From the NCBI RefSeq assembly GCF_001747105.1, contig NZ_MDGQ01000005.1, positions 744,001-808,000 of the forward strand: a stretch of 64,000 nucleotides of DNA, in the 5' to 3' direction. Each line of letters begins with the position of its first letter. The first letter of the stretch is position 1. Made by a program: the position numbers and the translations under genes. Below are positions 1-64,000 of this stretch, piece after piece. Origin of the DNA: Roseivirga misakiensis (GTDB taxonomy: Bacteria; Bacteroidota; Bacteroidia; Cytophagales; Cyclobacteriaceae). The notes beneath the pieces are model-generated. The model made no database searches. It was not told where the DNA came from and saw nothing but the letters and a program-made list of their open reading frames with translations.

Positions 1-1316
1 ACCAGAGCAAAGGCCAAAATTACATAAACAGAGAAGATAATGGCCCTTGAAGGCTTGGTGCCGTAAGCCGAGAAGATTTTTAGAAATTGGTTGATTTTCC
101 TAGTAAAATATCGGTCAAAGGTGGGGCCGGTTTTGTATAAATAGGCTAACCGCTGAGTTTCCAGATTCTTAATTTCTCTATAAACTAAGTTGGCGTTCTC
201 AGAATCGTAGTTTTCTTTGAATTCATTATAAAACCGAGATAAATCCTTAGTGGTTTCATTATACGCTCTTCGATTTTGAACCCTTGTAGAGTCCTGGAAA
301 AGCGAGATGCTTTTTCTGCCGTATACTAATTCGCCAAGGGTTTTATTAAGATCATTGAAGTTAGTTTCTTGCGACCCATAAATTGCATGGCCATTGAATA
401 CAAATTTATCAAACCATTGTTCCCAGTCGGTACTTAAGACGAGTTTTGGGTTATTAGCTTTGTATAACATGACATAGTCCTTGAAATGATTATCGAGTAT
501 TGTGATCCTACCTTCTTCGTAAAAAGACATTCCGGCTACCCCTTCAATCGATGATTTGCCTAGGTATACATGACAATCCCAAACTCGTAGAATCAGATTT
601 TTGAACTGATTTGAAGAGATCTCGACATTCTTAATGTTTCTAAGGGTTATATTTTTCATGACATCAAATGCGGGAAAACTCGAATTTTTTAATATGAAAT
701 TGTAATCATTCGATTCCTCAAAATCTTGATTGATTTGAAATGATTTTTTGATTTCGGAAGAAGCAACCATGAAATCCACATTGATAAAAGAGATATTACC
801 TCTAGCCTCTAGTTTATAGGGGTTGTAAGCCTTGTTTACCTCCTTTGGATTATTCGTTAAGATGGTCAATCCCTTCTCAAACGTCGATTGATAGAGTAGA
901 ATAGAGATAGAGTTCTGTAGCTCAACTGGTTCTAGAAAATGTACTTTATACAAACCAGATTGTATGAATGCAGAACTGTTTTGGTCTTCAGACGGAGCAC
1001 CAGTAACGAATTGAACATTGTTCAGTATTATGGGCTTTCGCACGAATATAGAGTCTCTTTGCGGCCAGTTATCTATGATAGATGATACGTTTCCTGCTTC
1101 TAGATTAAGACTGAGATTCTCAGCTAAGGCAAAATGCATTGTGTCCACACGCTGATTTGCTCTAATGAGGGCATTACTCAAGGTAAAAACAGAGTCCTCT
1201 TCATCTTCAATCATTTGAAAGAATTCGGTATAGGAGTACTCATTGTATTCTATTTCATCTTGTGCAAAGGAGTGCAAGGGTAGGAGGAGGCAAAGGCCTA
1301 GCAGAAAATGGCGCAT
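1..1316 (-). CDS. secreted/membrane protein, putative ion-channel family, truncated by window edge
   Basis: This is an open frame without a stop from an ATG at 1316 to the window edge (about 438 codons). It begins with a clear signal peptide (MRHFLLG..., cleavage likely after HSFA). The next ~380 residues are rich in beta-strand and Asn and resemble a pentapeptide-like or parallel beta-helix ectodomain. The last visible residues (after ...KPSRAIIFSVYVILAFALV) start a hydrophobic transmembrane segment. From memory, Bacteroidota proteins with this 'AYGT-KP-A' lead-in to a membrane segment are annotated as potassium/ion-channel family, so the missing C-terminus may hold a channel. The start is chosen because it gives the signal peptide directly. 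The channel assignment is inference; the secreted or membrane nature is solid. Confidence 0.6.
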   Translation of the reverse strand, partial: MRHFLLGLCLLLPLHSFAQDEIEYNEYSYTEFFQMIEDEEDSVFTLSNALIRANQRVDTMHFALAENLSLNLEAGNVSSIIDNWPQRDSIFVRKPIILNNVQFVTGAPSEDQNSSAFIQSGLYKVHFLEPVELQNSISILLYQSTFEKGLTILTNNPKEVNKAYNPYKLEARGNISFINVDFMVASSEIKKSFQINQDFEESNDYNFILKNSSFPAFDVMKNITLRNIKNVEISSNQFKNLILRVWDCHVYLGKSSIEGVAGMSFYEEGRITILDNHFKDYVMLYKANNPKLVLSTDWEQWFDKFVFNGHAIYGSQETNFNDLNKTLGELVYGRKSISLFQDSTRVQNRRAYNETTKDLSRFYNEFKENYDSENANLVYREIKNLETQRLAYLYKTGPTFDRYFTRKINQFLKIFSAYGTKPSRAIIFSVYVILAFAL

Positions 1317-1377
1317 ACAGTTGAAGCTTTCCTTAAGTTAAGTAGGAAACAGCAAATCAGGAAATCATTGGTTTTTC

Positions 1378-1468
1378 GTCATTCTGAGTGGAACAAGGTG
1401 GAACGAAGAATCCCGTATAATGATTGACAGATTCTTCATTGTGTTTCACTTCATTCAGAATGATGAAA
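1378..1468. repeat. imperfect inverted-repeat intergenic element (REP/MITE-like)
   Basis: The left arm (1378-1416, GTCATTCTGAGTGGAAC...GAAGAATC) and the right arm (1429-1466, GATTCTTCA...TTCATTCAGAATGATGA) are imperfect reverse complements. The RNA would form a long hairpin. This type of CATTCTGA...GAAGAATC palindrome is, as I recall, a dispersed intergenic repeat in Bacteroidota genomes. It lies between two minus-strand genes. Confidence 0.55.
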
Positions 1469-1572
1469 ATAAATGCCTTGATTGACCTATTGGATTAACG
1501 CATCAACTAGAACGTTTCTTTGTAATAGCCGTAGTAGATGCGGGCGGCTAGGCTTTTGAATGATATTGATAA

Positions 1573-2610
1573 TTACTTGCTCTTCTTCTTTCTCAGTATT
1601 CTGACAATTCTGTTGTTTATAATCTCGGATAAGTTCCAATTATAGAGGTCAGGATCGGTGGTGCTGTAGAACACAATTACTACTGCGTCAAGTTCTTTGT
1701 AATATTCTGCAAAACTCTGATATCCAGGAACCCAACCTCCATGTTTGAACTCATATATCGAAGCATAAATTTCCTGTTCTCCCGGCCCGAACAGTGTCCC
1801 ATCGTTCAATGCACGCATAAAGGTTGCCAAGTCTTCTGCTGTGGCATGCATGCCATAATCGTTTGTCTTTAAATCAGAGGGGTACCCCACATGATAGCCA
1901 CTCATTACATTCTCTATATCGACATCATTTAAGGAGGCAAATGTATTAGTAAGGTTTAGAGGCGTAAGAATTTCCTCTTGAATGAACTGAAAGTTTTTAT
2001 ACCCTAGTACGTCATCCATGATCTTATTGATCAATAGATAATTGGTGTTGCAGTATTCGTAATCTTCATCGGGTTCAAAGTTTGCCGGCTGATCGATGAT
2101 CAAAGCCAGACTTTCTTCATAAGTCTCGGTAGGAGATGCCCAGAAATTGGGTGTGTCAGTGAAGTTAGGTATACCGCTTCTATGCTGTATCATCAATCTC
2201 AGTGTGATTTTATCTGCATTTTCAATGCGGCCTATAAGTTGTGGTAGGTAGTCAGCAATTGTTTTGTTTAGAGACAGGCTTCCAGCACTCACCAATTTAG
2301 TTACAGCTACTGCATCATAAAGTTTGCTGATGCTGGCAATCTTAAAAAAGGCATCAGGCTTGGCAGGAATCTTTAATTCCCGATTATGCCAACCTGAAGC
2401 TAAATATTGAGGTGGTTGCCCCGCTTGGTCTATAAAGACAACCATGCCTTCGAATCCATGACCGATGGCCTCATCCAACTGTTCTTGAACGGTATCAGGT
2501 AGTGGAAGTATCCACGCCTTTACTAAAAGCCAAGGCACAAAAAACAGAGACCCAATGGAGACTAGAATGAATATGGCTTTGAGAACCTTTTTAGTTTTTT
2601 TCTTGCTCAT
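1573..2610 (-). CDS. membrane-anchored serine hydrolase, beta-lactamase/class C fold
   Basis: This is a 345-residue protein with one N-terminal membrane segment (about residues 10-32) after a Lys-rich start, so the enzyme faces the periplasm. All three active-site elements of the beta-lactamase/penicillin-binding-protein family are visible: S93-I-S-K96 (nucleophile and general base), Y186-C-N188, and H290-G-G292 replacing the KTG triad. Family members include D-aminopeptidases, esterases and DD-peptidases; nothing in the sequence fixes the substrate. It stands alone, with a possible terminator-like repeat and a 186-bp gap on its upstream side. Resistance to beta-lactams should not be assumed. 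Confidence 0.85.
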   Translation of the reverse strand: MSKKKTKKVLKAIFILVSIGSLFFVPWLLVKAWILPLPDTVQEQLDEAIGHGFEGMVVFIDQAGQPPQYLASGWHNRELKIPAKPDAFFKIASISKLYDAVAVTKLVSAGSLSLNKTIADYLPQLIGRIENADKITLRLMIQHRSGIPNFTDTPNFWASPTETYEESLALIIDQPANFEPDEDYEYCNTNYLLINKIMDDVLGYKNFQFIQEEILTPLNLTNTFASLNDVDIENVMSGYHVGYPSDLKTNDYGMHATAEDLATFMRALNDGTLFGPGEQEIYASIYEFKHGGWVPGYQSFAEYYKELDAVVIVFYSTTDPDLYNWNLSEIINNRIVRILRKKKSK

Positions 2611-2741
2611 AAGACTTGTGTTGTGATACTAACTAGAAGCTAAAGCACAAAAAATACAATTGATGTTCAAAACAGTATTCATGGTAAAGCTCCTAACTAA
2701 TTAAGTTCGTAAAACGGTTTGAAGGGGTGGATGACTTACTC

Positions 2742-2776
2742 TAAATATGGAGTGGTCCATAGCCACTCCATTTTAT
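2742..2776 (-). terminator. rho-independent terminator after the 2797-3366 gene
   Basis: An 8-bp perfect stem (TGGAGTGG at 2748-2755 with CCACTCCA at 2763-2770) closes a 7-nt loop. Reading on the minus strand it is followed by TATTT. It lies 20-50 bp beyond the stop of the minus-strand barrel gene. Confidence 0.6.
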
Positions 2777-2796
2777 TCAAGAACACTTTCCCTTTT

Positions 2797-3366
2797 CTAG
2801 TACCAGTTAAACCCTATTCCGAAAGAAAGTAAAACTGCATCTCGGTCTAAGTTATTATTGATGTTCGTCCAGCCCATTTGCAGTTGTGTTTGAAGATCTA
2901 AGGCGAAATTCCTCCTTTGAACTAATTCATATCCTGTACTGAAGGAAACAGCACCGCCAAAATTCCAATCTTCATCCTCAATATTGTCTTCATAGAATGC
3001 TGGAAAATCCATAGCCAATCCTGCACCTGCATTAATCCACCATCTATCTTTTACCCAATATTGAACAGAGGGCATAAATGCATCAAAAGTTCTGTCTTTG
3101 CCTTCGTATTCATATCCCATTCCAGAATACATTCCTAAAATCGCTAAGCGATCATTGACCATCCAACCAAATTTTAAATTAGGAAAAGTACCTCCGAATT
3201 GAGCTTCATCGAAAGGTACTTCTTGATCGCTATCAGATATACTGATGACACCACCGCCTAACCCAAAGCCAATGATAAATCCTTTTCTTTCAATTTGAAT
3301 GGTCTCATTTTGACCGTAGGAGAGAAGTGCACAAAATGTAAATACAATAAATAATAAATTTTTCAT
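2797..3366 (-). CDS. outer-membrane beta-barrel protein, small OmpW/porin-like type
   Basis: This is a 189-residue protein with a signal peptide (MKNLLFIVF..., cleavage after about residue 18 before Q). The remainder alternates polar and aromatic residues in strand-length stretches, and ends in Phe-Asn-Trp-Tyr, a C-terminal aromatic typical of outer-membrane barrels. It resembles the 'porin family/outer membrane beta-barrel' proteins of Bacteroidota; the exact function is not recognisable. A second small barrel gene with a similar signal sequence (3576-4139) lies upstream on the same strand with a 209-bp gap, so the two are probably separate transcription units or loosely linked. Confidence 0.7.
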   Translation of the reverse strand: MKNLLFIVFTFCALLSYGQNETIQIERKGFIIGFGLGGGVISISDSDQEVPFDEAQFGGTFPNLKFGWMVNDRLAILGMYSGMGYEYEGKDRTFDAFMPSVQYWVKDRWWINAGAGLAMDFPAFYEDNIEDEDWNFGGAVSFSTGYELVQRRNFALDLQTQLQMGWTNINNNLDRDAVLLSFGIGFNWY

Positions 3367-3575
3367 TTCAATAATTTTAATAGTTGTATAATGAGTAATT
3401 GAGTGAGTTTTCGAGACGCAACCTTAAAAGTTCATGCCGGTATTAATGTTAAGCTCAAAAAGAAAGTAGTTTTTCCACTTACTGTCTAGCACCTTAAATG
3501 CTAAGGAGCATTGTTGCCAAAAATCTAATCTTGCAATCAACTCTTGGGATGTATAAAAAATCGTTTTTGCGTATG

Positions 3576-4139
3576 CTAAAAACTATATCCGATTCGTAAG
3601 TGCATATTCAATTCTATTTCACCTTTGTCCTTTGAATAACCAGCACGTTCAGCAAATGTGTAACTGTACCCTACACCAATACCTGCTTCATAATTAAAAT
3701 GGTCTCCTAGATTTCTTCTAATTCCCCAAGTAGGTATAATGGCGAAATCACTTACCACCGGAGCATCGTCAGTATTGAAAAGAGCCAATTCTGGATGATA
3801 ACTAGTTTTTAGAGCAATAAAATTGCCGCTGTTTCCGTCAGTTCGTTGAGAATTTTCTGAACGTTTTTTGAGGTTGTAATAGAACCTTGGCTCAACAACT
3901 ATAACAGGCGTAAGAATGAACGGGGAATCATAATCATCGTAATAAGTAGTTTCCCAAATACCAAAATCAAAACCAAGCTCTGTTCTAAGTGCTAAGTTGT
4001 TTGACAGTTTTGCTTCATTATATGCCCAGATACCTAAAACCCCAGTTTGTACTCCGAATGTTGATTTTTCAACGCTTGTTTTTTGAGCTTTGACGACTAA
4101 TGTGCTAAAGAATAAAAGAATGATTAATAGATTTTTCAT
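3576..4139 (-). CDS. outer-membrane beta-barrel protein
   Basis: This is a 187-residue protein with a signal peptide (MKNLLIILL..., cleavage after KA before Q) and amphipathic beta-strand periodicity. It ends in ...LRIGYSF, a terminal Phe as expected for a barrel recognised by the BAM machinery. The middle contains a Ser/Asn-rich loop (about residues 93-107). It is transcribed away from the AraC/cyclase regulator gene at 4372, and the shared 232-bp intergenic region holds a direct repeat (4251-4285) that could be an operator. Control by the neighbouring regulator is inference; the substrate or ligand is unknown. Confidence 0.65.
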   Translation of the reverse strand: MKNLLIILLFFSTLVVKAQKTSVEKSTFGVQTGVLGIWAYNEAKLSNNLALRTELGFDFGIWETTYYDDYDSPFILTPVIVVEPRFYYNLKKRSENSQRTDGNSGNFIALKTSYHPELALFNTDDAPVVSDFAIIPTWGIRRNLGDHFNYEAGIGVGYSYTFAERAGYSKDKGEIELNMHLRIGYSF

Positions 4140-4250
4140 GATCTTAATTTTTAATGTTCTGTGTGATTAACAGTTTTTACAAAGGTCAGGAATGAATGAA
4201 AGGGAGCCCTATGAGCTATACAGCCAAATCCATAAAGTTTGCGGAAGTCA

Positions 4251-4285
4251 TAAAAACTATGGAGCTGAAGTATAAATTATGGAGC
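4251..4285. promoter_or_regulatory. 20-bp-spaced direct repeat, candidate AraC-type operator
   Basis: Two 15-bp copies (4251-4265 and 4271-4285, both ending TATGGAGC) match at 13 of 15 positions and start exactly 20 bp apart, about two helical turns. A further TATGGA occurs at 4310-4315. They lie between divergent genes, one of which (4372) encodes an AraC-type DNA-binding domain. Direct repeats with 20-21 bp spacing are the normal architecture for AraC-family binding sites; actual binding is inference. Confidence 0.45.
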
Positions 4286-4371
4286 AAATGGTTAAATTAT
4301 ACCCTCTATTATGGAAAACACAAGTGGGGTTGGTGCACTAAAATTTTACCGGTTTAGAACCACCTAAAGCT

Positions 4372-6972
4372 ATGTCAGGCGCATCTTATAACACCGAAAG
4401 TTTTGTTGATCAAGCGGAATCCATCATCCTAGAGAATATCTCTAATGAACAATTTGGTGTCTCTGAATTGGCAGAGGCAATGAATACAAGCCGTTCAAAC
4501 CTTCTCAGAAAGATCAAACAGCAAACCCAGCTTTCAGCGAGTCTGTTCATTCGAAAGGTTCGGGTAGAGAAGAGCATGGAGATACTTGGGCAGACTTCTC
4601 TCACCGTGTCGGAAGTCTCCTATAAAGTTGGCTTTGGAAGTACCTCCTATTTTATCAAATGTTTCAGGGAATATTATGGATATCCACCTGGTGAGGTAGG
4701 TAGAAGAGGAGCGAGCGATAAAAACCAGGGAGGGGCATCTACCAGAAACAGACAGTTGGTCGCCATTATGTTCACTGACATTAAGGGGTACACTTCTCTC
4801 ATGCAAACGGATGAAAGGAAAGGTGTTGCTTATCGAGAACGCCACAGAGAGGTTTTTGACACTACCACCAAAAAATACAATGGACGCATCCTACAGTATT
4901 TTGGTGATGGGACATTAAGTACATTTCCTAGTGCAATTGATGCTGTAAGATGTGGCATAGAAATGCAGCTCGCATTTAGAGAGGAACCGAAGGTCCCCAT
5001 TCGGGTTGGAATACATTCAGGCGACATCATTGTAACTGAGGAAGAGATTATCGGAGATAGCGTAAATATTGCTTCTCGTATTGAATCACTTGCCAACGCA
5101 GGAAGTGTTTATATCTCCGACAAGGTGTATGACGAAGTGAAAAATCAAGATGACCTTATATCGGCATCTATGGGGGTTCATAAACTGAAAAACATCACAA
5201 AGCCCATTGAGGTATATGCTGTTTCTAATCATCTGCTAGGTGATATTGAGGTGCCGAATTCTAAAAATGCCAAAGGAAATCTGAATTTGAAATGGCCATC
5301 AGTTGCTGTCGCGGTGCTACTAATTAGTATTCTTGCTTATTCCTTTGGATTACTTAATGGGAAACAGGGGACAAATTCAAGTGCAACCTGGAACGATAAG
5401 TCTATTGCTGTATTGCCATTCAAAAACGATAGTGGTGATTCATCGAATCTTTATTTTGTGAATGGTCTCATGGAATCGATGCTGAACAACCTTCAAAAGA
5501 TTAAAGACTTACGCGTAATTAGCAGGTCTTCCGTGGAAAAATATAGAAATACTGAGAAGACAATTCCTGAAATAGCCAAAGAAATGAATGTCGGTTATAT
5601 TCTGGAGGGCAGTGGTCAAAAGATTGGAGACCAGATTCTACTCAACATCCAGTTGATAGAAGCTACAACGGATAATCATCTATGGGCAGAGCAGTATGAC
5701 CGGAAGTTTGTTGATGTTTTTGAATTACAGAATGAGGTCGCCAGAAATATAGTTAGTTCTATAGAAGTGATTGTGACTCCTTCGGAGTTAGAACTATTAG
5801 AGAAAAAACCCACCGAAAACCTACTGGCTTATGATTATTATCTAAGGGCACTCGGTCCTCTGAATTCACAAACGCCTGATGGTCTTCGACAAGCCATTGC
5901 ATTACTTGAACAAGCGCTCGAACAGGATCCTGAGTTCGCTTTGGCATACGCTAACATCGCGATATCATATTACCTTCTGGAAAGAACTAGAATTGAGAAA
6001 AAGCATACCGAAAAAATTAACAGCTATGCGGATAAGGCCTTGCTATATGATTCAAAATCAGACAAGAGTTTGATCGCCAAGTATTTTTATTATATACAGA
6101 CAGAGGAAAACGAACTTGCCCTTCCACACCTTGAAAAGGCTCTAGAATATAACCCCAATTCGTCTTTTGCCATACAAATGCTGGCAGACTTCTATTTTAG
6201 AATCGTTCCCAATTCCAGTAAATATTTGGAGTATGCCTTGAAAGGGAATCAGCTCGATGTTGCCGCCAGTGATTCCGTTACCTTAAGCTATCTCTATTTA
6301 AACCTAGGAAACGCTTTTATACAAAATGGTTTTGTGAATGAGGCAATTTTATACATCGATAAATCGCTTAACCACTTCCAAGAAAACTACTTTGCACCTT
6401 ATCTAAATGCCTTGATCATGTATGCCAAGGAACGCGATCTTCAACAAGGTCAAAAGTCTCTATTAAAGGAATGGAAAAAAGACACTTCTCGATTAGACAT
6501 CTTACAGGAAGTGGCGAACTTCTATTATTACGAGGAAGAATACGATAGTGCCTTTTACTATTTCGAAAAATTCGTCACTGCCAGAGAGACAAATGGACTG
6601 AATGTTTATCCTCAGGCGGATATTTGGATTGGTAAAGTTTATGAAAAGATGGGTCTGATTGAGGAGTCAATTGGTTTTTACCAGTCTTACGCTGAGTACT
6701 GTGAAAATGACCAATCCATTTACAAAAGTATGAGCCTTGCGATGAAATTTGCTAATGAGGGAGAAATAGACCGAGTCATTGAACAACTTAATATCTTTGC
6801 AAAGGAGGATAGTTTTCAATACTGGACCCTCGTATTTCTAGAGGTTGACCCGATTATGAATAATTTGAGGGGTATTACGGCATTCGATGAAGCAGTAGAA
6901 AAGATTAAGGATCGGTTTTGGGAAAACCAGTCCAAACTACAAGCGTCACTGGAAGGGAAAGGACTGATTTAG
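4372..6972 (+). CDS. AraC HTH - class III nucleotide cyclase - TM - TolB-like - TPR signalling protein
   Basis: This is an 866-residue multidomain regulator. Residues ~10-112 form an AraC-type double helix-turn-helix. Residues ~127-290 are a class III adenylate/guanylate cyclase domain with both metal-binding aspartates (D136 in FTD, D179 in FGDG) and the transition-state pair N232/R236. A single membrane helix (~309-328) follows, then a TolB-like/FlgO-type domain beginning SIAVLPF at 344 and running to ~470, and TPR repeats to the C-terminus. The topology suggests DNA binding and cyclase activity in the cytoplasm and TolB/TPR sensing in the periplasm. The position holding the purine-specifying Lys of adenylate cyclases is Gln175, so cAMP versus cGMP cannot be assigned. 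It is divergent from the small barrel gene at 3576-4139. A membrane-tethered DNA-binding cyclase is unusual. Confidence 0.85.
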   Translation: MSGASYNTESFVDQAESIILENISNEQFGVSELAEAMNTSRSNLLRKIKQQTQLSASLFIRKVRVEKSMEILGQTSLTVSEVSYKVGFGSTSYFIKCFREYYGYPPGEVGRRGASDKNQGGASTRNRQLVAIMFTDIKGYTSLMQTDERKGVAYRERHREVFDTTTKKYNGRILQYFGDGTLSTFPSAIDAVRCGIEMQLAFREEPKVPIRVGIHSGDIIVTEEEIIGDSVNIASRIESLANAGSVYISDKVYDEVKNQDDLISASMGVHKLKNITKPIEVYAVSNHLLGDIEVPNSKNAKGNLNLKWPSVAVAVLLISILAYSFGLLNGKQGTNSSATWNDKSIAVLPFKNDSGDSSNLYFVNGLMESMLNNLQKIKDLRVISRSSVEKYRNTEKTIPEIAKEMNVGYILEGSGQKIGDQILLNIQLIEATTDNHLWAEQYDRKFVDVFELQNEVARNIVSSIEVIVTPSELELLEKKPTENLLAYDYYLRALGPLNSQTPDGLRQAIALLEQALEQDPEFALAYANIAISYYLLERTRIEKKHTEKINSYADKALLYDSKSDKSLIAKYFYYIQTEENELALPHLEKALEYNPNSSFAIQMLADFYFRIVPNSSKYLEYALKGNQLDVAASDSVTLSYLYLNLGNAFIQNGFVNEAILYIDKSLNHFQENYFAPYLNALIMYAKERDLQQGQKSLLKEWKKDTSRLDILQEVANFYYYEEEYDSAFYYFEKFVTARETNGLNVYPQADIWIGKVYEKMGLIEESIGFYQSYAEYCENDQSIYKSMSLAMKFANEGEIDRVIEQLNIFAKEDSFQYWTLVFLEVDPIMNNLRGITAFDEAVEKIKDRFWENQSKLQASLEGKGLI

Positions 6973-7064
6973 AGGGGTAGGGCAGGTTGAAAAGTACCTT
7001 AAAACGTATAGTAAGTTCTTGTTTCCTGAGCAATCAGGGAGTTGAATCTTAGAGATACTGAGTC

Positions 7065-8777
7065 TCATTCTTTTTGAGCATTCAATTGTTGTATAAAGTA
7101 AGAAGGCTTGAGTCTGGTTTTTTTTTGAAAGGCTTTTGAGAATGATTGTGCTGTATTATAACCTGATTCTTTCGCAATAGCTTCTATTGTGTACATCCTG
7201 AACCTGCGATCTTCGTGAAGCCTTTTAATGGAATATTTAATCCTAAGTTCATTCAAGTAGTTCGAAAAATTTGTACTCTTATACGTGTTGATGACTTTAG
7301 ATAAATATGTACTGTTAGTATTCAATTCCTTGGCTAAAGAGGGTAATGTATGATTCTCTAGAAACTGGTCTCTTTCTTCGAATACCTCTAGTTTTCTTAA
7401 TATCTCGTTAATTAGCTCAACTGATAATCCAGAATTAGGGGGGCGATTTGCTTTTGTGTCAGATACCAGAAGTTCTTGTTCTCGTTTTTCCTCCTCTATC
7501 TGATCAATAATTGCCTTGAACTTTTTTTTGTTGATCCTATTTAACCGAAGGCTGTAAAGTAATATGATCAACACTATGCTAGCTATAACTATCAACACGA
7601 AAAGATATCTTCTCGATCGCTCATTCTTGTTTTTTAATAATTTGATCAATTGACCTCTTTGGTCATAGATGTTTGCAATTTCGAATCCAGATGTGATGCC
7701 ATTTTCAAGAATGCCTTGTTTGGTTCTGAAAACACTGTCGGCTTTGATATAATGATTAATATATTTTAACTGTTTGTCTAGATCACCTTTGTCTTTGTGG
7801 TGGTTGATCAAAAGCTCGTAGATAGCCAGAAAATCATATTCAGCAGGCAAGGCGTTTTGTACGTAGTTATCCACTTGTTCCAAATAGTTAATGCCCAACA
7901 TTTCATCATTTAATCTCATTTTGCTCTTGCCCAAATAAAGGTTTGCGTAAGCATTGAATTCATCAATTCTAAAATACTGCTCGTTAATAAGGGTTTTGCC
8001 AATTAAAAGACTATCTATAGCAACTTGGTAATTTCCTTTTTTAAAAGCATTCGCGCCTGACAAAAGTGTAAAGTACGCCAGCAAAGTGGTGTCATTGGTA
8101 CTGACCGCCATAGGATACCCTTTGGAAATAATCAAATCAGTGGAATCCAATATGTCATTTCTGAAGTATGCATTTGCAAGTTGATAGATACTATTTGTTA
8201 TGATTAAACCTTGATCAACAAAACCATTCTCTTCAATGAAATCTACATATTCTTTGTACTGCGATAGCGCTTCTTTGTAATTGCGCGTTATCATTTTTAG
8301 CGTAGCTATGTTTGCTCTTACATGTAATTCTACCCGCCTGTTTCCTCCTCTTTTTGCATAAAAAAGGGCAGAAAGGAAATCATCGAGGGCTTTTTCATAA
8401 TCTCCCAATTCGAAGTATATAGTTGCCTTTTGAGAATAAGGAGATGCTGGAAGGTATTCATGGTTTTGAAGCTCTCGGCTGAAGAAAATTGCAGAGTCGC
8501 AATAAAGAATAGCATTTCGGACATTGGATGATCTGGAAAGGTTGAAATAAGCGTAAGCGATCCGTTCAATGTCATTCTCGTTTTTTGCCTTTTTTAAATA
8601 AGCCTTACCATAGTGCTGATCATTGATAGTGTCTACAGTTGTCTTAAGAAAGTAAGTATCTAGCTCATAATAGGACAAGTTGCCTAGTGAATCTATGAAT
8701 TTGTTTTGGCCATAAGACTCAAAACCTAGAGTCAAATAAAGAAATAATAAAGCCAACCTTTTCAGTATACATTTCAT
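7065..8777 (-). CDS. TPR sensor with C-terminal AraC-type DNA-binding domain, membrane-bound
   Basis: The protein is 570 residues if started at the ATG at 8777. An upstream in-frame ATG at 8825 would bury the signal sequence, so the inner start is preferred. A signal peptide (MKCILKRLA..., cleaved near SYG/Q) is followed by ~350 residues of TPR-like helical repeats, one membrane helix at about 391-410, a Lys/Glu-rich coiled linker, and an AraC HTH at about 460-560 (second helix-turn-helix around IEAIAKESGYNTAQSFSKAF). The arrangement is periplasmic TPR, membrane, cytoplasmic DNA binding: a one-component transmembrane regulator common in Bacteroidota. Its targets are unknown. It is convergent with the 4372-6972 regulator. 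Confidence 0.85.
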   Translation of the reverse strand: MKCILKRLALLFLYLTLGFESYGQNKFIDSLGNLSYYELDTYFLKTTVDTINDQHYGKAYLKKAKNENDIERIAYAYFNLSRSSNVRNAILYCDSAIFFSRELQNHEYLPASPYSQKATIYFELGDYEKALDDFLSALFYAKRGGNRRVELHVRANIATLKMITRNYKEALSQYKEYVDFIEENGFVDQGLIITNSIYQLANAYFRNDILDSTDLIISKGYPMAVSTNDTTLLAYFTLLSGANAFKKGNYQVAIDSLLIGKTLINEQYFRIDEFNAYANLYLGKSKMRLNDEMLGINYLEQVDNYVQNALPAEYDFLAIYELLINHHKDKGDLDKQLKYINHYIKADSVFRTKQGILENGITSGFEIANIYDQRGQLIKLLKNKNERSRRYLFVLIVIASIVLIILLYSLRLNRINKKKFKAIIDQIEEEKREQELLVSDTKANRPPNSGLSVELINEILRKLEVFEERDQFLENHTLPSLAKELNTNSTYLSKVINTYKSTNFSNYLNELRIKYSIKRLHEDRRFRMYTIEAIAKESGYNTAQSFSKAFQKKTRLKPSYFIQQLNAQKE

Positions 8778-9151
8778 ATTAACTAAATGGGTACTCAATT
8801 TTAATAACTCGTCCATTGCAAACATTTCAAATTATAATTCAGATCTATCATCGGCAATAGATCTTGGATCAAATTAGTAATTGCCATTTTAGATTGAGTA
8901 GCAATATTCCGACTTCATCTCTACATTTATAAATTCCACGGCAATCAATTTTATTGTTTGATGTGCCTTGGTGTTGTTTCAAGCTAACCTACTAAAGAAC
9001 ACAAGTATTTTATGTTAAAATAAAGTAGAGGTTAGACTTCTACTTGATTTTGTAGGGTCATCTTCGTCGGAAAGGTTATTTAATCGAACATTGGACACTT
9101 AATTCTCAATCCTTTCTAGAATTCCCAAACTAATTATAACTTAGGTTATCG
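8778..9151. other. intergenic region, 374 bp, divergent promoters expected
   Basis: No gene is seen here. It lies between the divergent TPR-AraC regulator and the small membrane protein, so it should hold both promoters. A loose inverted repeat (CTAACCTACT near 8984, AGTAGAGGTTAG near 9025) is the only structure noticed; no confident -33/-7 pair was found. Confidence 0.4.
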
Positions 9152-9589
9152 ATGAAAAAGAGAAGGATTACATCATTACTTCTTAGTATAGTGGCCTTAA
9201 GTCTCATAGTCTATTTCTTTTCGACTACGCAATTGAGTGTTGAGTTCAGTATGTACTTCAAACCTGAATACTATTTGAAATATTCATTGTTGATTATAAG
9301 TCTTATGCTAATCAATGCAGCTTTTCTTCTTTTCAAAAATGACAAGGGAGCAAACCTCTCGCTCGCAATCTTTGGTTACACCATCTTGGAAGAAATTATA
9401 TTTGACCTATTGGGTATTACTTCAGTCAATATGCCACTGGTCGCCTATATTGTGTTGTTTGCTTGCGCCTTACCTAGTCTTTGGATAGCACATTCAAATA
9501 CATTCAACACCGAAAAGCTATCAACAAAGGGATTGGTCATAAGCCTTGCTATAGGGGCACTCGAAAGTCTTTATCCAATATTGATCTAA
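9152..9589 (+). CDS. small integral membrane protein of unknown function
   Basis: This is a 145-residue, very hydrophobic protein with a Lys/Arg-rich N-terminus (MKKRR), consistent with positive-inside orientation. About four membrane helices are visible (residues ~7-25, 43-62, 68-110 as two, 127-144). No catalytic motif or family was recognised. It is followed after 16 bp by a degenerate tRNA-terminator remnant and then the hybrid kinase gene. I infer only an inner-membrane location. Confidence 0.55.
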   Translation: MKKRRITSLLLSIVALSLIVYFFSTTQLSVEFSMYFKPEYYLKYSLLIISLMLINAAFLLFKNDKGANLSLAIFGYTILEEIIFDLLGITSVNMPLVAYIVLFACALPSLWIAHSNTFNTEKLSTKGLVISLAIGALESLYPILI

Positions 9590-9605
9590 AAGAAATTGAA
9601 TGGCC

Positions 9606-9672
9606 AATAAAAAAACAAGCTACTTTCATAATTGGCTGATCTTCAATCGGTCCCACCTGGGCTGGAACTAGG
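9606..9672 (-). repeat. degenerate tRNA 3'-end plus terminator remnant (copy A)
   Basis: The segment aligns with the region downstream of and inside the 3' half of the tRNA-Met gene at 48634-48715: an A-run, a decayed hairpin (ACTTTC loop), CTGAT, then CCCACCTGGGCT, which is the T-arm and acceptor strand with several substitutions. The anticodon-side part (minus strand ...GGTGGTAAGCCCC) differs from tRNA-Met and may come from another tRNA. It is clearly not a functional tRNA. Confidence 0.45.
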
Positions 9673-9831
9673 GGCTTACCACCCAGATGCTTCGAGGATG
9701 ATTTGGTCGGATTTACTCATGCGATTCTACTATCATTAGTCGATGATTTTACATAATGAGTGGATAAAAACTATGTTCTCTTGCCTCGATAAGAAGCTTG
9801 TTATTAATTGCGTTGAAAGAGACAGCACTTG

Positions 9832-12429
9832 ATGGAATTCTTTAAAACACATTTCAAATACCTACCATTTTTTCTTTTTGGTCTTCTCCTGTGTCATTCA
9901 ACCGATTCAAAAGGACAAGTCTATAATTATCAACTATCGGAAGCAGCAAATGCTGTTCTAAGACTGCTTGCAACAGATGTGACTGGGGTTCAATTGGTAG
10001 AAACGATGGAGAAGCTGAAAAATCAGAAATGGAGTCAGTTGTATTTGAAAACTAAAAACCGATTGGATGGTGTTTCGGAAGATGATAAGCTTGAATTGGC
10101 TCTGAATATGCAACTAGGTCGTATATCAAGTAAGAGTTACGGATTGGGAAATAGCTATCAGTACTTTACAAGAGCGCTGTTTCTAGCGGAGAAACTGGAA
10201 GACCAAAAAAGCATTGCAATTGCTTCTTATGAAATTGGTAACATTATTCGTTTGGGGACAATCAATGATCGCCCATTCGAAGACTATTTTCAGAAAGCGA
10301 TTGATATTTTCGATGCCTTGGATGATCCATTAGGAAAGTCGTACATGCTGTACGCAAAAATGATACTCGAAAAGGATAGCGCGATCAAGTTGAGGTATGC
10401 CGAAGAGGCGATCACATTGTTAGAGAGAAACCTGGAATCGACGGATACGCTGATGATGGAATCTCTGGCCAAACATTATAATGTAGCAGGTAGCTATCAA
10501 ACCGAAGAGCTGAAAGTCCAAAGGTTTCAGGAAGGACTGAGAATAGCCAAAGCTATCGGAATCGAGATAAATGCAGCTTATATTCTAAATAATGTAGGAT
10601 TTTATTATGCCTCAAAACAAGCTTATGATCAAGCCATTCCTTATCATTTGGAAGCATTAGATTTGGCTGTTCTAGCCGGTGGCAATGGACTTGCAGCCAA
10701 CGCTTTAAATAATCTTTCCATCTGCTATAGTGGTAAGGGATTGCATAAAGAAGCCTTGGACTTTTATAAAGGTGTCTTCTATATACAATCGGACCTTAAT
10801 AGTAATACTTACTTCAAAAACATAGCGGAATTGGAAGTGACACACGAAGTGGACCGAATAGAGCTTCAAAACCAGTTGCTACAAAGCGAGCATAAGCTTC
10901 AAAATCGGCAAAAGTGGGTTTTCGTTACCCTTTCGCTTTTATTACTTCTAATAATCGGTTTTGTCTTCTGGAGTAGAAGAAGAGTGGCTAAAGCCAATGA
11001 AAAACTTCTAGCGCTGGACAAAGTCAAGACGAGATTTTTCGCCAATATATCGCACGAATTGAGAACTCCTTTAACACTGATCAACGCGCCTATTGAATCA
11101 CTGATGCATAATGAGAAAATTAACGATCCGGAAGTACTAGAGGTACTAGAAACGGCAACTCGAAATGGGGAGAGTTTACGCTCTCTGATTGAAGAAATTC
11201 TTGATTTGGCAAAGTTGGACGGGGGTAAACTCGAGTTGGTTGAGAATCCTGTGCGACTCAATAATTTTTTAGAACTACTTTTATCCGACTATTCAGTGGG
11301 GTTTTCTAACAAATCCATTCGGTTTCAATACGATTTTCGGTTAAACCCAGATCTAGCCATTTTGATGGATGAAAAACGGTGTACAAAAGTTATCAATAAT
11401 CTTTTGTCTAATGCATTGAAGTTTACACCTGAAGGAGGAGAAATTAAGGTGAATGTTGATAAAGATAAATCAGGTGATTTTGTAAATATTAGTGTTTCGG
11501 ATACCGGTGTCGGGATTCACCCTGAAGATTTGCCGCATATATTCAATAGGTACTTTCAATCTGGACAGCCCGGCAAAAAAGCGGAAGGTGGTACGGGGAT
11601 TGGTCTTGCATTAGCTAAGGAACTAGCTGAGTTGCACAATGGGAGTTTAAGGGTGGAAAGTCAGTTAGCAAAAGGAACCGAATTCATCTTCTCACTACCA
11701 TTTAAGGAGGTTAAGGAAGAAACCGTCACTTCACTATTTGCAATAGAAGATCAAAACTTACGAGACGCTCTTCAAAAAACGGTAATTCGGTATAAAGAGC
11801 AGTTTAAAGTAGAAAAGCCTACATTATTGGTAACGGAGGATCATTCTGAGATGAGGGCTTTTATCGCTAAAACCCTGACTCCATATTTTGAAATCCACCA
11901 GGCCGAGAATGGAAAAGTGGCGCTTGATATTTTAAAACAGCAGCAGATAGATATTGTCATCTCAGATGTCATGATGCCGATAATGGATGGTTTTGAATTG
12001 CTAGAAGAGATTAAGAAAGATGAAGCCTTGCATCAAGTCTCACTGATCATGCTAACTGCGCGTGCTGATCATGAAGATAAATTGTACGCGCTAACCTTGG
12101 GCATTGACGATTACTTAACTAAACCATTTAATGCCTCGGAATTTCTGGCAAGGATTAAAAACATTCTTGAGAATAGAATAAAAATTTTCCGTAGCCTGGC
12201 AATGAATAAGCAGTCTGACATAAATGATTTCATTGCTCAATATGACCTAGTAGAACGCGAAGTAGAAGTGCTATCTCTTCTATCAAGAAGATACTCAAAC
12301 CCCCAAATAGCTGAAGAGCTTTCTATTTCGAGAAATACCGTCAAATTTCACCTCAAAAATATTTTCCTGAAACTGGAAATTTCATCACGTGCTGAGGCAG
12401 AAGATATGGTTAAGTCCTATCTCAAATAG
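9832..12429 (+). CDS. hybrid sensor histidine kinase with REC and LuxR-type output domain
   Basis: This is a one-protein two-component system of 865 residues; the ATG at 9832 is preferred to a TTG one codon earlier. A signal peptide is followed by a TPR-rich periplasmic sensor (~40-350), a membrane helix (~363-382), a HisKA domain with phospho-acceptor H408 in NISHELRTPL, and an ATPase domain with N-box (NNLLSNALKF), G1 (DTGVG) and G2 (GGTGIGLAL). A receiver follows with D712 in ISDVMMP, then a LuxR-type helix-turn-helix at the C-terminus (VEREVEVLSLLSRR... to SRNTVKFHLKNIF). The output domain makes it a direct transcription regulator. It lies immediately upstream of the giant secreted protein on the same strand, separated by a terminator, so control of that gene is plausible but inferred. 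Confidence 0.92.
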   Translation: MEFFKTHFKYLPFFLFGLLLCHSTDSKGQVYNYQLSEAANAVLRLLATDVTGVQLVETMEKLKNQKWSQLYLKTKNRLDGVSEDDKLELALNMQLGRISSKSYGLGNSYQYFTRALFLAEKLEDQKSIAIASYEIGNIIRLGTINDRPFEDYFQKAIDIFDALDDPLGKSYMLYAKMILEKDSAIKLRYAEEAITLLERNLESTDTLMMESLAKHYNVAGSYQTEELKVQRFQEGLRIAKAIGIEINAAYILNNVGFYYASKQAYDQAIPYHLEALDLAVLAGGNGLAANALNNLSICYSGKGLHKEALDFYKGVFYIQSDLNSNTYFKNIAELEVTHEVDRIELQNQLLQSEHKLQNRQKWVFVTLSLLLLLIIGFVFWSRRRVAKANEKLLALDKVKTRFFANISHELRTPLTLINAPIESLMHNEKINDPEVLEVLETATRNGESLRSLIEEILDLAKLDGGKLELVENPVRLNNFLELLLSDYSVGFSNKSIRFQYDFRLNPDLAILMDEKRCTKVINNLLSNALKFTPEGGEIKVNVDKDKSGDFVNISVSDTGVGIHPEDLPHIFNRYFQSGQPGKKAEGGTGIGLALAKELAELHNGSLRVESQLAKGTEFIFSLPFKEVKEETVTSLFAIEDQNLRDALQKTVIRYKEQFKVEKPTLLVTEDHSEMRAFIAKTLTPYFEIHQAENGKVALDILKQQQIDIVISDVMMPIMDGFELLEEIKKDEALHQVSLIMLTARADHEDKLYALTLGIDDYLTKPFNASEFLARIKNILENRIKIFRSLAMNKQSDINDFIAQYDLVEREVEVLSLLSRRYSNPQIAEELSISRNTVKFHLKNIFLKLEISSRAEAEDMVKSYLK

Positions 12430-12557
12430 CTTGAAGCTAACTCATTATTAATCAGTCAAGTGCCAGTTTTGACCATTATTTGTGAGGAGTCTACACTGGT
12501 ATTTCAAGACTCAAAAAATCATTAATTCTGTTGTTTAAACTCAGTTTATTGTAATAA

Positions 12558-12584
12558 CTACCCAACTGGGTAGCGGATTTTTTT
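12558..12584 (+). terminator. rho-independent terminator after the hybrid kinase
   Basis: A 6-7 bp GC-rich stem (CTACCC at 12558-12563 with GGGTAG at 12568-12573) is followed by CGGA and a run of seven T. It lies 130 bp after the kinase stop and 80 bp before the giant gene, so it would separate the two transcripts. Confidence 0.55.
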
Positions 12585-12662
12585 CCTGCGAAGTGGATTT
12601 TCGGCCTTCTAATAGTAACAGTTGTTGGTGACTGGTGCTGTTAATGACCAAAACATTAAGAT

Positions 12663-15600
12663 ATGCTTTTCCAATCTCGCACAAGTCGATTAGCTAGTGG
12701 ACATTCACGAGCTAGTACGAATAGTACCTTCCGTAATCTACTCTTAATCCTCTTCGTGTTTATTGGTGCAACTCAGTTGAATGCCCAAAACTTAAGTATT
12801 ACATCAGCAGCAACTGCATCCTTTGATGAAAATGCGACTGGAACCGTATACACTGTGGAGGCTACCTCCGACCAGTTTAGTATCTTCTTTAGCCTAGGGA
12901 GTGGCAAAGACGAATCGTTCTTCTCTATTGAAGAGATTTCTGGAGAACTAACTTTTAACAATCCTCCCGATTTTGAAAATGCGCAAGATGGCAATGGAGA
13001 CAATGTATATGAAGTAGAAATCATAGCCAGTGATTTTTTTAACTCTGATGAAAGTATCACACTAAGTATTACCGTGAATGATGTGGCCGAAGGCGGGAGT
13101 GCTTTGTCCATCACTTCAGGTACAACCGCCAACTTTGCTGAAAACGCCACTGGCACGGTATACACTGCTGAAGCCACCTCTGATCAGTTCAGTATCTTTT
13201 TTAGCTTGGGTAGTGGTAAAGATGAAAGCTTCTTCTCAATTGAGGAGATATCTGGTTTGTTGACATTCAATAATCCTCCTGATTTTGAAATTGCACAAGA
13301 TGGTAATGGCGACAATGTATACGAGGTAGAAATCATTGCAGCCGACTTTACCAATCCCGATGCGAGCATAACGGTCAGTATAACCGTAACTGATGTAGCT
13401 GAGAATGACAATGACCCGATCATCACCAGCAATGGAGGTGGAGCTACGGCTGCTATCAATGTTGCTGAGAATACTACGGCAGTAACCACAGTAACCGCGA
13501 CTGATGCCGATGCAGGCTCAAGTATCACCTATGCTAAATCCGGGACGGATGCAGCCTTGTTTAGTCTGGATACCAATACCGGTGTATTGATCTTTACTTC
13601 GGCCCCTGACTTTGAAATCCCTGCTGATGATGGAGGTGACAATACCTATGTGGTGACCGTGACTGCTTCAGATGGGACGAGAACGGATGCGCAGACTATC
13701 ACAGTCACTGTGACGGACGTAGCCGAGAATAACAGTGACCCGGTCATCACCAGTGATGGAGGCGGAGCTACTGCTGCCATTAATGTTGCGGAGAATACTA
13801 CTGCTGTCACTACTGTAACGGCCACCGATGCCGATGCAGGCTCAAGCATTACCTATTCTAAGTCAGGTACAGATGCAGCGTTTTTTACTATCGGTTCCGG
13901 TACAGGAATCCTCACCTTTACTTCCGCTCCTGACTTTGAGTCACCTGCCGATGATGGCGGTGACAATACCTATGTGGTGACTGTAACTACTTCAGACGGA
14001 ACCCGAACCGATGCACAGACCATCACCGTAACAGTAACCGATGTAGCAGAGAATAACAGTGACCCGGTCATCACCAGTAATGGAGGAGGCGCTACTGCTG
14101 CTATCAATGTAGCGGAAAATATTACAGCGGTCACTACAGTAACCGCTACTGATGCTGATGCAGGATCAAGTATCACCTTTTCTAAGTCTGGTACAGATGC
14201 AGCATTTTTTAGTCTGGATGCCAATACCGGAGTGCTGACCTTTACTTCAGCTCCTGACTTTGAGACACCTGCTGACGATGGTGCCAACAATACCTATGTA
14301 GTATCCGTAACGGCATCTGATGGTACTCGTACTGATGCTCAGACGATAACCGTCACTGTGACTGCTGAGAATGATAATGACCCTATCATCACCAGTGATG
14401 GAGGAGGAGCTACTGCAGCTATCAATGTAGCGGAAAATACAACTGCTGTGACGACAGTGACGGCCACTGATGCCGATGCAGGTTCAAGCATTACATTTTC
14501 TAAGTCTGGTACAGATGAAGCATTTTTCAGTCTGGATGCCAACACAGGTGTACTGACCTTTACTTCAGCTCCCGACTTTGAGACACCTGCAGATGATGGA
14601 AGGGACAATACCTATGTGGTGACCGTAACGGCATCTGATGGTTTGAGAGCCGATGCTCAAACTATAACTGTTACCGTGACAGATGTGTCCGAAGTCAATC
14701 CACTGAGTATCACTTCTAGCACTACCACCACCTTTGCTGAAAATGCTACTGGAACGGTTTACACTGCCGAGGCGACTTCCGATCAGTTCAGCATATTTTT
14801 TAGTCTTGGAAGCGGCAAAGATGAAAACCTCTTTTCTATTGAAGAAATATCAGGCTTATTGACTTTCAATAGCTCACCAAATTTTGAAAACCCTCAAGAT
14901 GGGAATACTGATAATGTTTACGAGGTTGAGATTATTGCTAGTGATTTTACCAATACAGATGTCTCAATAACCCTTAGTATAACCGTCACAGATGTCGCTG
15001 AGAACGACAATGATCCAATCATCACGAGCAATGGAGGCGGAGCTACTGCTGCTATCAACGTAGCGGAGAACAGCACCGCTGTGACCACGGTTACGTCTAC
15101 CGATGCCGATGCGGGCTCAAGTATCACCTATACTAAATCTGGGACGGATGCCGCTTTATTCAGTCTGGATGCCAATACCGGAGTGCTGACCTTTACTTCG
15201 GCTCCTGACTTTGAAATCCCTGCTGATGATGGAGCTGACAATACCTATGTGGTGACTGTGACCGCTTCAGATGGCTCGCGGACTGATGCCCAGACCATCA
15301 CCGTAACCGTAACGGATGTACAAGAAGCCGATGTGACTGCTCCTGTATTTACCTCAGAAATTGGTGCATTGTACAATGAAGGAGACCTGGGCACTGCCTA
15401 CACCGCCACTGCTACCGATGCTGGAACGGTTACTTTTACTTTGGGCAATGCCAAAGACGAAGCCCTTTTCGGCATTGACAATGGCGGTATCACCTTCAGA
15501 ACAGTGCCCGATTTTGAGAATCCACAAGATGCTGACCAGAACAATACCTACTTACTGGATGTAATCGCCACAGACGATGCCAATAACAGCAGTACCAAGG

Positions 15601-18600
15601 CCATCATCATCATGGTGGAAAACATCAATGACAATGACCCGGTCATCACCAGTAATGGAGCAGGCGCTACAGCAAGTGTTGATGTAGCGGAAAACACAAC
15701 GGCAGTAGCTACTGTGACTGCTACCGATGCGGATAATCTCGCAGCTTTGGCCTTTACGATTACCGGTGGTGCGGACCAGACCTTATTTGAAATTAGCAGT
15801 GGTGCATTGACTTTCAAGTCGGCACCTGATTTTGAAAATCCTGGCGATGTAGGAACTGACAATATGTATGAAGTGATCGTGACGGTATCAGACACCGAGC
15901 GAACCGATTCGCAGACACTTACGGTTACCGTCACCGATACCAATGACAACGCCCCGGTCATCACCAGCAATGGAGGTGGAGAGGTCGCTTTCATCAGCAT
16001 AGCCGAGAACGGCACGGCAGTTACTACCGTGACCGCCACAGACGTAGATACTAATACCAGCCTTAGCTTTTCTAAAGCTGGTACTGATGGGGCATTATTC
16101 TCCATCAATGCTAGTACCGGAGTACTTACTTTTATCAGCGCACCAGACTTTGAGAATCCAACTTACAATGGGGCCGACAATACCTATGAGGTAGTAGTAA
16201 CGGTCTCCGATGGAACTAATTCAGATACCCAGAATATAGCGGTAACCGTAACGGATGTCAACGATAACAGCCCAGTGATTACCAGTAATGGTGGAGGAGC
16301 CACAGCTGCTATCAATGTACCAGAGAATAGCACCGCAGTGACAACGGTAACTGCCACAGATGCTGATCCTACTGCCAATCTGAGCTACTCAAAATCAGGA
16401 ACAGATGAAGCGCTGTTTTCAATTGATGCCAATACAGGAGTACTTACCTTCATTACCGCACCAGACTTTGAAAACCCAACTGATGATGGTGCCAATAATG
16501 GCTATTTGGTAACGGTAACGGTATCGGACGGTAACAATACAGATACCCAAGATATTACAGTTACCGTAACGGATGCCAATGACATTAGCCCGGTCATTAG
16601 TAGTAATGGGGGAGGGGCCACGGCCGCCATCAGTGTGGCTGAAAACAGCACGGCTGTGACTACCGTGACCGCCACAGATGTAGATAGGAATACCAGTTTG
16701 AGCTTTTCAAAATCGGGTACCGATGCAGATTTGTTTACCATCGATGCGAATACAGGTGTGCTCACTTTTACCGCTGCACCTGACTTTGAAGCACCTACAG
16801 ATAATGGAGCTGACAATAGTTACGAGCTAAATGTAATTGCTTCGGATGGTATCAATACCGGCCTCCAGGCCGTCACTGTAACCGTCACAGGTTTGGATGA
16901 TACCTCTCCGGTCATTACCTCGGGGACTACAGCCACAGCGCCTGAAAACAGCTCAGGCACCGCCATATATACCATCACCGCTACTGATGTAGACACCGAT
17001 GATAGTCAATTACAATTCACGGTTCTAGGAGCTGATGCTGATAAATTTGAAGTATTTGAAACCAATAAGGTCAGAATCAAGAGCCCCTTAGACTTTGAAA
17101 AGAAGGAAAGTGCTGCAGGTTCAAATACTTTCTCAATCTTCATAGTAGCTGAAGACGGCATCAATAGCTTTGTTGCACAAGAGGTGACAATTTCACTAAC
17201 CGATGTAAACGAAGCACCTGGTTTTGTGCCATCTCCTTCTTTTACTATTGACGTGAATGACAATGAGCCTTTTGAATTAAACGTAGTTACAGAAGACCCT
17301 GATGCGGGTGACCAGGTGAAGGTATCTTATTTGAATAGACCTGATTGGACCAGGGTGACGGAAGGCATTGAAGAGGGAGTAGGCGCTTTTGGTTCTGGTG
17401 CAGACAATGTAAGTGCCATCGACTTCAATAGCAAAGGTGAATATGTCTATTTCAGTAATTTCATTGGGCTTCGTGAAATCGGAAACATCTTTGGTGGATT
17501 AAGAGATGATATCACAACCACGAGTTTCACCATTACCAAAGTGGGCACAACTGGCTCCCAAACAATAAATGGTCTTGAGGCATCAATGTTTGATCAAAAT
17601 GGTCAGGTAGTATCTCAGGATGATGTATCATTTGATAGGATTAAATGGGGGGCTTCGCCATTATTTCTGGGTAATGAATACAGTCATTTCTATGATGACA
17701 TCTACCGTGATGTGGTTTACACAGAAAATGATGAGGTATTCATTATAGATGCCAATACAATTCGTAAGCTGGACTTTACCACAGAAAGAATGACCCTTTT
17801 TGCAGGTGCATCAGGTAAGGTATTCTTAAAAGAAGCCCCATCTGGTGATGTCACTGGAAGCTTACTCGATGCCCGATTCGATAACCTGAATAGCATTGTT
17901 TCTGATAAGGCCGGAAACCTTTATGTTTCTGACAGGGGTAATAAAAAGATTAAGAAAATTGACGTTTCATCTGGTCAGGTGACAAATTTTGGTGCGGCTG
18001 GAACCTTTACTGATCCTACCAGAATGGCCATTGATGCCAATGACAATCTCTTTGTGCTAGATGGATTCACCATCAAGAAAATTACCCCAAATGGTACGGT
18101 TTCTGATTTTATAGGTAATGGTACCGAAAGTTATGCAGCAAACAACACCTCCATCGGTAAGGTAGTTGATATGCACTTCGATAAGGACAATAGCCTTTGG
18201 ATAATGGAGGATGACACCGAAACAGAAGGTCTTGAAACAAGAACAGGAAACAATCGAATTATTAGAAAGATTGATGTCAATGGTACTAGTACAGTGATCA
18301 TTAAAAATGAAATAGAAGACATCAATCAACACATTCCGCAGCGAGGGAAATTTGATGAGACAAGTTTGGGCAGATTAGCAGCCATTACCTACAACAGCAA
18401 TGCAGATCGCATGGTCTATTCTGAAAACTCGGTGCAGTTGATTAGTAATGCCCCAGTTAATAATTCTCATGCCTTAAATCAAATTGTTATCTCACGGCCT
18501 GAAAGTATCAGTGCCTCACCAACTATACCTGTTGGTACTTACACCGTTACAGCAAGGGCCGAAGACCTAGGAGGACTTACAAAAGATCAGGTATATACGG

Positions 18601-21600
18601 TCAACGTATTGGATAAAACGGCACCTGTGATTAACTCAGCTGCAAAAAGGAGTTTCAGAGAGAACACCACCGGAGAGGTGTATGCCGTTACGGTGGAAGC
18701 TTCCAATAACCCCAGCGAAACCCTTACTTATGCTTTTGCAGGCGGGGTAGACGATTTTAGGTTTTCCATAAGCGCCAGTACCGGTAAGATTTTATTGCAG
18801 TCGCCCAAAGACTTTGAGAATCCGGACGACCAGGGCGCTGATCGAACCTATGACCTTAAAGTGCAAGCGGTCGATAATGCTGGAAATGCCTCGGCTATAA
18901 AAGACATTCGATTGATTCTCACCAATAAAAACGAGAATCCGGAATTTACTTCAGACCCCGACCCTGAATACCTCACTGTAAAAGACACCGAAACCTACAG
19001 TTACCCTTTTACCACCACAGACATAGATGGTGATAAGGTAACCGTGACGGGTACCAATCTGCCCGATTGGCTCAAAATAGAAAAAGAAAACAATGGCGAG
19101 GCAACACGATTCGCAAGGTTACCAAGTATTTTTGGCATACATCTAAGACAGGACAGTAAGGGTAACTTATGGACGATGTCCCGTAAATGGTTATCCAAAA
19201 TATCTCCCAATGGTGATGTAGACCAGATATTTACGCTCGGTTCCAATACGAGAATTTTAGTGGAAGGCGTTACCTTAACAATTAGAGACATATATGCTTT
19301 CGCAATTAATAGTCGTGATGAAGTACATTTATTTGCATTGGCGTTTCAAGGTAACACTTCTGTAGCTGCCCTTGTCATCCTTCGCTTAGATCAAAACAAT
19401 CAATGGATTCACGTGGCGGGTGCTTTGAACACTACCACTACCGAAGAAAAAGATGGTAACCCGAAGGAAACGTCCATAACTGCTGGTTTTGGAGGTCTGA
19501 CGGGCATGGTGTTTGATACACAGGATCAGCTTTATTTTACCTCTCGGAATTCGATCCGTAAAATAGCCAATAACCAGGTGACCACAGTAGCAGGTCAGTT
19601 AAACGCTCCTCCGGGAATCAACCCTTCAACGGATGGAGACGCGGCCAGCGCTTTCGTATCTCCCAATGCGCTGGCCGTAGCCCAAGACGGTACCGTGTAT
19701 TTCAGCGAAGTATTTCAAGAAAAAGTGCGCAAAGTGAGTCCACAGGGCGTAGTGAGTACCCTGCTTACTACCGATGATGGTATGAGATTACCCTTTGGGT
19801 TGTTCCTGTTTGAAGAACAGCAGCTATACATTGCCGGTAGGGGATCTGGCTTTTTCGCGATAAGTGAAACTACTTCTGTTAACAAATACAGCCTGGTCGA
19901 TAATAGCTTAACCAAAGTATTTTCAAGTGCTTCTTTCTCCCAAAATCACGATATTGAAAGCACTAATCTAAATGATGCTGAGTTCTCCAATATAACTGAA
20001 CTGATTGTCTTATCTGAAGATGAATTTATCATTTTGGATTCAGATGTAATCAGAAAAATTAATGGCAAAACCAACCCAGACAGAGTCACTGGCAATGCCA
20101 TAGGAAAAGCAGGTACCTATGACATCAGGCTGCAGGCATCAGACGGTCTTGGAGGTTTGGCAGAGCAGCGCTATACTTTAACGGTTGAAGACGTCACTGC
20201 GCCCGAAATTAATCCAGGTGCCTTCCGTTTCGAAGAGAATTTCATTGGTGAGATTCCCTTCCAGCTTACTGGAAGCGACAATGTGACCGAAGCCGAAAAT
20301 CTGAGATTCAACACCTTTAGTGTAGGTGGTGATAATCAATTTTTTGAGGTGAGTACCGATGGTAAAATTTCTGTGAAAACTGCTCAGAATAAAGAAGCTC
20401 CTTCAGATGTTAATCAGGATGGTATTTATGAATTGCTTGTTAGTGTCCAAGATGAGGCAGATAATTGGGGATTTGCACTTATTACGTTGGAACTCAGTAA
20501 TAAAAATGAGGCTCCCGCTTTTACCACCGAACCTAGTGCAGAGTCATTGATTGTAAAAGACAATGAAACTTTCACTTATGCATATCAAACGACTGACCCG
20601 GAAGAGGACCCTGTTACTGTCAATGGAACCTTGCCTGCCTGGCTTAGCTTGCAAAAGGGGAGCACAGGAGCATTAGAGGAAATACATAGTGGAATAAATA
20701 CTATGTTTCAAAAAGGGGACTTTGGTTTTGATGGAAATTATTATTCCATACCCGGATTTTGGGGAAATAGAGTATTCCAAACTACCTCAGATGGGACTAG
20801 TTCTCCTTTTGCTACCGATGGATCGGGAGTTTATGGTTGGATAGATGGGGATAAGTCTGCGGCTCAATTTTCGATTCTATTTGACATTCGGGCTACACCT
20901 GATAGAAAAGCCCTTATCTTATCCGACTATAACAGGGCGTTCAGAAAAATAGACTTGGTTACAAATCAGGTAAGCACCTTGTTTCAATGGTCTGATCCAC
21001 AAAGGCCCAACTATGTTAACCTCACTGGAAATGCTGATGATTGGGTATCTAATTTTAGAATTAAGGAGAATGGCAACCTGGTTTTCAGTATAGGGCCTGC
21101 ACTTACAGATATTTACGAAACGACCCCCTCTGGTCAGGTGGTGAATATTACACAAGGTGTCTTCTCCAGTGGAAGCGGTATTTTTCTTCCATTTAATGAT
21201 GGATCTTACTATGCGGTAGACTATCCTAGCGGACCCGACAGATCAAGATCTGTTGTACGTTGGCAAAACGGGGTGCCAAGTGCTTTAGCCATCCTTCCTG
21301 CCAACTTTGATTTAAACGATTGGATCATAGATGGGACAGATGTGCTCATTGCTGGTGAAGATCTTACCAACGAGCGTAACATAATCTTGAGACTCACAGC
21401 CGATGGTACCCTGAGTACGGAACATGATTGGAGACTTGATTACCAGGGATTGAATATGGGATCGCTTGAAGATGCTAAGACTGAATCGGCATCCCCTAGA
21501 AGATTTATGAGAGATCAGAATGGAACTTTGGTGGTCAGTAATTACCCCGCTTCCGTTCAAAATACCAATTCTAGAATTCTCCGAATCGATGGCACTAATG

Positions 21601-24600
21601 TGCCAGCAGGAGTTAATGGTTCAGCTGTAGACCAGGTAGGTACGCATGAAGTAACCCTGACAGCAGCCGATGTACCATTCGACCTGAAGACAGAGCAGAA
21701 ATTTACGATTACGGTAGTAGATGCTACGGCTCCTGTATTTACTTCAGCCAATACCACCGCGGTGCCTGAAAATAGTACTGATACCTTCTTTAGCCTGAAA
21801 GCCAGCGATACCAACAGCAAAGCCGTATTTACTTACAGCATTGTGGGAGGTGCTGATGCTGCACGCTTTAAGGTGACTACTGAAAACGGAGAAGGGAAAC
21901 TGGCAGCCGTAGCCGCCTTGAACTTTGAAGCACCCAACGATGCCAATCAAAACGGGGTTTACGAAATCACCGTAAGTGTGAGCGATGGAGTGAACAGCAC
22001 CAGCCAGGACCTGCTCATTACACTGGCCAATCGCAATGATGCCCCTGAAATCACCTCAGACCCAGTGACTGAAGTGAATGACAATGAAACCTATAATTAC
22101 CCATTCACCACAGCCGATGAAGATGGCGATAATGTAACGGTCAATGGTTCAGATATTCCCGATTGGCTCCAGCTCAACAATGAAGGAGGTGCTACAGTAA
22201 GCTCAATAGCCGGTGGCAGCGAAACTCCCGGAGCTGATGGTACCGGTACCGATGCCAGTATGTCTGTGATCTTAGACATGGTAACGCAAGACAATAATGA
22301 TTTCTACTTTAATGAATTCGGTGCTAGGTCAATTAGAAAATTCAATTTACAGGGTGAGGTAACCACACTGGCAGGAGATGAAAGTCAGCCTATAGGTGAT
22401 CAGGATGGAACGGGCAAAAACGCCAGATTTACCCAAATCAGTCACATCACTTTTGGACCCGATGGTAATTTGTATGTAAGTGATGATAACAAAATCAAAA
22501 AGATTACTCTGGCCGGAGAAGTTACGACTTATGCCGGTAGGGGCAGCAAACTAATCGATGAGACACAGAATCTCTCTGACCTCAAGTTTAGCGGATTGGG
22601 TGCCCTGGTGTTTGACAGTAAGGGGAATCTGTTTGCTGTTGAAGGTGGGTCCTTATTAGTGAAAATAGAGCCTGATGGAACGGTGAGCAAATTCGCAGGT
22701 GACACCGAGCAAGGATATCAGGATGGTGCTGGATTGAATGCCAGATTTAAATCCATCTGGAAGTTATTGATCGACAGTGAAGACAATATTTTTCTGACTG
22801 ATTTAGGTGATTACAGAGTGAGAAAAATCACTAATGGTGGGGAGGTCTCTACTGTGGCGGGTAGTGGCGTGCAGGGCTTTGAAGATGGCAGTAGCACTAC
22901 TGCACAATTCACTGGCCCAAGTGGTCTGGCACTCGATAGTGAGGGGAATCTCTTAATATCTGAGGGAGGAGGCATCTTTGGTGGAAGCAAGGTTGGCATA
23001 AGAAAAATTGACAAGGATGCGAATGTAACCACATCATTTATAAAGGATCAGAATCCAGGTAACGTAGGTCTGACCGATGGAGGTCTCAGCCAGGCAACTA
23101 TGAGTTTTTTCTACGATTTTGTCCTGGTAGGCAGCGATATCATCTTTGGAGATGCCAATAGAATCAGAAGAATCAGTGGAGACGTTAGTACTGCTGGTCT
23201 TACCGGTGATCCAACTGGAAAAGTGGGTACTTATAACATCAAGCTCACGCCTAATGATGGAACAGTAAATGGCGAGGTTCAGGAGTTTACCCTGACCGTA
23301 AAGGATGCCACTGCTCCAACCATTGCCGATATTGATGCCCTCAGTTTTGCAGAAAACAATACCAGCACTGTGGTAGATGTCAATGCGACTGACACCAATC
23401 CTAATGCGCAGATCACTTACAGCCTGGGTATTACTAAGGATGAAGCGACTTTTAATATCAATGCAAATACCGGAGTCATCAGTTTTGCAACAGCACCTGA
23501 CTTTGAATCACCGGCCGATGCCAATGGGGACAATACTTACTTGCTCGATGTGAAGGCCAGCGATGGCATTAACGAATCTACTGTGGCAGTACAGGTGACT
23601 GTGACTAATGTCAATGAATCACCCACAGACCTAACCATTGCGACGGCTTTTAATGAAAATGTGGTCAGTGGTCAAGGGCTCAGTACTATGGTTTCTACTG
23701 ATGAAGATGCAGCAGATACCTTCACTTACAGCCTAGTATCAGGTAATGGTGATACTGATAATACCAGTTTTGAGGTCAATGGGACTACGTTGAGTACCAA
23801 AGTAGATTTTGACTTTGAGAGTCAAGTGAGTTACAACATTCGACTTAGAACTACTGATGCTGGTGGACTTACTTTCGATAAAACCTTTGTACTCACGATC
23901 AACGACCTGAATGAAGCACCTACCGACATCGCACTGGACAATGCAGCCATTGATGAGAACAACGCGGTAGATGATGCGATCGGGAACCTGAGTTCCAAGG
24001 ACGAAGATGCCAGTGAGACGCATACCTATACCTTAGTAAGCGGAGAAGGTGATACTGACAATGCCAGCTTCGACATTGCAGATGGTGGCTTAGTAGCTAA
24101 GTCGATTTTCAACTTTGAAAGCAAAACCAGTTACTCAGTGAGAGTACGCACGACAGATAAAGGGGGACTGACCTTCGATAAGGTCTTCACCATCACCATC
24201 AATGATTTGAACGAGGCACCAACAGACATAGTCTTGGGGCTGTCTGCCATTGACGAAAACAATGCCATTAATGATCCAGTGACCTTGTTTGCTACTACAG
24301 ATGCGGATGCATCAGATACGCATACCTATAGTTTGGTGGCAGGAGAAGGAGATACTGACAATGCCAGTTTCGAAACACTAAATGGTGGCCTGCTTGCAAA
24401 GGAGGTTTTTGACTTCGAAACGAAATCTAGCTATTCCGTCAGGATCAAAACCACCGATGAAGCCGGATTGTCTTTCGAAAAGAGCGTCACCATTACAATC
24501 AACAACGTAGAAGAAGCTCCGACAGACATCACTTTGGACAATGCCAGCATTGCTGAAAACAATGCTGCAGATGCTGCCATAGGAAGCTTTACTACCACTG

Positions 24601-25382
24601 ATGATGACAATGGGGAGACCTTTACCTATAGCCTGGTGGCAGGAGACGGAGACGTTGACAATGATGACTTTACCATCACCGGAGCAGAATTGACCGTAAA
24701 TAGTGTACTTGATTTTGAGACGAAGAGCAGTTATATCATCAGGGTACGCAGTACCGATGGAGCTGGACTCACCTTTGAAAAAGTATTTACAATTTCGGTT
24801 ACCGATGTACCTGAACCGATCATCAGGGTAGTACACACAAATCCTGCGGAACCGGCTCCATTGGGCTTGACTTTTACTTTCGGTATGGAAGTATTTAATG
24901 ATGGAGATGGACCTTTAGAAATAAGCAACATTGCTTATCCAGATGGCTTTAGTGGTGCATCATCTATGTCGGAGATAGCGGCTGGGAATAGTGCTATACT
25001 TACCGTTTCATTTATCCCACAGGAAGTAAGGACTTACTCAGGTGATATCGTCTTAACCTATAATGGTGGCATGGAGAATGTGGCAGTATCAGCTCAAGGT
25101 GCCATCATCACGGCGTTGGAGAATAATCGGGTTGACCCGGCAAAGGTCACAATTTATCCAAACCCTACAGATAGAGAATTCACGATTGATTTAACTGAGT
25201 TCGATGGAAGACCTGTTGACCTGAAGATAGCTTCTCCATCGGGTGTTCAGATGATAGCCATCCAACAAATTAGGAAGTCCAGTTATACGATAGATGTAAG
25301 ATCGTATGCTCAGGGTATTTATATGATCGCCCTGTCTACTGCTGAACAAACCATTGTCAAAAAACTAATGATTAGACGTTAA
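12663..25382 (+). CDS. giant T9SS-secreted cadherin-repeat / NHL beta-propeller protein
   Basis: This is a 4239-residue surface or secreted protein. An N-terminal signal peptide (hydrophobic core ~24-38, cleavage near NAQ/N) leads into three ~100-residue cadherin-like repeats of one subtype and at least ten of another. The latter carry the hallmark pattern DND-PVITSNGGG, AENTTAVTTVTATDAD, DFE-P-D and VTVTDV, typical Ca2+-binding linker residues. Residues ~1520-3550 hold four large units, each an NHL-type beta-propeller inside an Ig-like domain, alternating with cadherin domains. Four further repeats (DIxLDNAAIDENNAxDDAIG type) follow, then an ASPM/Hydin-like Ig domain, and a type A T9SS sorting domain (YPNPTDREFTIDL... 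to KKLMIRR). The role is probably adhesion or cell-surface structure; the ligand is unknown. A small lipoprotein gene follows after 5 bp, suggesting an operon. Confidence 0.93.
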   Translation: MLFQSRTSRLASGHSRASTNSTFRNLLLILFVFIGATQLNAQNLSITSAATASFDENATGTVYTVEATSDQFSIFFSLGSGKDESFFSIEEISGELTFNNPPDFENAQDGNGDNVYEVEIIASDFFNSDESITLSITVNDVAEGGSALSITSGTTANFAENATGTVYTAEATSDQFSIFFSLGSGKDESFFSIEEISGLLTFNNPPDFEIAQDGNGDNVYEVEIIAADFTNPDASITVSITVTDVAENDNDPIITSNGGGATAAINVAENTTAVTTVTATDADAGSSITYAKSGTDAALFSLDTNTGVLIFTSAPDFEIPADDGGDNTYVVTVTASDGTRTDAQTITVTVTDVAENNSDPVITSDGGGATAAINVAENTTAVTTVTATDADAGSSITYSKSGTDAAFFTIGSGTGILTFTSAPDFESPADDGGDNTYVVTVTTSDGTRTDAQTITVTVTDVAENNSDPVITSNGGGATAAINVAENITAVTTVTATDADAGSSITFSKSGTDAAFFSLDANTGVLTFTSAPDFETPADDGANNTYVVSVTASDGTRTDAQTITVTVTAENDNDPIITSDGGGATAAINVAENTTAVTTVTATDADAGSSITFSKSGTDEAFFSLDANTGVLTFTSAPDFETPADDGRDNTYVVTVTASDGLRADAQTITVTVTDVSEVNPLSITSSTTTTFAENATGTVYTAEATSDQFSIFFSLGSGKDENLFSIEEISGLLTFNSSPNFENPQDGNTDNVYEVEIIASDFTNTDVSITLSITVTDVAENDNDPIITSNGGGATAAINVAENSTAVTTVTSTDADAGSSITYTKSGTDAALFSLDANTGVLTFTSAPDFEIPADDGADNTYVVTVTASDGSRTDAQTITVTVTDVQEADVTAPVFTSEIGALYNEGDLGTAYTATATDAGTVTFTLGNAKDEALFGIDNGGITFRTVPDFENPQDADQNNTYLLDVIATDDANNSSTKAIIIMVENINDNDPVITSNGAGATASVDVAENTTAVATVTATDADNLAALAFTITGGADQTLFEISSGALTFKSAPDFENPGDVGTDNMYEVIVTVSDTERTDSQTLTVTVTDTNDNAPVITSNGGGEVAFISIAENGTAVTTVTATDVDTNTSLSFSKAGTDGALFSINASTGVLTFISAPDFENPTYNGADNTYEVVVTVSDGTNSDTQNIAVTVTDVNDNSPVITSNGGGATAAINVPENSTAVTTVTATDADPTANLSYSKSGTDEALFSIDANTGVLTFITAPDFENPTDDGANNGYLVTVTVSDGNNTDTQDITVTVTDANDISPVISSNGGGATAAISVAENSTAVTTVTATDVDRNTSLSFSKSGTDADLFTIDANTGVLTFTAAPDFEAPTDNGADNSYELNVIASDGINTGLQAVTVTVTGLDDTSPVITSGTTATAPENSSGTAIYTITATDVDTDDSQLQFTVLGADADKFEVFETNKVRIKSPLDFEKKESAAGSNTFSIFIVAEDGINSFVAQEVTISLTDVNEAPGFVPSPSFTIDVNDNEPFELNVVTEDPDAGDQVKVSYLNRPDWTRVTEGIEEGVGAFGSGADNVSAIDFNSKGEYVYFSNFIGLREIGNIFGGLRDDITTTSFTITKVGTTGSQTINGLEASMFDQNGQVVSQDDVSFDRIKWGASPLFLGNEYSHFYDDIYRDVVYTENDEVFIIDANTIRKLDFTTERMTLFAGASGKVFLKEAPSGDVTGSLLDARFDNLNSIVSDKAGNLYVSDRGNKKIKKIDVSSGQVTNFGAAGTFTDPTRMAIDANDNLFVLDGFTIKKITPNGTVSDFIGNGTESYAANNTSIGKVVDMHFDKDNSLWIMEDDTETEGLETRTGNNRIIRKIDVNGTSTVIIKNEIEDINQHIPQRGKFDETSLGRLAAITYNSNADRMVYSENSVQLISNAPVNNSHALNQIVISRPESISASPTIPVGTYTVTARAEDLGGLTKDQVYTVNVLDKTAPVINSAAKRSFRENTTGEVYAVTVEASNNPSETLTYAFAGGVDDFRFSISASTGKILLQSPKDFENPDDQGADRTYDLKVQAVDNAGNASAIKDIRLILTNKNENPEFTSDPDPEYLTVKDTETYSYPFTTTDIDGDKVTVTGTNLPDWLKIEKENNGEATRFARLPSIFGIHLRQDSKGNLWTMSRKWLSKISPNGDVDQIFTLGSNTRILVEGVTLTIRDIYAFAINSRDEVHLFALAFQGNTSVAALVILRLDQNNQWIHVAGALNTTTTEEKDGNPKETSITAGFGGLTGMVFDTQDQLYFTSRNSIRKIANNQVTTVAGQLNAPPGINPSTDGDAASAFVSPNALAVAQDGTVYFSEVFQEKVRKVSPQGVVSTLLTTDDGMRLPFGLFLFEEQQLYIAGRGSGFFAISETTSVNKYSLVDNSLTKVFSSASFSQNHDIESTNLNDAEFSNITELIVLSEDEFIILDSDVIRKINGKTNPDRVTGNAIGKAGTYDIRLQASDGLGGLAEQRYTLTVEDVTAPEINPGAFRFEENFIGEIPFQLTGSDNVTEAENLRFNTFSVGGDNQFFEVSTDGKISVKTAQNKEAPSDVNQDGIYELLVSVQDEADNWGFALITLELSNKNEAPAFTTEPSAESLIVKDNETFTYAYQTTDPEEDPVTVNGTLPAWLSLQKGSTGALEEIHSGINTMFQKGDFGFDGNYYSIPGFWGNRVFQTTSDGTSSPFATDGSGVYGWIDGDKSAAQFSILFDIRATPDRKALILSDYNRAFRKIDLVTNQVSTLFQWSDPQRPNYVNLTGNADDWVSNFRIKENGNLVFSIGPALTDIYETTPSGQVVNITQGVFSSGSGIFLPFNDGSYYAVDYPSGPDRSRSVVRWQNGVPSALAILPANFDLNDWIIDGTDVLIAGEDLTNERNIILRLTADGTLSTEHDWRLDYQGLNMGSLEDAKTESASPRRFMRDQNGTLVVSNYPASVQNTNSRILRIDGTNVPAGVNGSAVDQVGTHEVTLTAADVPFDLKTEQKFTITVVDATAPVFTSANTTAVPENSTDTFFSLKASDTNSKAVFTYSIVGGADAARFKVTTENGEGKLAAVAALNFEAPNDANQNGVYEITVSVSDGVNSTSQDLLITLANRNDAPEITSDPVTEVNDNETYNYPFTTADEDGDNVTVNGSDIPDWLQLNNEGGATVSSIAGGSETPGADGTGTDASMSVILDMVTQDNNDFYFNEFGARSIRKFNLQGEVTTLAGDESQPIGDQDGTGKNARFTQISHITFGPDGNLYVSDDNKIKKITLAGEVTTYAGRGSKLIDETQNLSDLKFSGLGALVFDSKGNLFAVEGGSLLVKIEPDGTVSKFAGDTEQGYQDGAGLNARFKSIWKLLIDSEDNIFLTDLGDYRVRKITNGGEVSTVAGSGVQGFEDGSSTTAQFTGPSGLALDSEGNLLISEGGGIFGGSKVGIRKIDKDANVTTSFIKDQNPGNVGLTDGGLSQATMSFFYDFVLVGSDIIFGDANRIRRISGDVSTAGLTGDPTGKVGTYNIKLTPNDGTVNGEVQEFTLTVKDATAPTIADIDALSFAENNTSTVVDVNATDTNPNAQITYSLGITKDEATFNINANTGVISFATAPDFESPADANGDNTYLLDVKASDGINESTVAVQVTVTNVNESPTDLTIATAFNENVVSGQGLSTMVSTDEDAADTFTYSLVSGNGDTDNTSFEVNGTTLSTKVDFDFESQVSYNIRLRTTDAGGLTFDKTFVLTINDLNEAPTDIALDNAAIDENNAVDDAIGNLSSKDEDASETHTYTLVSGEGDTDNASFDIADGGLVAKSIFNFESKTSYSVRVRTTDKGGLTFDKVFTITINDLNEAPTDIVLGLSAIDENNAINDPVTLFATTDADASDTHTYSLVAGEGDTDNASFETLNGGLLAKEVFDFETKSSYSVRIKTTDEAGLSFEKSVTITINNVEEAPTDITLDNASIAENNAADAAIGSFTTTDDDNGETFTYSLVAGDGDVDNDDFTITGAELTVNSVLDFETKSSYIIRVRSTDGAGLTFEKVFTISVTDVPEPIIRVVHTNPAEPAPLGLTFTFGMEVFNDGDGPLEISNIAYPDGFSGASSMSEIAAGNSAILTVSFIPQEVRTYSGDIVLTYNGGMENVAVSAQGAIITALENNRVDPAKVTIYPNPTDREFTIDLTEFDGRPVDLKIASPSGVQMIAIQQIRKSSYTIDVRSYAQGIYMIALSTAEQTIVKKLMIRR
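13399..16905 (+). repeat. tandem cadherin-domain coding repeats, ~315-324 bp period
   Basis: The DNA encoding the cadherin array is itself highly repetitive: blocks beginning near 13405, 13729, 14053, 14371 and 15003 share long near-identical stretches (GGAGGxGGAGCTACxGCTGC, GCTGATGCAGG-type), with more diverged copies at about 15634, 15951, 16266 and 16582. Three copies of a second repeat subtype (FDENATGTVYT... with SIFFSLGSGKDE) occur at 12795, 13105 and 14704; the third interrupts the array. This points to recent duplication and shuffling. Confidence 0.85.
17222..23310 (+). other. four Ig-like domains each interrupted by an NHL beta-propeller
   Basis: Within the giant protein, four units (nt ~17222-18620, 18939-20200, 20511-21730, 22046-23310) have the same plan. 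Each starts with a strand pair ending in DWTRV, DWLKI, AWLSL or DWLQL, followed by 300-380 residues of propeller with blades such as GNLYVSDRGNKKIKKI and GEVTTYAGRG. Each then resumes with a shared strand pattern (VGTYTVTARAED, AGTYDIRLQASD, VGTHEVTLTAAD, VGTYNIKLTPND) and ends in a TAP linker. An ordinary Ig/dystroglycan-type domain has only a short loop here. The nested reading is inference from the repeated boundary pattern. Confidence 0.7.
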
Positions 25383-25387
25383 ACGAA

Positions 25388-25822
25388 ATGAAAATAGCCA
25401 AACGATATCTACTCCTTCTTTTTATCTCATGCTTATATCTTAGCTGTGGAAATGATGATGCGCCACCAAATGCACAAGAACTGGCTTTTGAGCGCTTAGC
25501 AGGTACCTGGGACCTGGCCAATGGTGGCAGTATCATCATTGATGGTGAAGATGCCTCTCTTAATTACCCGAATTTTGGACTCTCTTTCACGGATGGAGGT
25601 TACAATACTATGAATGCCGGAGAGCTGTTCAGTGCTTCTGGAACTTGGGAATGGGCTAATGAAGAGGCAGGTGAAATAACTTTGGATAGATTGCGTACAA
25701 TCATAATTAATGATTTGACAGAAACCAATTTCCAGTTTTCATTTACATTTACTGGTTCGGGAGGTGAAGCTAACCTTATAGATGGTATATCCGGCAATTA
25801 TGTAATCACTGTTAAGAAGTAG
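25388..25822 (+). CDS. small lipoprotein, lipocalin-like, co-transcribed with the giant protein
   Basis: This is a 144-residue protein with a lipoprotein signal (hydrophobic core then LYLS-C at about residue 20, followed by GNDDA, the acidic/Asn stretch typical of Bacteroidota surface-exported lipoproteins). The mature part (LAGTWDLANGGSI... SGTWEWANEEAGEITLDR... GISGNYVITV) alternates strand and turn like small lipocalin-type barrels. It starts 5 bp after the giant gene's stop, so it is almost certainly in the same transcript and may help secretion, anchoring or folding of the giant protein. That role is inference; no family was firmly recognised. Confidence 0.7.
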   Translation: MKIAKRYLLLLFISCLYLSCGNDDAPPNAQELAFERLAGTWDLANGGSIIIDGEDASLNYPNFGLSFTDGGYNTMNAGELFSASGTWEWANEEAGEITLDRLRTIIINDLTETNFQFSFTFTGSGGEANLIDGISGNYVITVKK

Positions 25823-26097
25823 GAAGTCAAAGAATTCGCAGATAGCTCACTGTATCTTTGGTACGCTAATGGTTCTATGGCTTTGGAAGTTGTTTAATCA
25901 AACGTACTGAGTAAATGGTCAATATATCACCCACCAATAAAACTCTGAATACTACCCATAACTCCTATGCTATTTGTTTTGCACACGTAACGTGTTAAAA
26001 CTGACATATAACTCATAAGAGCTTAACATACACTTGTAATATATTTTTTTACTGAGGCTGAATGTGTTATGTTTAGCTAATTCGGATCAACCAAAGC

Positions 26098-28206
26098 ATG
26101 AACAAGTTTATAGGAGAGTTAAAACGGCGTAATGTAATTAAAGCGACTATCTCTTATGTAGTTTTCGCATACGCTTTGCTCCAAATTATTGCTTTACTGG
26201 TTACGATTTTGGAACTAGGTAATGGTGTCTCTAAAGTTGCTCTGATTGTCCTGATTATTGCCTTACCCTTTTGGATCGTCTTCGCCTATATCTACGAATG
26301 GACACCCACGGGATTTAAAAAAACCGATAATATCTCTGAAGATAAGAGTATCTATGAGGCGACCAGTAAAAAGTTAAATCATTATATCATTGGTGGACTC
26401 GTATTGTTGATCTTACTGTTGGTAGTCGATCGAGTTTATGATTTTACGGGCGACATGATCAAAACCTCTGCTAAAACTCAAGTCATTGCCGTCTTGCCAT
26501 TTTCTGATGAAAGTGAATCAGAGGAGGATGATTTTTTCAGTACCGGTATCTACAAGGAAATTGTTTCTCGATTGTCAAATGTCAAGGATTTCCGGATCAT
26601 TGCCCGTTCGGCCATGGAGACTTATAAAGGCTTCGAGGGAGACCTCAGTACAATTGGGAAAAGATTCGATGCCAATTATATCCTGCAAGCCTCGGTAAGG
26701 CGGAACAAAGACAAAGTACGACTCACGGCTTCTCTGGTGAATGCCAAGAATAACCAAACAGAATGGTCAAATATCTATGATGGTGAGTTGGCCGATGTCT
26801 TCGACCTACAAACCGATATGGCGACCAAAATTGCGCAACAACTTCAAGCCAATCTAAGCCAAGAAGAGAAAGACGAGCTAAATGCGAAACCTACGGATAA
26901 CTTAAAGGCCTATGAAGATTACCTGCTCGGTAGACATGTGGTGACACGACCCAATGCAGGCTTTGAAGAGTACAATGAAGGTGTACGAATTCTGGAGCGA
27001 GCCGTAGCAGCTGACCCCAAATTTGCATCAGCCTGGAATTTGATTGTTGAAATTCAAAGCGTACGCTATGACTTACTTAAGAACGATCCAAACAATAAAG
27101 AAGCGGCCGAAGAAGCCAAGCAAGCAACCTACGATGCTTTTGAAAAAGCGAATGCTTTAGCCCCAAATGATCCGGCCGTACTGGCATCCAAAGCTTTTAT
27201 CCTAAAGAATATTGAACAAGACCCTTTAGGTGCCCTATCCGCATTTGAGAAGACAATAGAGCAAAACCCAAGTGATTACAACTCTTTAAAAGAGGCCGCT
27301 TTCCTCTACACTATGTTTGATCAACCCTTAAAATCTAAAGCTGCTTTAGAAAAGGCCTTTGCGCTGACACAGGACAATGGATATATCAGCTTCCAGCTCA
27401 CCTTTGCCTATGAGATTATGGGCGATTACGATAAGATGGTACCTGTTTTAGAAAAGCTTGCTAAGTATTATCCTGAAGAGAAGCATTATGCTGTAGAAGC
27501 TAAATACTATCAGTTCCTAAGCGATGGTAAGATCTCTTCTTTTAACGATTTTAAAGCAACCATCGAGAACACCACTACCGAGTTTCCTTGGGATGAAAGG
27601 GCGGTAAAAAATAAGGCCATGGTGGTGGCCATGTTCGATAATAAGTTTGAAGATTATCATAATAAGTGGCATGGTCATATGGCAGCGCATACCGTAGACC
27701 ACAATGGCTGGGTCTGCCCATTAGTAGCCAACGATAACCTCAATGAGGCTAGATTGGTATTGACCATGGGTAGTAAGCAAATGGGACAACAAATACTACA
27801 GCAAGTAGAAGACATTGTGCTCAGACCCATTAACCTTTATTCTGTTTGTACTTTTAATCCCGATGTATATCTACCCAAACTTGATTACTTAAGAGGCGAT
27901 GAGGCCAAGGCCAAGCAAAAGCTAGATGAAGTTGCTTTAACCGTCATCCAGAATAAGAGTTTCCCAACTGGTGCAGTAGAAAGAGCCGTTTTAGTACAGG
28001 CTGCAGATATGATTGCCCCAGAAAAAGCCTATAGCCTTTACAAGCAAGTAACAGACAATACGATCTCCTTTGTGAGTTTTGAAAGCGTTTGTGCCGATCC
28101 ATGGACTTTTCCTAACTTGATTAAAGACCCACGCTTTCAAGAAGAAATCAAAGCCGATGGCCGATTTGTAGACTTCCTGGACTCTTTTGGGCTGTTGCTA
28201 AAATAG
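26098..28206 (+). CDS. membrane TolB-like/FlgO-type domain and TPR protein
   Basis: This is a 702-residue protein starting with the KRRNVIKATISYVVFAYALLQ signature found in many Bacteroidota and proteobacterial TPR regulators. There are three membrane helices (~16-38, 44-64, 97-113), then a TolB-like domain (IAVLPFSDES... at ~130 to ~250; contains YILQASVRR and EWSNIYDGELADVFDLQTDMA), then TPR repeats to the C-terminus. It shares the TolB-TPR core with the proteins at 4372-6972 and 38402-40153 but lacks both a DNA-binding and a cyclase domain. Such stand-alone versions may act as sensors or scaffolds; the function is not known. It is the last gene before the first tRNA-Met remnant. Confidence 0.8.
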   Translation: MNKFIGELKRRNVIKATISYVVFAYALLQIIALLVTILELGNGVSKVALIVLIIALPFWIVFAYIYEWTPTGFKKTDNISEDKSIYEATSKKLNHYIIGGLVLLILLLVVDRVYDFTGDMIKTSAKTQVIAVLPFSDESESEEDDFFSTGIYKEIVSRLSNVKDFRIIARSAMETYKGFEGDLSTIGKRFDANYILQASVRRNKDKVRLTASLVNAKNNQTEWSNIYDGELADVFDLQTDMATKIAQQLQANLSQEEKDELNAKPTDNLKAYEDYLLGRHVVTRPNAGFEEYNEGVRILERAVAADPKFASAWNLIVEIQSVRYDLLKNDPNNKEAAEEAKQATYDAFEKANALAPNDPAVLASKAFILKNIEQDPLGALSAFEKTIEQNPSDYNSLKEAAFLYTMFDQPLKSKAALEKAFALTQDNGYISFQLTFAYEIMGDYDKMVPVLEKLAKYYPEEKHYAVEAKYYQFLSDGKISSFNDFKATIENTTTEFPWDERAVKNKAMVVAMFDNKFEDYHNKWHGHMAAHTVDHNGWVCPLVANDNLNEARLVLTMGSKQMGQQILQQVEDIVLRPINLYSVCTFNPDVYLPKLDYLRGDEAKAKQKLDEVALTVIQNKSFPTGAVERAVLVQAADMIAPEKAYSLYKQVTDNTISFVSFESVCADPWTFPNLIKDPRFQEEIKADGRFVDFLDSFGLLLK

Positions 28207-28340
28207 AGTTTATTCCTAAGCCGCATCAAAACATCTGTTTACTGAAGTTTTAGAATGAAGCTTAGGGTTGCCTTATTCGCAAGGAGGAGATTTCTCGAAA
28301 ACAGCAATCACAGGCCGTATAGGCTCTTCAAAATTTCAGA

Positions 28341-28440
28341 AAAACGTGCAAGTAAGGCATAAAATAAGACAGTTACTTTAGTAACTGTCTTATTTTGAGG
28401 TGGGCCCACCTGGGCTTGAACCAGGGACTTTCTGATTGTG
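28341..28440 (-). repeat. tRNA-Met 3'-half plus terminator remnant (copy B), att-like
   Basis: Reading on the minus strand: anticodon-loop edge, T-arm and acceptor 3' strand of tRNA-Met (AAAGTCCCTGGTTCAAGC..., one change in the T-loop), then the same 9-bp terminator hairpin (GACAGTTAC/GTAACTGTC) and a CTTGCACGTTTT block. Similarity to the intact gene stops at the anticodon, so it is a fragment. It is near-identical to copy D at 32984-33077, which brackets a 4.6 kb segment. Confidence 0.75.
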
Positions 28441-28623
28441 AGGGAGACAGAATTTTTCAATTCGAGGGAGCGACATTGACAAGCTTTGATCATTTCAAGA
28501 AAAATTTCTTGAAGTCTATCCGGTCATTTAGAAGACAGCACTTTTGTTGAAGAGGTTGGTTCCAAATAGCCTAGTGCTTATATTATCCAACATAAATATT
28601 AAACTTAACGCGCTATCAAAACC

Positions 28624-28710
28624 ATGAAATTTTTACTATCTCTATTTGTTATCCTTCTTTTTTGCTATTCCACTTTTGCACGGACTGATTCTGAAGAGAT
28701 TCGTGTATAG
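28624..28710 (+). pseudogene. 28-codon signal-peptide-only ORF, probable gene remnant
   Basis: An ATG at 28624 opens a short frame that encodes an almost perfect signal peptide (MKFLLSLFVILLF..., ending STFA) plus nine residues before a TAG at 28708. No continuation is seen in other frames. It is best read as the 5' stump of a deleted secreted-protein gene next to the recombination scar, though a tiny secreted peptide cannot be excluded. Confidence 0.35.
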
Positions 28711-28850
28711 GACTTTTCATCTTTATCTTTTAGCAGCTCAACTGGCATGAGCTTTTAACTTGTATTTCTAAGACAGATTTAAGTTTTCAATTGGCACATC
28801 TATTGCTAATTAGAGCAGATACCCAACAACAAAATAAAAGAATCAATTTT

Positions 28851-30023
28851 ATGAAAATCTCAATACTATCTTTCATTACTCTCCTTATTACGACTACAAC
28901 CACAGTTCCAACCCACAACTTATCTTCGTTACCTTCACTTAGTTCATCCGCCACTGAGTATGGTTTGGAAGAAGAACTAGAAGTATTACCATTTCTCATT
29001 GACAAAGACCAATCACAAGGTGTTAGTTCGATCGAGAACATTTCAATCATCAAGGAAAATATGCCATACATTTTGCTTGCCAATAATAAGAAGAAAGAGC
29101 AAGAAGAGAATTTTTCAATAAGCGGCAGTAAAGTCACCTATAATTACGGGTACTTTTCAGCATATGGAGACTATAAAGGTTATATGTACAGTTTTCAATT
29201 TTCCGACCTGAAAGAGGTTGAGTTAGAAAATGGGATAGCCGCTAAGCTTGTGTTTAATGGAGAAGATGTGACATATCAATATGCGATCGGAAAAGCATTT
29301 GCTCCAGCCGGTAGAGCCCGTTACTACAATAAAATTGCGATCAGCTTTACAAACATGGAAGCCGGTAAACTGGTAACCAAGGCGCTTCAAAGGGTGGCTA
29401 ATGGTTCTTTGAAAAATTCAATCACTGAAATGGATAAAACACTTGTTCCCAGTAATAAGGTAAAAGAGTGGGTAAGTAATTACGGGCTTCAAAATCTAAT
29501 CGACCAAGCGGAAGATGGTAATGCGGTTGCGCAAAGGCGCTTGGGGAGATATTATAGGTTCGTAGCCAAAAACGATGAAGAGGCCGTAAAATGGTATGAA
29601 AAGGCCGCCAACCAATTAGACTTCTATGCCCTTGGCAACCTGGCATACCACCTTGAAAATGGCTATGGCGTAGAAGTAGATAAAGAAGAAGCCGCTTATT
29701 CCTTGGCCTTTAAAAATGCAATAGCACCATATGGAGAATCAAGAATTAATGGCATCAGAGGCTTAATAGGTTTGGACAATGCCCGAAACTTGATTATGGA
29801 AGTGCTTGTTGAGGAATTAATTCGCGATGGTGACTTATTCGAAATAACAGATGATAAAGATATCATAGGGAATGTTTTTTATAATGTGGCAGAGTTTTTT
29901 GAAACAGGTGTTGCAAGTGACTATCCCAAAGATCTCTCCAAAGCGAGGGCCTTTTATGATCTAGCTAGTGATTATGGCCATGAACATGCCAAAATAAAAC
30001 TGGCCACTTTCAAGAAAAAATGA
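28851..30023 (+). CDS. secreted Sel1-repeat protein
   Basis: The protein is 390 residues from the ATG at 28851; a TTG 60 bp earlier would place a hydrophilic stretch before the signal peptide, so it is not used. After the signal peptide (MKISILSFITLL..., Thr-rich) come ~160 residues of unrecognised mostly-beta sequence, then Sel1-like (TPR-related) repeats at roughly 210-290 (GNAVAQRRLGRYYR, AVKWYEKAANQ, YALGNLAYHLENGYG) and again at the C-terminus (AEFFETGVASDYPKDLSKARAFYDLASDYGHEHAKIKLA). Sel1 proteins usually mediate protein-protein contacts. It is the first gene inside the segment bracketed by tRNA-Met remnants B and D. Confidence 0.75.
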   Translation: MKISILSFITLLITTTTTVPTHNLSSLPSLSSSATEYGLEEELEVLPFLIDKDQSQGVSSIENISIIKENMPYILLANNKKKEQEENFSISGSKVTYNYGYFSAYGDYKGYMYSFQFSDLKEVELENGIAAKLVFNGEDVTYQYAIGKAFAPAGRARYYNKIAISFTNMEAGKLVTKALQRVANGSLKNSITEMDKTLVPSNKVKEWVSNYGLQNLIDQAEDGNAVAQRRLGRYYRFVAKNDEEAVKWYEKAANQLDFYALGNLAYHLENGYGVEVDKEEAAYSLAFKNAIAPYGESRINGIRGLIGLDNARNLIMEVLVEELIRDGDLFEITDDKDIIGNVFYNVAEFFETGVASDYPKDLSKARAFYDLASDYGHEHAKIKLATFKKK

Positions 30024-30117
30024 TACTGAACTTGAAAACCATTTTTTGAAAAGACGAACCGAGTTTATTGTACGCTTGCCTAAAATTATCTGACTTAACT
30101 ACAAAAGAACTGTTCCA

Positions 30118-30972
30118 TTGAGATATATAAAAGACCAAGGGGTTTTCAGATCTAGCCAATCCGACTTTCTACGCTATGTTATAGAAGACTTACGAGATGG
30201 TTCACGCAAAATAAAAGTTGTTTTGGTGGGAGCATCTGATTATGAAAGAGATGTAAATGGTTCTTTTAGGGATGATTACACGTATTATGTAAGCAGTTCA
30301 AATGAAAATTTATTCATAGGGCCGCTAGAAAAGCACAATTATCCTTTTGGTCCAGAAAAATATTACAATAAAAAAGGGGAGGAAGTCAGGGACTATTGGG
30401 AAACACGAGTAGATTCATCTGGTTATTACCATTATTGTGATAGGAGTTATGACTTTTATAGACCATACACCTCCGCTGAACTCACTCAAATGCTACCAAG
30501 AGGAGTAGATGAAAATAAGCTCCCTTGTTTTCTGATTTATAGAATTCTGGAAAAAGGGCACATTCTAATACCTATACCAGATGAGATGTCCCTTAAAGAG
30601 GTTTTTGACCCACTTTTGAAAACACTATTACATGTCAATGGAAAGATTGATGCTGAGGTTTCAGAACTGAGAAAATTTATAGCGCTAGAATTGGAAATGG
30701 TACCATACAATGGTGCCTATGCATCTAAACCCGGATCAAAAGCTCGGATGAAAGAAGTCCTTGACCGTGCGCGTGCTTTAAAGGAGGGCAAACCCATATC
30801 GCCTCCTACAAAACAGGGATTGAAACCAGGTCAGGTGAATAAAGAGGATTTCGATAAGGAAGTGGAGAGTATGTTGGCTTTCAGGGGCACTAAGCTCTTA
30901 GGTTTTGATTATTTCAAAGAACTTTTCCTTGAAGCTTATCCTACTCGAGGGTTTGAGAAAAAAAGTTATTAA
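30118..30972 (+). CDS. unknown protein, possibly 5'-truncated, first of a three-gene accessory cluster
   Basis: The frame runs 284 codons from a TTG at 30118. The in-frame stop TGA at 30091 excludes a longer product, and there is no ATG for the first ~120 codons, so either TTG is the true start or the gene has lost its 5' end. The protein is soluble, Tyr- and charge-rich (segments YYHYCDRSYDFYRPY and MLPRGVDENKLPCFLIYRILEKG), with no signal peptide or membrane helix. A basic, Lys/Pro-rich linker (~215-240, PISPPTKQGLKPGQ) precedes a C-terminal helical part. No family was recognised. Eight bases separate it from the next gene. Toxin/immunity or defence cargo is a guess based only on location and gene spacing. 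Confidence 0.55.
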   Translation: MRYIKDQGVFRSSQSDFLRYVIEDLRDGSRKIKVVLVGASDYERDVNGSFRDDYTYYVSSSNENLFIGPLEKHNYPFGPEKYYNKKGEEVRDYWETRVDSSGYYHYCDRSYDFYRPYTSAELTQMLPRGVDENKLPCFLIYRILEKGHILIPIPDEMSLKEVFDPLLKTLLHVNGKIDAEVSELRKFIALELEMVPYNGAYASKPGSKARMKEVLDRARALKEGKPISPPTKQGLKPGQVNKEDFDKEVESMLAFRGTKLLGFDYFKELFLEAYPTRGFEKKSY

Positions 30973-30980
30973 AGAGACGT

Positions 30981-31640
30981 GTGAAAAACTATATCTACCT
31001 TGATGCTAAAAGAATTGACTCCTATTATGATCAATTAATGGGCTTTAAGACCGAAGAAGATTATTTTTCTGTCTGGCCGAAATGGGTAGGTGGGTTAAAT
31101 ATTTCAACCTCATCCCCGACAAAACCCGTCTACTCTCTTTATGAAAAATCCGTTGCAGTAGCCGAATACATCAAAAGCAGCAATCAATTCTTACCCAAAA
31201 GACATGCTCCCTATCCGTTATGCAAAAAAGACTATGTGTATTATGAAGAAACGCTTACAGCAAGCAGAATAGAAGTCCAAGACAAATTGAGTCTATGGAT
31301 ATCTGAGAGTACTTCACTAGAATCAACCTCTGAAAACTCAAAATATGGCCACCTTCTTTTGATAGAAGATTACAGAAGGGCAGATGGTGATGTCAAGTTT
31401 CTTGGAAGCAGAGGCATGTCTCAGTTGCTTACCAGTCATGGTATAGGTTTGAAGCTTAGTAAATCAGAGGAACAAGAGTTAAGTTTGAAGCCAATTGAAT
31501 TCTTGAAAACAAAGGCCAATTCTGTTTTTGAACCTATGAAAATAACCGCTTTGTATCGATTAATTGATTGGAATAAAGATCTAGTGAATGACAAACGGAT
31601 ATGTACTTTAGGGTACGCTCTACTTATTGCTCAATCTTAG
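30981..31640 (+). CDS. unknown soluble protein, second gene of the accessory cluster
   Basis: This is a 219-residue protein starting with GTG at 30981, preceded by an AAAGAG purine stretch. There is no signal peptide or membrane helix. The opening NYIYLDAKRIDSYYDQL, a tyrosine-rich amphipathic start, is reminiscent of defence-associated proteins that begin YLD-x-x-x-x-x-SY-x-Q (DUF6414-like), but this is a weak resemblance. The rest (LLLIEDYRRADGDVKFLGSRG; TALYRLIDWNKDL) alternates strands and helices. Close spacing to both neighbours (8 bp and 23 bp) argues for one transcript with 30118 and 31664. Confidence 0.6.
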   Translation: MKNYIYLDAKRIDSYYDQLMGFKTEEDYFSVWPKWVGGLNISTSSPTKPVYSLYEKSVAVAEYIKSSNQFLPKRHAPYPLCKKDYVYYEETLTASRIEVQDKLSLWISESTSLESTSENSKYGHLLLIEDYRRADGDVKFLGSRGMSQLLTSHGIGLKLSKSEEQELSLKPIEFLKTKANSVFEPMKITALYRLIDWNKDLVNDKRICTLGYALLIAQS

Positions 31641-31663
31641 CATAGGCTTTTTAGAATTATTAA

Positions 31664-32251
31664 ATGCTTTACATAAAATTCGATATAAAAGATCCAGCCA
31701 AGTTTACAGATTTCCAAAAGGTTTTTGACCACATGTTAAAAACCCGTCAGCCAGGCTTTGAATTTGAAGAGGAAGATATTGAGGGGCCATCTACTGAAGA
31801 GGAATGGAATAGAATGACTGATAGGGAATGGGAAGAGCTAAAAAAGAAATGGAGAGAGGAGGTTGAACCTGAAGTCAAGCGGTATCGCGAGTTAATTCCC
31901 GATTATGCTAATGAATTTTTAGAATCCTATATTGGATTTGACGAGAAAAAAGCGGGTGTTTTTGCGTTCGATACTTTGGGTATTTTCAACTATCTGGAGT
32001 TCACGTTCGAGGTGGATATGGATAAACTTGAAAAATTCGATGAAACTAGCGGTGTGGTTGAGTTCTCCACTGGAAACTTTCCTTTTGGCGGCATGGAACG
32101 ATTTTTAATGACGCTCAAAGCCTTCGATCTCATCCCAACAGAATGCTACAATGGTTTTATTGTCTATGAATTTGATTGGAAGAATGATTTTTACCACGAG
32201 GCTATCGACCTTATAGAAAAGACTAGAGAATATAAAGAGAAATTCAGGTGA
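31664..32251 (+). CDS. unknown acidic protein, third gene of the accessory cluster (immunity-like)
   Basis: This is a 195-residue, strongly acidic cytoplasmic protein. It has a strand-rich start (MLYIKFDIKDP), a very charged helical middle (~40-75, many Glu/Trp: EEEWNRM, EWEELKKKWREE), and an alpha/beta C-terminal part ending EKTREYKEKFR. No family was recognised. Small acidic proteins last in a short operon are typical of immunity proteins in polymorphic toxin loci, but no toxin catalytic motif was identified in the neighbours. The assignment stays open. Confidence 0.6.
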   Translation: MLYIKFDIKDPAKFTDFQKVFDHMLKTRQPGFEFEEEDIEGPSTEEEWNRMTDREWEELKKKWREEVEPEVKRYRELIPDYANEFLESYIGFDEKKAGVFAFDTLGIFNYLEFTFEVDMDKLEKFDETSGVVEFSTGNFPFGGMERFLMTLKAFDLIPTECYNGFIVYEFDWKNDFYHEAIDLIEKTREYKEKFR

Positions 32252-32445
32252 TGATTCTTAAAGGGAAGCTTTGAGTAACAAATGAATAGATTGGTTCATG
32301 TGTCAATGTTCGTTTTTTGCATGAACACCAGTCTGTTCATAAACAGTAAGCTTTCCCAAACTTCTAAGAGAGGAATCACACAGATTTTCTTTAATGAATA
32401 CATTCTCTCAAGCACAGAAAATTGGTGGCCTATCGATCGGTTTTG

Positions 32446-32559
32446 ATGGAACGTCTGACTACAAGAGATATTGAGGTGTTGAAGTTGATCGCTCAGCGCA
32501 AGACTGTACATGAGATAGCCGATGCACTTATGATGGTTCGTTGTAGAAACCCTAAGTAA
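32446..32559 (+). pseudogene. LuxR-type helix-turn-helix fragment
   Basis: A 37-codon frame reads LTTRDIEVLKLIAQRKTVHEIADAL, a near-perfect first half of a LuxR/GerE HTH. It then breaks (MMVRCRNPK, stop at 32557) just where the recognition helix (normally S-x-R-T-V-x-x-H) should begin. No receiver or sensor domain precedes it in frame. It is a gene relic, not a working regulator. Confidence 0.6.
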
Positions 32560-32723
32560 AAATATGATAGGAAAGTTAGGACTGTGGAGCTGAAGGGATT
32601 ATACCGTTTTTCGACTTTGGTCCATTTTTGGGTGATTAGTGTGTCGAATGGTTGGAATTTGCTTGGGACTCCCTATTTTGAATCAAACACTTTCTGAAGT
32701 GAGGAAGTATTAAGGCAATTAAA

Positions 32724-32835
32724 CTTGCGTGCAAATTAAGTGCAAATAAAAAAGCCACTTCGCGCTTTTAAACGTAAGTGGCTGTCTTTTAAGCTCCTCC
32801 TCTTGGGCTCGAACCAAGGACCCTCTGATTAACAG
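32724..32835 (-). repeat. tRNA-Asn(GTT) 3'-half plus terminator remnant (copy C), att-like
   Basis: On the minus strand, CTGTTAATCAGAGGGTCC, a T-arm (CTTGGTTCGAGCCCAAG) and a GAGGAG acceptor strand match a tRNA-Asn 3' half. The upstream anticodon stem does not pair, so the 5' half is absent. Downstream are a hairpin (AGCCACTT/AAGTGGCT) with a T-run and two TTTGCAC repeats, the same overall plan as the tRNA-Met remnants but with different sequence. Confidence 0.6.
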
Positions 32836-32983
32836 AGAGAGGGTTCTTTTTTGAGATTTATTCCTTTTGGAAATTTAGAGCCTGAACTAATTCTAATGTC
32901 GGCGATATGGTTAATCTATTCGAAGTTGAGAGTGCCTTTTCAAAGTAGTTGACACGATATTTAGAAAGAATAAAAACATGCAG

Positions 32984-33077
32984 AAAACGTGCAAGTAAGG
33001 CATAAAATAAGACAGCTACTTTCGTAACTGTCTTATTTTGAAGTGGGCCCACCTGGGCTCGAACCAGGGACTTTCTG
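32984..33077 (-). repeat. tRNA-Met 3'-half plus terminator remnant (copy D), att-like
   Basis: This is near-identical to copy B across the CTTGCACGTTTT block, the terminator hairpin and the tRNA-Met 3' half (T-loop TTCGAGC intact here). Similarity to the tRNA ends at CAGAAAG on the anticodon stem, and the following sequence is an unrelated small hairpin (CCCCGAAGTTTCGGGG). It sits 68 bp beyond the stop of the Crp-family gene. Confidence 0.75.
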
Positions 33078-33145
33078 CCCCGAAGTTTCGGGGATGAGAT
33101 AGGCAAATAATTTAGTTTTAAGTACTCAGAAGAGAGCTGAATCAT

Positions 33146-33874
33146 TTAAAAGCTAATTTCCCTAAAAAAGTCAGCTTCTTTTGCCAGCTTCTTTTCATCT
33201 AAGATGCCTATTCTTTTGCCTTCGAGCCTGATAAGCCCTTCAGTTCTGAATTCAGAGAGTAATCGTATTAATGTTTCAGTGGCAGTACCAATCAGGTTAG
33301 CAAGCTCTTGCCGTGTTAATGACAAATCAATTATCGTGCATTTCGTTCCTTCCACCCCATAAGTTTGCTTTAATGTGAGCAAAGTTCCTGCAAGTCTTTC
33401 CCTGACAGAATATGCTGAGAATTGGGTCACTTTCTTTTCCATTTGTCCAAGGTGTTTGCAAACCTCGTTTAGCAATTTCTGAAGGAAGCCTGGGTTTGAA
33501 CATATCGCAGAAAGAAAATCTTCTTTTGGAATAAAGGAAATGCAAGCTTCTTCCGTGACCGTGGCGGTTGCGGCATAATACTCTTCGCTTAACAACGCAC
33601 GATAACCTAAAAAGTCATCTTGTTTACTGATATATAAAATCTGTTCTCCTCCTTTCGAACTATTTTGGGAAACTTTTACTTTACCCGAGTGAATACAGAA
33701 CAGCCCCATCGGTCTGGTACCCTGATAAAAGAGAACTTGTCCTTTATTGTAGGTGATTTTCGATTTGTGAGAAGATAAGGTATCAAGTTCTGAATCATTT
33801 AGCTCTGCCAAGAGGCTCAGGTGACCTGAATGAAACACCTGAGGTTGAAAGTCAATAGTTGCTGAAAGGCTCAT
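33146..33874 (-). CDS. Crp/Fnr-family transcription regulator
   Basis: This is a 242-residue protein with an N-terminal cyclic-nucleotide-binding-fold domain (~15-130), a dimerisation helix (~130-155) and a C-terminal Crp-type winged HTH (~160-225; LTRQELANLIGTATETLIRLLSEF). The phosphate-binding cassette of cAMP receptors (GE...RSA) is not conserved: the corresponding stretch is FLGYRALLSEEYYAATA, without the Glu and Arg. FNR iron-sulfur cysteines are also absent, so the signal is unknown and probably not cAMP. It is the last gene of a minus-strand run (serine hydrolase, NmrA-like, this), with a 63-bp gap upstream. Confidence 0.85.
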   Translation of the reverse strand: MSLSATIDFQPQVFHSGHLSLLAELNDSELDTLSSHKSKITYNKGQVLFYQGTRPMGLFCIHSGKVKVSQNSSKGGEQILYISKQDDFLGYRALLSEEYYAATATVTEEACISFIPKEDFLSAICSNPGFLQKLLNEVCKHLGQMEKKVTQFSAYSVRERLAGTLLTLKQTYGVEGTKCTIIDLSLTRQELANLIGTATETLIRLLSEFRTEGLIRLEGKRIGILDEKKLAKEADFFREISF

Positions 33875-33937
33875 TTTAAAATTTTTTTAAAAACTGAAAT
33901 AAAAACCCGTTGTGAGAAAAGTCCTCTGTTCGATCTG

Positions 33938-34801
33938 TTAGTTGAGTTTATCTACTTCTTGCATAAAGAAGCTTTCTAACCGATGTATTCCATGACGTGG
34001 AGCAATATTATTTCTTGCCATCATGGCCAGAAAGAACTCAAAGGGACCATAAGTTTTGGATGATGTGAAAATTTTCAAGCCAGATAGAAAGATGCGTTTG
34101 ACCCAATTGGGTATATGACTGATCTTCAATGGACGTTTCCAGGCTCTTAATGCCAAGGCTGCTATTTCATTCTGCGTGAGAATATCCGGCCCACCTATTT
34201 CAATCTCTTTTTGATCACTTTCAATACTGTCTGCAACAGCTTGGGCTAGGTCAGCACCATGAATTGGATTGAGTTTGAATTCACCATCTCCAAAAAGATA
34301 AACCCTCCCTTTTTTGGCCATTTCGAGAAAGTCCTTCATATCAGAGTAGAAACCATTTGGGCGTATGATGGTGTAGTCTAGGCCCGACAGTGTTAAAGCG
34401 TCTACAAACTTTTCTTTCGCCTCCATAATCTTCAAATGCCGCATTTGGTCCCCACCAATAACCGAAACGTATATGAACTTAGCCACTCCTGCTGCTTTGG
34501 CTTCATGGAGCAGGTTCATATTGGCTTGATAGTCAACGTCCATATAAGTAAGACCGTCTTTCTGACGTGTAATACCAACAGTAGAAATGACCACATCTAT
34601 CTGGTCCATTACCCCATTCAAAGTATTAGGTTTGGTTACTTCAGCTTCAATGATTTGACCCTTTTTCAGGCCTAAATCTTTGAGCTTATTGCTGGTGCGA
34701 GCTATGACCTGGAAGTTTATTCCTTTAAATTGTAGCTCCTTGACAATATGCCTCCCCAAATAGCCGGTTGCCCCGGCTACTAAGATCTTCTCCTTTTTCA
34801 T
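33938..34801 (-). CDS. NmrA-like/atypical SDR NAD(P)-binding oxidoreductase
   Basis: This is a 287-residue Rossmann-fold protein. The N-terminal dinucleotide motif GATGYLG (residues ~10-16) and a following basic residue (ART at ~37-39) suggest NADP(H). The segment YVSVIGGD and the YTIIRPNGFYSDM region fit the SDR-a/NmrA family, which lacks the usual YxxxK catalytic pair. Members are redox sensors, epimerase-like enzymes or quinone reductases, so substrate is unknown. It starts 7 bp after the stop of the serine hydrolase gene (34809-35963), so the two are co-transcribed. Confidence 0.8.
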   Translation of the reverse strand: MKKEKILVAGATGYLGRHIVKELQFKGINFQVIARTSNKLKDLGLKKGQIIEAEVTKPNTLNGVMDQIDVVISTVGITRQKDGLTYMDVDYQANMNLLHEAKAAGVAKFIYVSVIGGDQMRHLKIMEAKEKFVDALTLSGLDYTIIRPNGFYSDMKDFLEMAKKGRVYLFGDGEFKLNPIHGADLAQAVADSIESDQKEIEIGGPDILTQNEIAALALRAWKRPLKISHIPNWVKRIFLSGLKIFTSSKTYGPFEFFLAMMARNNIAPRHGIHRLESFFMQEVDKLN

Positions 34802-34808
34802 TTGTCTG

Positions 34809-35963
34809 CTATTTTGAGTTTGTACTAATTCCTATCAATATTTCAGCAAGGAACATGATGTGCTGTTGCATGTAATCTGTGTTATTAAAGGTGCCACTTA
34901 GGTATATATCCAATTCCGGACAGAAATACATATAGGCTCCCGTACTGCCTGAATGGCCGATTAACGTGAGGGCTGGCCATGAAGGATTCAATTCATTTAA
35001 TACCCACTTTCTAAGCCCATACCCATAGTAAGTGCCTTTGCTTTCTGGTACCCATTGTTGCATTTTTTGAAGACTACTCTCACTGATTAAATTTCCCTGA
35101 AAAATAGCCTTAATAAAGTCGTTCAGGTCTCGACCAGAACTGCGGATGGCACCGCCTGCCCAATCGGCACTGAGGCTCTGGTAACGGCTGATCTCAATGG
35201 GGCCAGCATAGATTTCGGCCAATGGAAAGTCTGGTCTTTTAACAGGCTCCGACCATAGGTTCATACTGGTCAGCTCCATACTCAAAGGATTGATGATGTA
35301 CTTTTCGAAAAACTGATGCAGCGGTATTTTGGTAACTTTTTCAATGATAAGGCCGAGCAACACATATTCGGTATCTGAATAATGGTATCCTAGGCCAGGT
35401 TGGAATCGAGCCTTGAAGTGCTGCCGTGTAAAGTCGATGAGCTCCATAGGTTTCCAAAAATGATCGGGTTCCGTGATTAGCTTCTGCATCATGTTTACAC
35501 CTGAAATGGGTGTGTCTTCGAAGTAATCGGCCATGCCAGAAGTGTGGCTCAGTAAATGATGAATCGTCAACTCCTTGCTATAATCTACACCATCGATGAC
35601 TGACAGGCCCGTAACTACCTTACCCAGATGGTCTGCCACCCGATCTTCAAAAGCCAGTTTCCCTTGATCTACCAAAAGCGTAATGGCTGTAGCCGTAAAG
35701 GTCTTACCGATGCTGGCGGTGTAATAAGGAGTATTTAAGGTGACCTCCTCACCATCGGCAAACTTCCCGACTACCGTATCTATTAAGATCGATTGGTCAG
35801 CTGTTTCTATTCGGAAGAAGGCATTGCGAATGACCTCTTCCTCAGTATAAGTTTTGAAAAGCTGGTGTAATTGTTCCAACCTGTGCTTTTGGTTATTCTC
35901 CTGAGACAAAGCGTTTAACAAGAACCCGGTAATCAGTAGTATGATGAGGAATATCTTTTTCAT
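34809..35963 (-). CDS. secreted serine hydrolase, beta-lactamase family
   Basis: This is a 384-residue protein with a signal peptide (MKKIFLIILL..., cleaved near LSQ). The active-site triads of the class C beta-lactamase fold are S84-I-G-K87, Y195-S-D197 and H337-S-G339. The Tyr-Ser-Asp variant and HSG are common in esterase and DD-peptidase-like members. It lies directly downstream of a second hydrolase gene of the same fold (36038-37117); the two proteins are only distantly alike, so this looks like an old duplication. A stable hairpin with a T-run (35985-36022) separates the two genes, so expression of this one may depend on readthrough. Confidence 0.85.
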   Translation of the reverse strand: MKKIFLIILLITGFLLNALSQENNQKHRLEQLHQLFKTYTEEEVIRNAFFRIETADQSILIDTVVGKFADGEEVTLNTPYYTASIGKTFTATAITLLVDQGKLAFEDRVADHLGKVVTGLSVIDGVDYSKELTIHHLLSHTSGMADYFEDTPISGVNMMQKLITEPDHFWKPMELIDFTRQHFKARFQPGLGYHYSDTEYVLLGLIIEKVTKIPLHQFFEKYIINPLSMELTSMNLWSEPVKRPDFPLAEIYAGPIEISRYQSLSADWAGGAIRSSGRDLNDFIKAIFQGNLISESSLQKMQQWVPESKGTYYGYGLRKWVLNELNPSWPALTLIGHSGSTGAYMYFCPELDIYLSGTFNNTDYMQQHIMFLAEILIGISTNSK

Positions 35964-35984
35964 GAGTTGTTAAGTTTCAGCTTT

Positions 35985-36022
35985 TAAAAAATGCCGGGCC
36001 GTAATTTGGCTTGTGGCCCGGC
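35985..36022 (-). terminator. rho-independent terminator between two hydrolase genes
   Basis: A perfect 8-bp all-GC stem (GCCGGGCC with GGCCCGGC) closes a 14-nt loop and is followed on the minus strand by an A and a run of six T. It begins 15 bp after the stop of the 36038-37117 gene and ends ~20 bp before the next start codon, leaving almost no room for a separate promoter. Confidence 0.75.
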
Positions 36023-36037
36023 TTGATTATGATTGTT

Positions 36038-37117
36038 TTAGAATTCGTTGACTACCAGCGCTTCCAGCACCTCATTGACCGGGCTCCAGTTTTCCACATT
36101 GCTGAGCAGGATAATCATGCTGTTGGTTTCGGGTAGTAGAGCAATTATAGAGGTAAAGCCATCGATGTTGCCCCCATGATTGTAGACTAGGGTGCCGTCT
36201 ATTTTGATAGTGAACCAGCCAAAGCCTGAGGTGAAAAAGTCGTCTTCCGTATAAGGAGCGGCAAAGTAGTCTGCCTTCTCATTCGCTGTTAGGAGTTCAT
36301 TGCCCATCAGTGCATCGCCCCATTTTTCCAGGTCAGCAATGGTACTTTCAAATTCACCGGCACTATTAGCCAGTTCCATCAAGTAAGGTGCTATCAGTTG
36401 GCCATCTTTGTATCCTTTGGCAAAGCCAGCTCCCTGAATGTCATCTGCGCCTTTACCGGTTTGGTTCATACCCAAGGGAGTCATTACATTTTGACCGATG
36501 TAGTCATCGTAGTCCATGTCTGTCAACTCTTCGATAAGAAGGCCCAAAATGAGATAGCCTGAATTGGAGTAGGAGAAGTTGCTTCCAGGTTCGTAGAGTA
36601 AACCATCTTCACCAGCAGATTCTTTAATGATATCGTAGATTTCCTCTGCAGTGAAGAACAAGTTCTGATTTCTGTAAACCTCTTCTATCACGCCTATATA
36701 ATCGGGTAACCCGGAATAATGAGTCATCAAGTGTCTCAATGTGATTTTGTCACCGTGGGGAAATTCATCGTCAAAATCACTTAGTGGCTGGTCAAAGCTT
36801 TCGATCAAGCCATCTCTTTTGAGATTGATAATGCCCATTGTGGTGAAGGCCTTAGTCATGGAACCAATTCTGTAAACCAGCGATGGGTCGTTAGCAATGC
36901 CTGCTCCGGCATCTGCTATGCCAAAGCCTTTTCTCATAAAATCGGTGCCTCCTTTTCTAATCAGAACGCTCCCTTGAAAGCCATGTGTTTCCAGCAAAGC
37001 TTCTGCAGTTGTGTATTCCCCAGAGATATTTGGTGTCGGTGCGTCATCATCATTGCTGCAAGAGCTGATGATCAAGAGAAGAGAGAGTACGATGATTGAG
37101 TGTAATAATGTTTTCAT
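36038..37117 (-). CDS. serine hydrolase lipoprotein, beta-lactamase family
   Basis: This is a 359-residue lipoprotein: signal core then LIISS-C20 and SNDDDAP, the Asp-rich stretch after the lipidated Cys often linked to surface export in Bacteroidota. Catalytic elements are S86-M-T-K89, Y183-S-N185 and H314-G-G316. It resembles D-alanyl-D-alanine carboxypeptidase/esterase-type members; the substrate is unknown. It is preceded by promoter module S1 (37138-37200), shared with two other operons in this block, and followed by a strong terminator. Confidence 0.87.
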   Translation of the reverse strand: MKTLLHSIIVLSLLLIISSCSNDDDAPTPNISGEYTTAEALLETHGFQGSVLIRKGGTDFMRKGFGIADAGAGIANDPSLVYRIGSMTKAFTTMGIINLKRDGLIESFDQPLSDFDDEFPHGDKITLRHLMTHYSGLPDYIGVIEEVYRNQNLFFTAEEIYDIIKESAGEDGLLYEPGSNFSYSNSGYLILGLLIEELTDMDYDDYIGQNVMTPLGMNQTGKGADDIQGAGFAKGYKDGQLIAPYLMELANSAGEFESTIADLEKWGDALMGNELLTANEKADYFAAPYTEDDFFTSGFGWFTIKIDGTLVYNHGGNIDGFTSIIALLPETNSMIILLSNVENWSPVNEVLEALVVNEF

Positions 37118-37137
37118 AGTTTTTGATCTTTAAAAAT

Positions 37138-37200
37138 TGTTTGATGATTCAAAGGTGGGGCATTGGGAAGCCCAGATCGTCCGGGAATCTTTTTCAGGAC
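37138..37200 (-). promoter_or_regulatory. shared 63-bp promoter module, copy S1 (upstream of hydrolase lipoprotein)
   Basis: On the minus strand: GTCCTGAA, 11 nt, GACGAT, 21 nt, CTTTGAATCATCAAACA. It matches S2 (43095-43157) and S3 (44680-44742) with identical spacing. The 3' edge lies 20 bp before the ATG. YTTTG fits the 3' half of the Bacteroidota -7 box, and GACGAT sits where the -33 element would be. An extra AAAAGTCCGG lies just upstream. Confidence 0.7.
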
Positions 37201-37253
37201 TTTTACTATGAAATACCGGACTTTTTTGAAGTCCAAGAAGGGGGGGCTCTTGG

Positions 37254-38354
37254 CTAAGAAGGATGTGCTACACCCAATATGCTTACCTGCTGTTGTTTGC
37301 CTTTAAGTTCCATGCTACCAAGCTCATGGAATTGGAAAGTGGTATAGTCTTCTAATTGAGTATACAAATCTTTGCTTATGAGCAGTTCAGCCTTATATTG
37401 ATTGCAAAGTGACTGGATGCGTGCGGTGGTATTGAGCACATCACCTGTGAAAACAATTTCTGTCTTAAGGGCTCCGACTTCGCCAGTGGTTACTTCACCC
37501 ATGTGCATTCCGGCTTTGAATCCTGGGAATACACCAAATTGTTTTTTAAAAGTCTCGGCTTGTTTCAAAAAATCATTCTGTATATAGAAAAAACATTTGA
37601 CACACCGTGATTTTTCCAAACCCCTTTTTATCGGCCAGGAAATCACTACTTCGTCGCCAATGTATTGGTAGACTTCGCCATATGATTTGATGATAGCATC
37701 AGACATAGTTTGGTAATATTTGCCAAGCAATTCGAAATATTTTACGTGTCCCAGTTTTTCTGCGATCGTAGTCGAGTCGCGCATATCGAGAAACATAAAA
37801 ATGCGCTCTTCTTTTTTTGGTGTGTGATATTTACCCGTGAAGAAATTAATCAATACATTTTGTCCCAAACTATCACTTACGGCAGCATAGAGCAGACTCA
37901 CTACCAGGGAAAAGGAAAGCTGTACCATGGTGCTGATAAAGTTGACACTCACTAGGAAACGACTGAATTTTTCTAAAATACGATCATCCAGAGGACTGGC
38001 TCCTGTTTCGACCGCACCTGCTAATGGGTAAAAAATGAAAATGATGATATGTGCGAATAAAAAATAAAATACAAACTTGAAAATGACCTTTCGACCGAGG
38101 CTGTATTTCTTGAAAAGTCGGTCTAGAAAGAATACCTCCAGTAGCCCTACTCCTAAGCCCACAAAAAAGACAGCGAAGGTTGAAAAAGCTACAATGCGAG
38201 GGGTCAGAGCGATTACTCCAGAATCTTCGGCACCTTTCCAGCCCGCGGCAGCATATTCAACAAATAGAAAAACCCATGACATCAGCAGCCAGATGATGCC
38301 AAAAGGAATGATCTTTTGAATTTTGAATTTTGTTTTCGGAGAAATCCGTTTCAA
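37254..38354 (-). CDS. membrane class III adenylate/guanylate cyclase
   Basis: This is a 366-residue protein with four to five N-terminal membrane helices (~15-35, 53-78, 90-112, 132-158), then a cytoplasmic class III cyclase domain (~184-360). Metal-binding D190 (FLDMRDST) and D234 (YIGDE) and the transition-state N308/R312 (GDVLNTTARI) are present, so the enzyme should be active. As in the fused cyclase at 4372-6972, the purine-selecting Lys is replaced by Gln (Q230), leaving the nucleotide undecided. It lies 47 bp downstream of the AraC/TolB/TPR gene (38402-40153) and is probably its operon partner; the pair reproduces, split, the modules of the 4372 protein. Confidence 0.87.
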   Translation of the reverse strand: MKRISPKTKFKIQKIIPFGIIWLLMSWVFLFVEYAAAGWKGAEDSGVIALTPRIVAFSTFAVFFVGLGVGLLEVFFLDRLFKKYSLGRKVIFKFVFYFLFAHIIIFIFYPLAGAVETGASPLDDRILEKFSRFLVSVNFISTMVQLSFSLVVSLLYAAVSDSLGQNVLINFFTGKYHTPKKEERIFMFLDMRDSTTIAEKLGHVKYFELLGKYYQTMSDAIIKSYGEVYQYIGDEVVISWPIKRGLEKSRCVKCFFYIQNDFLKQAETFKKQFGVFPGFKAGMHMGEVTTGEVGALKTEIVFTGDVLNTTARIQSLCNQYKAELLISKDLYTQLEDYTTFQFHELGSMELKGKQQQVSILGVAHPS

Positions 38355-38401
38355 GTTTACAATTTTAGACTAAGATAAACCGGATTATATAGAAAAGCGG
38401 A

Positions 38402-40153
38402 TTAATTGTTACTCTTTACCCATGCCTTGGGAGTCATGCCAGTTTTTTTCTTGAAAAAGTCGTTAAACACGGACTTGGAATTGAAACCGCTGTCATAGGC
38501 CAAACCTAATAATGTAAGGTGGCTGTTGGCTGGGTCAAGTGCTCGTTCTTGAAAGTCTTTGAGTCGGTATTCGTTGATGTACTCGTTGAATCCTTTACCT
38601 ATTTTCTGATTGATCAACCAAGAGAGCTTATTGGGGTGCAATTCGACTTTCTCAGCTAAGTTCCGAAGCGTCAAATGTGCATCAATGTACACCCGTTCCT
38701 CATACATCAACCGTCTTACAACCTCGGAATAACTAGCCACTTCGCTTTCTGTAAGTACCTCTTCCTCAGTTTTGATATCTGTTTTCTTTGCCTCGCCCAA
38801 AGTCATGGCCAGGAACGGAGCCTCCAGCTTTTTAAAGTCAGTTATCTCCCGCAGTGGTGAAAGCAACGGATCAAACCGAAAGCCCAGAAATTGGCCAGAT
38901 CGATTCTTGACTGAGTCTACTAAGTGATCAAATGCCTCCTGATGCTGACCACTATAAAGCTTTAAATACACCGGTATGCCCAGGTAAAAATCATATGCGT
39001 TGGTGATTTCAAGATCACTTGGTTGTTGTTGATGATAGGCATGCCACAATTGAAATAAGGCTTGCTGTGTTTCCGGTTTGGCTTGTTCTACTGTAACCCG
39101 GAATGCCGATTCTTCACCTAATAGTAACAGACAAAGTGCTTTTAACTCCAAGGCCATCTGCCAGGTATTCAATATCGATAATGCTCCATCCAGCGCCTTA
39201 ATGGCTTCTTGATATTTTGCACTCAAGTAGTAACCAATGGCCTTGGTGTAGTGGTGGTTCAACGCATTGGGGTTGAGTGAAAGGGCCCGGTTAATGTAAG
39301 TTTGTGCTTCTTTAAATGCTCCCAATACATTACAGAGGTCTGCCTGAAACTCTAAAGCCTCCGCATAATTGGCATTTATCTTCAGCGCCTCAGAGAGGTG
39401 AAATTGAGCCTTTTCAAAGTTCCAATTACCAATAAAGGCATAAAGCCCTTTGGTGTAGTGTAAATCTGCAAGGTGGTTAAAGTCGTTACCCAGCTTTTTG
39501 ATGAAATGTTGCGCCATGTAAAGACCTTTCATTCTGTCTACCTGACTCCAGGCTGCATAATGAGCAAAGCTTTGACTTAATCCTAGATAGGGCATCGGGT
39601 ATTTCGGGTCAATCTCAATACTTTCCTTATAAGCCTCTTGTGCTTTTTGAATACTCTCATTGGTCCACTGAAGCTGATAGTATCGCCCTTTTAAATAAGC
39701 CTCATAGGCAGCGGATTCTGTGGTTTTTGGTGTATTGAAATCGTCCTGAATATCGAAGTGACCAAAATGCTCACGAATTTTCTCAGCAATCAACATGCTG
39801 ATTTCATCTTGCAGGTCAAAGATATCAATCAGTTCTCGGTCAAAACTTTCTGACCAAATCTGGAACCCCGTATCGGTTCTAATAAGCTGTGCAGCAATCC
39901 GAATTCTTTTGGATGCTTTTCTAACACTACCTTCTAACAGCGTGCTTACACCCAGTTCGTTGCCAATGTGTCTTGCGTCTACCTGCTTATCTCGATAGCT
40001 AAATGAAGAAGTACGCGAAGTCACTTTCAACCCACTGATCTTACTCAAGGTATTGATGATCTCTTCAGAAATGCCGTCAGCGAAATATTGATTTTCAATA
40101 TCTCCACTGGTATTGTTAAAGGGTAAAACTGCTATCGATTTCTGATTTATCAC
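38402..40153 (-). CDS. TolB-like - TPR - AraC HTH transcription regulator (soluble)
   Basis: This is a 583-residue protein without signal peptide or membrane helix. Residues ~5-115 are a TolB-like/FlgO-type domain (SIAVLPFNNTSGDIENQYFADG...; LLEGSVRK; FDRELIDIFDLQDEIS). TPR repeats span ~135-460, and an AraC-type double HTH closes the protein (~480-580; LRNLAEKVELHPNKLSWLINQ and LAYDSGFNSKSVFNDFFKKKTGMTP). Unlike the 4372 protein, the sensor modules are cytoplasmic. It is divergent from the FIST gene (60-bp shared promoter region) and precedes the cyclase gene. It is a reasonable candidate to control promoter modules S1-S3, but this is not shown by the sequence. Confidence 0.87.
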   Translation of the reverse strand: MINQKSIAVLPFNNTSGDIENQYFADGISEEIINTLSKISGLKVTSRTSSFSYRDKQVDARHIGNELGVSTLLEGSVRKASKRIRIAAQLIRTDTGFQIWSESFDRELIDIFDLQDEISMLIAEKIREHFGHFDIQDDFNTPKTTESAAYEAYLKGRYYQLQWTNESIQKAQEAYKESIEIDPKYPMPYLGLSQSFAHYAAWSQVDRMKGLYMAQHFIKKLGNDFNHLADLHYTKGLYAFIGNWNFEKAQFHLSEALKINANYAEALEFQADLCNVLGAFKEAQTYINRALSLNPNALNHHYTKAIGYYLSAKYQEAIKALDGALSILNTWQMALELKALCLLLLGEESAFRVTVEQAKPETQQALFQLWHAYHQQQPSDLEITNAYDFYLGIPVYLKLYSGQHQEAFDHLVDSVKNRSGQFLGFRFDPLLSPLREITDFKKLEAPFLAMTLGEAKKTDIKTEEEVLTESEVASYSEVVRRLMYEERVYIDAHLTLRNLAEKVELHPNKLSWLINQKIGKGFNEYINEYRLKDFQERALDPANSHLTLLGLAYDSGFNSKSVFNDFFKKKTGMTPKAWVKSNN

Positions 40154-40213
40154 GCTATGACTTTTGAGAGAACAAAGTAGCTTTCTTATTTTTATTCCTT
40201 ACCATTCAAAACC

Positions 40214-41347
40214 ATGATAGTAGACCAGTTTCTTGTGGCGGGAAATCAAATTAGTTACTCTCAGAAAAATATAACAGGCAATGAACAGGTTTCTTTTGTT
40301 TTAGTTTTTACTTCACGAGGTAATCTTGAATCAGCTGACTGGCTACCCGCAGTTGAAGAGGGGTATCCTGGAACAGAAGTGATCAGTTGCTCCACCTCTG
40401 GTGAGGTTTACTTTTCAGAGCTTACACATGAAGCCATCACCGGAATGGCCGTAAGTCTGGAAAAAACCCCTTTTGCCATTCACTCGGCAAAGCTTGCAAA
40501 CAAGGACAAGAGCTTTGCATTGGGTAAAAATCTCGCTGGTAAATTCTCCAAAAACGATTTAAAGCATGTACTGCTTTTTGGCGATGGCTGGCTAGTAAAT
40601 GGTTCTGATCTCGTTCAAGGCATGTACGCTAACCTAAACAAAGATGTAAGTATTAGCGGTGGTCTGGCAGGCGATGGCGCTAACTTTTCTAAAACCTTGG
40701 TAGGTCTCAATGATGACATTGATCAGAGCATGGCTGTAGCCATTGGGTTTTATGGCGATGCCCTCAAAGTGGGCTTTGGGGCTCATGGGGGCTGGAGTGA
40801 ATTGGGTGAGACTTACGAGATCACCAAGACTGAGGGGCGTGAAATTTTAGAACTGGGTGAGCTATCTCCCTTGCCTCTCTACAAACAGTTTTTAGGCGAT
40901 GATGCCGATGGCTTGCCCGGCAGCGCCCTGTTATACCCTGTGGCGGTGTGGCTGCCTGGAGCCGAAGACCATGTGGTACGTACCGTGTTCAATACCGATG
41001 AATTTAATCAGTCGATAACACTGGGGGAGCCCACCCCTGTAGGTGCTAAGTTACAGTTTATGAGGGCCCGTTTTGACGACTTATTAGCAGGGGTAAGAGG
41101 AGCAGCAAATGAAGCATTGAGCAACCTAGGCAAAACACCCGAAATGGCCCTAATGGTGAGCTGCATAGGCCGCAAGCTTTTATTCAACCAACACATAGAC
41201 CAGGAAATTGAGCAAACACGTCAGGTACTTGGAAGTCAGACTCCCATCAGTGGATTCTACAGTTATGGTGAGATTTGCCCGGTAGAGAAGGACCTAGCTG
41301 CCCTTCATCATCAAATGCTTACGCTCACACTTTTTACTGAGGCTTGA
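40214..41347 (+). CDS. FIST-domain signal transduction protein
   Basis: This is a 377-residue soluble protein with FIST N (~30-225) and FIST C (~230-365) domains. Diagnostic stretches are GTEVISCSTSGEVYFSE, ISGGLAGDGANF, GFGAHGGWSELG and the C-terminal SCIGRKLL...ISGFYSYGEICP. FIST domains are thought to sense small ligands, perhaps amino acids, and usually sit beside kinases, cyclases or chemoreceptors. Here the neighbours are the divergent AraC/TolB/TPR regulator and its cyclase, which suggests a common pathway. The 3' end overlaps the convergent quinone oxidoreductase gene by 14 bp. Confidence 0.88.
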   Translation: MIVDQFLVAGNQISYSQKNITGNEQVSFVLVFTSRGNLESADWLPAVEEGYPGTEVISCSTSGEVYFSELTHEAITGMAVSLEKTPFAIHSAKLANKDKSFALGKNLAGKFSKNDLKHVLLFGDGWLVNGSDLVQGMYANLNKDVSISGGLAGDGANFSKTLVGLNDDIDQSMAVAIGFYGDALKVGFGAHGGWSELGETYEITKTEGREILELGELSPLPLYKQFLGDDADGLPGSALLYPVAVWLPGAEDHVVRTVFNTDEFNQSITLGEPTPVGAKLQFMRARFDDLLAGVRGAANEALSNLGKTPEMALMVSCIGRKLLFNQHIDQEIEQTRQVLGSQTPISGFYSYGEICPVEKDLAALHHQMLTLTLFTEA

Positions 41348-42257
41348 GGTTTATCAACACATTACCTCTTTTTCTGCCGGTATCGACATAACGGTGCGCA
41401 GTTACGATTTCCTCGAGCGGATATTCACGGTCAATAAATGGATGAAGCTGCCTAGCATCGACCATTTGGCTAATGGCTTTTAACTTTGCTGTATTCTCTG
41501 AGGTGAACATATTAATAGAAACATAACGGCCTCCGCTATTCAAAACCGACTTTGCCTTGGATTTCGAAGTTTTTCCTACCGCATCAAAAACCACATCATA
41601 CGAGCATTTAACCTTGCTAAAGTCTTCTTTTTTATAATCAATGACTTTTTGTGCTCCCAGCATTTCGACCATTTTTACATTGGCTGTGCTGCATACTCCT
41701 GTTACTTTAGCACCCATCTTTTTGGCCATTTGAACTGCGTAGGTTCCAACACTACCTGAAGCTCCGTAAACCAAAATTTTGTTGGATTTTTGCAACTTGG
41801 CCTTTTCCAGTAGATAGAAAGCCGTCATCGCACCGATGGGTAATGCTGCCGCTTGCTTCAGGTCGATGCTTTCAGGAGCTTTGGCTACTACACTGTTTTT
41901 AGCCTTTTGAGGCACACAGACATATTCGGCATAAGCGCCTTGTTTGAGCAAAGTAGTCGTGCCGAACACCCTATCTCCTGGTTCGAAGTGGCTTACTTCT
42001 TCACCTACAGCCTCAACCACTCCTGAAAATTCATGGCCTAAAACTGGCTTTTTGGGTTTAAAGAGGCCAAAAATCAGACGTGCAGGCAGCCAGAAGAAGG
42101 CGGGGAAATCTGAAGCACGAACACGGGTATCACCAGCCGCCACGGTAGATGCTTCTACCTTTACAAGCAGTTCGTTGGCTTTTGGTTGTGGTTTTTCAAG
42201 CTCTGTGAGCCTCAATACCTTAGGGTCGCCGTATTTTTTATATACTACTGCTCTCAT
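41334..42257 (-). CDS. zinc-free medium-chain dehydrogenase, quinone oxidoreductase type
   Basis: This is a 307-residue MDR-superfamily enzyme. The N-terminal GroES-like domain contains GHEFSGVVEAVG but lacks the structural-zinc cysteines. The Rossmann domain carries GASGSVGTYAVQMAK (~164-178), the NADPH-binding loop of quinone oxidoreductases and enoyl reductases. The likely reaction is NADPH-dependent reduction of quinones or reactive enones; the exact substrate is unknown. It is third in an operon with the lipoprotein (42656-43057) and DUF983 gene (42238-42654), whose end it overlaps by 20 bp. The operon is led by promoter module S2. Confidence 0.87.
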   Translation of the reverse strand: MRAVVYKKYGDPKVLRLTELEKPQPKANELLVKVEASTVAAGDTRVRASDFPAFFWLPARLIFGLFKPKKPVLGHEFSGVVEAVGEEVSHFEPGDRVFGTTTLLKQGAYAEYVCVPQKAKNSVVAKAPESIDLKQAAALPIGAMTAFYLLEKAKLQKSNKILVYGASGSVGTYAVQMAKKMGAKVTGVCSTANVKMVEMLGAQKVIDYKKEDFSKVKCSYDVVFDAVGKTSKSKAKSVLNSGGRYVSINMFTSENTAKLKAISQMVDARQLHPFIDREYPLEEIVTAHRYVDTGRKRGNVLINLKPQ

Positions 42258-42654
42258 TTGTTGTGGATTGATTGGTCAAACTGTCGATTTGCTGCTGGTA
42301 TTTTATCATCAGATGAATCCAAATGCTTCTACTCACGCGATAAACTATGGGTAGTGTCAGGATTACTAATGTAATCATTATACCCATGTATATTTCAAGG
42401 TTTGCATTGGGGTTGATGATACGAATGCCAAAGTAGGTAGCCAGAAAAAGACCTATCTGCAATGCATAACCCACAAACATAGCTCCCATATAAAAGCTAG
42501 GTTCTGGCATAAAGGTCTGATCACATACTTCGCATTTCTCGTTCATGTCTGAGAACCTTTTGAGGTTATATGTCGAGGATCGAAACAGATTGCCTTGCCT
42601 ACATCTAGGACAATGACAACCTGTAACACTTTTGATCAATAATGGCCCACTCAT
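42238..42654 (-). CDS. DUF983 family membrane protein
   Basis: This is a 138-residue protein with two CxxC pairs near the N-terminus (CPRCRQG and CEVCDQ), likely a zinc ribbon, then the DUF983 signature (EPSFYMGAMFVGYALQ) and two membrane helices (~58-77, ~88-108). The function is unknown; homologues occur near cytochrome oxidase or redox genes. The start lies 1 bp after the lipoprotein stop and the end overlaps the oxidoreductase start, so it is firmly within the S2 operon. The Ser/Thr-rich C-terminal tail is dispensable-looking. Confidence 0.85.
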   Translation of the reverse strand: MSGPLLIKSVTGCHCPRCRQGNLFRSSTYNLKRFSDMNEKCEVCDQTFMPEPSFYMGAMFVGYALQIGLFLATYFGIRIINPNANLEIYMGIMITLVILTLPIVYRVSRSIWIHLMIKYQQQIDSLTNQSTTNESSSI

Positions 42655-42655
42655 A

Positions 42656-43057
42656 CTATTGGTATTTTATCAGTTTTACCTTGAATACCTTGACATGATT
42701 GTTCCAACTGGTACCCATGCCAAAGATGTCACCCTTTCCATTTCGGTCACCAAAACCTAGTCCATCTGAGCTGTTTACCAGTTCGCTGTAGCCATCTCCA
42801 AACAGGATGGCATCAGCACCTCGTCTTTTAGCTTCTTCTATCAAAGCTGCCTTGATCTTCTCAGGGTTATTCGCAAACTCCCTGCCCTCATTTTGCATAA
42901 ATCCCATTACCTTATACTCTTTTTCAATGTCTTTTGCATCGAAGAAGAGATCAACTGATTGGGTTGGGGCATGCTGGTTACCGATAAAATTGATTTTAGG
43001 GGAGCAGGCACTGATAATGACTAACAGCACCAGACTCAGTTTCATTGTTGTTTTCAT
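42656..43057 (-). CDS. small lipoprotein of unknown function
   Basis: This is a 133-residue protein with lipoprotein signal (MKTTMKLSLVLLVIISA-C18). The mature part contains KEYKVMGFMQ...KAALIEEAKRRGADAILFGDGYSEL, an alpha/beta pattern like small heavy-metal-binding/YbjQ-type or DUF4156-like domains often seen in lipoproteins, and a Gly-rich loop (~100-118). It is first gene of the operon behind promoter module S2. The family resemblance is weak and the role is unknown. Confidence 0.7.
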   Translation of the reverse strand: MKTTMKLSLVLLVIISACSPKINFIGNQHAPTQSVDLFFDAKDIEKEYKVMGFMQNEGREFANNPEKIKAALIEEAKRRGADAILFGDGYSELVNSSDGLGFGDRNGKGDIFGMGTSWNNHVKVFKVKLIKYQ

Positions 43058-43094
43058 GTTGTTGTTTCTTGAAGTTAATAAATGCCCTTTGGGC

Positions 43095-43157
43095 TGTTTA
43101 ATGATTCAAAGTTTATAAAGTGCCTTTGAGCAATCGTCTGGAATTACCTTTCAGGAC
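43095..43157 (-). promoter_or_regulatory. shared 63-bp promoter module, copy S2 (lipoprotein-DUF983-oxidoreductase operon)
   Basis: On the minus strand: GTCCTGAA, 11 nt, GACGAT, 21 nt, CTTTGAATCATTAAACA. The 17-nt 3' block is identical to S1 except for one base, and the spacing is identical. The 3' edge lies 37 bp before the ATG at 43057. No TTTG/TTG -33 element is apparent at the usual distance, consistent with activator dependence (inference). Confidence 0.7.
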
Positions 43158-43173
43158 TTTTTTGATTAAAGAA

Positions 43174-43776
43174 TTAGGCTACTTTTTGGCCAAGCAGCTC
43201 AATTTTTTTAAGCCACTTTTTACGAAAACCCGGTGCAGAATCTTTAATCGGTGCTATGTAATTGACTTTTACCGGGTCTATACCAACAAATTGTAGGGTA
43301 CCCTTTTTGAATTGCTGTATGGCCGGACTTTTCATAAACCACCGGTCGTACCAGCGCACGGTATCAGCGGTGATCACTATCCTGCCAGTTTTGCCTTTCA
43401 GCAGCTTGTCGGGAAATGACTTACCTTTCTGGTATTTGAAGAATGAGCCCGGTAGAAAAATGCGGTCTACAAAACCTTTCATCAGAGCCGGGTAGCCATA
43501 CCACCACATAGGAAAAAACCACACAATATGATCGGCCGATTTGAACTTTTCGATGGATTCGAGCAGGTCTGGTTCCAGCTCTGAAATTAGCCTGTAGCCG
43601 TATTTCAAATTGGGGTTGAAGTTCAGTTCATGAATCTTGATTTGTTCAAATGAGGCATGTGCTGAATCAAGGCCTTTGATATAGGCCTTAGCCAAAGCCT
43701 CATTGTAGCTTTCTGTATCCGGGTGTCCGTAGATGACCAATACATTCTTATTAGTCGATTGATTTGAGTTTTTCAT
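43174..43776 (-). CDS. NAD(P)H-dependent flavodoxin-fold oxidoreductase (quinone reductase, MdaB/KefF-like)
   Basis: This is a 200-residue Flavodoxin_2-type protein. VIYGHPDTESYNEALAKAY (residues ~14-32) is the FMN/FAD phosphate-binding start, and VWFFPMWWYGYPALMKGFVDRIFLPG (~90-115) is the family signature around the flavin and substrate site. Such enzymes reduce quinones by two electrons or serve as ancillary subunits of K+/H+ antiporters. It follows the YdcZ-like transporter gene by 12 bp in the operon behind S3. Confidence 0.87.
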   Translation of the reverse strand: MKNSNQSTNKNVLVIYGHPDTESYNEALAKAYIKGLDSAHASFEQIKIHELNFNPNLKYGYRLISELEPDLLESIEKFKSADHIVWFFPMWWYGYPALMKGFVDRIFLPGSFFKYQKGKSFPDKLLKGKTGRIVITADTVRWYDRWFMKSPAIQQFKKGTLQFVGIDPVKVNYIAPIKDSAPGFRKKWLKKIELLGQKVA

Positions 43777-43788
43777 AAGTTGAATGTT

Positions 43789-44232
43789 CTACAGTTTTAT
43801 CAGTAAAATACCAGTAATGAGTGCGCCTAGGCCCAACATCTTTTTGACATCGATAGGTTCTACAGGCAAACCGAACCAGCCAAAATGAGCCGCGAGAGTA
43901 GAAAAGATCACCTGACCACAGAGTCCGAATGCCACTGCAGTACCTATGCCCAATTTTGGAATGAGGTAGTAAAACAGTGTGACTGCCAGAAAACTGAAAA
44001 AGGCTCCGGTAAACCAGAGATAGGTAGGTACCACATTTAAATGCAGCGTAGGGAACCCTTTTGAGGTAACCAACACCGCAATAAAAGTGAATACTGCTCC
44101 GAAAAATAGCGTAGAAAGGGCAGCCAGCAACGGGCTTTGAAGTAGTGAACCAAGACGGGAATTGAGCCCGCCCTGAAGCACCACCATAAAGCCAGTAAGC
44201 ACTGCTAGTGACATCAGAATCAGCGTATTCAT
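43789..44232 (-). CDS. YdcZ/DUF606-type DMT-superfamily transporter
   Basis: This is a 147-residue inner-membrane protein from the ATG at 44232 (an earlier ATG at 44322 would add 30 non-hydrophobic residues and overlap the SnoaL gene by 71 bp, so it is rejected). There are five membrane helices. FMVVLQGGLNSRLGSLLQSP in helix 1-loop and GQVIFSTLAAHFGWFG match the DUF606 (YdcZ) family of small drug/metabolite exporters. It starts 19 bp after the SnoaL stop and lies between a SnoaL-like and a quinone-reductase gene in the S3 operon, which suggests export linked to detoxification (inference). Confidence 0.85.
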   Translation of the reverse strand: MNTLILMSLAVLTGFMVVLQGGLNSRLGSLLQSPLLAALSTLFFGAVFTFIAVLVTSKGFPTLHLNVVPTYLWFTGAFFSFLAVTLFYYLIPKLGIGTAVAFGLCGQVIFSTLAAHFGWFGLPVEPIDVKKMLGLGALITGILLIKL

Positions 44233-44251
44233 AATCTTGCGATTTTGAGGC

Positions 44252-44662
44252 TTAATGGGCAGCGATTTCATAAGCAGCTGAGTCTTCGTAAAAACGATAT
44301 TCCAATATTTTGCCATCGGCAATCACGCAGCGCTGTACCCAGTCGCTTTCAAACATGTTGCCTTTGGCTTTGACCTTATGGACAAAGCTGCCATGCGCAT
44401 ACACCACATTCTCTTCTGCTTCCATGAGAGACTTCACCTCAAAGCTCTGCGTATCGAAAAGGCTAACGATATTACCTAAAAAGGTTTCGGCTTCTTCCAG
44501 CCCCTGATAACTACCATGTAGCTGGCCATTCACTCTGCTTGCTTCACGGACACTTACGATTTTACAGTTAGGGTGAAAGTGGGACCTAACAGCCACCATA
44601 TCGCCCCGGCCAAATGCCTCAAAATAGCTGGCCAATACCTGTTTGTTGTTTGAATTTTTCAT
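44252..44662 (-). CDS. SnoaL/NTF2-like protein
   Basis: This is a 136-residue protein with the cone-shaped NTF2/SnoaL-like pattern: N-terminal helix (QVLASYFEAFGRGD), FHPNCKIVS strand, GLEEAETFLGNI helix, and strands NVVYAHGSFVHKVKAKG and DWVQRCVIADGKILEYRFYED. The family includes ketosteroid isomerase-like enzymes, polyketide cyclases and small-molecule binding proteins; catalytic residues cannot be assigned. It is first gene of the S3 operon, with the ATG 17 bp after the promoter module. Confidence 0.82.
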   Translation of the reverse strand: MKNSNNKQVLASYFEAFGRGDMVAVRSHFHPNCKIVSVREASRVNGQLHGSYQGLEEAETFLGNIVSLFDTQSFEVKSLMEAEENVVYAHGSFVHKVKAKGNMFESDWVQRCVIADGKILEYRFYEDSAAYEIAAH

Positions 44663-44679
44663 TTGCTTTCTGTTTTCGT

Positions 44680-44742
44680 ATTTAATGAAAACAAAAGTGG
44701 GCTCAGAGGATTGACCAATCGTCCGAATATGTTATTCAGGAG
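44680..44742 (-). promoter_or_regulatory. shared 63-bp promoter module, copy S3 (SnoaL-DMT-quinone reductase operon)
   Basis: On the minus strand: CTCCTGAA, 11 nt, GACGAT, 21 nt, TTTTGTTTTCATTAAATA. The 5' elements and the spacing are identical to S1 and S2, and the -7-like block is the most divergent of the three. The TCCTGAA...TTCGGA portion forms a dyad, which would suit a dimeric regulator. Confidence 0.68.
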
Positions 44743-44910
44743 TTGTTAATAGGGAAGTGGTGAGATTTAGGACTAAAGAGAACGGATCAGAAGAAGATTT
44801 GAGTAGTACAATGACCTTAATTTTTGATGATAAGTGCTGATGTCAACCTGTCAAGATCGGGGATCCTTAATAATTGATTTAAGTATCATATAGGCTGTTT
44901 TTGATTGGAA

Positions 44911-45023
44911 AAAGCACGCGAAAAGCACGCGATTAAGACATAAAAAAAGACAGTCACTTTCGTAACTGTCTGATTTTGAAGTGGGCCCACCTGGGCTCGA
45001 ACCAGGGACTTTCTGATTATGAG
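44911..45023 (-). repeat. tRNA-Met 3'-half plus terminator remnant (copy E), att-like
   Basis: On the minus strand: CTCATAATCAGAAAGTCCC, intact T-arm and acceptor 3' strand of tRNA-Met, a terminator hairpin (GACAGTTAC/GTGACTGTC), then two GCGTGCTTTT repeats. It is the copy closest to the intact locus at 48591-48747, sharing the GCACGCGAAAAGCACGC block. Similarity ends at the anticodon loop. Confidence 0.75.
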
Positions 45024-45170
45024 AAAGCCCATTCAATGTTTCGCTTCTAATGAATTAATCACTTTTAATTCCTAGACTAAAACTATCATAGGAATGTACG
45101 GCTTGTAGGTCATCAGAAGTAATTTAAAAACGAGACTTCAACTTACAGACAATAACGCTTTTCGATAGAA

Positions 45171-46463
45171 TCATAACTCTGATATAATAAACCCAAACCT
45201 GATTTCTATACGATCATGTCTTCCGTCTATCCAGCTGTTATAGAGACCAATTCGCCAGGGCCTTGCCATTCCTTGTAGCCCCAGACCTAATTCGAAATAA
45301 CTTACATCACTTGTCCTCAAAAAGTTAACATCAATAAAAGGTTGAAATGGATTAATGCCACGTCTGTGGGTCAATTGGTCAAATTTGTGCAGGTAATGTC
45401 CTCTAAAAAAGCCTTCAGGTGTACTGAAGGAATAATAATCCAACAGTTGAAAGGTACCAGGCTCGTAAGCCGTATAAGCTACTCTATTTCCTTGAAAATG
45501 AGTCAGGTCTATGAGACTTAGAGAGTCGGCTGATAAAAAATCACCCCCCTCAAAACGGAACTGGCCTATGCCCCAAGTCTTTAGGTTTATCTTGCCTTCT
45601 AACTCAAGAGAAATACGCTGATAGGACAAGCTCGAATTAAATACACCATCATGTGACGACTTGTAGTTTAAAATTATGGCAGGGTACTGACTTGTACTTT
45701 TAAAGGCACCTCTTCTGTATTCATAGCTCAGCCCTAGCTGCCACCTTATCTCTGTTTCTTGATAGAAAACCTTATGTGAATCGAATTCAACCATTCCTAA
45801 TTCATTGTTTAGTGGGATATTCGAGGTATACCCTTCTTTGGTGCTATCCAGTTTTTCAAGGTTTCGTAATGGATTGCGACTACCCCAAAATACCCGATTT
45901 GACAATTGTATATTCTTTAAAGGAGAGAAGCTATGGCTCACTTCCAGGAATGTTGATTCAAATATTTTCAGAAAATTACGATCAGAGAGCAATGTGGAAT
46001 AGCTATTGGCAAATGGGGTGAGTGTGCTGTTTTCATCAAACTGCTCTACAAAATTTCCTCCATTAATGGTTAATGATTCGAACTGTAATGGATTGTAGTA
46101 ATAAATAGCCGAGACTTTGCCTAAGAGTTTTTCACTTCCAAATCCATATCTGAGATTTGGTTTGAAGGCTATGAATTTTTCATCGGACAGTTGCTGGGTT
46201 AAAGAAATTCGGGGGTTGAAAACAAAACCTTCGATTGTATTGTACTGAAATAGGTCGAAAAGGGGAGGAATAAACCATGACCTAGTTTTGACTTCCTCTG
46301 GAATTACCACTCCATTAAACATGAGTTGACCTGGATTGATACCGCTTTGTTCTTTTTTGGTTATATGAATAGCGTTTGAGTTGACTTTTTGCGCATTCAA
46401 GCTGAAGTGGGTGATAAGCAGTGTCAAAACTAAGGACACTTGGATCAAATTGGTTTGTCTCAT
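45171..46463 (-). CDS. outer-membrane beta-barrel protein, DUF5686-type barrel without N-terminal domain
   Basis: This is a 430-residue protein with a signal peptide (MRQTNLIQVSLVLTLLITHFSLNAQ region). The rest is a large beta-barrel: repeated amphipathic strands, GNRVAYTAYEPGTFQLLDYYSFST and GFFRGHYLHKF, which resemble the C-terminal barrel of DUF5686 proteins. The usual N-terminal carboxypeptidase-regulatory-like domain is absent, so it is a shorter variant. It is divergent from the LytS-type kinase gene (46656), a layout that may place it under LytTR control (inference). The transported substrate is unknown. Confidence 0.7.
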   Translation of the reverse strand: MRQTNLIQVSLVLTLLITHFSLNAQKVNSNAIHITKKEQSGINPGQLMFNGVVIPEEVKTRSWFIPPLFDLFQYNTIEGFVFNPRISLTQQLSDEKFIAFKPNLRYGFGSEKLLGKVSAIYYYNPLQFESLTINGGNFVEQFDENSTLTPFANSYSTLLSDRNFLKIFESTFLEVSHSFSPLKNIQLSNRVFWGSRNPLRNLEKLDSTKEGYTSNIPLNNELGMVEFDSHKVFYQETEIRWQLGLSYEYRRGAFKSTSQYPAIILNYKSSHDGVFNSSLSYQRISLELEGKINLKTWGIGQFRFEGGDFLSADSLSLIDLTHFQGNRVAYTAYEPGTFQLLDYYSFSTPEGFFRGHYLHKFDQLTHRRGINPFQPFIDVNFLRTSDVSYFELGLGLQGMARPWRIGLYNSWIDGRHDRIEIRFGFIISEL

Positions 46464-46655
46464 TTCTTTTACCTTTTAAATTTGATCCGAAAGTAGAGGT
46501 AGTCCAGTTTTCTTTAAAGTGTTTATCGGTGCATGACCAAATAGGCCGTTGGTTTGCCTTCTTGCAATTCATCGACTTATTTGGCAGTTCGTCTGAATTA
46601 ACTTTAGTAAATGGTATATTCTTGAGATTATTGAATCAAAAAACGACTAGTGTTC

Positions 46656-47681
46656 ATGACGAGGAAGGACTTTCTGCTGATTGCTATAGTATATGTTTTT
46701 ATTGCAATCACCTATTTCATTGCCATCGCAATAGATAATGGTACTAATCCCAATTACCTGACGATTACCCTCAACTTTTCACTGAAGGCTATCCTTACGT
46801 TGCCCATTTGGTTTTTGCTTTTTAAACAATTGGACGACCAACCATTATGGAAGAAGGTGCTTATTCATTTGATTGTACTGCCCTTATTTGCGGTGGTCTG
46901 GGCGAAGGTCTATTATCCTCTGTGTGAAGAGCTTGGGTTGTTCTATGTAAAGGGAGCACGCCAAATCTGGGACTATTATATCACAGGGCTTTTTTACATT
47001 ATCCAGTTCGGTATTTTTCATATTTATGACTACTACTCGAAGATGAGAACCAAAGACCTGGTGATCGCAGAACAAAATCAAATGAGGCTCCAAAGTGAAT
47101 TGAGTGCCTTGAAAGCCCAGCTAAACCCTCACTTTCTATATAATGTTTTTAATACAATCAACGCGTCAATTCCTCCAAGTGCCGAGAAAACACGAAATAT
47201 GATTGCCAAACTTTCTGACCTATTTCGATACCAATTGAAAGCCTCAAGAGCAGAATTGGTGCCTTTAAGAGATGAACTAGAGTTTGTGACTAAATACCTT
47301 GACCTTGAGAAAGAACGATTTGGAAATCGACTAAGCTATAAGATATCTGTCGATGAAGATATCCAGTCTGCTCTGATTCCACCATTAATTATTCAACCTA
47401 TCGTTGAGAATTCGGTCAAGCACGGCATCTCTCCATTGATAACCGGAGGAGAAATGATGGTATCTATACGCAAAGGCGCGGAGGGTTTGCAAGTAGAAGT
47501 CAGTGACACAGGCAGCGGAATAGATTTGGAGTCGAAAGAGGATGTGTTTACCAAAGGGGTAGGCTTATCAAATACACATGAACGCCTTGAAAAAATGTAT
47601 GGACACGGATTAGAACTTTCCCATAATGAACCCAGCGGTTTGGTAGTCCGCTTTTCTGTTAACTTAAGAGGTCATAATTGA
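46656..47681 (+). CDS. LytS-type sensor histidine kinase
   Basis: This is a 341-residue membrane kinase of the His_kinase (LytS/YehU) class. The ATG at 46656 is taken rather than a GTG six bases earlier. There are four membrane helices in the first ~130 residues, then a coiled linker and the family hallmark LNPHFLYNVFNTI with the phospho-acceptor His at ~159, followed by a HATPase domain (PPLIIQPIVENSVKHG N-box; DTGSGI; GVGLSNTHERL). No extracytoplasmic sensor domain is present, so the membrane part may sense directly. The gene for its cognate LytTR regulator follows after 4 bp. Confidence 0.92.
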   Translation: MTRKDFLLIAIVYVFIAITYFIAIAIDNGTNPNYLTITLNFSLKAILTLPIWFLLFKQLDDQPLWKKVLIHLIVLPLFAVVWAKVYYPLCEELGLFYVKGARQIWDYYITGLFYIIQFGIFHIYDYYSKMRTKDLVIAEQNQMRLQSELSALKAQLNPHFLYNVFNTINASIPPSAEKTRNMIAKLSDLFRYQLKASRAELVPLRDELEFVTKYLDLEKERFGNRLSYKISVDEDIQSALIPPLIIQPIVENSVKHGISPLITGGEMMVSIRKGAEGLQVEVSDTGSGIDLESKEDVFTKGVGLSNTHERLEKMYGHGLELSHNEPSGLVVRFSVNLRGHN

Positions 47682-47685
47682 TATC

Positions 47686-48417
47686 ATGAAGAAGGTAATT
47701 GTAGTTGATGACGAAGATCCGGCAAGATCACTTGTTAAGGAATATCTTGAAGACTATGAAGACTTAGTGCTACTGGATGAGTGCAATAATGGGGTAGATG
47801 CGGTCAAATCCATTAATAACTTTAAGCCAGATTTGGTTTTCCTGGATATTCAAATGCCAGGACTCACCGGTTTTGAGGTGTTACAAAAGCTTGATCACAT
47901 GCCTCAAATCATTTTCGCGACTGCCTATGATGAATATGCTTTTCAGGCATTTCAAGTACATGCATTGGATTACCTCTTAAAACCCTATACGCGTGAGCGG
48001 TTTGCGGAAGCCATACAGTTAGTCGATCAACGATCGGAAAACTATCTTACGCAGATTCATAGTTTGGTAAGTTCTTTGAATGAACAGGAGACCTACCTTA
48101 CGAATCTTCTCGTTTCTGTACGGCAAAAACTCATCAATATACCGGCTGCAGAAATCATACGGATAGAGGCAAATGGAGACTACGCTAAATTGGTCACCTC
48201 TACCGGTAGCCATCTGAGCAACTACGGAATTTCGGCACTTGAATCGAAACTAAATCCACAACACTTTACAAGAGTTCATCGTTCGGCCATTATTAATGTC
48301 AGCTATATCAAGGAAGTGTATAAATACCCTTCAGTATATGAGGTGGTAATGACCAATGACGATGTGGTAAAAGTGAGCCGATCTTACTTAGAAAACATCA
48401 GGAAGTTTATTGTGTGA
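47686..48417 (+). CDS. LytTR-family response regulator
   Basis: This is a 243-residue protein: receiver domain (residues 1-~120) with acidic pocket D8-D9, phospho-acceptor D54 (FLDIQMPG) and K103 in LKPY, then a LytTR DNA-binding domain (~140-243; IRIEANGDYAKLVTS, HFTRVHRSAIINVSYI, VKVSRSYLENIRKF). LytTR domains bind pairs of short direct repeats. It forms a two-gene operon with the LytS-type kinase. The divergent DUF5686-type barrel gene is a plausible target. Confidence 0.93.
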   Translation: MKKVIVVDDEDPARSLVKEYLEDYEDLVLLDECNNGVDAVKSINNFKPDLVFLDIQMPGLTGFEVLQKLDHMPQIIFATAYDEYAFQAFQVHALDYLLKPYTRERFAEAIQLVDQRSENYLTQIHSLVSSLNEQETYLTNLLVSVRQKLINIPAAEIIRIEANGDYAKLVTSTGSHLSNYGISALESKLNPQHFTRVHRSAIINVSYIKEVYKYPSVYEVVMTNDDVVKVSRSYLENIRKFIV

Positions 48418-48633
48418 ATTCAAAAAAGTCAATTCAGGCACCTCTAATTGCTGTTGTAGACCTCTTGAAATGCAAATATCTGGGTCAGGACTATAAGAAG
48501 CAGAGGACTATTAATACTGTAAATATGTATTATCTGGCTTTGAAAATGGGGTATTTAACCGACACTAATACAGTCCAAATTTGGTCACAAAAAAGCACGC
48601 GAAAAGCACGCAAGATGTAGAAAATCAGGACAT

Positions 48634-48663
48634 AAAAAAAGACAGTTACATTCGTAACTGTCT
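48634..48663 (-). terminator. rho-independent terminator of tRNA-Met
   Basis: A perfect 9-bp stem (GACAGTTAC at 48641-48649 with GTAACTGTC at 48654-48662), 4-nt loop, followed on the minus strand by a run of seven T. It lies 11 bp after the tRNA 3' end. This hairpin is copied at 9.6, 28.4, 33.0 and 45.0 kb. Confidence 0.8.
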
Positions 48664-48673
48664 GATTGTCAAG

Positions 48674-48747
48674 TGGGCCCACCTGGGCTCGAACCAGGGA
48701 CTTTCTGATTATGAGTCAGATACTCTAACCAACTGAGTTATAGGCCC
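48674..48747 (-). tRNA. tRNA-Met (anticodon CAT), intact
   Basis: The 74-nt sequence folds completely: acceptor GGGCCTA/TGGGCCC (one G-T pair), D-stem ACTC/GAGT, anticodon stem TCTGA/TCAGA around loop CTCATAA, T-stem CCTGG/CCAGG with TTCGAGC, discriminator A. CCA is not encoded. The anticodon CAT fits elongator Met or lysidine-modified Ile; the acceptor favours neither by eye, and Met is the default. The weak D-stem (ACTC rather than GCTC) is unusual. It is the apparent source of the remnants at B, D and E. Confidence 0.88.
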
Positions 48748-48783
48748 TAAGATTTTACATAAAATCCTATTTATATTCCAAAT

Positions 48784-48820
48784 GAGCCTGCCTGCGGTAG
48801 GCAGGTTATAGGCTCTTTTC
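48784..48820. repeat. hairpin with CCTGCCTGCGGTAGGCAGG palindrome
   Basis: An outer stem GAGCC/GGCTC and an inner stem CTGCC/GGCAG enclose a short loop, followed by TTTT. The inner palindrome resembles GC-rich intergenic palindromes that recur in Cytophagales/Flavobacteriia genomes. It lies between the tRNA promoter region and the HAD gene and could act as a terminator for rightward readthrough. Confidence 0.5.
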
Positions 48821-48889
48821 AAAAGCATTTTATACCCTTGAAAATTGGACTGCAATGTTACATATTTGTTGTTAATTAAACAACATGAA

Positions 48890-49516
48890 ATGCCCCTAGA
48901 TCTTTCTGAAGTAGACAACATTATTTTCGATTTAGGAGGCGTTATCCTCAATATTGATCATGATGCCCCAATTCGGGCTTTTAAGCAGTTGGGTATCCCT
49001 AATTTTCAGGCACTTTATTCTAAAGCCACCCAAAGTTCTTTGTTTACCGACCTAGAAACTGGTGCTATTAGTCCTTCAGAGTTTCGCGATGGGCTGAGGT
49101 CCTTTTTGCCTATTCCTCTAAATGATCATAAACTTGATGAGGCTTGGAACTCGATTATTCTCGACTTTCCTGTGAAGAATATTAGGCTGCTGGAAAAACT
49201 AAAGTCTGAGAAACGAATATTCTTATTGAGTAATACCAATACTATTCACTTGGCAGTTTTTACAGAGAGGCTCAAACAACATTTCGGTTATAATGCACTG
49301 GATGAACTGCTTGAGAAAACTTACTATTCGCATGAGGTTGGAATGCGGAAACCGAATAAAGACATTTTCCAGTATGTGATTAAGGATTCAGGTGTTATTC
49401 CCGACAGAACCCTTTTTATAGATGATACGATAGATCATGTAATAACTGCTAAAAGTTGCCACTTGCATACACATCACCTCAAGGATAATGAAAGCATAAT
49501 CGAGCTTTTTAATTAA
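48890..49516 (+). CDS. HAD-family phosphatase (YihX-like)
   Basis: This is a 208-residue HAD hydrolase from the ATG at 48890 (a TTG 45 bp upstream is unlikely). Motif I is FDLGGVILNIDHD with nucleophile D14; motif II is LLSNTN; motif III/IV are K...GMRKPNKDIF and FIDDTIDH. The cap is of the helical C1 type, as in YihX/epoxide hydrolase-like members. The substrate is a small phosphorylated metabolite. It is 4 bp upstream of mtnA, so a role in methylthioribose metabolism is plausible, although the MtnX/MtnC families are different. Confidence 0.88.
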   Translation: MPLDLSEVDNIIFDLGGVILNIDHDAPIRAFKQLGIPNFQALYSKATQSSLFTDLETGAISPSEFRDGLRSFLPIPLNDHKLDEAWNSIILDFPVKNIRLLEKLKSEKRIFLLSNTNTIHLAVFTERLKQHFGYNALDELLEKTYYSHEVGMRKPNKDIFQYVIKDSGVIPDRTLFIDDTIDHVITAKSCHLHTHHLKDNESIIELFN

Positions 49517-49520
49517 GAAA

Positions 49521-50621
49521 ATGAAAATAGAAGGTAAACACTATCACACCATATGGTTAAAGGATAATAATCCAGAGGTGATCGAGGTGATCGATCAGCG
49601 CTTGTTACCACACCAAATGGAAGTATATGAAGTAAATTCAGTAGATGAAGCGGCTAAGGCCATTTCTGATATGGTGGTTCGCGGTGCTCCATTAATTGGT
49701 GTGACGGCTGCGTACGGACTTTATTTGGCGTGTCTAAAAAATCCTTCGAACGACCATCTTATCAAAGCTGCCAATACTTTGAAAGCATCTCGACCGACAG
49801 CCGTGAATTTGGCTTGGGCGGTAGATTTGATGATGAAAGAACTAATGGACTTTTCGGAAAACGAGCGTGTTCAAAAGGCCTTGACTATGGCTGATAAAAT
49901 CAAAGCTGATGATATTGAGGTTTGTCGGAACATTGGGGTACATGGCCTAAATATCATTCGAAATTTATATCAAAAGCACCAAAGAACAATCAATATTCTC
50001 ACGCACTGCAATGCTGGCTGGTTAGCAACAATTGATTGGGGAACTGCCACTTCTCCAATTTATCAGGCCATAGCGGAGGGAATCCCAATTCATGTTTGGG
50101 TAGACGAAACGCGTCCAAGAAACCAAGGAGCAAACCTCACTGCTTATGAACTTTTACAGCAAGAGGTACCACATACGCTTGTCGTGGATAATACAGGTGG
50201 ACACTTAATGCAGCATGGAATGGTGGATATGGTGATTGTCGGTACGGATAGAACCACCGCTCAGGGAGATGTTGCAAACAAAATTGGAACCTATCTTAAA
50301 GCACTAGCCGCAAAAGATAATAATATACCTTTTTATGTAGCACTACCTTCGTCAACGATCGATTGGGATTTAAATGATGGATTAAAGGAAATCCCCATAG
50401 AGCAAAGGAGTGGAGAAGAGGTAACGTCTATCTGGGGTTGGACGGGTGAAAAAATGCAAAAGGTACAATTAAGCCCTACTGGCACTCCTGCGGCCAATTA
50501 TGGTTTTGATGTGACACCAGCAAGATTAGTGACAGGCTTGATTACGGAGCGAGGCATTTGTTCGGCAAGTAGTGAAGGTTTGTTGACTTTATTTCCAGAA
50601 AAAGCACCTTCCAATGGATGA
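49521..50621 (+). CDS. mtnA: S-methyl-5-thioribose-1-phosphate isomerase
   Basis: This is a 366-residue eIF2B-like isomerase that converts methylthioribose-1-phosphate to methylthioribulose-1-phosphate in the salvage of methylthioadenosine. The family-specific catalytic residues are visible: C163 in THCNAGWLAT and D243 in GTDRTTAQGDVANKIGTY. The substrate-binding RGAPLIG (54-60) and RPTAVNLAWA (91-100) are also present. It lies between the HAD phosphatase (4 bp upstream) and a class II aldolase gene (8-bp overlap), forming a compact operon. No mtnC, mtnD or mtnK is in the window. Confidence 0.93.
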   Translation: MKIEGKHYHTIWLKDNNPEVIEVIDQRLLPHQMEVYEVNSVDEAAKAISDMVVRGAPLIGVTAAYGLYLACLKNPSNDHLIKAANTLKASRPTAVNLAWAVDLMMKELMDFSENERVQKALTMADKIKADDIEVCRNIGVHGLNIIRNLYQKHQRTINILTHCNAGWLATIDWGTATSPIYQAIAEGIPIHVWVDETRPRNQGANLTAYELLQQEVPHTLVVDNTGGHLMQHGMVDMVIVGTDRTTAQGDVANKIGTYLKALAAKDNNIPFYVALPSSTIDWDLNDGLKEIPIEQRSGEEVTSIWGWTGEKMQKVQLSPTGTPAANYGFDVTPARLVTGLITERGICSASSEGLLTLFPEKAPSNG

Positions 50622-51210
50622 TGGATATATCAAATTCGACTTGGAATGGATTAAGGGTGCTGCTCCCAACCTATCTGGTTTAGAAGAACTACTTTTTTGG
50701 CGAGATAATATGTATGCTTTGGGGCTCATTGGCTACGATAAGCAGTACAAAGTCGGTTTCGGGAATATAAGCCAGAAAATCGGTGATAAGGAGTTTGTCA
50801 TTTCAGGTACCCAAACAGGTCATATTGATAGTTTGGGAATTGATCATTACACAATCGTCAAGGAGTATAATATTCAAGAAAACGCATTAACGTGTTTCGG
50901 CCCTGTGAAGGCTTCATCAGAGTCTTTAACGCATGCGGCTATTTATGAGGCCGACCCTATAATAAATGCCGTGATTCATATTCATCACGATGCCCAGTGG
51001 CTTAAATGGTTAGGGGACTTGCCTACCACGGCTGAGAATATACCTTATGGCACCCCTGAGATGGCACTAGAAATTCATAGGCTATTTAAGGAAACACCAA
51101 AAGGAGAAATGAAGGTGATCGCGATGGCTGGGCACCAAGGCGGACTGATCAGTTTTGGGGAAACCCATACTGAAGCTGCAGCTCCTTTTCTTGAAGTTTT
51201 TGATCGATAA
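50614..51210 (+). CDS. class II aldolase/adducin-family protein, likely acting on methylthioribulose-1-phosphate
   Basis: This is a 198-residue class II aldolase/adducin-fold protein. It shows GFGNISQK (48-55), FVISGTQTG (61-69), the acidic residue E103 in SSESLTHAA, and the metal site H122-I-H124-H plus a later His in MAGHQGG. It overlaps mtnA by 8 bp. In other bacteria the next step is either MtnB dehydration or, in the DHAP shunt, aldol cleavage of methylthioribulose-1-phosphate to DHAP and methylthioacetaldehyde by a class II aldolase. The sequence is not a typical MtnB, so the aldolase option is attractive; the choice is inference. Confidence 0.78.
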   Translation: MDDGYIKFDLEWIKGAAPNLSGLEELLFWRDNMYALGLIGYDKQYKVGFGNISQKIGDKEFVISGTQTGHIDSLGIDHYTIVKEYNIQENALTCFGPVKASSESLTHAAIYEADPIINAVIHIHHDAQWLKWLGDLPTTAENIPYGTPEMALEIHRLFKETPKGEMKVIAMAGHQGGLISFGETHTEAAAPFLEVFDR

Positions 51211-51507
51211 TTATGACTCTCGGTAAGCCATAATTCCTCCCTTTAGGTTAATCACGTTCGTAAACCCTTGAGATGTCAAATACTTTAGGGCTTTGGCTGA
51301 TCTGGCACCACTCCTACAATGAACAATTACTTCTTCATTTTTCAAGTGGTCGATTTCAGAAATTCGAACTGGGATCTCACCCAATGGCATCAGTTGAGCA
51401 CCGATGTTATCTTCATCGAACTCCCATTCTTCCCGTACATCTATGAGGTTAATGGCTTCATCATTGGCCATTCTGGCCTTTAATTCTTCAACTGTAATTT
51501 CCTGCAT
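51211..51507 (-). CDS. rhodanese-like domain protein
   Basis: This is a 98-residue single-domain rhodanese (GlpE/PspE size). The active-site loop HCRSGARS contains catalytic C64, and LIDVREEWEFDEDNI is the CH2A-like motif. It transfers sulfane sulfur to small acceptors or proteins. It is convergent with the aldolase gene with no gap and 1 bp downstream of the T9SS protein gene, so it may be cotranscribed with the latter without functional link. Confidence 0.9.
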   Translation of the reverse strand: MQEITVEELKARMANDEAINLIDVREEWEFDEDNIGAQLMPLGEIPVRISEIDHLKNEEVIVHCRSGARSAKALKYLTSQGFTNVINLKGGIMAYRES

Positions 51508-51508
51508 A

Positions 51509-53380
51509 TCAATTGTTGAGGATGATCCTTTCGCTAAAGATCGTTCCGTCTTTTATAAATTTCAGTAAATATATTCCTTTTTTATTCTTGCTTAAATCTA
51601 CCCAAACGCCATTTATGGATGATCTGGTAGAATAAACGCTTTCTTGTCCCCAACTGTCATAGATTTTTATTTGCTCTACATCTCCTTCAATAAAAATCTC
51701 ACCTTGACTTGGATTGGGATAAATATTTGGTGCCTCCTGTCTAATCTCGTTGGGCTGGGTGAAATTTTCAGCGATCGTTTTATCAAATCTTGGACGCATT
51801 AGAAAACTTCCATTCACAGATTCGTTTTGTTCCCATTCGCCACTGACATTAAAATACATCAAGTCTCCAGTATCGTTATTCTTATCTAAGCCTACTGCTA
51901 AAAATTCATTGGTAGCCTGCTGAAAGCCAATGTAAAAAGTGTCTTGTACGAATATTGGGGTATCCAATTCATAGGCGTTCAATTCACCGATTTCTCTGGG
52001 TCTGAGTACGCTATAAGAATCCTGAAAGAGAATGGAGGTAGGCTCATTATCGAGTTTATCCCAAACAATGACTTCGATGGGCTCGCCTGCCTGTTGTACG
52101 AACGGAAAGTTGATGTCCACATGGGTTAAGAGCGCTCTTTCCTCTGCATAATAGGCGTAAGCCAGTTGCCCACCTCGTTGATTGATGCCTGCTGCGAAAT
52201 CTGGATCACTATCGTCATAGGCAAAAAAATCATCGATCACTGTAGTAACTCTAACCGTGTCATTCAATCGGTAGTCTATTTGCGTATTGAAAGTAGTATC
52301 AATTCCTGGGTTTATATCTTCGATAAAGAAGCTATCGCCCGACCGGATAAAGTAAGTTGTTTCCAATAAAAGAGAATCGGCATCGCTGTCTAGTAATGCG
52401 TCGTCTAATACAGGAGAACTAATAGAACGTCTTTCGAAAGGCCCTGTCAAAGGGTCTACTACAGTGTCATCATTTAATGTAGATATCAATACATCTTCCG
52501 TAAGTTCTCGTACGGTGGCGCTGTACTGAATAGGTTGGAAGAATGAGTTAAGATTGAAAAGCTCACCATCCGTTTCAGTTAAGTAGCGATCTGGGTTGGC
52601 AAAAAACTGTTCGGTGGGCATGGCAGTGTAGGGGGCAACTAGAAAAGATGGCCTTTTTGTCAAAGCACGATCTACGTATGCGATATCGTTTTCATGTCTA
52701 CGACTATTGAGATAAATATAATCGACAAGCCACGTGTCGAAAGCACCCGCAAGTCTGGAATAAGACTGAAATCTAAATTGAAACTCGGCTGTAAAATAGC
52801 TAGCTGGTACCTGAATGATCGATTGAGTGAAATCTAATGTTTCATTATCTCTACCGCCTGTTTGTGACCATACATTTATCCATTGGCCGAGCGGATTTTT
52901 GAACTGTACCACGAGCGAATCCTCACTATCTGGTAGTTCTCCATTGCCATTAAGTTGCCAGAAAAAACTCAAAAACACGGAATCTGCTTGATCAGCATCG
53001 AGAATCGATAAATCGATTAGCTGGGATGTAAGGCTGTCGGTGGCCCCATTAATTAGACTGTTGGCGTCATAAGGACTGCCATTAACATCTACACCATCAA
53101 AAATTGCCACATTTAAGCTTGGTGCATTGATCCCAATCCCACTACTGACCCTTACGTTATTAGCACCGAACCATTTTTCACTTGAGGGAACTTGAAAACT
53201 CGTAGAAAAGTCATCCCAAATGGGTAAGAAGATGGTATTTAAAGTAGCGCTAGGTTCGTTTATAGCGAAGGTGTTTCCAGTGTGCTTATTTATTTTGTTC
53301 GGTAAAGGGCGTTCTACGATTTGAGCTTTTGAAAGACCTGATGAAAGGATAAGTGTTAATATGAAGACCTTTTTTAGCAA
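51509..53380 (-). CDS. secreted protein with T9SS type A sorting domain
   Basis: This is a 623-residue protein: signal peptide (MLKKVFILTLILSSGLSKA/Q), a ~500-residue mostly-beta ectodomain with a jelly-roll-like first part (WDDFSTSFQVPSSEKWFGAN..., similar to MAM/choice-of-anchor domains in secreted Bacteroidota proteins), and a T9SS type A tail (NIYPNPSQGEIFIEG... GIYLLKFIKDG... ERIILNN). It is exported across the outer membrane and probably cell-surface attached. The specific role is unknown. It is 5 bp after the PASTA-domain gene. Confidence 0.88.
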   Translation of the reverse strand: MLKKVFILTLILSSGLSKAQIVERPLPNKINKHTGNTFAINEPSATLNTIFLPIWDDFSTSFQVPSSEKWFGANNVRVSSGIGINAPSLNVAIFDGVDVNGSPYDANSLINGATDSLTSQLIDLSILDADQADSVFLSFFWQLNGNGELPDSEDSLVVQFKNPLGQWINVWSQTGGRDNETLDFTQSIIQVPASYFTAEFQFRFQSYSRLAGAFDTWLVDYIYLNSRRHENDIAYVDRALTKRPSFLVAPYTAMPTEQFFANPDRYLTETDGELFNLNSFFQPIQYSATVRELTEDVLISTLNDDTVVDPLTGPFERRSISSPVLDDALLDSDADSLLLETTYFIRSGDSFFIEDINPGIDTTFNTQIDYRLNDTVRVTTVIDDFFAYDDSDPDFAAGINQRGGQLAYAYYAEERALLTHVDINFPFVQQAGEPIEVIVWDKLDNEPTSILFQDSYSVLRPREIGELNAYELDTPIFVQDTFYIGFQQATNEFLAVGLDKNNDTGDLMYFNVSGEWEQNESVNGSFLMRPRFDKTIAENFTQPNEIRQEAPNIYPNPSQGEIFIEGDVEQIKIYDSWGQESVYSTRSSINGVWVDLSKNKKGIYLLKFIKDGTIFSERIILNN

Positions 53381-53385
53381 CTTAT

Positions 53386-54192
53386 TTATTGATTTCCTCC
53401 TTGGTCGCCTTCGCCCTCTTCATTTTCAGTAGGAGGTTCTTCCATACTGATCCAAACCTCTACCAGTTGATTCTTTCTGACGACTTCACCCATCGGTGGT
53501 AGCTGTTTGTAAACTACTGGTTCGGGGACAGTGTCATTCGGGATATAGTTAATTTCGAAGTTCGAAAAACCGAAGCCTTCGACCTGGAACTTTACTTCTT
53601 CCAATGTTTTGCTCAGAAAATCCGGAATAGGAAAGGTCTCAATGCCCACCCCGTTACCGATTATCAAATCGATCGTTGATCCTTTGTAGAGCATACTACC
53701 AGGCTCAATTTCTTCACCTTCGAGTTCCTGTTTTATTACGGCATTTTCTCTTAAATCTGGCACATAAGTAATTTCTCCTCTTTTTAGCCCATTGCTGATT
53801 AGAATGTCTTCGGCATTCAATAAATCTGTATTGATCAGGTTAGGCATTCTTATCTGTGGCGGTACATTAGCATTGAGCGTCAAATAAATCTTTCTGTTCT
53901 CCTTTACTTTGGAGCCACCTTTTGGGTTTTGACTAAGAATAGTTTCTGGATCGAATCTTTCCGAATAGCCAGAATCAACGACAACCTCGTATCTCAGGTC
54001 GCGGTTGGTCAAAAGTTCATCAATATTATCGAAAGAAGTACCGACCAAATCAGGTACAGTGATCGTCTCGTTGTGATTTGTGGTGGCTGGCAGGTAAACG
54101 TAAAAAAAGAACAGTAACAGGACTGTAAAAATACCTGCCATAATACCGATGTTTTTGAGGAAACGAAAAATGGTAAAAGGCTTGTTGCTCAT
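53386..54192 (-). CDS. membrane-anchored PASTA-domain protein
   Basis: This is a 268-residue protein from the ATG at 54192 (an in-frame ATG 24 bp upstream is less likely because MSNKPFTIFRFL gives a normal type II anchor). One membrane helix (~18-38) is followed by three PASTA domains (VPDLVGTSFDNIDELL; MPNLINTDLLNAEDIL; IPDFLSKTLEEVKFQV) and a Glu/Gly-rich tail. PASTA domains bind peptidoglycan fragments; stand-alone versions without a kinase are usual in Bacteroidota. It is the first gene of a unit with the T9SS protein. Confidence 0.9.
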   Translation of the reverse strand: MSNKPFTIFRFLKNIGIMAGIFTVLLLFFFYVYLPATTNHNETITVPDLVGTSFDNIDELLTNRDLRYEVVVDSGYSERFDPETILSQNPKGGSKVKENRKIYLTLNANVPPQIRMPNLINTDLLNAEDILISNGLKRGEITYVPDLRENAVIKQELEGEEIEPGSMLYKGSTIDLIIGNGVGIETFPIPDFLSKTLEEVKFQVEGFGFSNFEINYIPNDTVPEPVVYKQLPPMGEVVRKNQLVEVWISMEEPPTENEEGEGDQGGNQ

Positions 54193-54342
54193 CTTCAGTA
54201 AATGTAACGGTTGCAAAGACTTTTCATTTTATGCAACGCGATAAGATATTTAACAAAGATAGTTAATCGAATAGATAGTAAAATGGAATCGACATTAAGT
54301 CATTGAAAAAACAACTCAACCCTGTCATACCGATCTTATGGG

Positions 54343-54579
54343 CTAAGCTTCGGCCACGTTGATTGCCTCAACGCCAGTGATTTCAGGAATATCTCTTTTG
54401 AGTGCCTCCTCTACACCAGCCTTCATGGTCATTGGTGACATAGGGCAAGTGCCACAGGCACCTTCAAGCTCTAATTTCACGACTAAATCATCGGTGATTT
54501 CTAATACCCTGACATTACCTCCATCTGCAATAAGAAAAGGTCTAATCTTATCAAGTGCTGCTTCTACTCTGTCCAACAT
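54343..54579 (-). CDS. NifU C-terminal-type Fe-S scaffold protein
   Basis: This is a 78-residue Nfu domain: VEAALDKIRPFLIADGGNV and the cluster-binding C42-G-T-C45 in EGACGTCPMSPMTMKAGVE. It carries a bridging [4Fe-4S] cluster for delivery to client proteins. It follows the Mrp-type ATPase gene by 4 bp; Nfu and Mrp/ApbC both act late in Fe-S assembly, so the pair is functionally coherent. Confidence 0.93.
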   Translation of the reverse strand: MLDRVEAALDKIRPFLIADGGNVRVLEITDDLVVKLELEGACGTCPMSPMTMKAGVEEALKRDIPEITGVEAINVAEA

Positions 54580-54583
54580 ATCA

Positions 54584-55678
54584 TTAAACTTTTAATTCCA
54601 CCTTCTTCGTTTCCGCTTTCTCGGCGTTTCGGATCGCTACCCTTTGGGCTGTCGCTTCAGCTACTTGCATAAAGGCATCGGAAGTTGGTCCTTCTTGCAT
54701 AATAGCAGGATAACCAATGTCGCCACCTTCACGAATTCCTTGTACCAATGGTATTTCCCCTAAAAATGGCACATCATGCTTTTGGGCTAGTTTTTTGCCC
54801 CCGTCTTTCCCAAAGATATGATACTTATTATCAGGTAGTTCTTCTGGTGTAAAGTACGCCATATTTTCTACCACCCCAAGAATTGGCACATTGATTTGTT
54901 GTTGCATGAACATATTTAAGCCCTTTTGAGCATCTGCCAGTGCAACTTTTTGTGGGGTTGTTACTAACACCACACCAGTCACAGGTACGGTTTGTACAAG
55001 CGTAAGGTGGATGTCACTAGTGCCAGGAGGCAAATCAATGAATAGGTAATCTAATTCTCCCCATTCTGTGTCGCCGATAAACTGTTTTAAGGCACTACTG
55101 GCCATTGGTCCACGCCAAACCACCGCATTTTCAGCAGGGGTCAGGAAACCAATGGAAATTAACTTGATACCGTATTGTTCTATGGGGATGATTAAGTTCT
55201 TTTCTCCTTCTTTTCTTATACCTGGTTGTTCGTGCTCGCAGTTGAACATTGTGGGCATGGATGGACCAAATATATCTGCATCGATTATGCCGACTTTAGC
55301 TCCTTGACGCGCTAAGGCTACCGCTAAGTTGGCAGTTACCGTAGATTTACCGACGCCACCTTTACCAGAGGCGACAGCGATAATATTTTTGACACCTGGC
55401 AAAAGCGGCGTGTTATCTCTTGTGGTAGTTACATGTGAACTCATGAGAATGTCCACTTCCACATCACTACCAATGTGTTCCTCGATCGCTTTTAGGCAGT
55501 CATTCTTGATGACTTCTTTTAAGGGGCAAGCTGGAGTGGTCAGCATTACAGTAAATGATAGCTTATTGCCTTCAATCTCAATGTCTTGAATCATATTCAA
55601 GGTCACCAAGTCCTTTTTAATGTCAGGATCATCTACGTGTCTTAAGGCATTTAAAACGCTGGTATTAGTCAACTCCAT
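54584..55678 (-). CDS. Mrp/NBP35-family Fe-S carrier ATPase
   Basis: This is a 364-residue protein with an N-terminal MIP18/DUF59 domain (~1-85; TTPACPLKE) and a ParA-like ATPase domain with the deviant Walker A SGKGGVGKST (104-113), switch I DADIFGPSMP and Walker B-like LFIDLPPGTSD. The CxxC of Mrp/ApbC-type dimers is not visible at the usual site (VENMAYFTPEELPDNKYHIFGKDGG). Cytosolic Fe-S cluster carrier, operon with nifU-type gene. Confidence 0.9.
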   Translation of the reverse strand: MELTNTSVLNALRHVDDPDIKKDLVTLNMIQDIEIEGNKLSFTVMLTTPACPLKEVIKNDCLKAIEEHIGSDVEVDILMSSHVTTTRDNTPLLPGVKNIIAVASGKGGVGKSTVTANLAVALARQGAKVGIIDADIFGPSMPTMFNCEHEQPGIRKEGEKNLIIPIEQYGIKLISIGFLTPAENAVVWRGPMASSALKQFIGDTEWGELDYLFIDLPPGTSDIHLTLVQTVPVTGVVLVTTPQKVALADAQKGLNMFMQQQINVPILGVVENMAYFTPEELPDNKYHIFGKDGGKKLAQKHDVPFLGEIPLVQGIREGGDIGYPAIMQEGPTSDAFMQVAEATAQRVAIRNAEKAETKKVELKV

Positions 55679-55774
55679 CTCTTATTCAATTTCAGATGCA
55701 AATAAAGTGCATACGATTTACTTTTCATTAACAGTCTCGTAAGATTATAGTTCAAGAAAAGTGAATCCAATCGC

Positions 55775-55782
55775 TATATTTG
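55775..55782 (+). promoter_or_regulatory. candidate -7 box for dnaG (TATATTTG)
   Basis: TATATTTG matches the Bacteroidota -7 consensus TAnnTTTG and lies 10 bp before the dnaG ATG, implying a very short leader. No clear TTTG -33 element was found at 19-21 bp, so the call is tentative. Confidence 0.35.
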
Positions 55783-55791
55783 AAATTCAGA

Positions 55792-57717
55792 ATGGCCATC
55801 AACGACGCTACCATACAAGACATTAAGAACCGCATCGATATCGTTGATGTAATAGGTGATTTTGTAAGCCTTAAAAAGGTTGGAGGTAACTATCGTGCAC
55901 TAAGCCCATTTACGAACGAAAAAACACCTTCTTTCTACGTTTCTCCCTCTAAAGAAATCTTTAAATGCTTCTCTACTGGTAAAGGTGGCGATGCCATTTC
56001 TTTTGTAATGGAGGTTGAGGGTATCAACTATATTGAGGCGCTTAAATACTTGGCACAAAAGTATGGTATAGAGATTCAGGAAGAAGAAATGACTGATGAG
56101 CAGATTGCTGCTCAAAATGAGCGCGATAGTCTATTCATAGTCCTCAATTTTGCAAACGAGTACTTCAAAGATATTCTGCACAATCACGAAGAAGGTAAGT
56201 CAATTGGACTGAGCTACTTTAAAGAGCGAGGGTTTACCGAATCAACCATAGACAAGTTCGATTTAGGATACACGCTTGATACTTGGGATGGTTTGCTCAA
56301 AGCGGCCACTGCTAAAGGGCATACCGAAGCCATGCTCGAAAAGGCGGGTCTTATTCTAAAGCCAGAAGCCAATAAAGTCTATGATCGCTTTAGGGGTAGA
56401 GTTGTATTTCCGATTCATAATGTAGCGGGTAAGGTCATCGCATTTGGTGCTAGAACGCTGCGCAAGGATAAGAAACAGCCAAAATACATCAACTCGCCAG
56501 AAACGGAAGTTTACCACAAGAGTAATATCCTTTATGGCCTTTTTCAGGCAAGAAAAGCCATAAGAAACGCTGATACTTGCTTTTTAGTGGAAGGTTATAC
56601 GGATGTTATTTCTATGCATCAGGCGGGAGTAGAAAACGTGGTCTCTTCCAGCGGTACTTCATTGACAAAGGAGCAAATCCAACTGATTAATCGCTATACG
56701 CGCAATATCACGGTGTTGTATGATGGTGACAGCGCAGGTATAAAGGCATCGTTTCGCGGGATCGATATGATTCTGGAGAATGATCTAGACGTTAGGGCAG
56801 TTGTTTTCCCGGAAGGAGAGGACCCTGATAGTTATTCCAGATCAATGAGTTCCGAGGTCTTTCAGCAATACTTGGAAGATAACGCGCAAGATTTTATCAC
56901 TTTCAAAACCAACATTCTTACGGATGGTGGAAAACAGGTAGACCCTGTTAAGAAGGTCCAGATTATTCGTGAGGTTATTGAAAGCATATCCTTAATTCCA
57001 GATGGTATTAAGCGATCAGTTTATATACAGAGTTGTGCTAGTCAGCTTGATATTGAAGAACAAGTTTTAATTAGTGAGCTCAATAAAATTCTTATTCAAA
57101 AGCAGCGGAAAGATCGTCAAGCACAGAATAGGAATGAGCTGCAGGTAGAGACAGCTGAACCAGTACCTACTACACCGCCTAAAAAGGAGGAATTAAAGCA
57201 TACTTCTTATCATGTTGAAAGGGAATGTCTCAGGTTACTTGTCAATTATGGAAATGAAGCCTATGACGATGAAATGTCGGTGGCGGACTTCATTCTTCAA
57301 GAAACCGAATCCATCACGTTCGAAGATGAAATGATCGAGAAGACTTTCAACCACGCTGCAGAGATTGTAAGTCGAGGAGATAAATTAGCCCCAGATCAAT
57401 TTATAGGTCCTAACGACCCTGCCATGAGTAAACTTGTGATCGACCTACTGGAAATGAAGTATTTCGTGAGTGAAGGTTGGGAAAAAAGACACAGGATTGG
57501 CGTGGTACATGAGTCTGAAGACCTGCCAGAAGCTGCCTATAAAATGGTCTTGAGATTGAAGAAAAAGAAGCTGGAAAAGCTCATCGGTCAAACAGATGAG
57601 TCATTAAAAAAGCCTTCAAGCGAGCAAGAACAAGAAGAGTTGATAAAAATGTATATGCATTTAAAAACGCTTTTAATGGAGGTAGATGCTGAGCTCGGGA
57701 CGGTAATTCCTCGTTGA
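55792..57717 (+). CDS. dnaG: DNA primase
   Basis: This is a 641-residue replicative primase that synthesises RNA primers for DNA replication. The ATG at 55792 is used; a TTG at 55780 lies inside the putative promoter. The N-terminal domain (~30-100) aligns with the zinc-finger region (SPFTNEKTPSFYVSP, FKCFSTGKGGDAISF), but of the usual CxxH...CxxC ligands only one Cys remains. The catalytic core has ERGFTESTIDKFDLGY, GRVVFPI, FGARTL and a TOPRIM domain (LVEGYTDVISMHQAG; LYDGDSAGIKA; GEDPDSY). The C-terminal helicase-interaction domain is present. Loss of zinc ligands appears to be a trait of this clade (from memory of Cytophagales DnaG). Confidence 0.95.
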   Translation: MAINDATIQDIKNRIDIVDVIGDFVSLKKVGGNYRALSPFTNEKTPSFYVSPSKEIFKCFSTGKGGDAISFVMEVEGINYIEALKYLAQKYGIEIQEEEMTDEQIAAQNERDSLFIVLNFANEYFKDILHNHEEGKSIGLSYFKERGFTESTIDKFDLGYTLDTWDGLLKAATAKGHTEAMLEKAGLILKPEANKVYDRFRGRVVFPIHNVAGKVIAFGARTLRKDKKQPKYINSPETEVYHKSNILYGLFQARKAIRNADTCFLVEGYTDVISMHQAGVENVVSSSGTSLTKEQIQLINRYTRNITVLYDGDSAGIKASFRGIDMILENDLDVRAVVFPEGEDPDSYSRSMSSEVFQQYLEDNAQDFITFKTNILTDGGKQVDPVKKVQIIREVIESISLIPDGIKRSVYIQSCASQLDIEEQVLISELNKILIQKQRKDRQAQNRNELQVETAEPVPTTPPKKEELKHTSYHVERECLRLLVNYGNEAYDDEMSVADFILQETESITFEDEMIEKTFNHAAEIVSRGDKLAPDQFIGPNDPAMSKLVIDLLEMKYFVSEGWEKRHRIGVVHESEDLPEAAYKMVLRLKKKKLEKLIGQTDESLKKPSSEQEQEELIKMYMHLKTLLMEVDAELGTVIPR

Positions 57718-57718
57718 T

Positions 57719-57748
57719 TTTGACACACTCTTTTACTTGTTACCTTTG
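57719..57748 (+). promoter_or_regulatory. Bacteroidota-type promoter for ribBA-like gene
   Basis: TTTG at 57719-57722 and TACCTTTG at 57741-57748 match the -33 and -7 elements of the Bacteroidota sigma-ABfr promoter (TTTG, 19-21 nt, TAnnTTTG), with an 18-nt spacer. The -7 box ends 18 bp before the ATG at 57767. Confidence 0.65.
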
Positions 57749-57766
57749 CAACGCAAAATCGCAGAT

Positions 57767-58909
57767 ATGTCTGAAGAAATTCAATTAGATTCAATAGAAG
57801 ATGCCATTGAAGCCATTAAGAATGGAGAAGTTATCATTGTCGTAGACGATGAAAACAGAGAGAATGAGGGTGATTTTATTTGTGCAGCTGAAAAGGTAAC
57901 ACCAGAGATCATCAATTTCATGGCTACTCACGGTCGAGGGCTAATTTGTGCGTCTATTATGGAAGATAGATGTAACGAGCTCGGTCTTGAGCTAATGGTT
58001 AGGAATAACTCTGCTGCCTATGAAACACCATTTACTGTTTCTGTGGATTTGATTGGTCATGGTTGTACTACCGGTATTTCTGCCTCTGATAGATCCAAAA
58101 CTATTCAAGCGTTAATCAACCCTGAAACGCGACCTGAGGAATTAGGTAAACCAGGACATATTTTTCCGTTGAGAGCTAAGCGTGGAGGCGTACTGAGAAG
58201 AACTGGGCATACTGAAGCTGCGGTCGACTTTGCGAGACTGGCTGGTCTTAAGACGGGTGGCGTACTGGTGGAAATCATGAATGAAGATGGTTCCATGGCA
58301 CGGCTACCAGATTTAAAGTTAGTTGCCGATCGTTTTAACCTCAAACTCGTTTCGATCGAGGATTTAATCTCTTATAGATTAGAGAATGAAAGTTTAGTTG
58401 AAAAAGACCTAGGAATTGAATTACCAACAGATTACGGTGACTTTCATTTACAATCTTACAAGCAAATCAACACAGGAGAAGTACATTTAGCAGTAGTAAA
58501 GGGGACTTGGGAGCCCGATGAGCCTATTCTTGTAAGAGTCCACTCTTCTAGCACTCTTGGTGATATCTTCGGGTTTAAATTCGATGCCGGTAATCCAATA
58601 AAGTACGCGATGCAAATGATTGAAGATGAAGGCAAAGGTGTTGTCCTTTATATGAATCAAAACGCGCGTGGTCAACGACTTTTGCATGAGATGAAGACAT
58701 TGCAGCAAGTGGGTATTACTGATGAGCCGCTCAACAGGAAATTCGGTGTCAAAATGGATGAGAAAGATTATGGTGTTGGGGCGCAGATTTTGAGAGATTT
58801 GGGCGTGTCTAAATTGAGATTAATCTCTAACAATCCGCAAAAACGTGTAGGGATCATTGGGTACGGTTTGGAGATCGTAGATTACGTACCGCTCAAAAGA
58901 GATAAATAG
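57767..58909 (+). CDS. ribB: DHBP synthase / degenerate GTP cyclohydrolase II fusion (RibBX-like)
   Basis: This is a 380-residue protein in RibBA layout. The N-terminal domain (1-~205) is an intact 3,4-dihydroxy-2-butanone-4-phosphate synthase ([53 protein letters not shown]), which makes the four-carbon precursor of riboflavin. The C-terminal domain has the GTP cyclohydrolase II fold, but its zinc site is gone. The canonical HSECLTGD...RCDCG reads HSSSTLGD...KFDAG, so all three Cys are replaced, and the GRGIGL loop is altered to ARGQRL. The second domain is therefore probably not a cyclohydrolase; a separate ribA should exist elsewhere. ATG at 57767 is preferred over a TTG at 57737. Confidence 0.88.
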
Positions 58910-59023
58910 CTGTTCTCAACAGAAATTGATTCTTCGTGTATTTACTGTAACTATTTGACTAATAATCGTTTGATTTAGTGAACCTTCTGGTTCGTTCTTA
59001 GTTCTAACTTAAAATTGAACGGT

Positions 59024-59710
59024 GTGAAGAGGTTAGCTATTATTTTCGTGTTTATAGCCTTATTTCTTGAGGGTAATGCCCAAGATAATCAGGCAGTATT
59101 AGAGCAAATGTTGAATGACGCGGATGTCAAAAAGAGAGAAGGCATCTATGGGCATCCAAGCCAGGTTTGGCATGAAGGTGAAATATTCTTGAAGGATGGG
59201 GAAAGAATTACTGGAAGAATTAAATATGATTTGACAGCTGATGCTGTTCATTTTGACTTAAAAGGGGCTACTAGAACGTTTGTTGCCAACCAAATACAAC
59301 AATTCTTCTTTTTTCAAGAGGCGAATAAAACAAAAAGATATTTTATCACGCTTCCTTTTGCAGAGCGAGGCAATTATAAGCGACCGAAACTTTTCGAGAT
59401 TTTCTATTCTGGTGACGTGAGCTTGTTAGCGAGGGAGGAAGCTATCTTTTCCAATTGGTCAATCAGGGACCCCGAAGGAGTAGGTGGTGTACGGCCTGTT
59501 CGTACCGCGGGTAGTAGAACCAACTATGACTTTTTTTTGATCGACAAAAAAGGGGAAGTACAGATGATCGGGAAAGGAGTGAAGAAAGTCGTCAGGTCGT
59601 TTAAAGGCCACCATAAACAGTTAAGAACCTTTATAAAGAGTAATAAGCTCGATGTTAAAAATGCATGGGGAATGATTAATCTAGTCGAATATTACAACAC
59701 CTTAGAATAA
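59024..59710 (+). CDS. secreted protein of unknown function, paralogue 1
   Basis: This is 228 residues from a GTG at 59024 (an in-frame TTG at 59015 is possible). A signal peptide (VKRLAIIFVFIALFL..., cleavage after GNA) is followed by an all-beta core: PSQVWHEGEIFLKDGERITGRIKYDLTADAV... ANQIQQFFFFQ... KRPKLFEIFYSGDVSLLARE, then a basic C-terminal helical part. The next gene (59831-60490) encodes a protein alike throughout this core, so the two are tandem duplicates. The xDGxxxxGxIKYDL start recurs in the 61385-62596 protein. No function is recognised; a cell-envelope location is inferred. Confidence 0.75.
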   Translation: MKRLAIIFVFIALFLEGNAQDNQAVLEQMLNDADVKKREGIYGHPSQVWHEGEIFLKDGERITGRIKYDLTADAVHFDLKGATRTFVANQIQQFFFFQEANKTKRYFITLPFAERGNYKRPKLFEIFYSGDVSLLAREEAIFSNWSIRDPEGVGGVRPVRTAGSRTNYDFFLIDKKGEVQMIGKGVKKVVRSFKGHHKQLRTFIKSNKLDVKNAWGMINLVEYYNTLE

Positions 59711-59830
59711 ATCTTCTTTCAAAAAATCTATCTACCTCAATACCTGTTGGTTTAGTCGTTTGGCCTACTTTTCAAGTTTTAATGATGCTATCTTTAAAAC
59801 ATTTGAAATAGTTGTCGTTTATTTAGTGCG

Positions 59831-60490
59831 ATGAGAATTTTTATTGTCAGTTTACTGTTTGTTTCATGCTTTCATTTAAGCATTGCGCAGCGAGAACAAT
59901 TTGAGTTTCCAAGCCAAGTATGGCATGAGGGGAGTGTTACACTCGTGGATGGCACCAAACTCGATGGGAATGTCAAGTATGATTTAAGTGCTGATTTAAT
60001 CCAGGTCATAGTAGACCAAAAGACTTTAACGTATGGGGCTAACCAAATACGCCAATTCGATATTTTCCAAAAAGATATAGCGTTAAAGCGATTATTCTTC
60101 TCAATTCCATTTACCACAGAAACAGGCTACAGAAGGCCAAAGCTTTTTGAGGTACTCGTAGATGCTAGAACAAGTCTTATTGCGCGCGAATTTATAGCCT
60201 TATCCACAAGAACCATAGATAATCCGTATTACCGATGGGGAGCACGAAGATTTAACCCAATAGGGGGTAGAAGTGTACAAGTGCGGTATTTAGATTATAA
60301 ATTTTATCTGGTTGATAGTAGTAATGGTAAAATGGAGTTATTAGGCTCGAGTAAAAAGGAGGTAATCAGTGCTTTCCGAAATAAACAGAATGAGATTCGC
60401 AGGTATATCAAAGATAAAAAGCTTAAGGTGGATCAAGTTGAGGATATTATTGAGATCGTTAGATACTATAATCAAATTCAAGGCACTTAG
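59831..60490 (+). CDS. secreted protein of unknown function, paralogue 2
   Basis: This is a 219-residue protein with a signal peptide (MRIFIVSLLFVSCFHLSIA/Q). The core PSQVWHEGSVTLVDGTKLDGNVKYDLSAD... ANQIRQFDIFQ... YRRPKLFEVLVDARTSLIAREF matches the upstream neighbour 59024-59710 over most of its length, including the final basic helix ending in ...IVRYYNQ versus ...LVEYYNT. The 120-bp gap suggests each may have its own promoter. The function is unknown. Confidence 0.78.
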   Translation: MRIFIVSLLFVSCFHLSIAQREQFEFPSQVWHEGSVTLVDGTKLDGNVKYDLSADLIQVIVDQKTLTYGANQIRQFDIFQKDIALKRLFFSIPFTTETGYRRPKLFEVLVDARTSLIAREFIALSTRTIDNPYYRWGARRFNPIGGRSVQVRYLDYKFYLVDSSNGKMELLGSSKKEVISAFRNKQNEIRRYIKDKKLKVDQVEDIIEIVRYYNQIQGT

Positions 60491-60578
60491 TTTAGACCAA
60501 ATTTTCCAATAAATTTTTCGTAAGTCTTCTAGTACACAACCTGAATGTTTCGAACTTAGGGAACTCAATTATTGCACT

Positions 60579-61355
60579 ATGTCCAAGCCACTAATTCTTG
60601 TATCAAACGACGACGGTATTACTTCTCACGGCATTCGAGTGCTGGTAGAAGTGATGGCTGAAATTGGAGAGGTCGTTGTTGTCGCACCCGATAGTCCACA
60701 ATCTGGAATGGGACACGCCATTACGATCGGGGAACCTTTAAGGCTTTATAAAACAAGGCTATTCAAGGATTTGGATGTCATCTCTTACAAGTGCTCTGGA
60801 ACTCCAGCAGACTGCGTCAAACTCGCCAAACACCATGTATTAAAAGATCGTACGCCCGATTTGGTGGTTAGTGGAGTTAATCATGGGAGTAACCTTGCCG
60901 TGAGTGTTTTATATTCAGGTACCATGTCTGCCGCAATAGAAGGTGCAATAGAAGGATTTCCAGCCATCGGTTTTTCTCTATCGGACTTTGCACAAGACGC
61001 TGATTTCTCGCATACGAGAGACTATATCAAACACATTTCTCAACAAGTTCTGGAACATGGTTTAGGAAAGGGGATTGCCCTAAATGTGAATTTTCCACCA
61101 AAACAGAATGAGAAAATAAAGGGTATCAAGATTTGCCGACAGGCAAACGCTCATTGGGAAGAAGAGTTTGATCACCGCAAAGATCCTTATGGCAGACCTT
61201 ACTTTTGGTTAGCTGGAAACTTCGTCAATAATGATAAAGGGGAAGATTCTGATGTATGGGCAGTGGACCACAACTATGTAGCCGTGGTTCCATGCCAGTA
61301 TGATCTTACCGCGCACCATGCCATCGCTCGTATAAATGAGGAATGGGATTTCTGA
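60579..61355 (+). CDS. surE: 5'/3'-nucleotidase SurE
   Basis: This is a 258-residue survival protein E phosphatase acting on nucleoside 5'- and 3'-monophosphates. Metal-binding residues are in the N-terminal SNDDGITSHG (D10, D11) and VAPDSPQSGMGHAIT (S41 region), with SGTPADCVKLA and SGVNHGSNL carrying the other ligand Asn. Cytosolic. Stationary-phase survival and nucleotide pool roles are known for the family. It is convergent with the 61385 gene, 29 bp apart. Confidence 0.95.
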   Translation: MSKPLILVSNDDGITSHGIRVLVEVMAEIGEVVVVAPDSPQSGMGHAITIGEPLRLYKTRLFKDLDVISYKCSGTPADCVKLAKHHVLKDRTPDLVVSGVNHGSNLAVSVLYSGTMSAAIEGAIEGFPAIGFSLSDFAQDADFSHTRDYIKHISQQVLEHGLGKGIALNVNFPPKQNEKIKGIKICRQANAHWEEEFDHRKDPYGRPYFWLAGNFVNNDKGEDSDVWAVDHNYVAVVPCQYDLTAHHAIARINEEWDF

Positions 61356-61384
61356 TCAGATTCCGAAAAATCTAAACTTAATTA

Positions 61385-62596
61385 CTAGTAGCTCAGCAAA
61401 AGAGAAAAGCCAGTCTGATTGAATGGCGAAAACTTATCTGGATTAAGAAGAAGGTTGTCATTTGAGAATATAAAGTCAAATGCCAAACCAACCTTGTATT
61501 TTCCAAGAATGCTCTTTGAGATACCTATCCGTGCCCAAGGGTGAATAGCGCTAGAATCGAAGTCGAATACCTCCGTAGCCCTTGTTGTTGTGGGTGCGCC
61601 ATTGTCAATAATTCTTACTCTGGTATTAGTACTACTTGTGCCTGAAATTTGATTGAATACAATTCCAGACTGAGCGAAGACAGATATGTTACCATCTACT
61701 AGTAATGCCTTTAGTGAGATAGGAACCCCTAATGAGCTAAACCCGCTATTTATTTCATAGTTATCTACTACTAAGCTTGTTCTAGAAGGGTTATCGGCAT
61801 TCGTTGTAAATGTGTTTCCAGTGAGATCAACAGTTTGATAATTAAGACCTACTTGCAATGATATTTTCTCAGATAGATTGGGGAATCTGAAGTTGAGAAA
61901 ACCTCCAATGATCGCATTGGTAGATTTATGATTGGTATCGACTGGTCTGTCCGGTCCACCAGATGCAGAAACGTTTAGCTCTCCATTTCTAATACCGAAA
62001 TGTATTCCATAATCTACCAAAACAGTCTTCAAGCCATTGTTTTGGTAAGTTTTAGTCGTCCCATTTTTACAGGCGTTATACTTTGTGACTAGGCCTAAAA
62101 TATTTTTAGTGTTAAAGTTTAGTTCCTTTAAATCTTCTGGTCGGATATCGCAACTCGATAACATGCCATAAACGATGCTTTTCCATTTTTTTCCTTCAGA
62201 AACATAGGTTTCTCCTTCACTGACTACCGTTTTTGTCTTTGATACGAGCGGATAGGTTTCGCCATTCTCATTTTGAATCAATAAAGTCTTTCTTTTTCGG
62301 TATAGACTGACATTACCAACAGCGATAACTTCTACAAATTCATTATCAACCGCTTGCGATGAATAAGACTTAACACCGTCGATACCATAGCCAAGCACTT
62401 CGCTTGGAATGTATTCTTTTACTGCTCCATTTTCTTTGAAATAGGCTTTTTGAAACTGAACATCGCTGGTTCTATATTGAATCTTCCCTTTTAAGGTATC
62501 GGCACTTTTGGTTATGATAAAGCCATCTAGCCAATCTTGTGCTTGAATTGATTGCGCGAATAGTATTACGAATAGTAAAGTGAAAAGTCGTTGCAT
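61385..62596 (-). CDS. outer-membrane beta-barrel protein with N-terminal DTLKGKI-type domain
   Basis: This is a 403-residue protein with signal peptide (MQRLFTLLFVILFAQSIQA/Q). The N-terminal ~110 residues (GFIITKSADTLKGKIQYRTSD... EYIPSEVLGYGI... VEVIAVGNVSLYRKRKTLL) share the pattern of the two secreted paralogues at 59024 and 59831. The C-terminal ~230 residues form amphipathic strands ending in ...TGFSLLLSY, typical of a PorT/OMP_b-brl type barrel. Function unknown. Confidence 0.72.
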   Translation of the reverse strand: MQRLFTLLFVILFAQSIQAQDWLDGFIITKSADTLKGKIQYRTSDVQFQKAYFKENGAVKEYIPSEVLGYGIDGVKSYSSQAVDNEFVEVIAVGNVSLYRKRKTLLIQNENGETYPLVSKTKTVVSEGETYVSEGKKWKSIVYGMLSSCDIRPEDLKELNFNTKNILGLVTKYNACKNGTTKTYQNNGLKTVLVDYGIHFGIRNGELNVSASGGPDRPVDTNHKSTNAIIGGFLNFRFPNLSEKISLQVGLNYQTVDLTGNTFTTNADNPSRTSLVVDNYEINSGFSSLGVPISLKALLVDGNISVFAQSGIVFNQISGTSSTNTRVRIIDNGAPTTTRATEVFDFDSSAIHPWARIGISKSILGKYKVGLAFDFIFSNDNLLLNPDKFSPFNQTGFSLLLSY

Positions 62597-62774
62597 GTGT
62601 CTGTTTAGAGTTTATTGATAAATAAAAGTAGCTGATCGATTTAAATCAATTATTGCCTTTCATATAACTACTTAAGAAAACCAGGCAATTCATCGTCGTT
62701 TTTAATCAAAAATCTTGCCGCGTCTTGCTCAAGGGCCAACGATTATACCATGAAATGCCAGAGGTTTAACTAAC

Positions 62775-63014
62775 TTATTTCTCTTCCCCTTTTTTGGGCA
62801 CTGGGTCATAACCATGGCCACCCCAGGGGTGGCATTTACTAAACCTTTTCATACCCATCCAAATTCCTTTTAGAGGTCCCCATTCTTGAATGGCTTCTAC
62901 AGTGTAAGCCGAACAAGTTGGGTTGAAGCGACAATTTGCTCCTAGGAGTGGCGAAATAGCGTATTGATAAACACGAATAGGGAAAATGAATATAGCCTTT
63001 ACGACTTTTTTCAT
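62775..63014 (-). CDS. yidD: membrane protein insertion efficiency factor YidD
   Basis: This 79-residue protein matches YidD: amphipathic N-terminal helix ([25 protein letters not shown]) and the three-cysteine signature [14 protein letters not shown] plus [13 protein letters not shown]. It assists YidC-mediated insertion at the inner membrane. Its ATG overlaps the dcd stop by 4 bp, so it is translationally coupled at the end of a cysS-dcd-yidD operon. Confidence 0.95.
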
Positions 63015-63529
63015 TTGAAATCTTTATAAAGCATACTGGCTTGAATGCCATCGTTGTTCTGATACTTACCGTTTTTGTATGTATCAAAATCACCTTCAAT
63101 GGTATGGTAAAATATCTGGCAAATATCTACGCCTGCGTAAATCCTGATCGGTTGTACACAGAAAATTTCCAGTGTCCAGAATCCGTTAAAGCCAACATCT
63201 CCAAAACCTGCCGTCACATGAATAAACAGCCCTAATCTACCTATGGATGATCTTCCCTCAAGCATAGGTACAAACTTGGACGTTTCAGTTTTTTCTACTG
63301 TTCTGCCTAAATATAGTTTGCCGGTTTCCAGCAAGAGACCTTCTTCGGGTATGGTCAAAGGCTCAACTGGGTTAGGAGTCTTCATGTCCAATACTGGATT
63401 CGAATAAACCATCAACTCATTGTGTAGCTTTAGGTTGTAACTATTCGGATTAAGTTGTGATTCGTTATAAGGCTCAATATTGATGCCTTTTCCCATTTCA
63501 CGCTTAATTTCTTTTCCAGATAGGATCAT
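63011..63529 (-). CDS. dcd: dCTP deaminase
   Basis: This 172-residue protein belongs to the dCTP deaminase/dUTPase trimeric family. The conserved [24 protein letters not shown] motif and catalytic Glu in FWTLEIF are present, as is NPNSYNLKL near the N-terminus. It deaminates dCTP to dUTP for thymidylate synthesis; bifunctional (dUMP-forming) activity cannot be judged by eye. It lies 4 bp after the cysS stop and overlaps yidD. Confidence 0.94.
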
Positions 63530-63533
63530 AAGT

Positions 63534-64000
63534 TTAGTCTATTGTGAAGGACATTTCGCCTCCTTTTTCGTCTTTTATTTGAACGCCAACGGCCTTTAAA
63601 TCATCTCTGATTTTATCTGATAACTCGTAGTTCTTAGCAAACTTGGCTTGTTTTCTCAACTCAATAAGTACCTCAATCACTCCCTTTAGAACTTTGCCAT
63701 CTTGAGCGTCGTCATTTTCATTTTGCAGCCCAAGTACTTCTGAAATTATACCTTTAAACAGCTCAATAGCTTCTTCGAAAGTAGTTTTATCGATTTGAGC
63801 TAACTCCGACGGGTTTTGGTAGAAAATATTGATTTTCGAACTCACATCGAAAAGTGAAGCGATCGCTTTTGCGGTATTGAAGTCGTCGCTCAAATCCATC
63901 ATCGCTTTTTCGACACCTCCTTTTAAGGCGTCACTTTTAGCTTTATCGATAGCACCAGTTCCAGGCTCAGCCAGTTTGTCAATCAAACTTACGCTAGCCA
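63534..64000 (-). CDS. cysS: cysteinyl-tRNA synthetase, C-terminal part (truncated by window edge)
   Basis: The frame is open from the window edge (64000) to a stop at 63534, about 155 codons. MMDLSDDFNTAKAIASLFDVSSKIN is the typical C-terminal DALR-type helix of CysRS (M-DDFNTA-A), followed by the anticodon-binding region (VIEVLIELRKQAKFAKNYELSDKIRDDLKAVGVQIKDEKGG). The catalytic HIGH and KMSKS regions lie beyond the window. Upstream gene of the dcd-yidD operon. Confidence 0.93.
   Translation of the reverse strand, partial: ASVSLIDKLAEPGTGAIDKAKSDALKGGVEKAMMDLSDDFNTAKAIASLFDVSSKINIFYQNPSELAQIDKTTFEEAIELFKGIISEVLGLQNENDDAQDGKVLKGVIEVLIELRKQAKFAKNYELSDKIRDDLKAVGVQIKDEKGGEMSFTID

Follow-up and report, generated by a model that had tools for sequence, protein, structure and literature searches.

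A conserved promoter element and its candidate CadC-type sensor/AraC regulator in a three-operon block of Roseivirga misakiensis

Regulators of the AraC/XylS family bind tandem half-sites about two helical turns apart beside the core promoter, and activators commonly sit where the site ends at the -33 region. To our knowledge, few regulator-operator pairs have been worked out for the AraC-type proteins of Bacteroidota. Here we analysed a window of 64,000 nucleotides from R. misakiensis (contig NZ_MDGQ01000005.1, positions 744,001 to 808,000), in which one promoter element heads three minus-strand operons. The three copies are very probably the operators of one local regulon, activated by a CadC-like sensor/AraC protein encoded between them. 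Computation established that the element exists, is confined to these copies within the genome, is conserved and is linked to this regulator.

A first-pass annotation had described a 63-bp module with all intervals identical, lying 17-37 bp before the ATG. This observation was partly confirmed: the element is real and its details were corrected. TCCTGAA, GACGAT and YTTTG are present in three minus-strand copies and the spacing between these boxes is the same in all, whereas the last box follows after N2 in copies 1 and 2 and after N3 in copy 3. The named parts sum to 60 bp instead of 63; the distance from the end of the element to the ATG is therefore 22 bases in copy 1 (before serine hydrolase A), 39 in copy 2 and 18 in copy 3. 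The conserved unit also goes farther upstream in copies 1 and 3, where a distal half-site had escaped notice. The whole-genome motif scan proposed with the annotation showed that the core is unique to the window: it matches exactly at three places of the 4.45 Mb genome, each of them inside this window, and the reversed pattern at none. Allowing up to three mismatches added 12 places genome-wide, each with exactly three, compared with nine for the reversed control. A sequence-only model built from relatives found the three copies in a genome search with E = 8.8e-8, 2.7e-6 and 4.9e-5, the next-best place having E = 0.116, and a matrix from relatives alone picked exactly these copies within the window. 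Mismatch scan and sequence model revealed no additional regulon members elsewhere in the genome.

Table 1. Features of the block, in window coordinates; bit scores of elements are from the relatives-only matrix.
Feature	Coordinates	Strand	Remarks
tRNA-Met 3' end remnant and following hairpin	32972..33085	.	low-coordinate edge of block
Crp-family protein	33146..33874	-	inside block; not supported as regulator
NmrA/NAD(P)-binding protein	33938..34801	-	end of copy 1 unit
Second serine hydrolase	34809..35963	-	PF00144; probably co-transcribed
Serine hydrolase lipoprotein (A)	36038..37117	-	PF00144; copy 1 target; its cluster has nine element-headed targets
Copy 1 promoter element	37140..37199	-	TCCTGAA-N11-GACGAT-N21-CTTTG-N2-TCATCAAA; core 37150-37199; 48.6 bits
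Copy 1 -7-like box	37150..37157	-	CACCTTTG
Copy 1 distal half-site	37208..37221	-	GTCCGGTATTTCAT; exact match; 21 bp upstream of proximal GTCC
Class III nucleotidyl cyclase	37254..38354	-	PF00211; membrane part judged by eye
Proposed regulator	38402..40153	-	583 aa; CadC-like sensor and C-terminal AraC-type DNA-binding domain
FIST-domain protein	40214..41347	+	divergent from regulator; adjacency kept in L043, L044
Quinone oxidoreductase	41334..42257	-	PF08240, PF00107; TIGR02824 175 bits, below cutoff of 297
DUF983 protein	42238..42654	-	PF06170
133-aa lipoprotein	42656..43057	-	first gene of copy 2 unit; in 4 loci including window; no Pfam match
Copy 2 promoter element	43097..43156	-	precedes lipoprotein/DUF983/quinone oxidoreductase unit; core 43107-43156; 32.7 bits
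Copy 2 -7-like box	43107-43114	-	AAACTTTG
Flavodoxin-fold NAD(P)H reductase	43174..43776	-	PF02525
YdcZ membrane protein	43789..44322	-	PF04657
SnoaL-like protein	44252..44662	-	PF12680; first gene of copy 3 unit
Copy 3 promoter element	44681..44741	-	N3 then TCATTAAA; precedes SnoaL/YdcZ/flavodoxin-fold genes; core 44692-44741; 36.0 bits
Copy 3 -7-like box	44692-44699	-	CACTTTTG
Copy 3 distal half-site	44760..44773	-	GTCCTAAATCTCAC; exact match; 31 bp upstream of proximal box
tRNA-Met 3' end remnant and following hairpin	44910..45023	.	high-coordinate edge of block

The protein is predicted to be a soluble CadC-type sensor joined to an AraC DNA-binding domain. Its C-terminal part matched PF12833 (E 5.8e-14) and PF00165 (E 7.7e-7), each clearing its cutoff, and the structure model (pLDDT 90.5) displays seven helices at residues 469-582. 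The sensor consists of an alpha/beta part, which we call TolB-like (a name not drawn from a Pfam match), and TPR. The best PDB matches of the model were 3ly8, 3ly9, 3ly7 and 3lya, all of the CadC periplasmic domain (E 1.7e-7 to 4.4e-7; TM 0.65-0.69 by target length).

The regulator is encoded in 65 of 295 genomes of the family, and the sequence model gave 101 matches in 40 of the 295. Element and regulator occur together in 36 of these 40, the other four having weak matches only. For most matches (82 of 101) a regulator gene is no more than 10 kb away, the model having been trained on sites found mostly beside that gene. No model match was obtained in 29 of the 65 regulator-bearing genomes, in a search that used stricter filters. 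The window's own pattern, with up to one mismatch, was detected in 19 of the 295 genomes, 15 with and four without the regulator; by eye, the matches in G007 and G171 (regulator-bearing) and in the four regulator-less genomes look like chance. Across a phylum sample of 296 genomes the regulator was found in 25 and the element in 11, own genome included; all 11 are regulator-bearing, and eight of them were new to the model and lie outside the window's family. Scanning 1.01 Mb (54 loci) with the relatives-only matrix revealed 76 sites that score 18 bits or more, spread over 41 loci, leaving 13 loci with no site at that threshold, and the reversed matrix gave none in the same 1.01 Mb. In the 47 comparison loci five matches reached 15 bits; they all fall within L022, L051 and L052 (L022 and L051 overlap), which hold full-length regulator relatives; L055 and L056, which also hold such relatives, had none. 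Since its matches lie in regulator-relative loci, the comparison set is not a clean negative. Similarity of sites and of DNA-binding domains correlated in a Mantel test (r 0.38, p 2e-4, 43 regulators; this p ignores phylogeny), but the rank correlation was weak (Spearman 0.11), and we therefore do not claim co-evolution as proof. The motif search in relatives carrying the regulator gene, proposed at first pass, thus revealed both co-occurrence and adjacency, which strongly supports the AraC/TolB/TPR protein, one of two regulators then suggested, as regulator of a shared regulon.

Half-site searches extended the element upstream. The distal half-site, GTCCNNNATNTCAY, is found upstream of the proximal box, at 21 bp in copy 1 and at 31 bp in copy 3; the same search found no clear one in copy 2. 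With up to two mismatches in 41 sites, 26 of 28 matches fell at 19-22 or 30-31 bp, compared with two for the reversed control and none on the other strand. GTCC half-sites are 20-21 bp apart in 20 of the 41 sites and 30-31 bp apart in four more, 24 in all. In the eight phylum genomes new to the model, seven of 11 sites have such a distal half-site 20-21 bp away, with no more than one mismatch.

The dyad TCCTGAA...TTCnGGA noted earlier is weak in the window, with 6, 5 and 4 of 10 pairs in copies 1, 2 and 3; its axis is nevertheless prominent in 40 sites from relatives, with a mean complementarity of 0.565, whereas none of ten other axes exceeds 0.364. Covariation was seen at pair 2-19 (31 of 40, where shuffles gave 25.5; p 0.01, uncorrected for phylogeny) and is absent at the other nine of the ten pairs in these sites. 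Because only this one pair covaries while the direct repeat is clearer, the palindrome was demoted from main organising feature to a secondary one. The short core dyad could suit a symmetric dimer of another kind.

The prominent axis and the covarying pair could also be read as a 20-bp dyad bound by the Crp-family protein, the other regulator suggested, whose gene lies in the same bracketed block and which would respond to cAMP from the cyclase encoded next to the AraC-type gene. This is highly improbable: Crp homologues occur in 50 of the 59 genomes searched (own included), several of them element-free by the sequence model (e.g. G001, G002, G010 and G016), none was found in 23 compared loci, nine of the ten dyad pairs do not covary, and such binding would explain neither the distal direct repeat nor why the AraC-type gene is adjacent. 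As its presence does not track the element, Crp was rejected as the regulator for lack of co-occurrence. The earlier interpretation of regulon and regulator is, in sum, partly supported.

For Bacteroidota, the -7 consensus is TAnnTTTG (PMC7366714). The element departs from this housekeeping box: relatives share CAnYTTTG, the first base in their weighted sites being C at 0.75 and T at 0.15. With C in 75% of sites where the consensus has T, the activator-dependent promoter proposed at first pass is a fair assumption. That the AraC-type protein binds the element and represses, or merely modulates, the three operons is unlikely; sites near a core promoter can act either way and we infer the sign of control, yet the proximal site ends at the -33 region, a common activator position, and the non-consensus first base is kept in relatives, as for a promoter needing help.

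The site heads varied genes. The 77 target proteins, for which the downstream gene was chosen automatically (two of the 76 sites have no target), form 11 clusters and six singletons (blastp E 1e-5). In L044 an element directly heads the NmrA/NAD(P)-binding gene, as it does, judged by eye, in L177, L179 and L183. The gap between the regulator gene and the cyclase gene downstream of it is 47 bases, and in L090 and L049 gene runs headed by the element include a cyclase homologue. The detoxification flavour ascribed to the regulon is plausible in view of its serine hydrolases, quinone/NAD(P)H reductases and SnoaL protein and of a Vat-like acetyltransferase among the targets in relatives; against it, proteins of the two commonest target clusters look exported by eye, and none of the members that were scanned matched a Pfam family. 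A Pfam search came up empty for three recurrent types of target, of 186, 215 and 71 aa.

On either side of the block lies a remnant of a tRNA-Met 3' end. The stretch that holds the whole regulon package looks acquired, and the block may have moved as one unit. Co-occurrence of regulator and promoters could therefore reflect shared transfer, and the similarity of the promoters could be leftover ancestry of duplicated or transferred sequences with no specific regulator. We consider this barely credible, because the boxes are kept while the 21-bp spacer drifts, target genes vary between genomes while the site remains, and 15 of the 101 model matches are in genomes that carry the regulator but at a distance of over 10 kb from its gene or on another contig.

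For activation by the AraC-type protein, we infer binding, activation, oligomeric state, signal and regulon function as follows. The regulator probably binds GTCC-type half-sites as a dimer or higher oligomer, the proximal one, joined to GGACGAT, adjoining the promoter and the distal direct repeat lying, at many sites, two or three helical turns upstream. Once bound, it would help RNA polymerase at CAnYTTTG promoters that diverge from TAnnTTTG, and would switch on serine hydrolases, quinone/NAD(P)H enzymes, the SnoaL protein and small membrane proteins. The inducing signal is probably noxious. More tentatively, soluble CadC-type sensor-AraC fusions might form a widespread, undescribed class in Bacteroidota that runs cassette-mobile regulons (here within a tRNA-Met array), gains targets through one compound operator with two or three turns and acquires a second-messenger branch through the cyclase. 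If the cassette reading is true, a regulon is transferred along with its own regulator. Sequence analysis by itself yielded a regulator family, its operator, a spacing rule and many targets, across several families of the phylum; the operator offers a handle on target proteins without a Pfam family, and the two half-site spacings that occur naturally can serve directly as tests of activator flexibility.

Among the open-licence papers that literature searches returned, no title or abstract opening described such a regulator or operator. With the AraC/XylS activators AraC, RhaS and MelR, the regulator shares the double helix-turn-helix domain, and the element at many sites, though not at copy 2, likewise has tandem half-sites on one face of the DNA near the core promoter; the differences are a CadC-type sensor in place of the AraC-type ligand domain, natural sites with either two or three turns between half-sites, and a Bacteroidota promoter. 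It resembles CadC/HilA-type regulators in that the CadC periplasmic domain is the best match of its model, and residues 5-361 gave 46 bits against the HilA/EilA model, far under the cutoff of 589. In contrast to these proteins, no N-terminal winged helix was matched in Pfam, the model starting with the alpha/beta part, and the DNA-binding domain is AraC-type and C-terminal. CadC has a single membrane span; reading of the sequence by eye showed no long hydrophobic stretch here. The hybrid two-component regulators of Bacteroides have the same AraC-type output domain, and one solved chain, 12aw, matched weakly (E 0.0018); unlike them, the regulator described here had no Pfam match to a kinase or receiver domain.

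The first-pass annotation had proposed that three minus-strand units of the window share one promoter module. TCCTGAA-N11-GACGAT-N21-YTTTG, read on the minus strand, is common to all three copies of this element, which head a serine hydrolase (copy 1), a 133-aa lipoprotein unit (copy 2) and a SnoaL unit (copy 3). Its named parts sum to 60 bp and not to the 63 bp claimed, and only the first three elements fit the claim of identical intervals, since the last interval of copy 3 is N3 instead of N2. The scan of the whole genome (4,449,419 bases, 5 contigs) proposed as a check revealed 3 exact matches, all within the window, and 0 for the reversed pattern. Tolerating 3 mismatches added 12 places, each exactly 3 off (reversed control: 9). 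A sequence-only model built from 39 sites, none of them from the window, gave the three copies E-values of 8.8e-8, 2.7e-6 and 4.9e-5 in the same genome; the next place had E = 0.116.

Fifty sites with no more than 3 mismatches, from 28 of 54 loci of relatives, served as the seed for a matrix, with the window excluded; the reversed pattern gave 2. At a threshold of 18 bits the matrix converged on 76 sites within 1,010,558 bases (about 45 after down-weighting similar ones), found in 41 of the 54 loci and absent from 13; at this threshold the reversed matrix gave 0 in the same bases. Applied to the window, this relatives-only matrix scored copy 1 at 48.6, copy 3 at 36.0 and copy 2 at 32.7 bits and nothing else at 10 bits or more. 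A second TPR/AraC-type protein in the window (7065-8825, 586 aa) had no element nearby by this matrix. The comparison loci (47; 274,549 bases) contained 5 matches scoring 15 bits or more. All lie in L022, L051 and L052, which contain relatives of the putative regulator, the TPR and AraC-type protein at 38402-40153; L055 and L056, likewise containing such relatives, showed no match of at least 15 bits.

Full-length relatives of the regulator were found at 76, 60, 44 and 42% identity and lower in a subset of 59 genomes. The annotation had proposed looking for the motif in relatives with the same regulator gene; at several of these loci the element is present, differing by 1 to 4 mismatches. Among 24 loci (L095-L118), a few of which duplicate places already met in earlier loci, 19 had at least one match within 4 mismatches, 23 in total (reversed pattern 3). 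Across 295 family genomes the element model matched 40 (E up to 0.001) and the regulator was detected in 65 (E up to 1e-60). It is encoded by 36 of the 40 element-bearing genomes, and the remaining 4 have weak model matches only (E 1.1e-4 to 8.9e-4). The association gave a Fisher p of 6e-24, which ignores relatedness and comes from training sites mostly taken from beside the regulator; 82 of 101 model matches lie within 10 kb of its gene and 78 within 5 kb. The window's own pattern, free of this training bias, matched 19 family genomes, 15 with the regulator (p 6e-8); by eye, the matches in the four genomes without it and in two of the 15 (G007, G171) were chance-like. In a phylum-wide sample (n=296) the element was found in 11 genomes (E up to 1e-4), all among the 25 with the regulator. 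Eight of these 11 are new to the model. The other three are the genome of the window itself (G000), one used for training (G121) and G441, which repeats training locus L062 (same site).

Alignment of 40 relatives' sites with their upstream DNA revealed a second conserved stretch. Upstream of 41 non-redundant sites, GTCCNNNATNTCAY (up to 2 mismatches) occurs 28 times, and in 26 cases its distance to the proximal GTCC is 19-22 or 30-31 bp; the reversed pattern gave 2 and the other strand 0. This distal half-site lies at 20-21 bp in 20 and at 30-31 bp in 4 of the 41 sites. It is exact in copy 1 (21 bp) and copy 3 (31 bp), and copy 2 has no match. In the eight new genomes, 7 of 11 sites carried it at a distance of 20-21 bp and with no more than 1 mismatch, L180 being excluded because it repeats a training contig. 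AraC-type activators use direct half-sites separated by two turns, of which the nearer abuts the -33 region, and AraC is reported to tolerate a third turn between them. The sites also show a dyad centred between positions 10 and 11, with a mean complementarity of 0.565; ten other axes reached no more than 0.364, and one pair of ten covaried.

The 77 downstream proteins, chosen automatically and including the window's three, fell into 11 clusters and 6 singletons (blastp, E 1e-5): a 216-aa type (17 targets), a 186-aa type (10), serine hydrolase (9), Vat-like acetyltransferase (9), a 71-aa type (6), 133-aa lipoprotein, TonB-type and SnoaL (4 each) and three smaller clusters. All three window targets belong to clusters that carry the element in other genomes. 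As one site heads different genes, the sequences argue for function rather than ancestry. The one Vat-like member scanned reached 287 bits (cutoff 300). The product of L048:13137-13763 is an acetyltransferase near the Vat (streptogramin A) family, slightly below the cutoff, and in nine loci the element heads a member of its cluster.

A cyclase gene starts 47 bases after the regulator gene, and a cyclase homologue lies within element-headed gene runs in two other genomes (L090, L049). An 866-aa single chain at 4372-6972 combines AraC-type and class III cyclase domains with TPR repeats; it parallels the separate AraC and cyclase genes and hints at a functional link between them.

The block 33146-44773, with copy 3's distal half-site at its upper end, is flanked by two tRNA-Met remnants. 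An intact tRNA-Met and four truncated 3'-end copies (79-92% alike) are scattered across 39 kb, which suggests repeated insertion at this gene. Its neighbours on one side (48845-51210) are kept in four relatives; the DNA on the other side differs in all four, and the stretches examined there held no regulon gene in place but only weak matches, e.g. a LytTR kinase/regulator pair in L201 and L202. As no integrase was found among 28 window proteins scanned, we can only infer that the block is a mobile cassette.

tRNA-derived and neighbouring features of the window
Feature	Position	Remark
tRNA-Met remnant, weaker	9607-9677	79%
4239-aa protein	12663-25382	13 cadherin-domain matches, NHL repeats, Por secretion tail
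tRNA-Met remnant	28358-28442	89%
tRNA-like remnant, different sequence	32773-32827	71% to tRNA-Met remnant; adjoins low-coordinate edge
tRNA-Met 3'-end remnant	32972-33085	low-coordinate flank of block
tRNA-Met 3'-end remnant	44910-45023	high-coordinate flank of block
Intact tRNA-Met gene	48673-48747	

The -7 box of the relatives' sites is CAnYTTTG, and copy 2 has AAACTTTG. It differs from the known Bacteroides consensus TAnnTTTG, as given in a passage of PMC7366714, which also reports finding no -33 motif in Flavobacterium johnsoniae. A structure model of the regulator, built from 50 aligned relatives, had a mean pLDDT of 90.5. In the PDB, its top four matches were all to the CadC periplasmic domain, and the HilA/EilA model is matched by residues 5-361 at a score far short of the cutoff; the sensor is thus predicted to be of CadC type. 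The regulator would resemble CadC in this sensor region and differ from it in its DNA-binding domain, which is of AraC type and lies at the opposite end.
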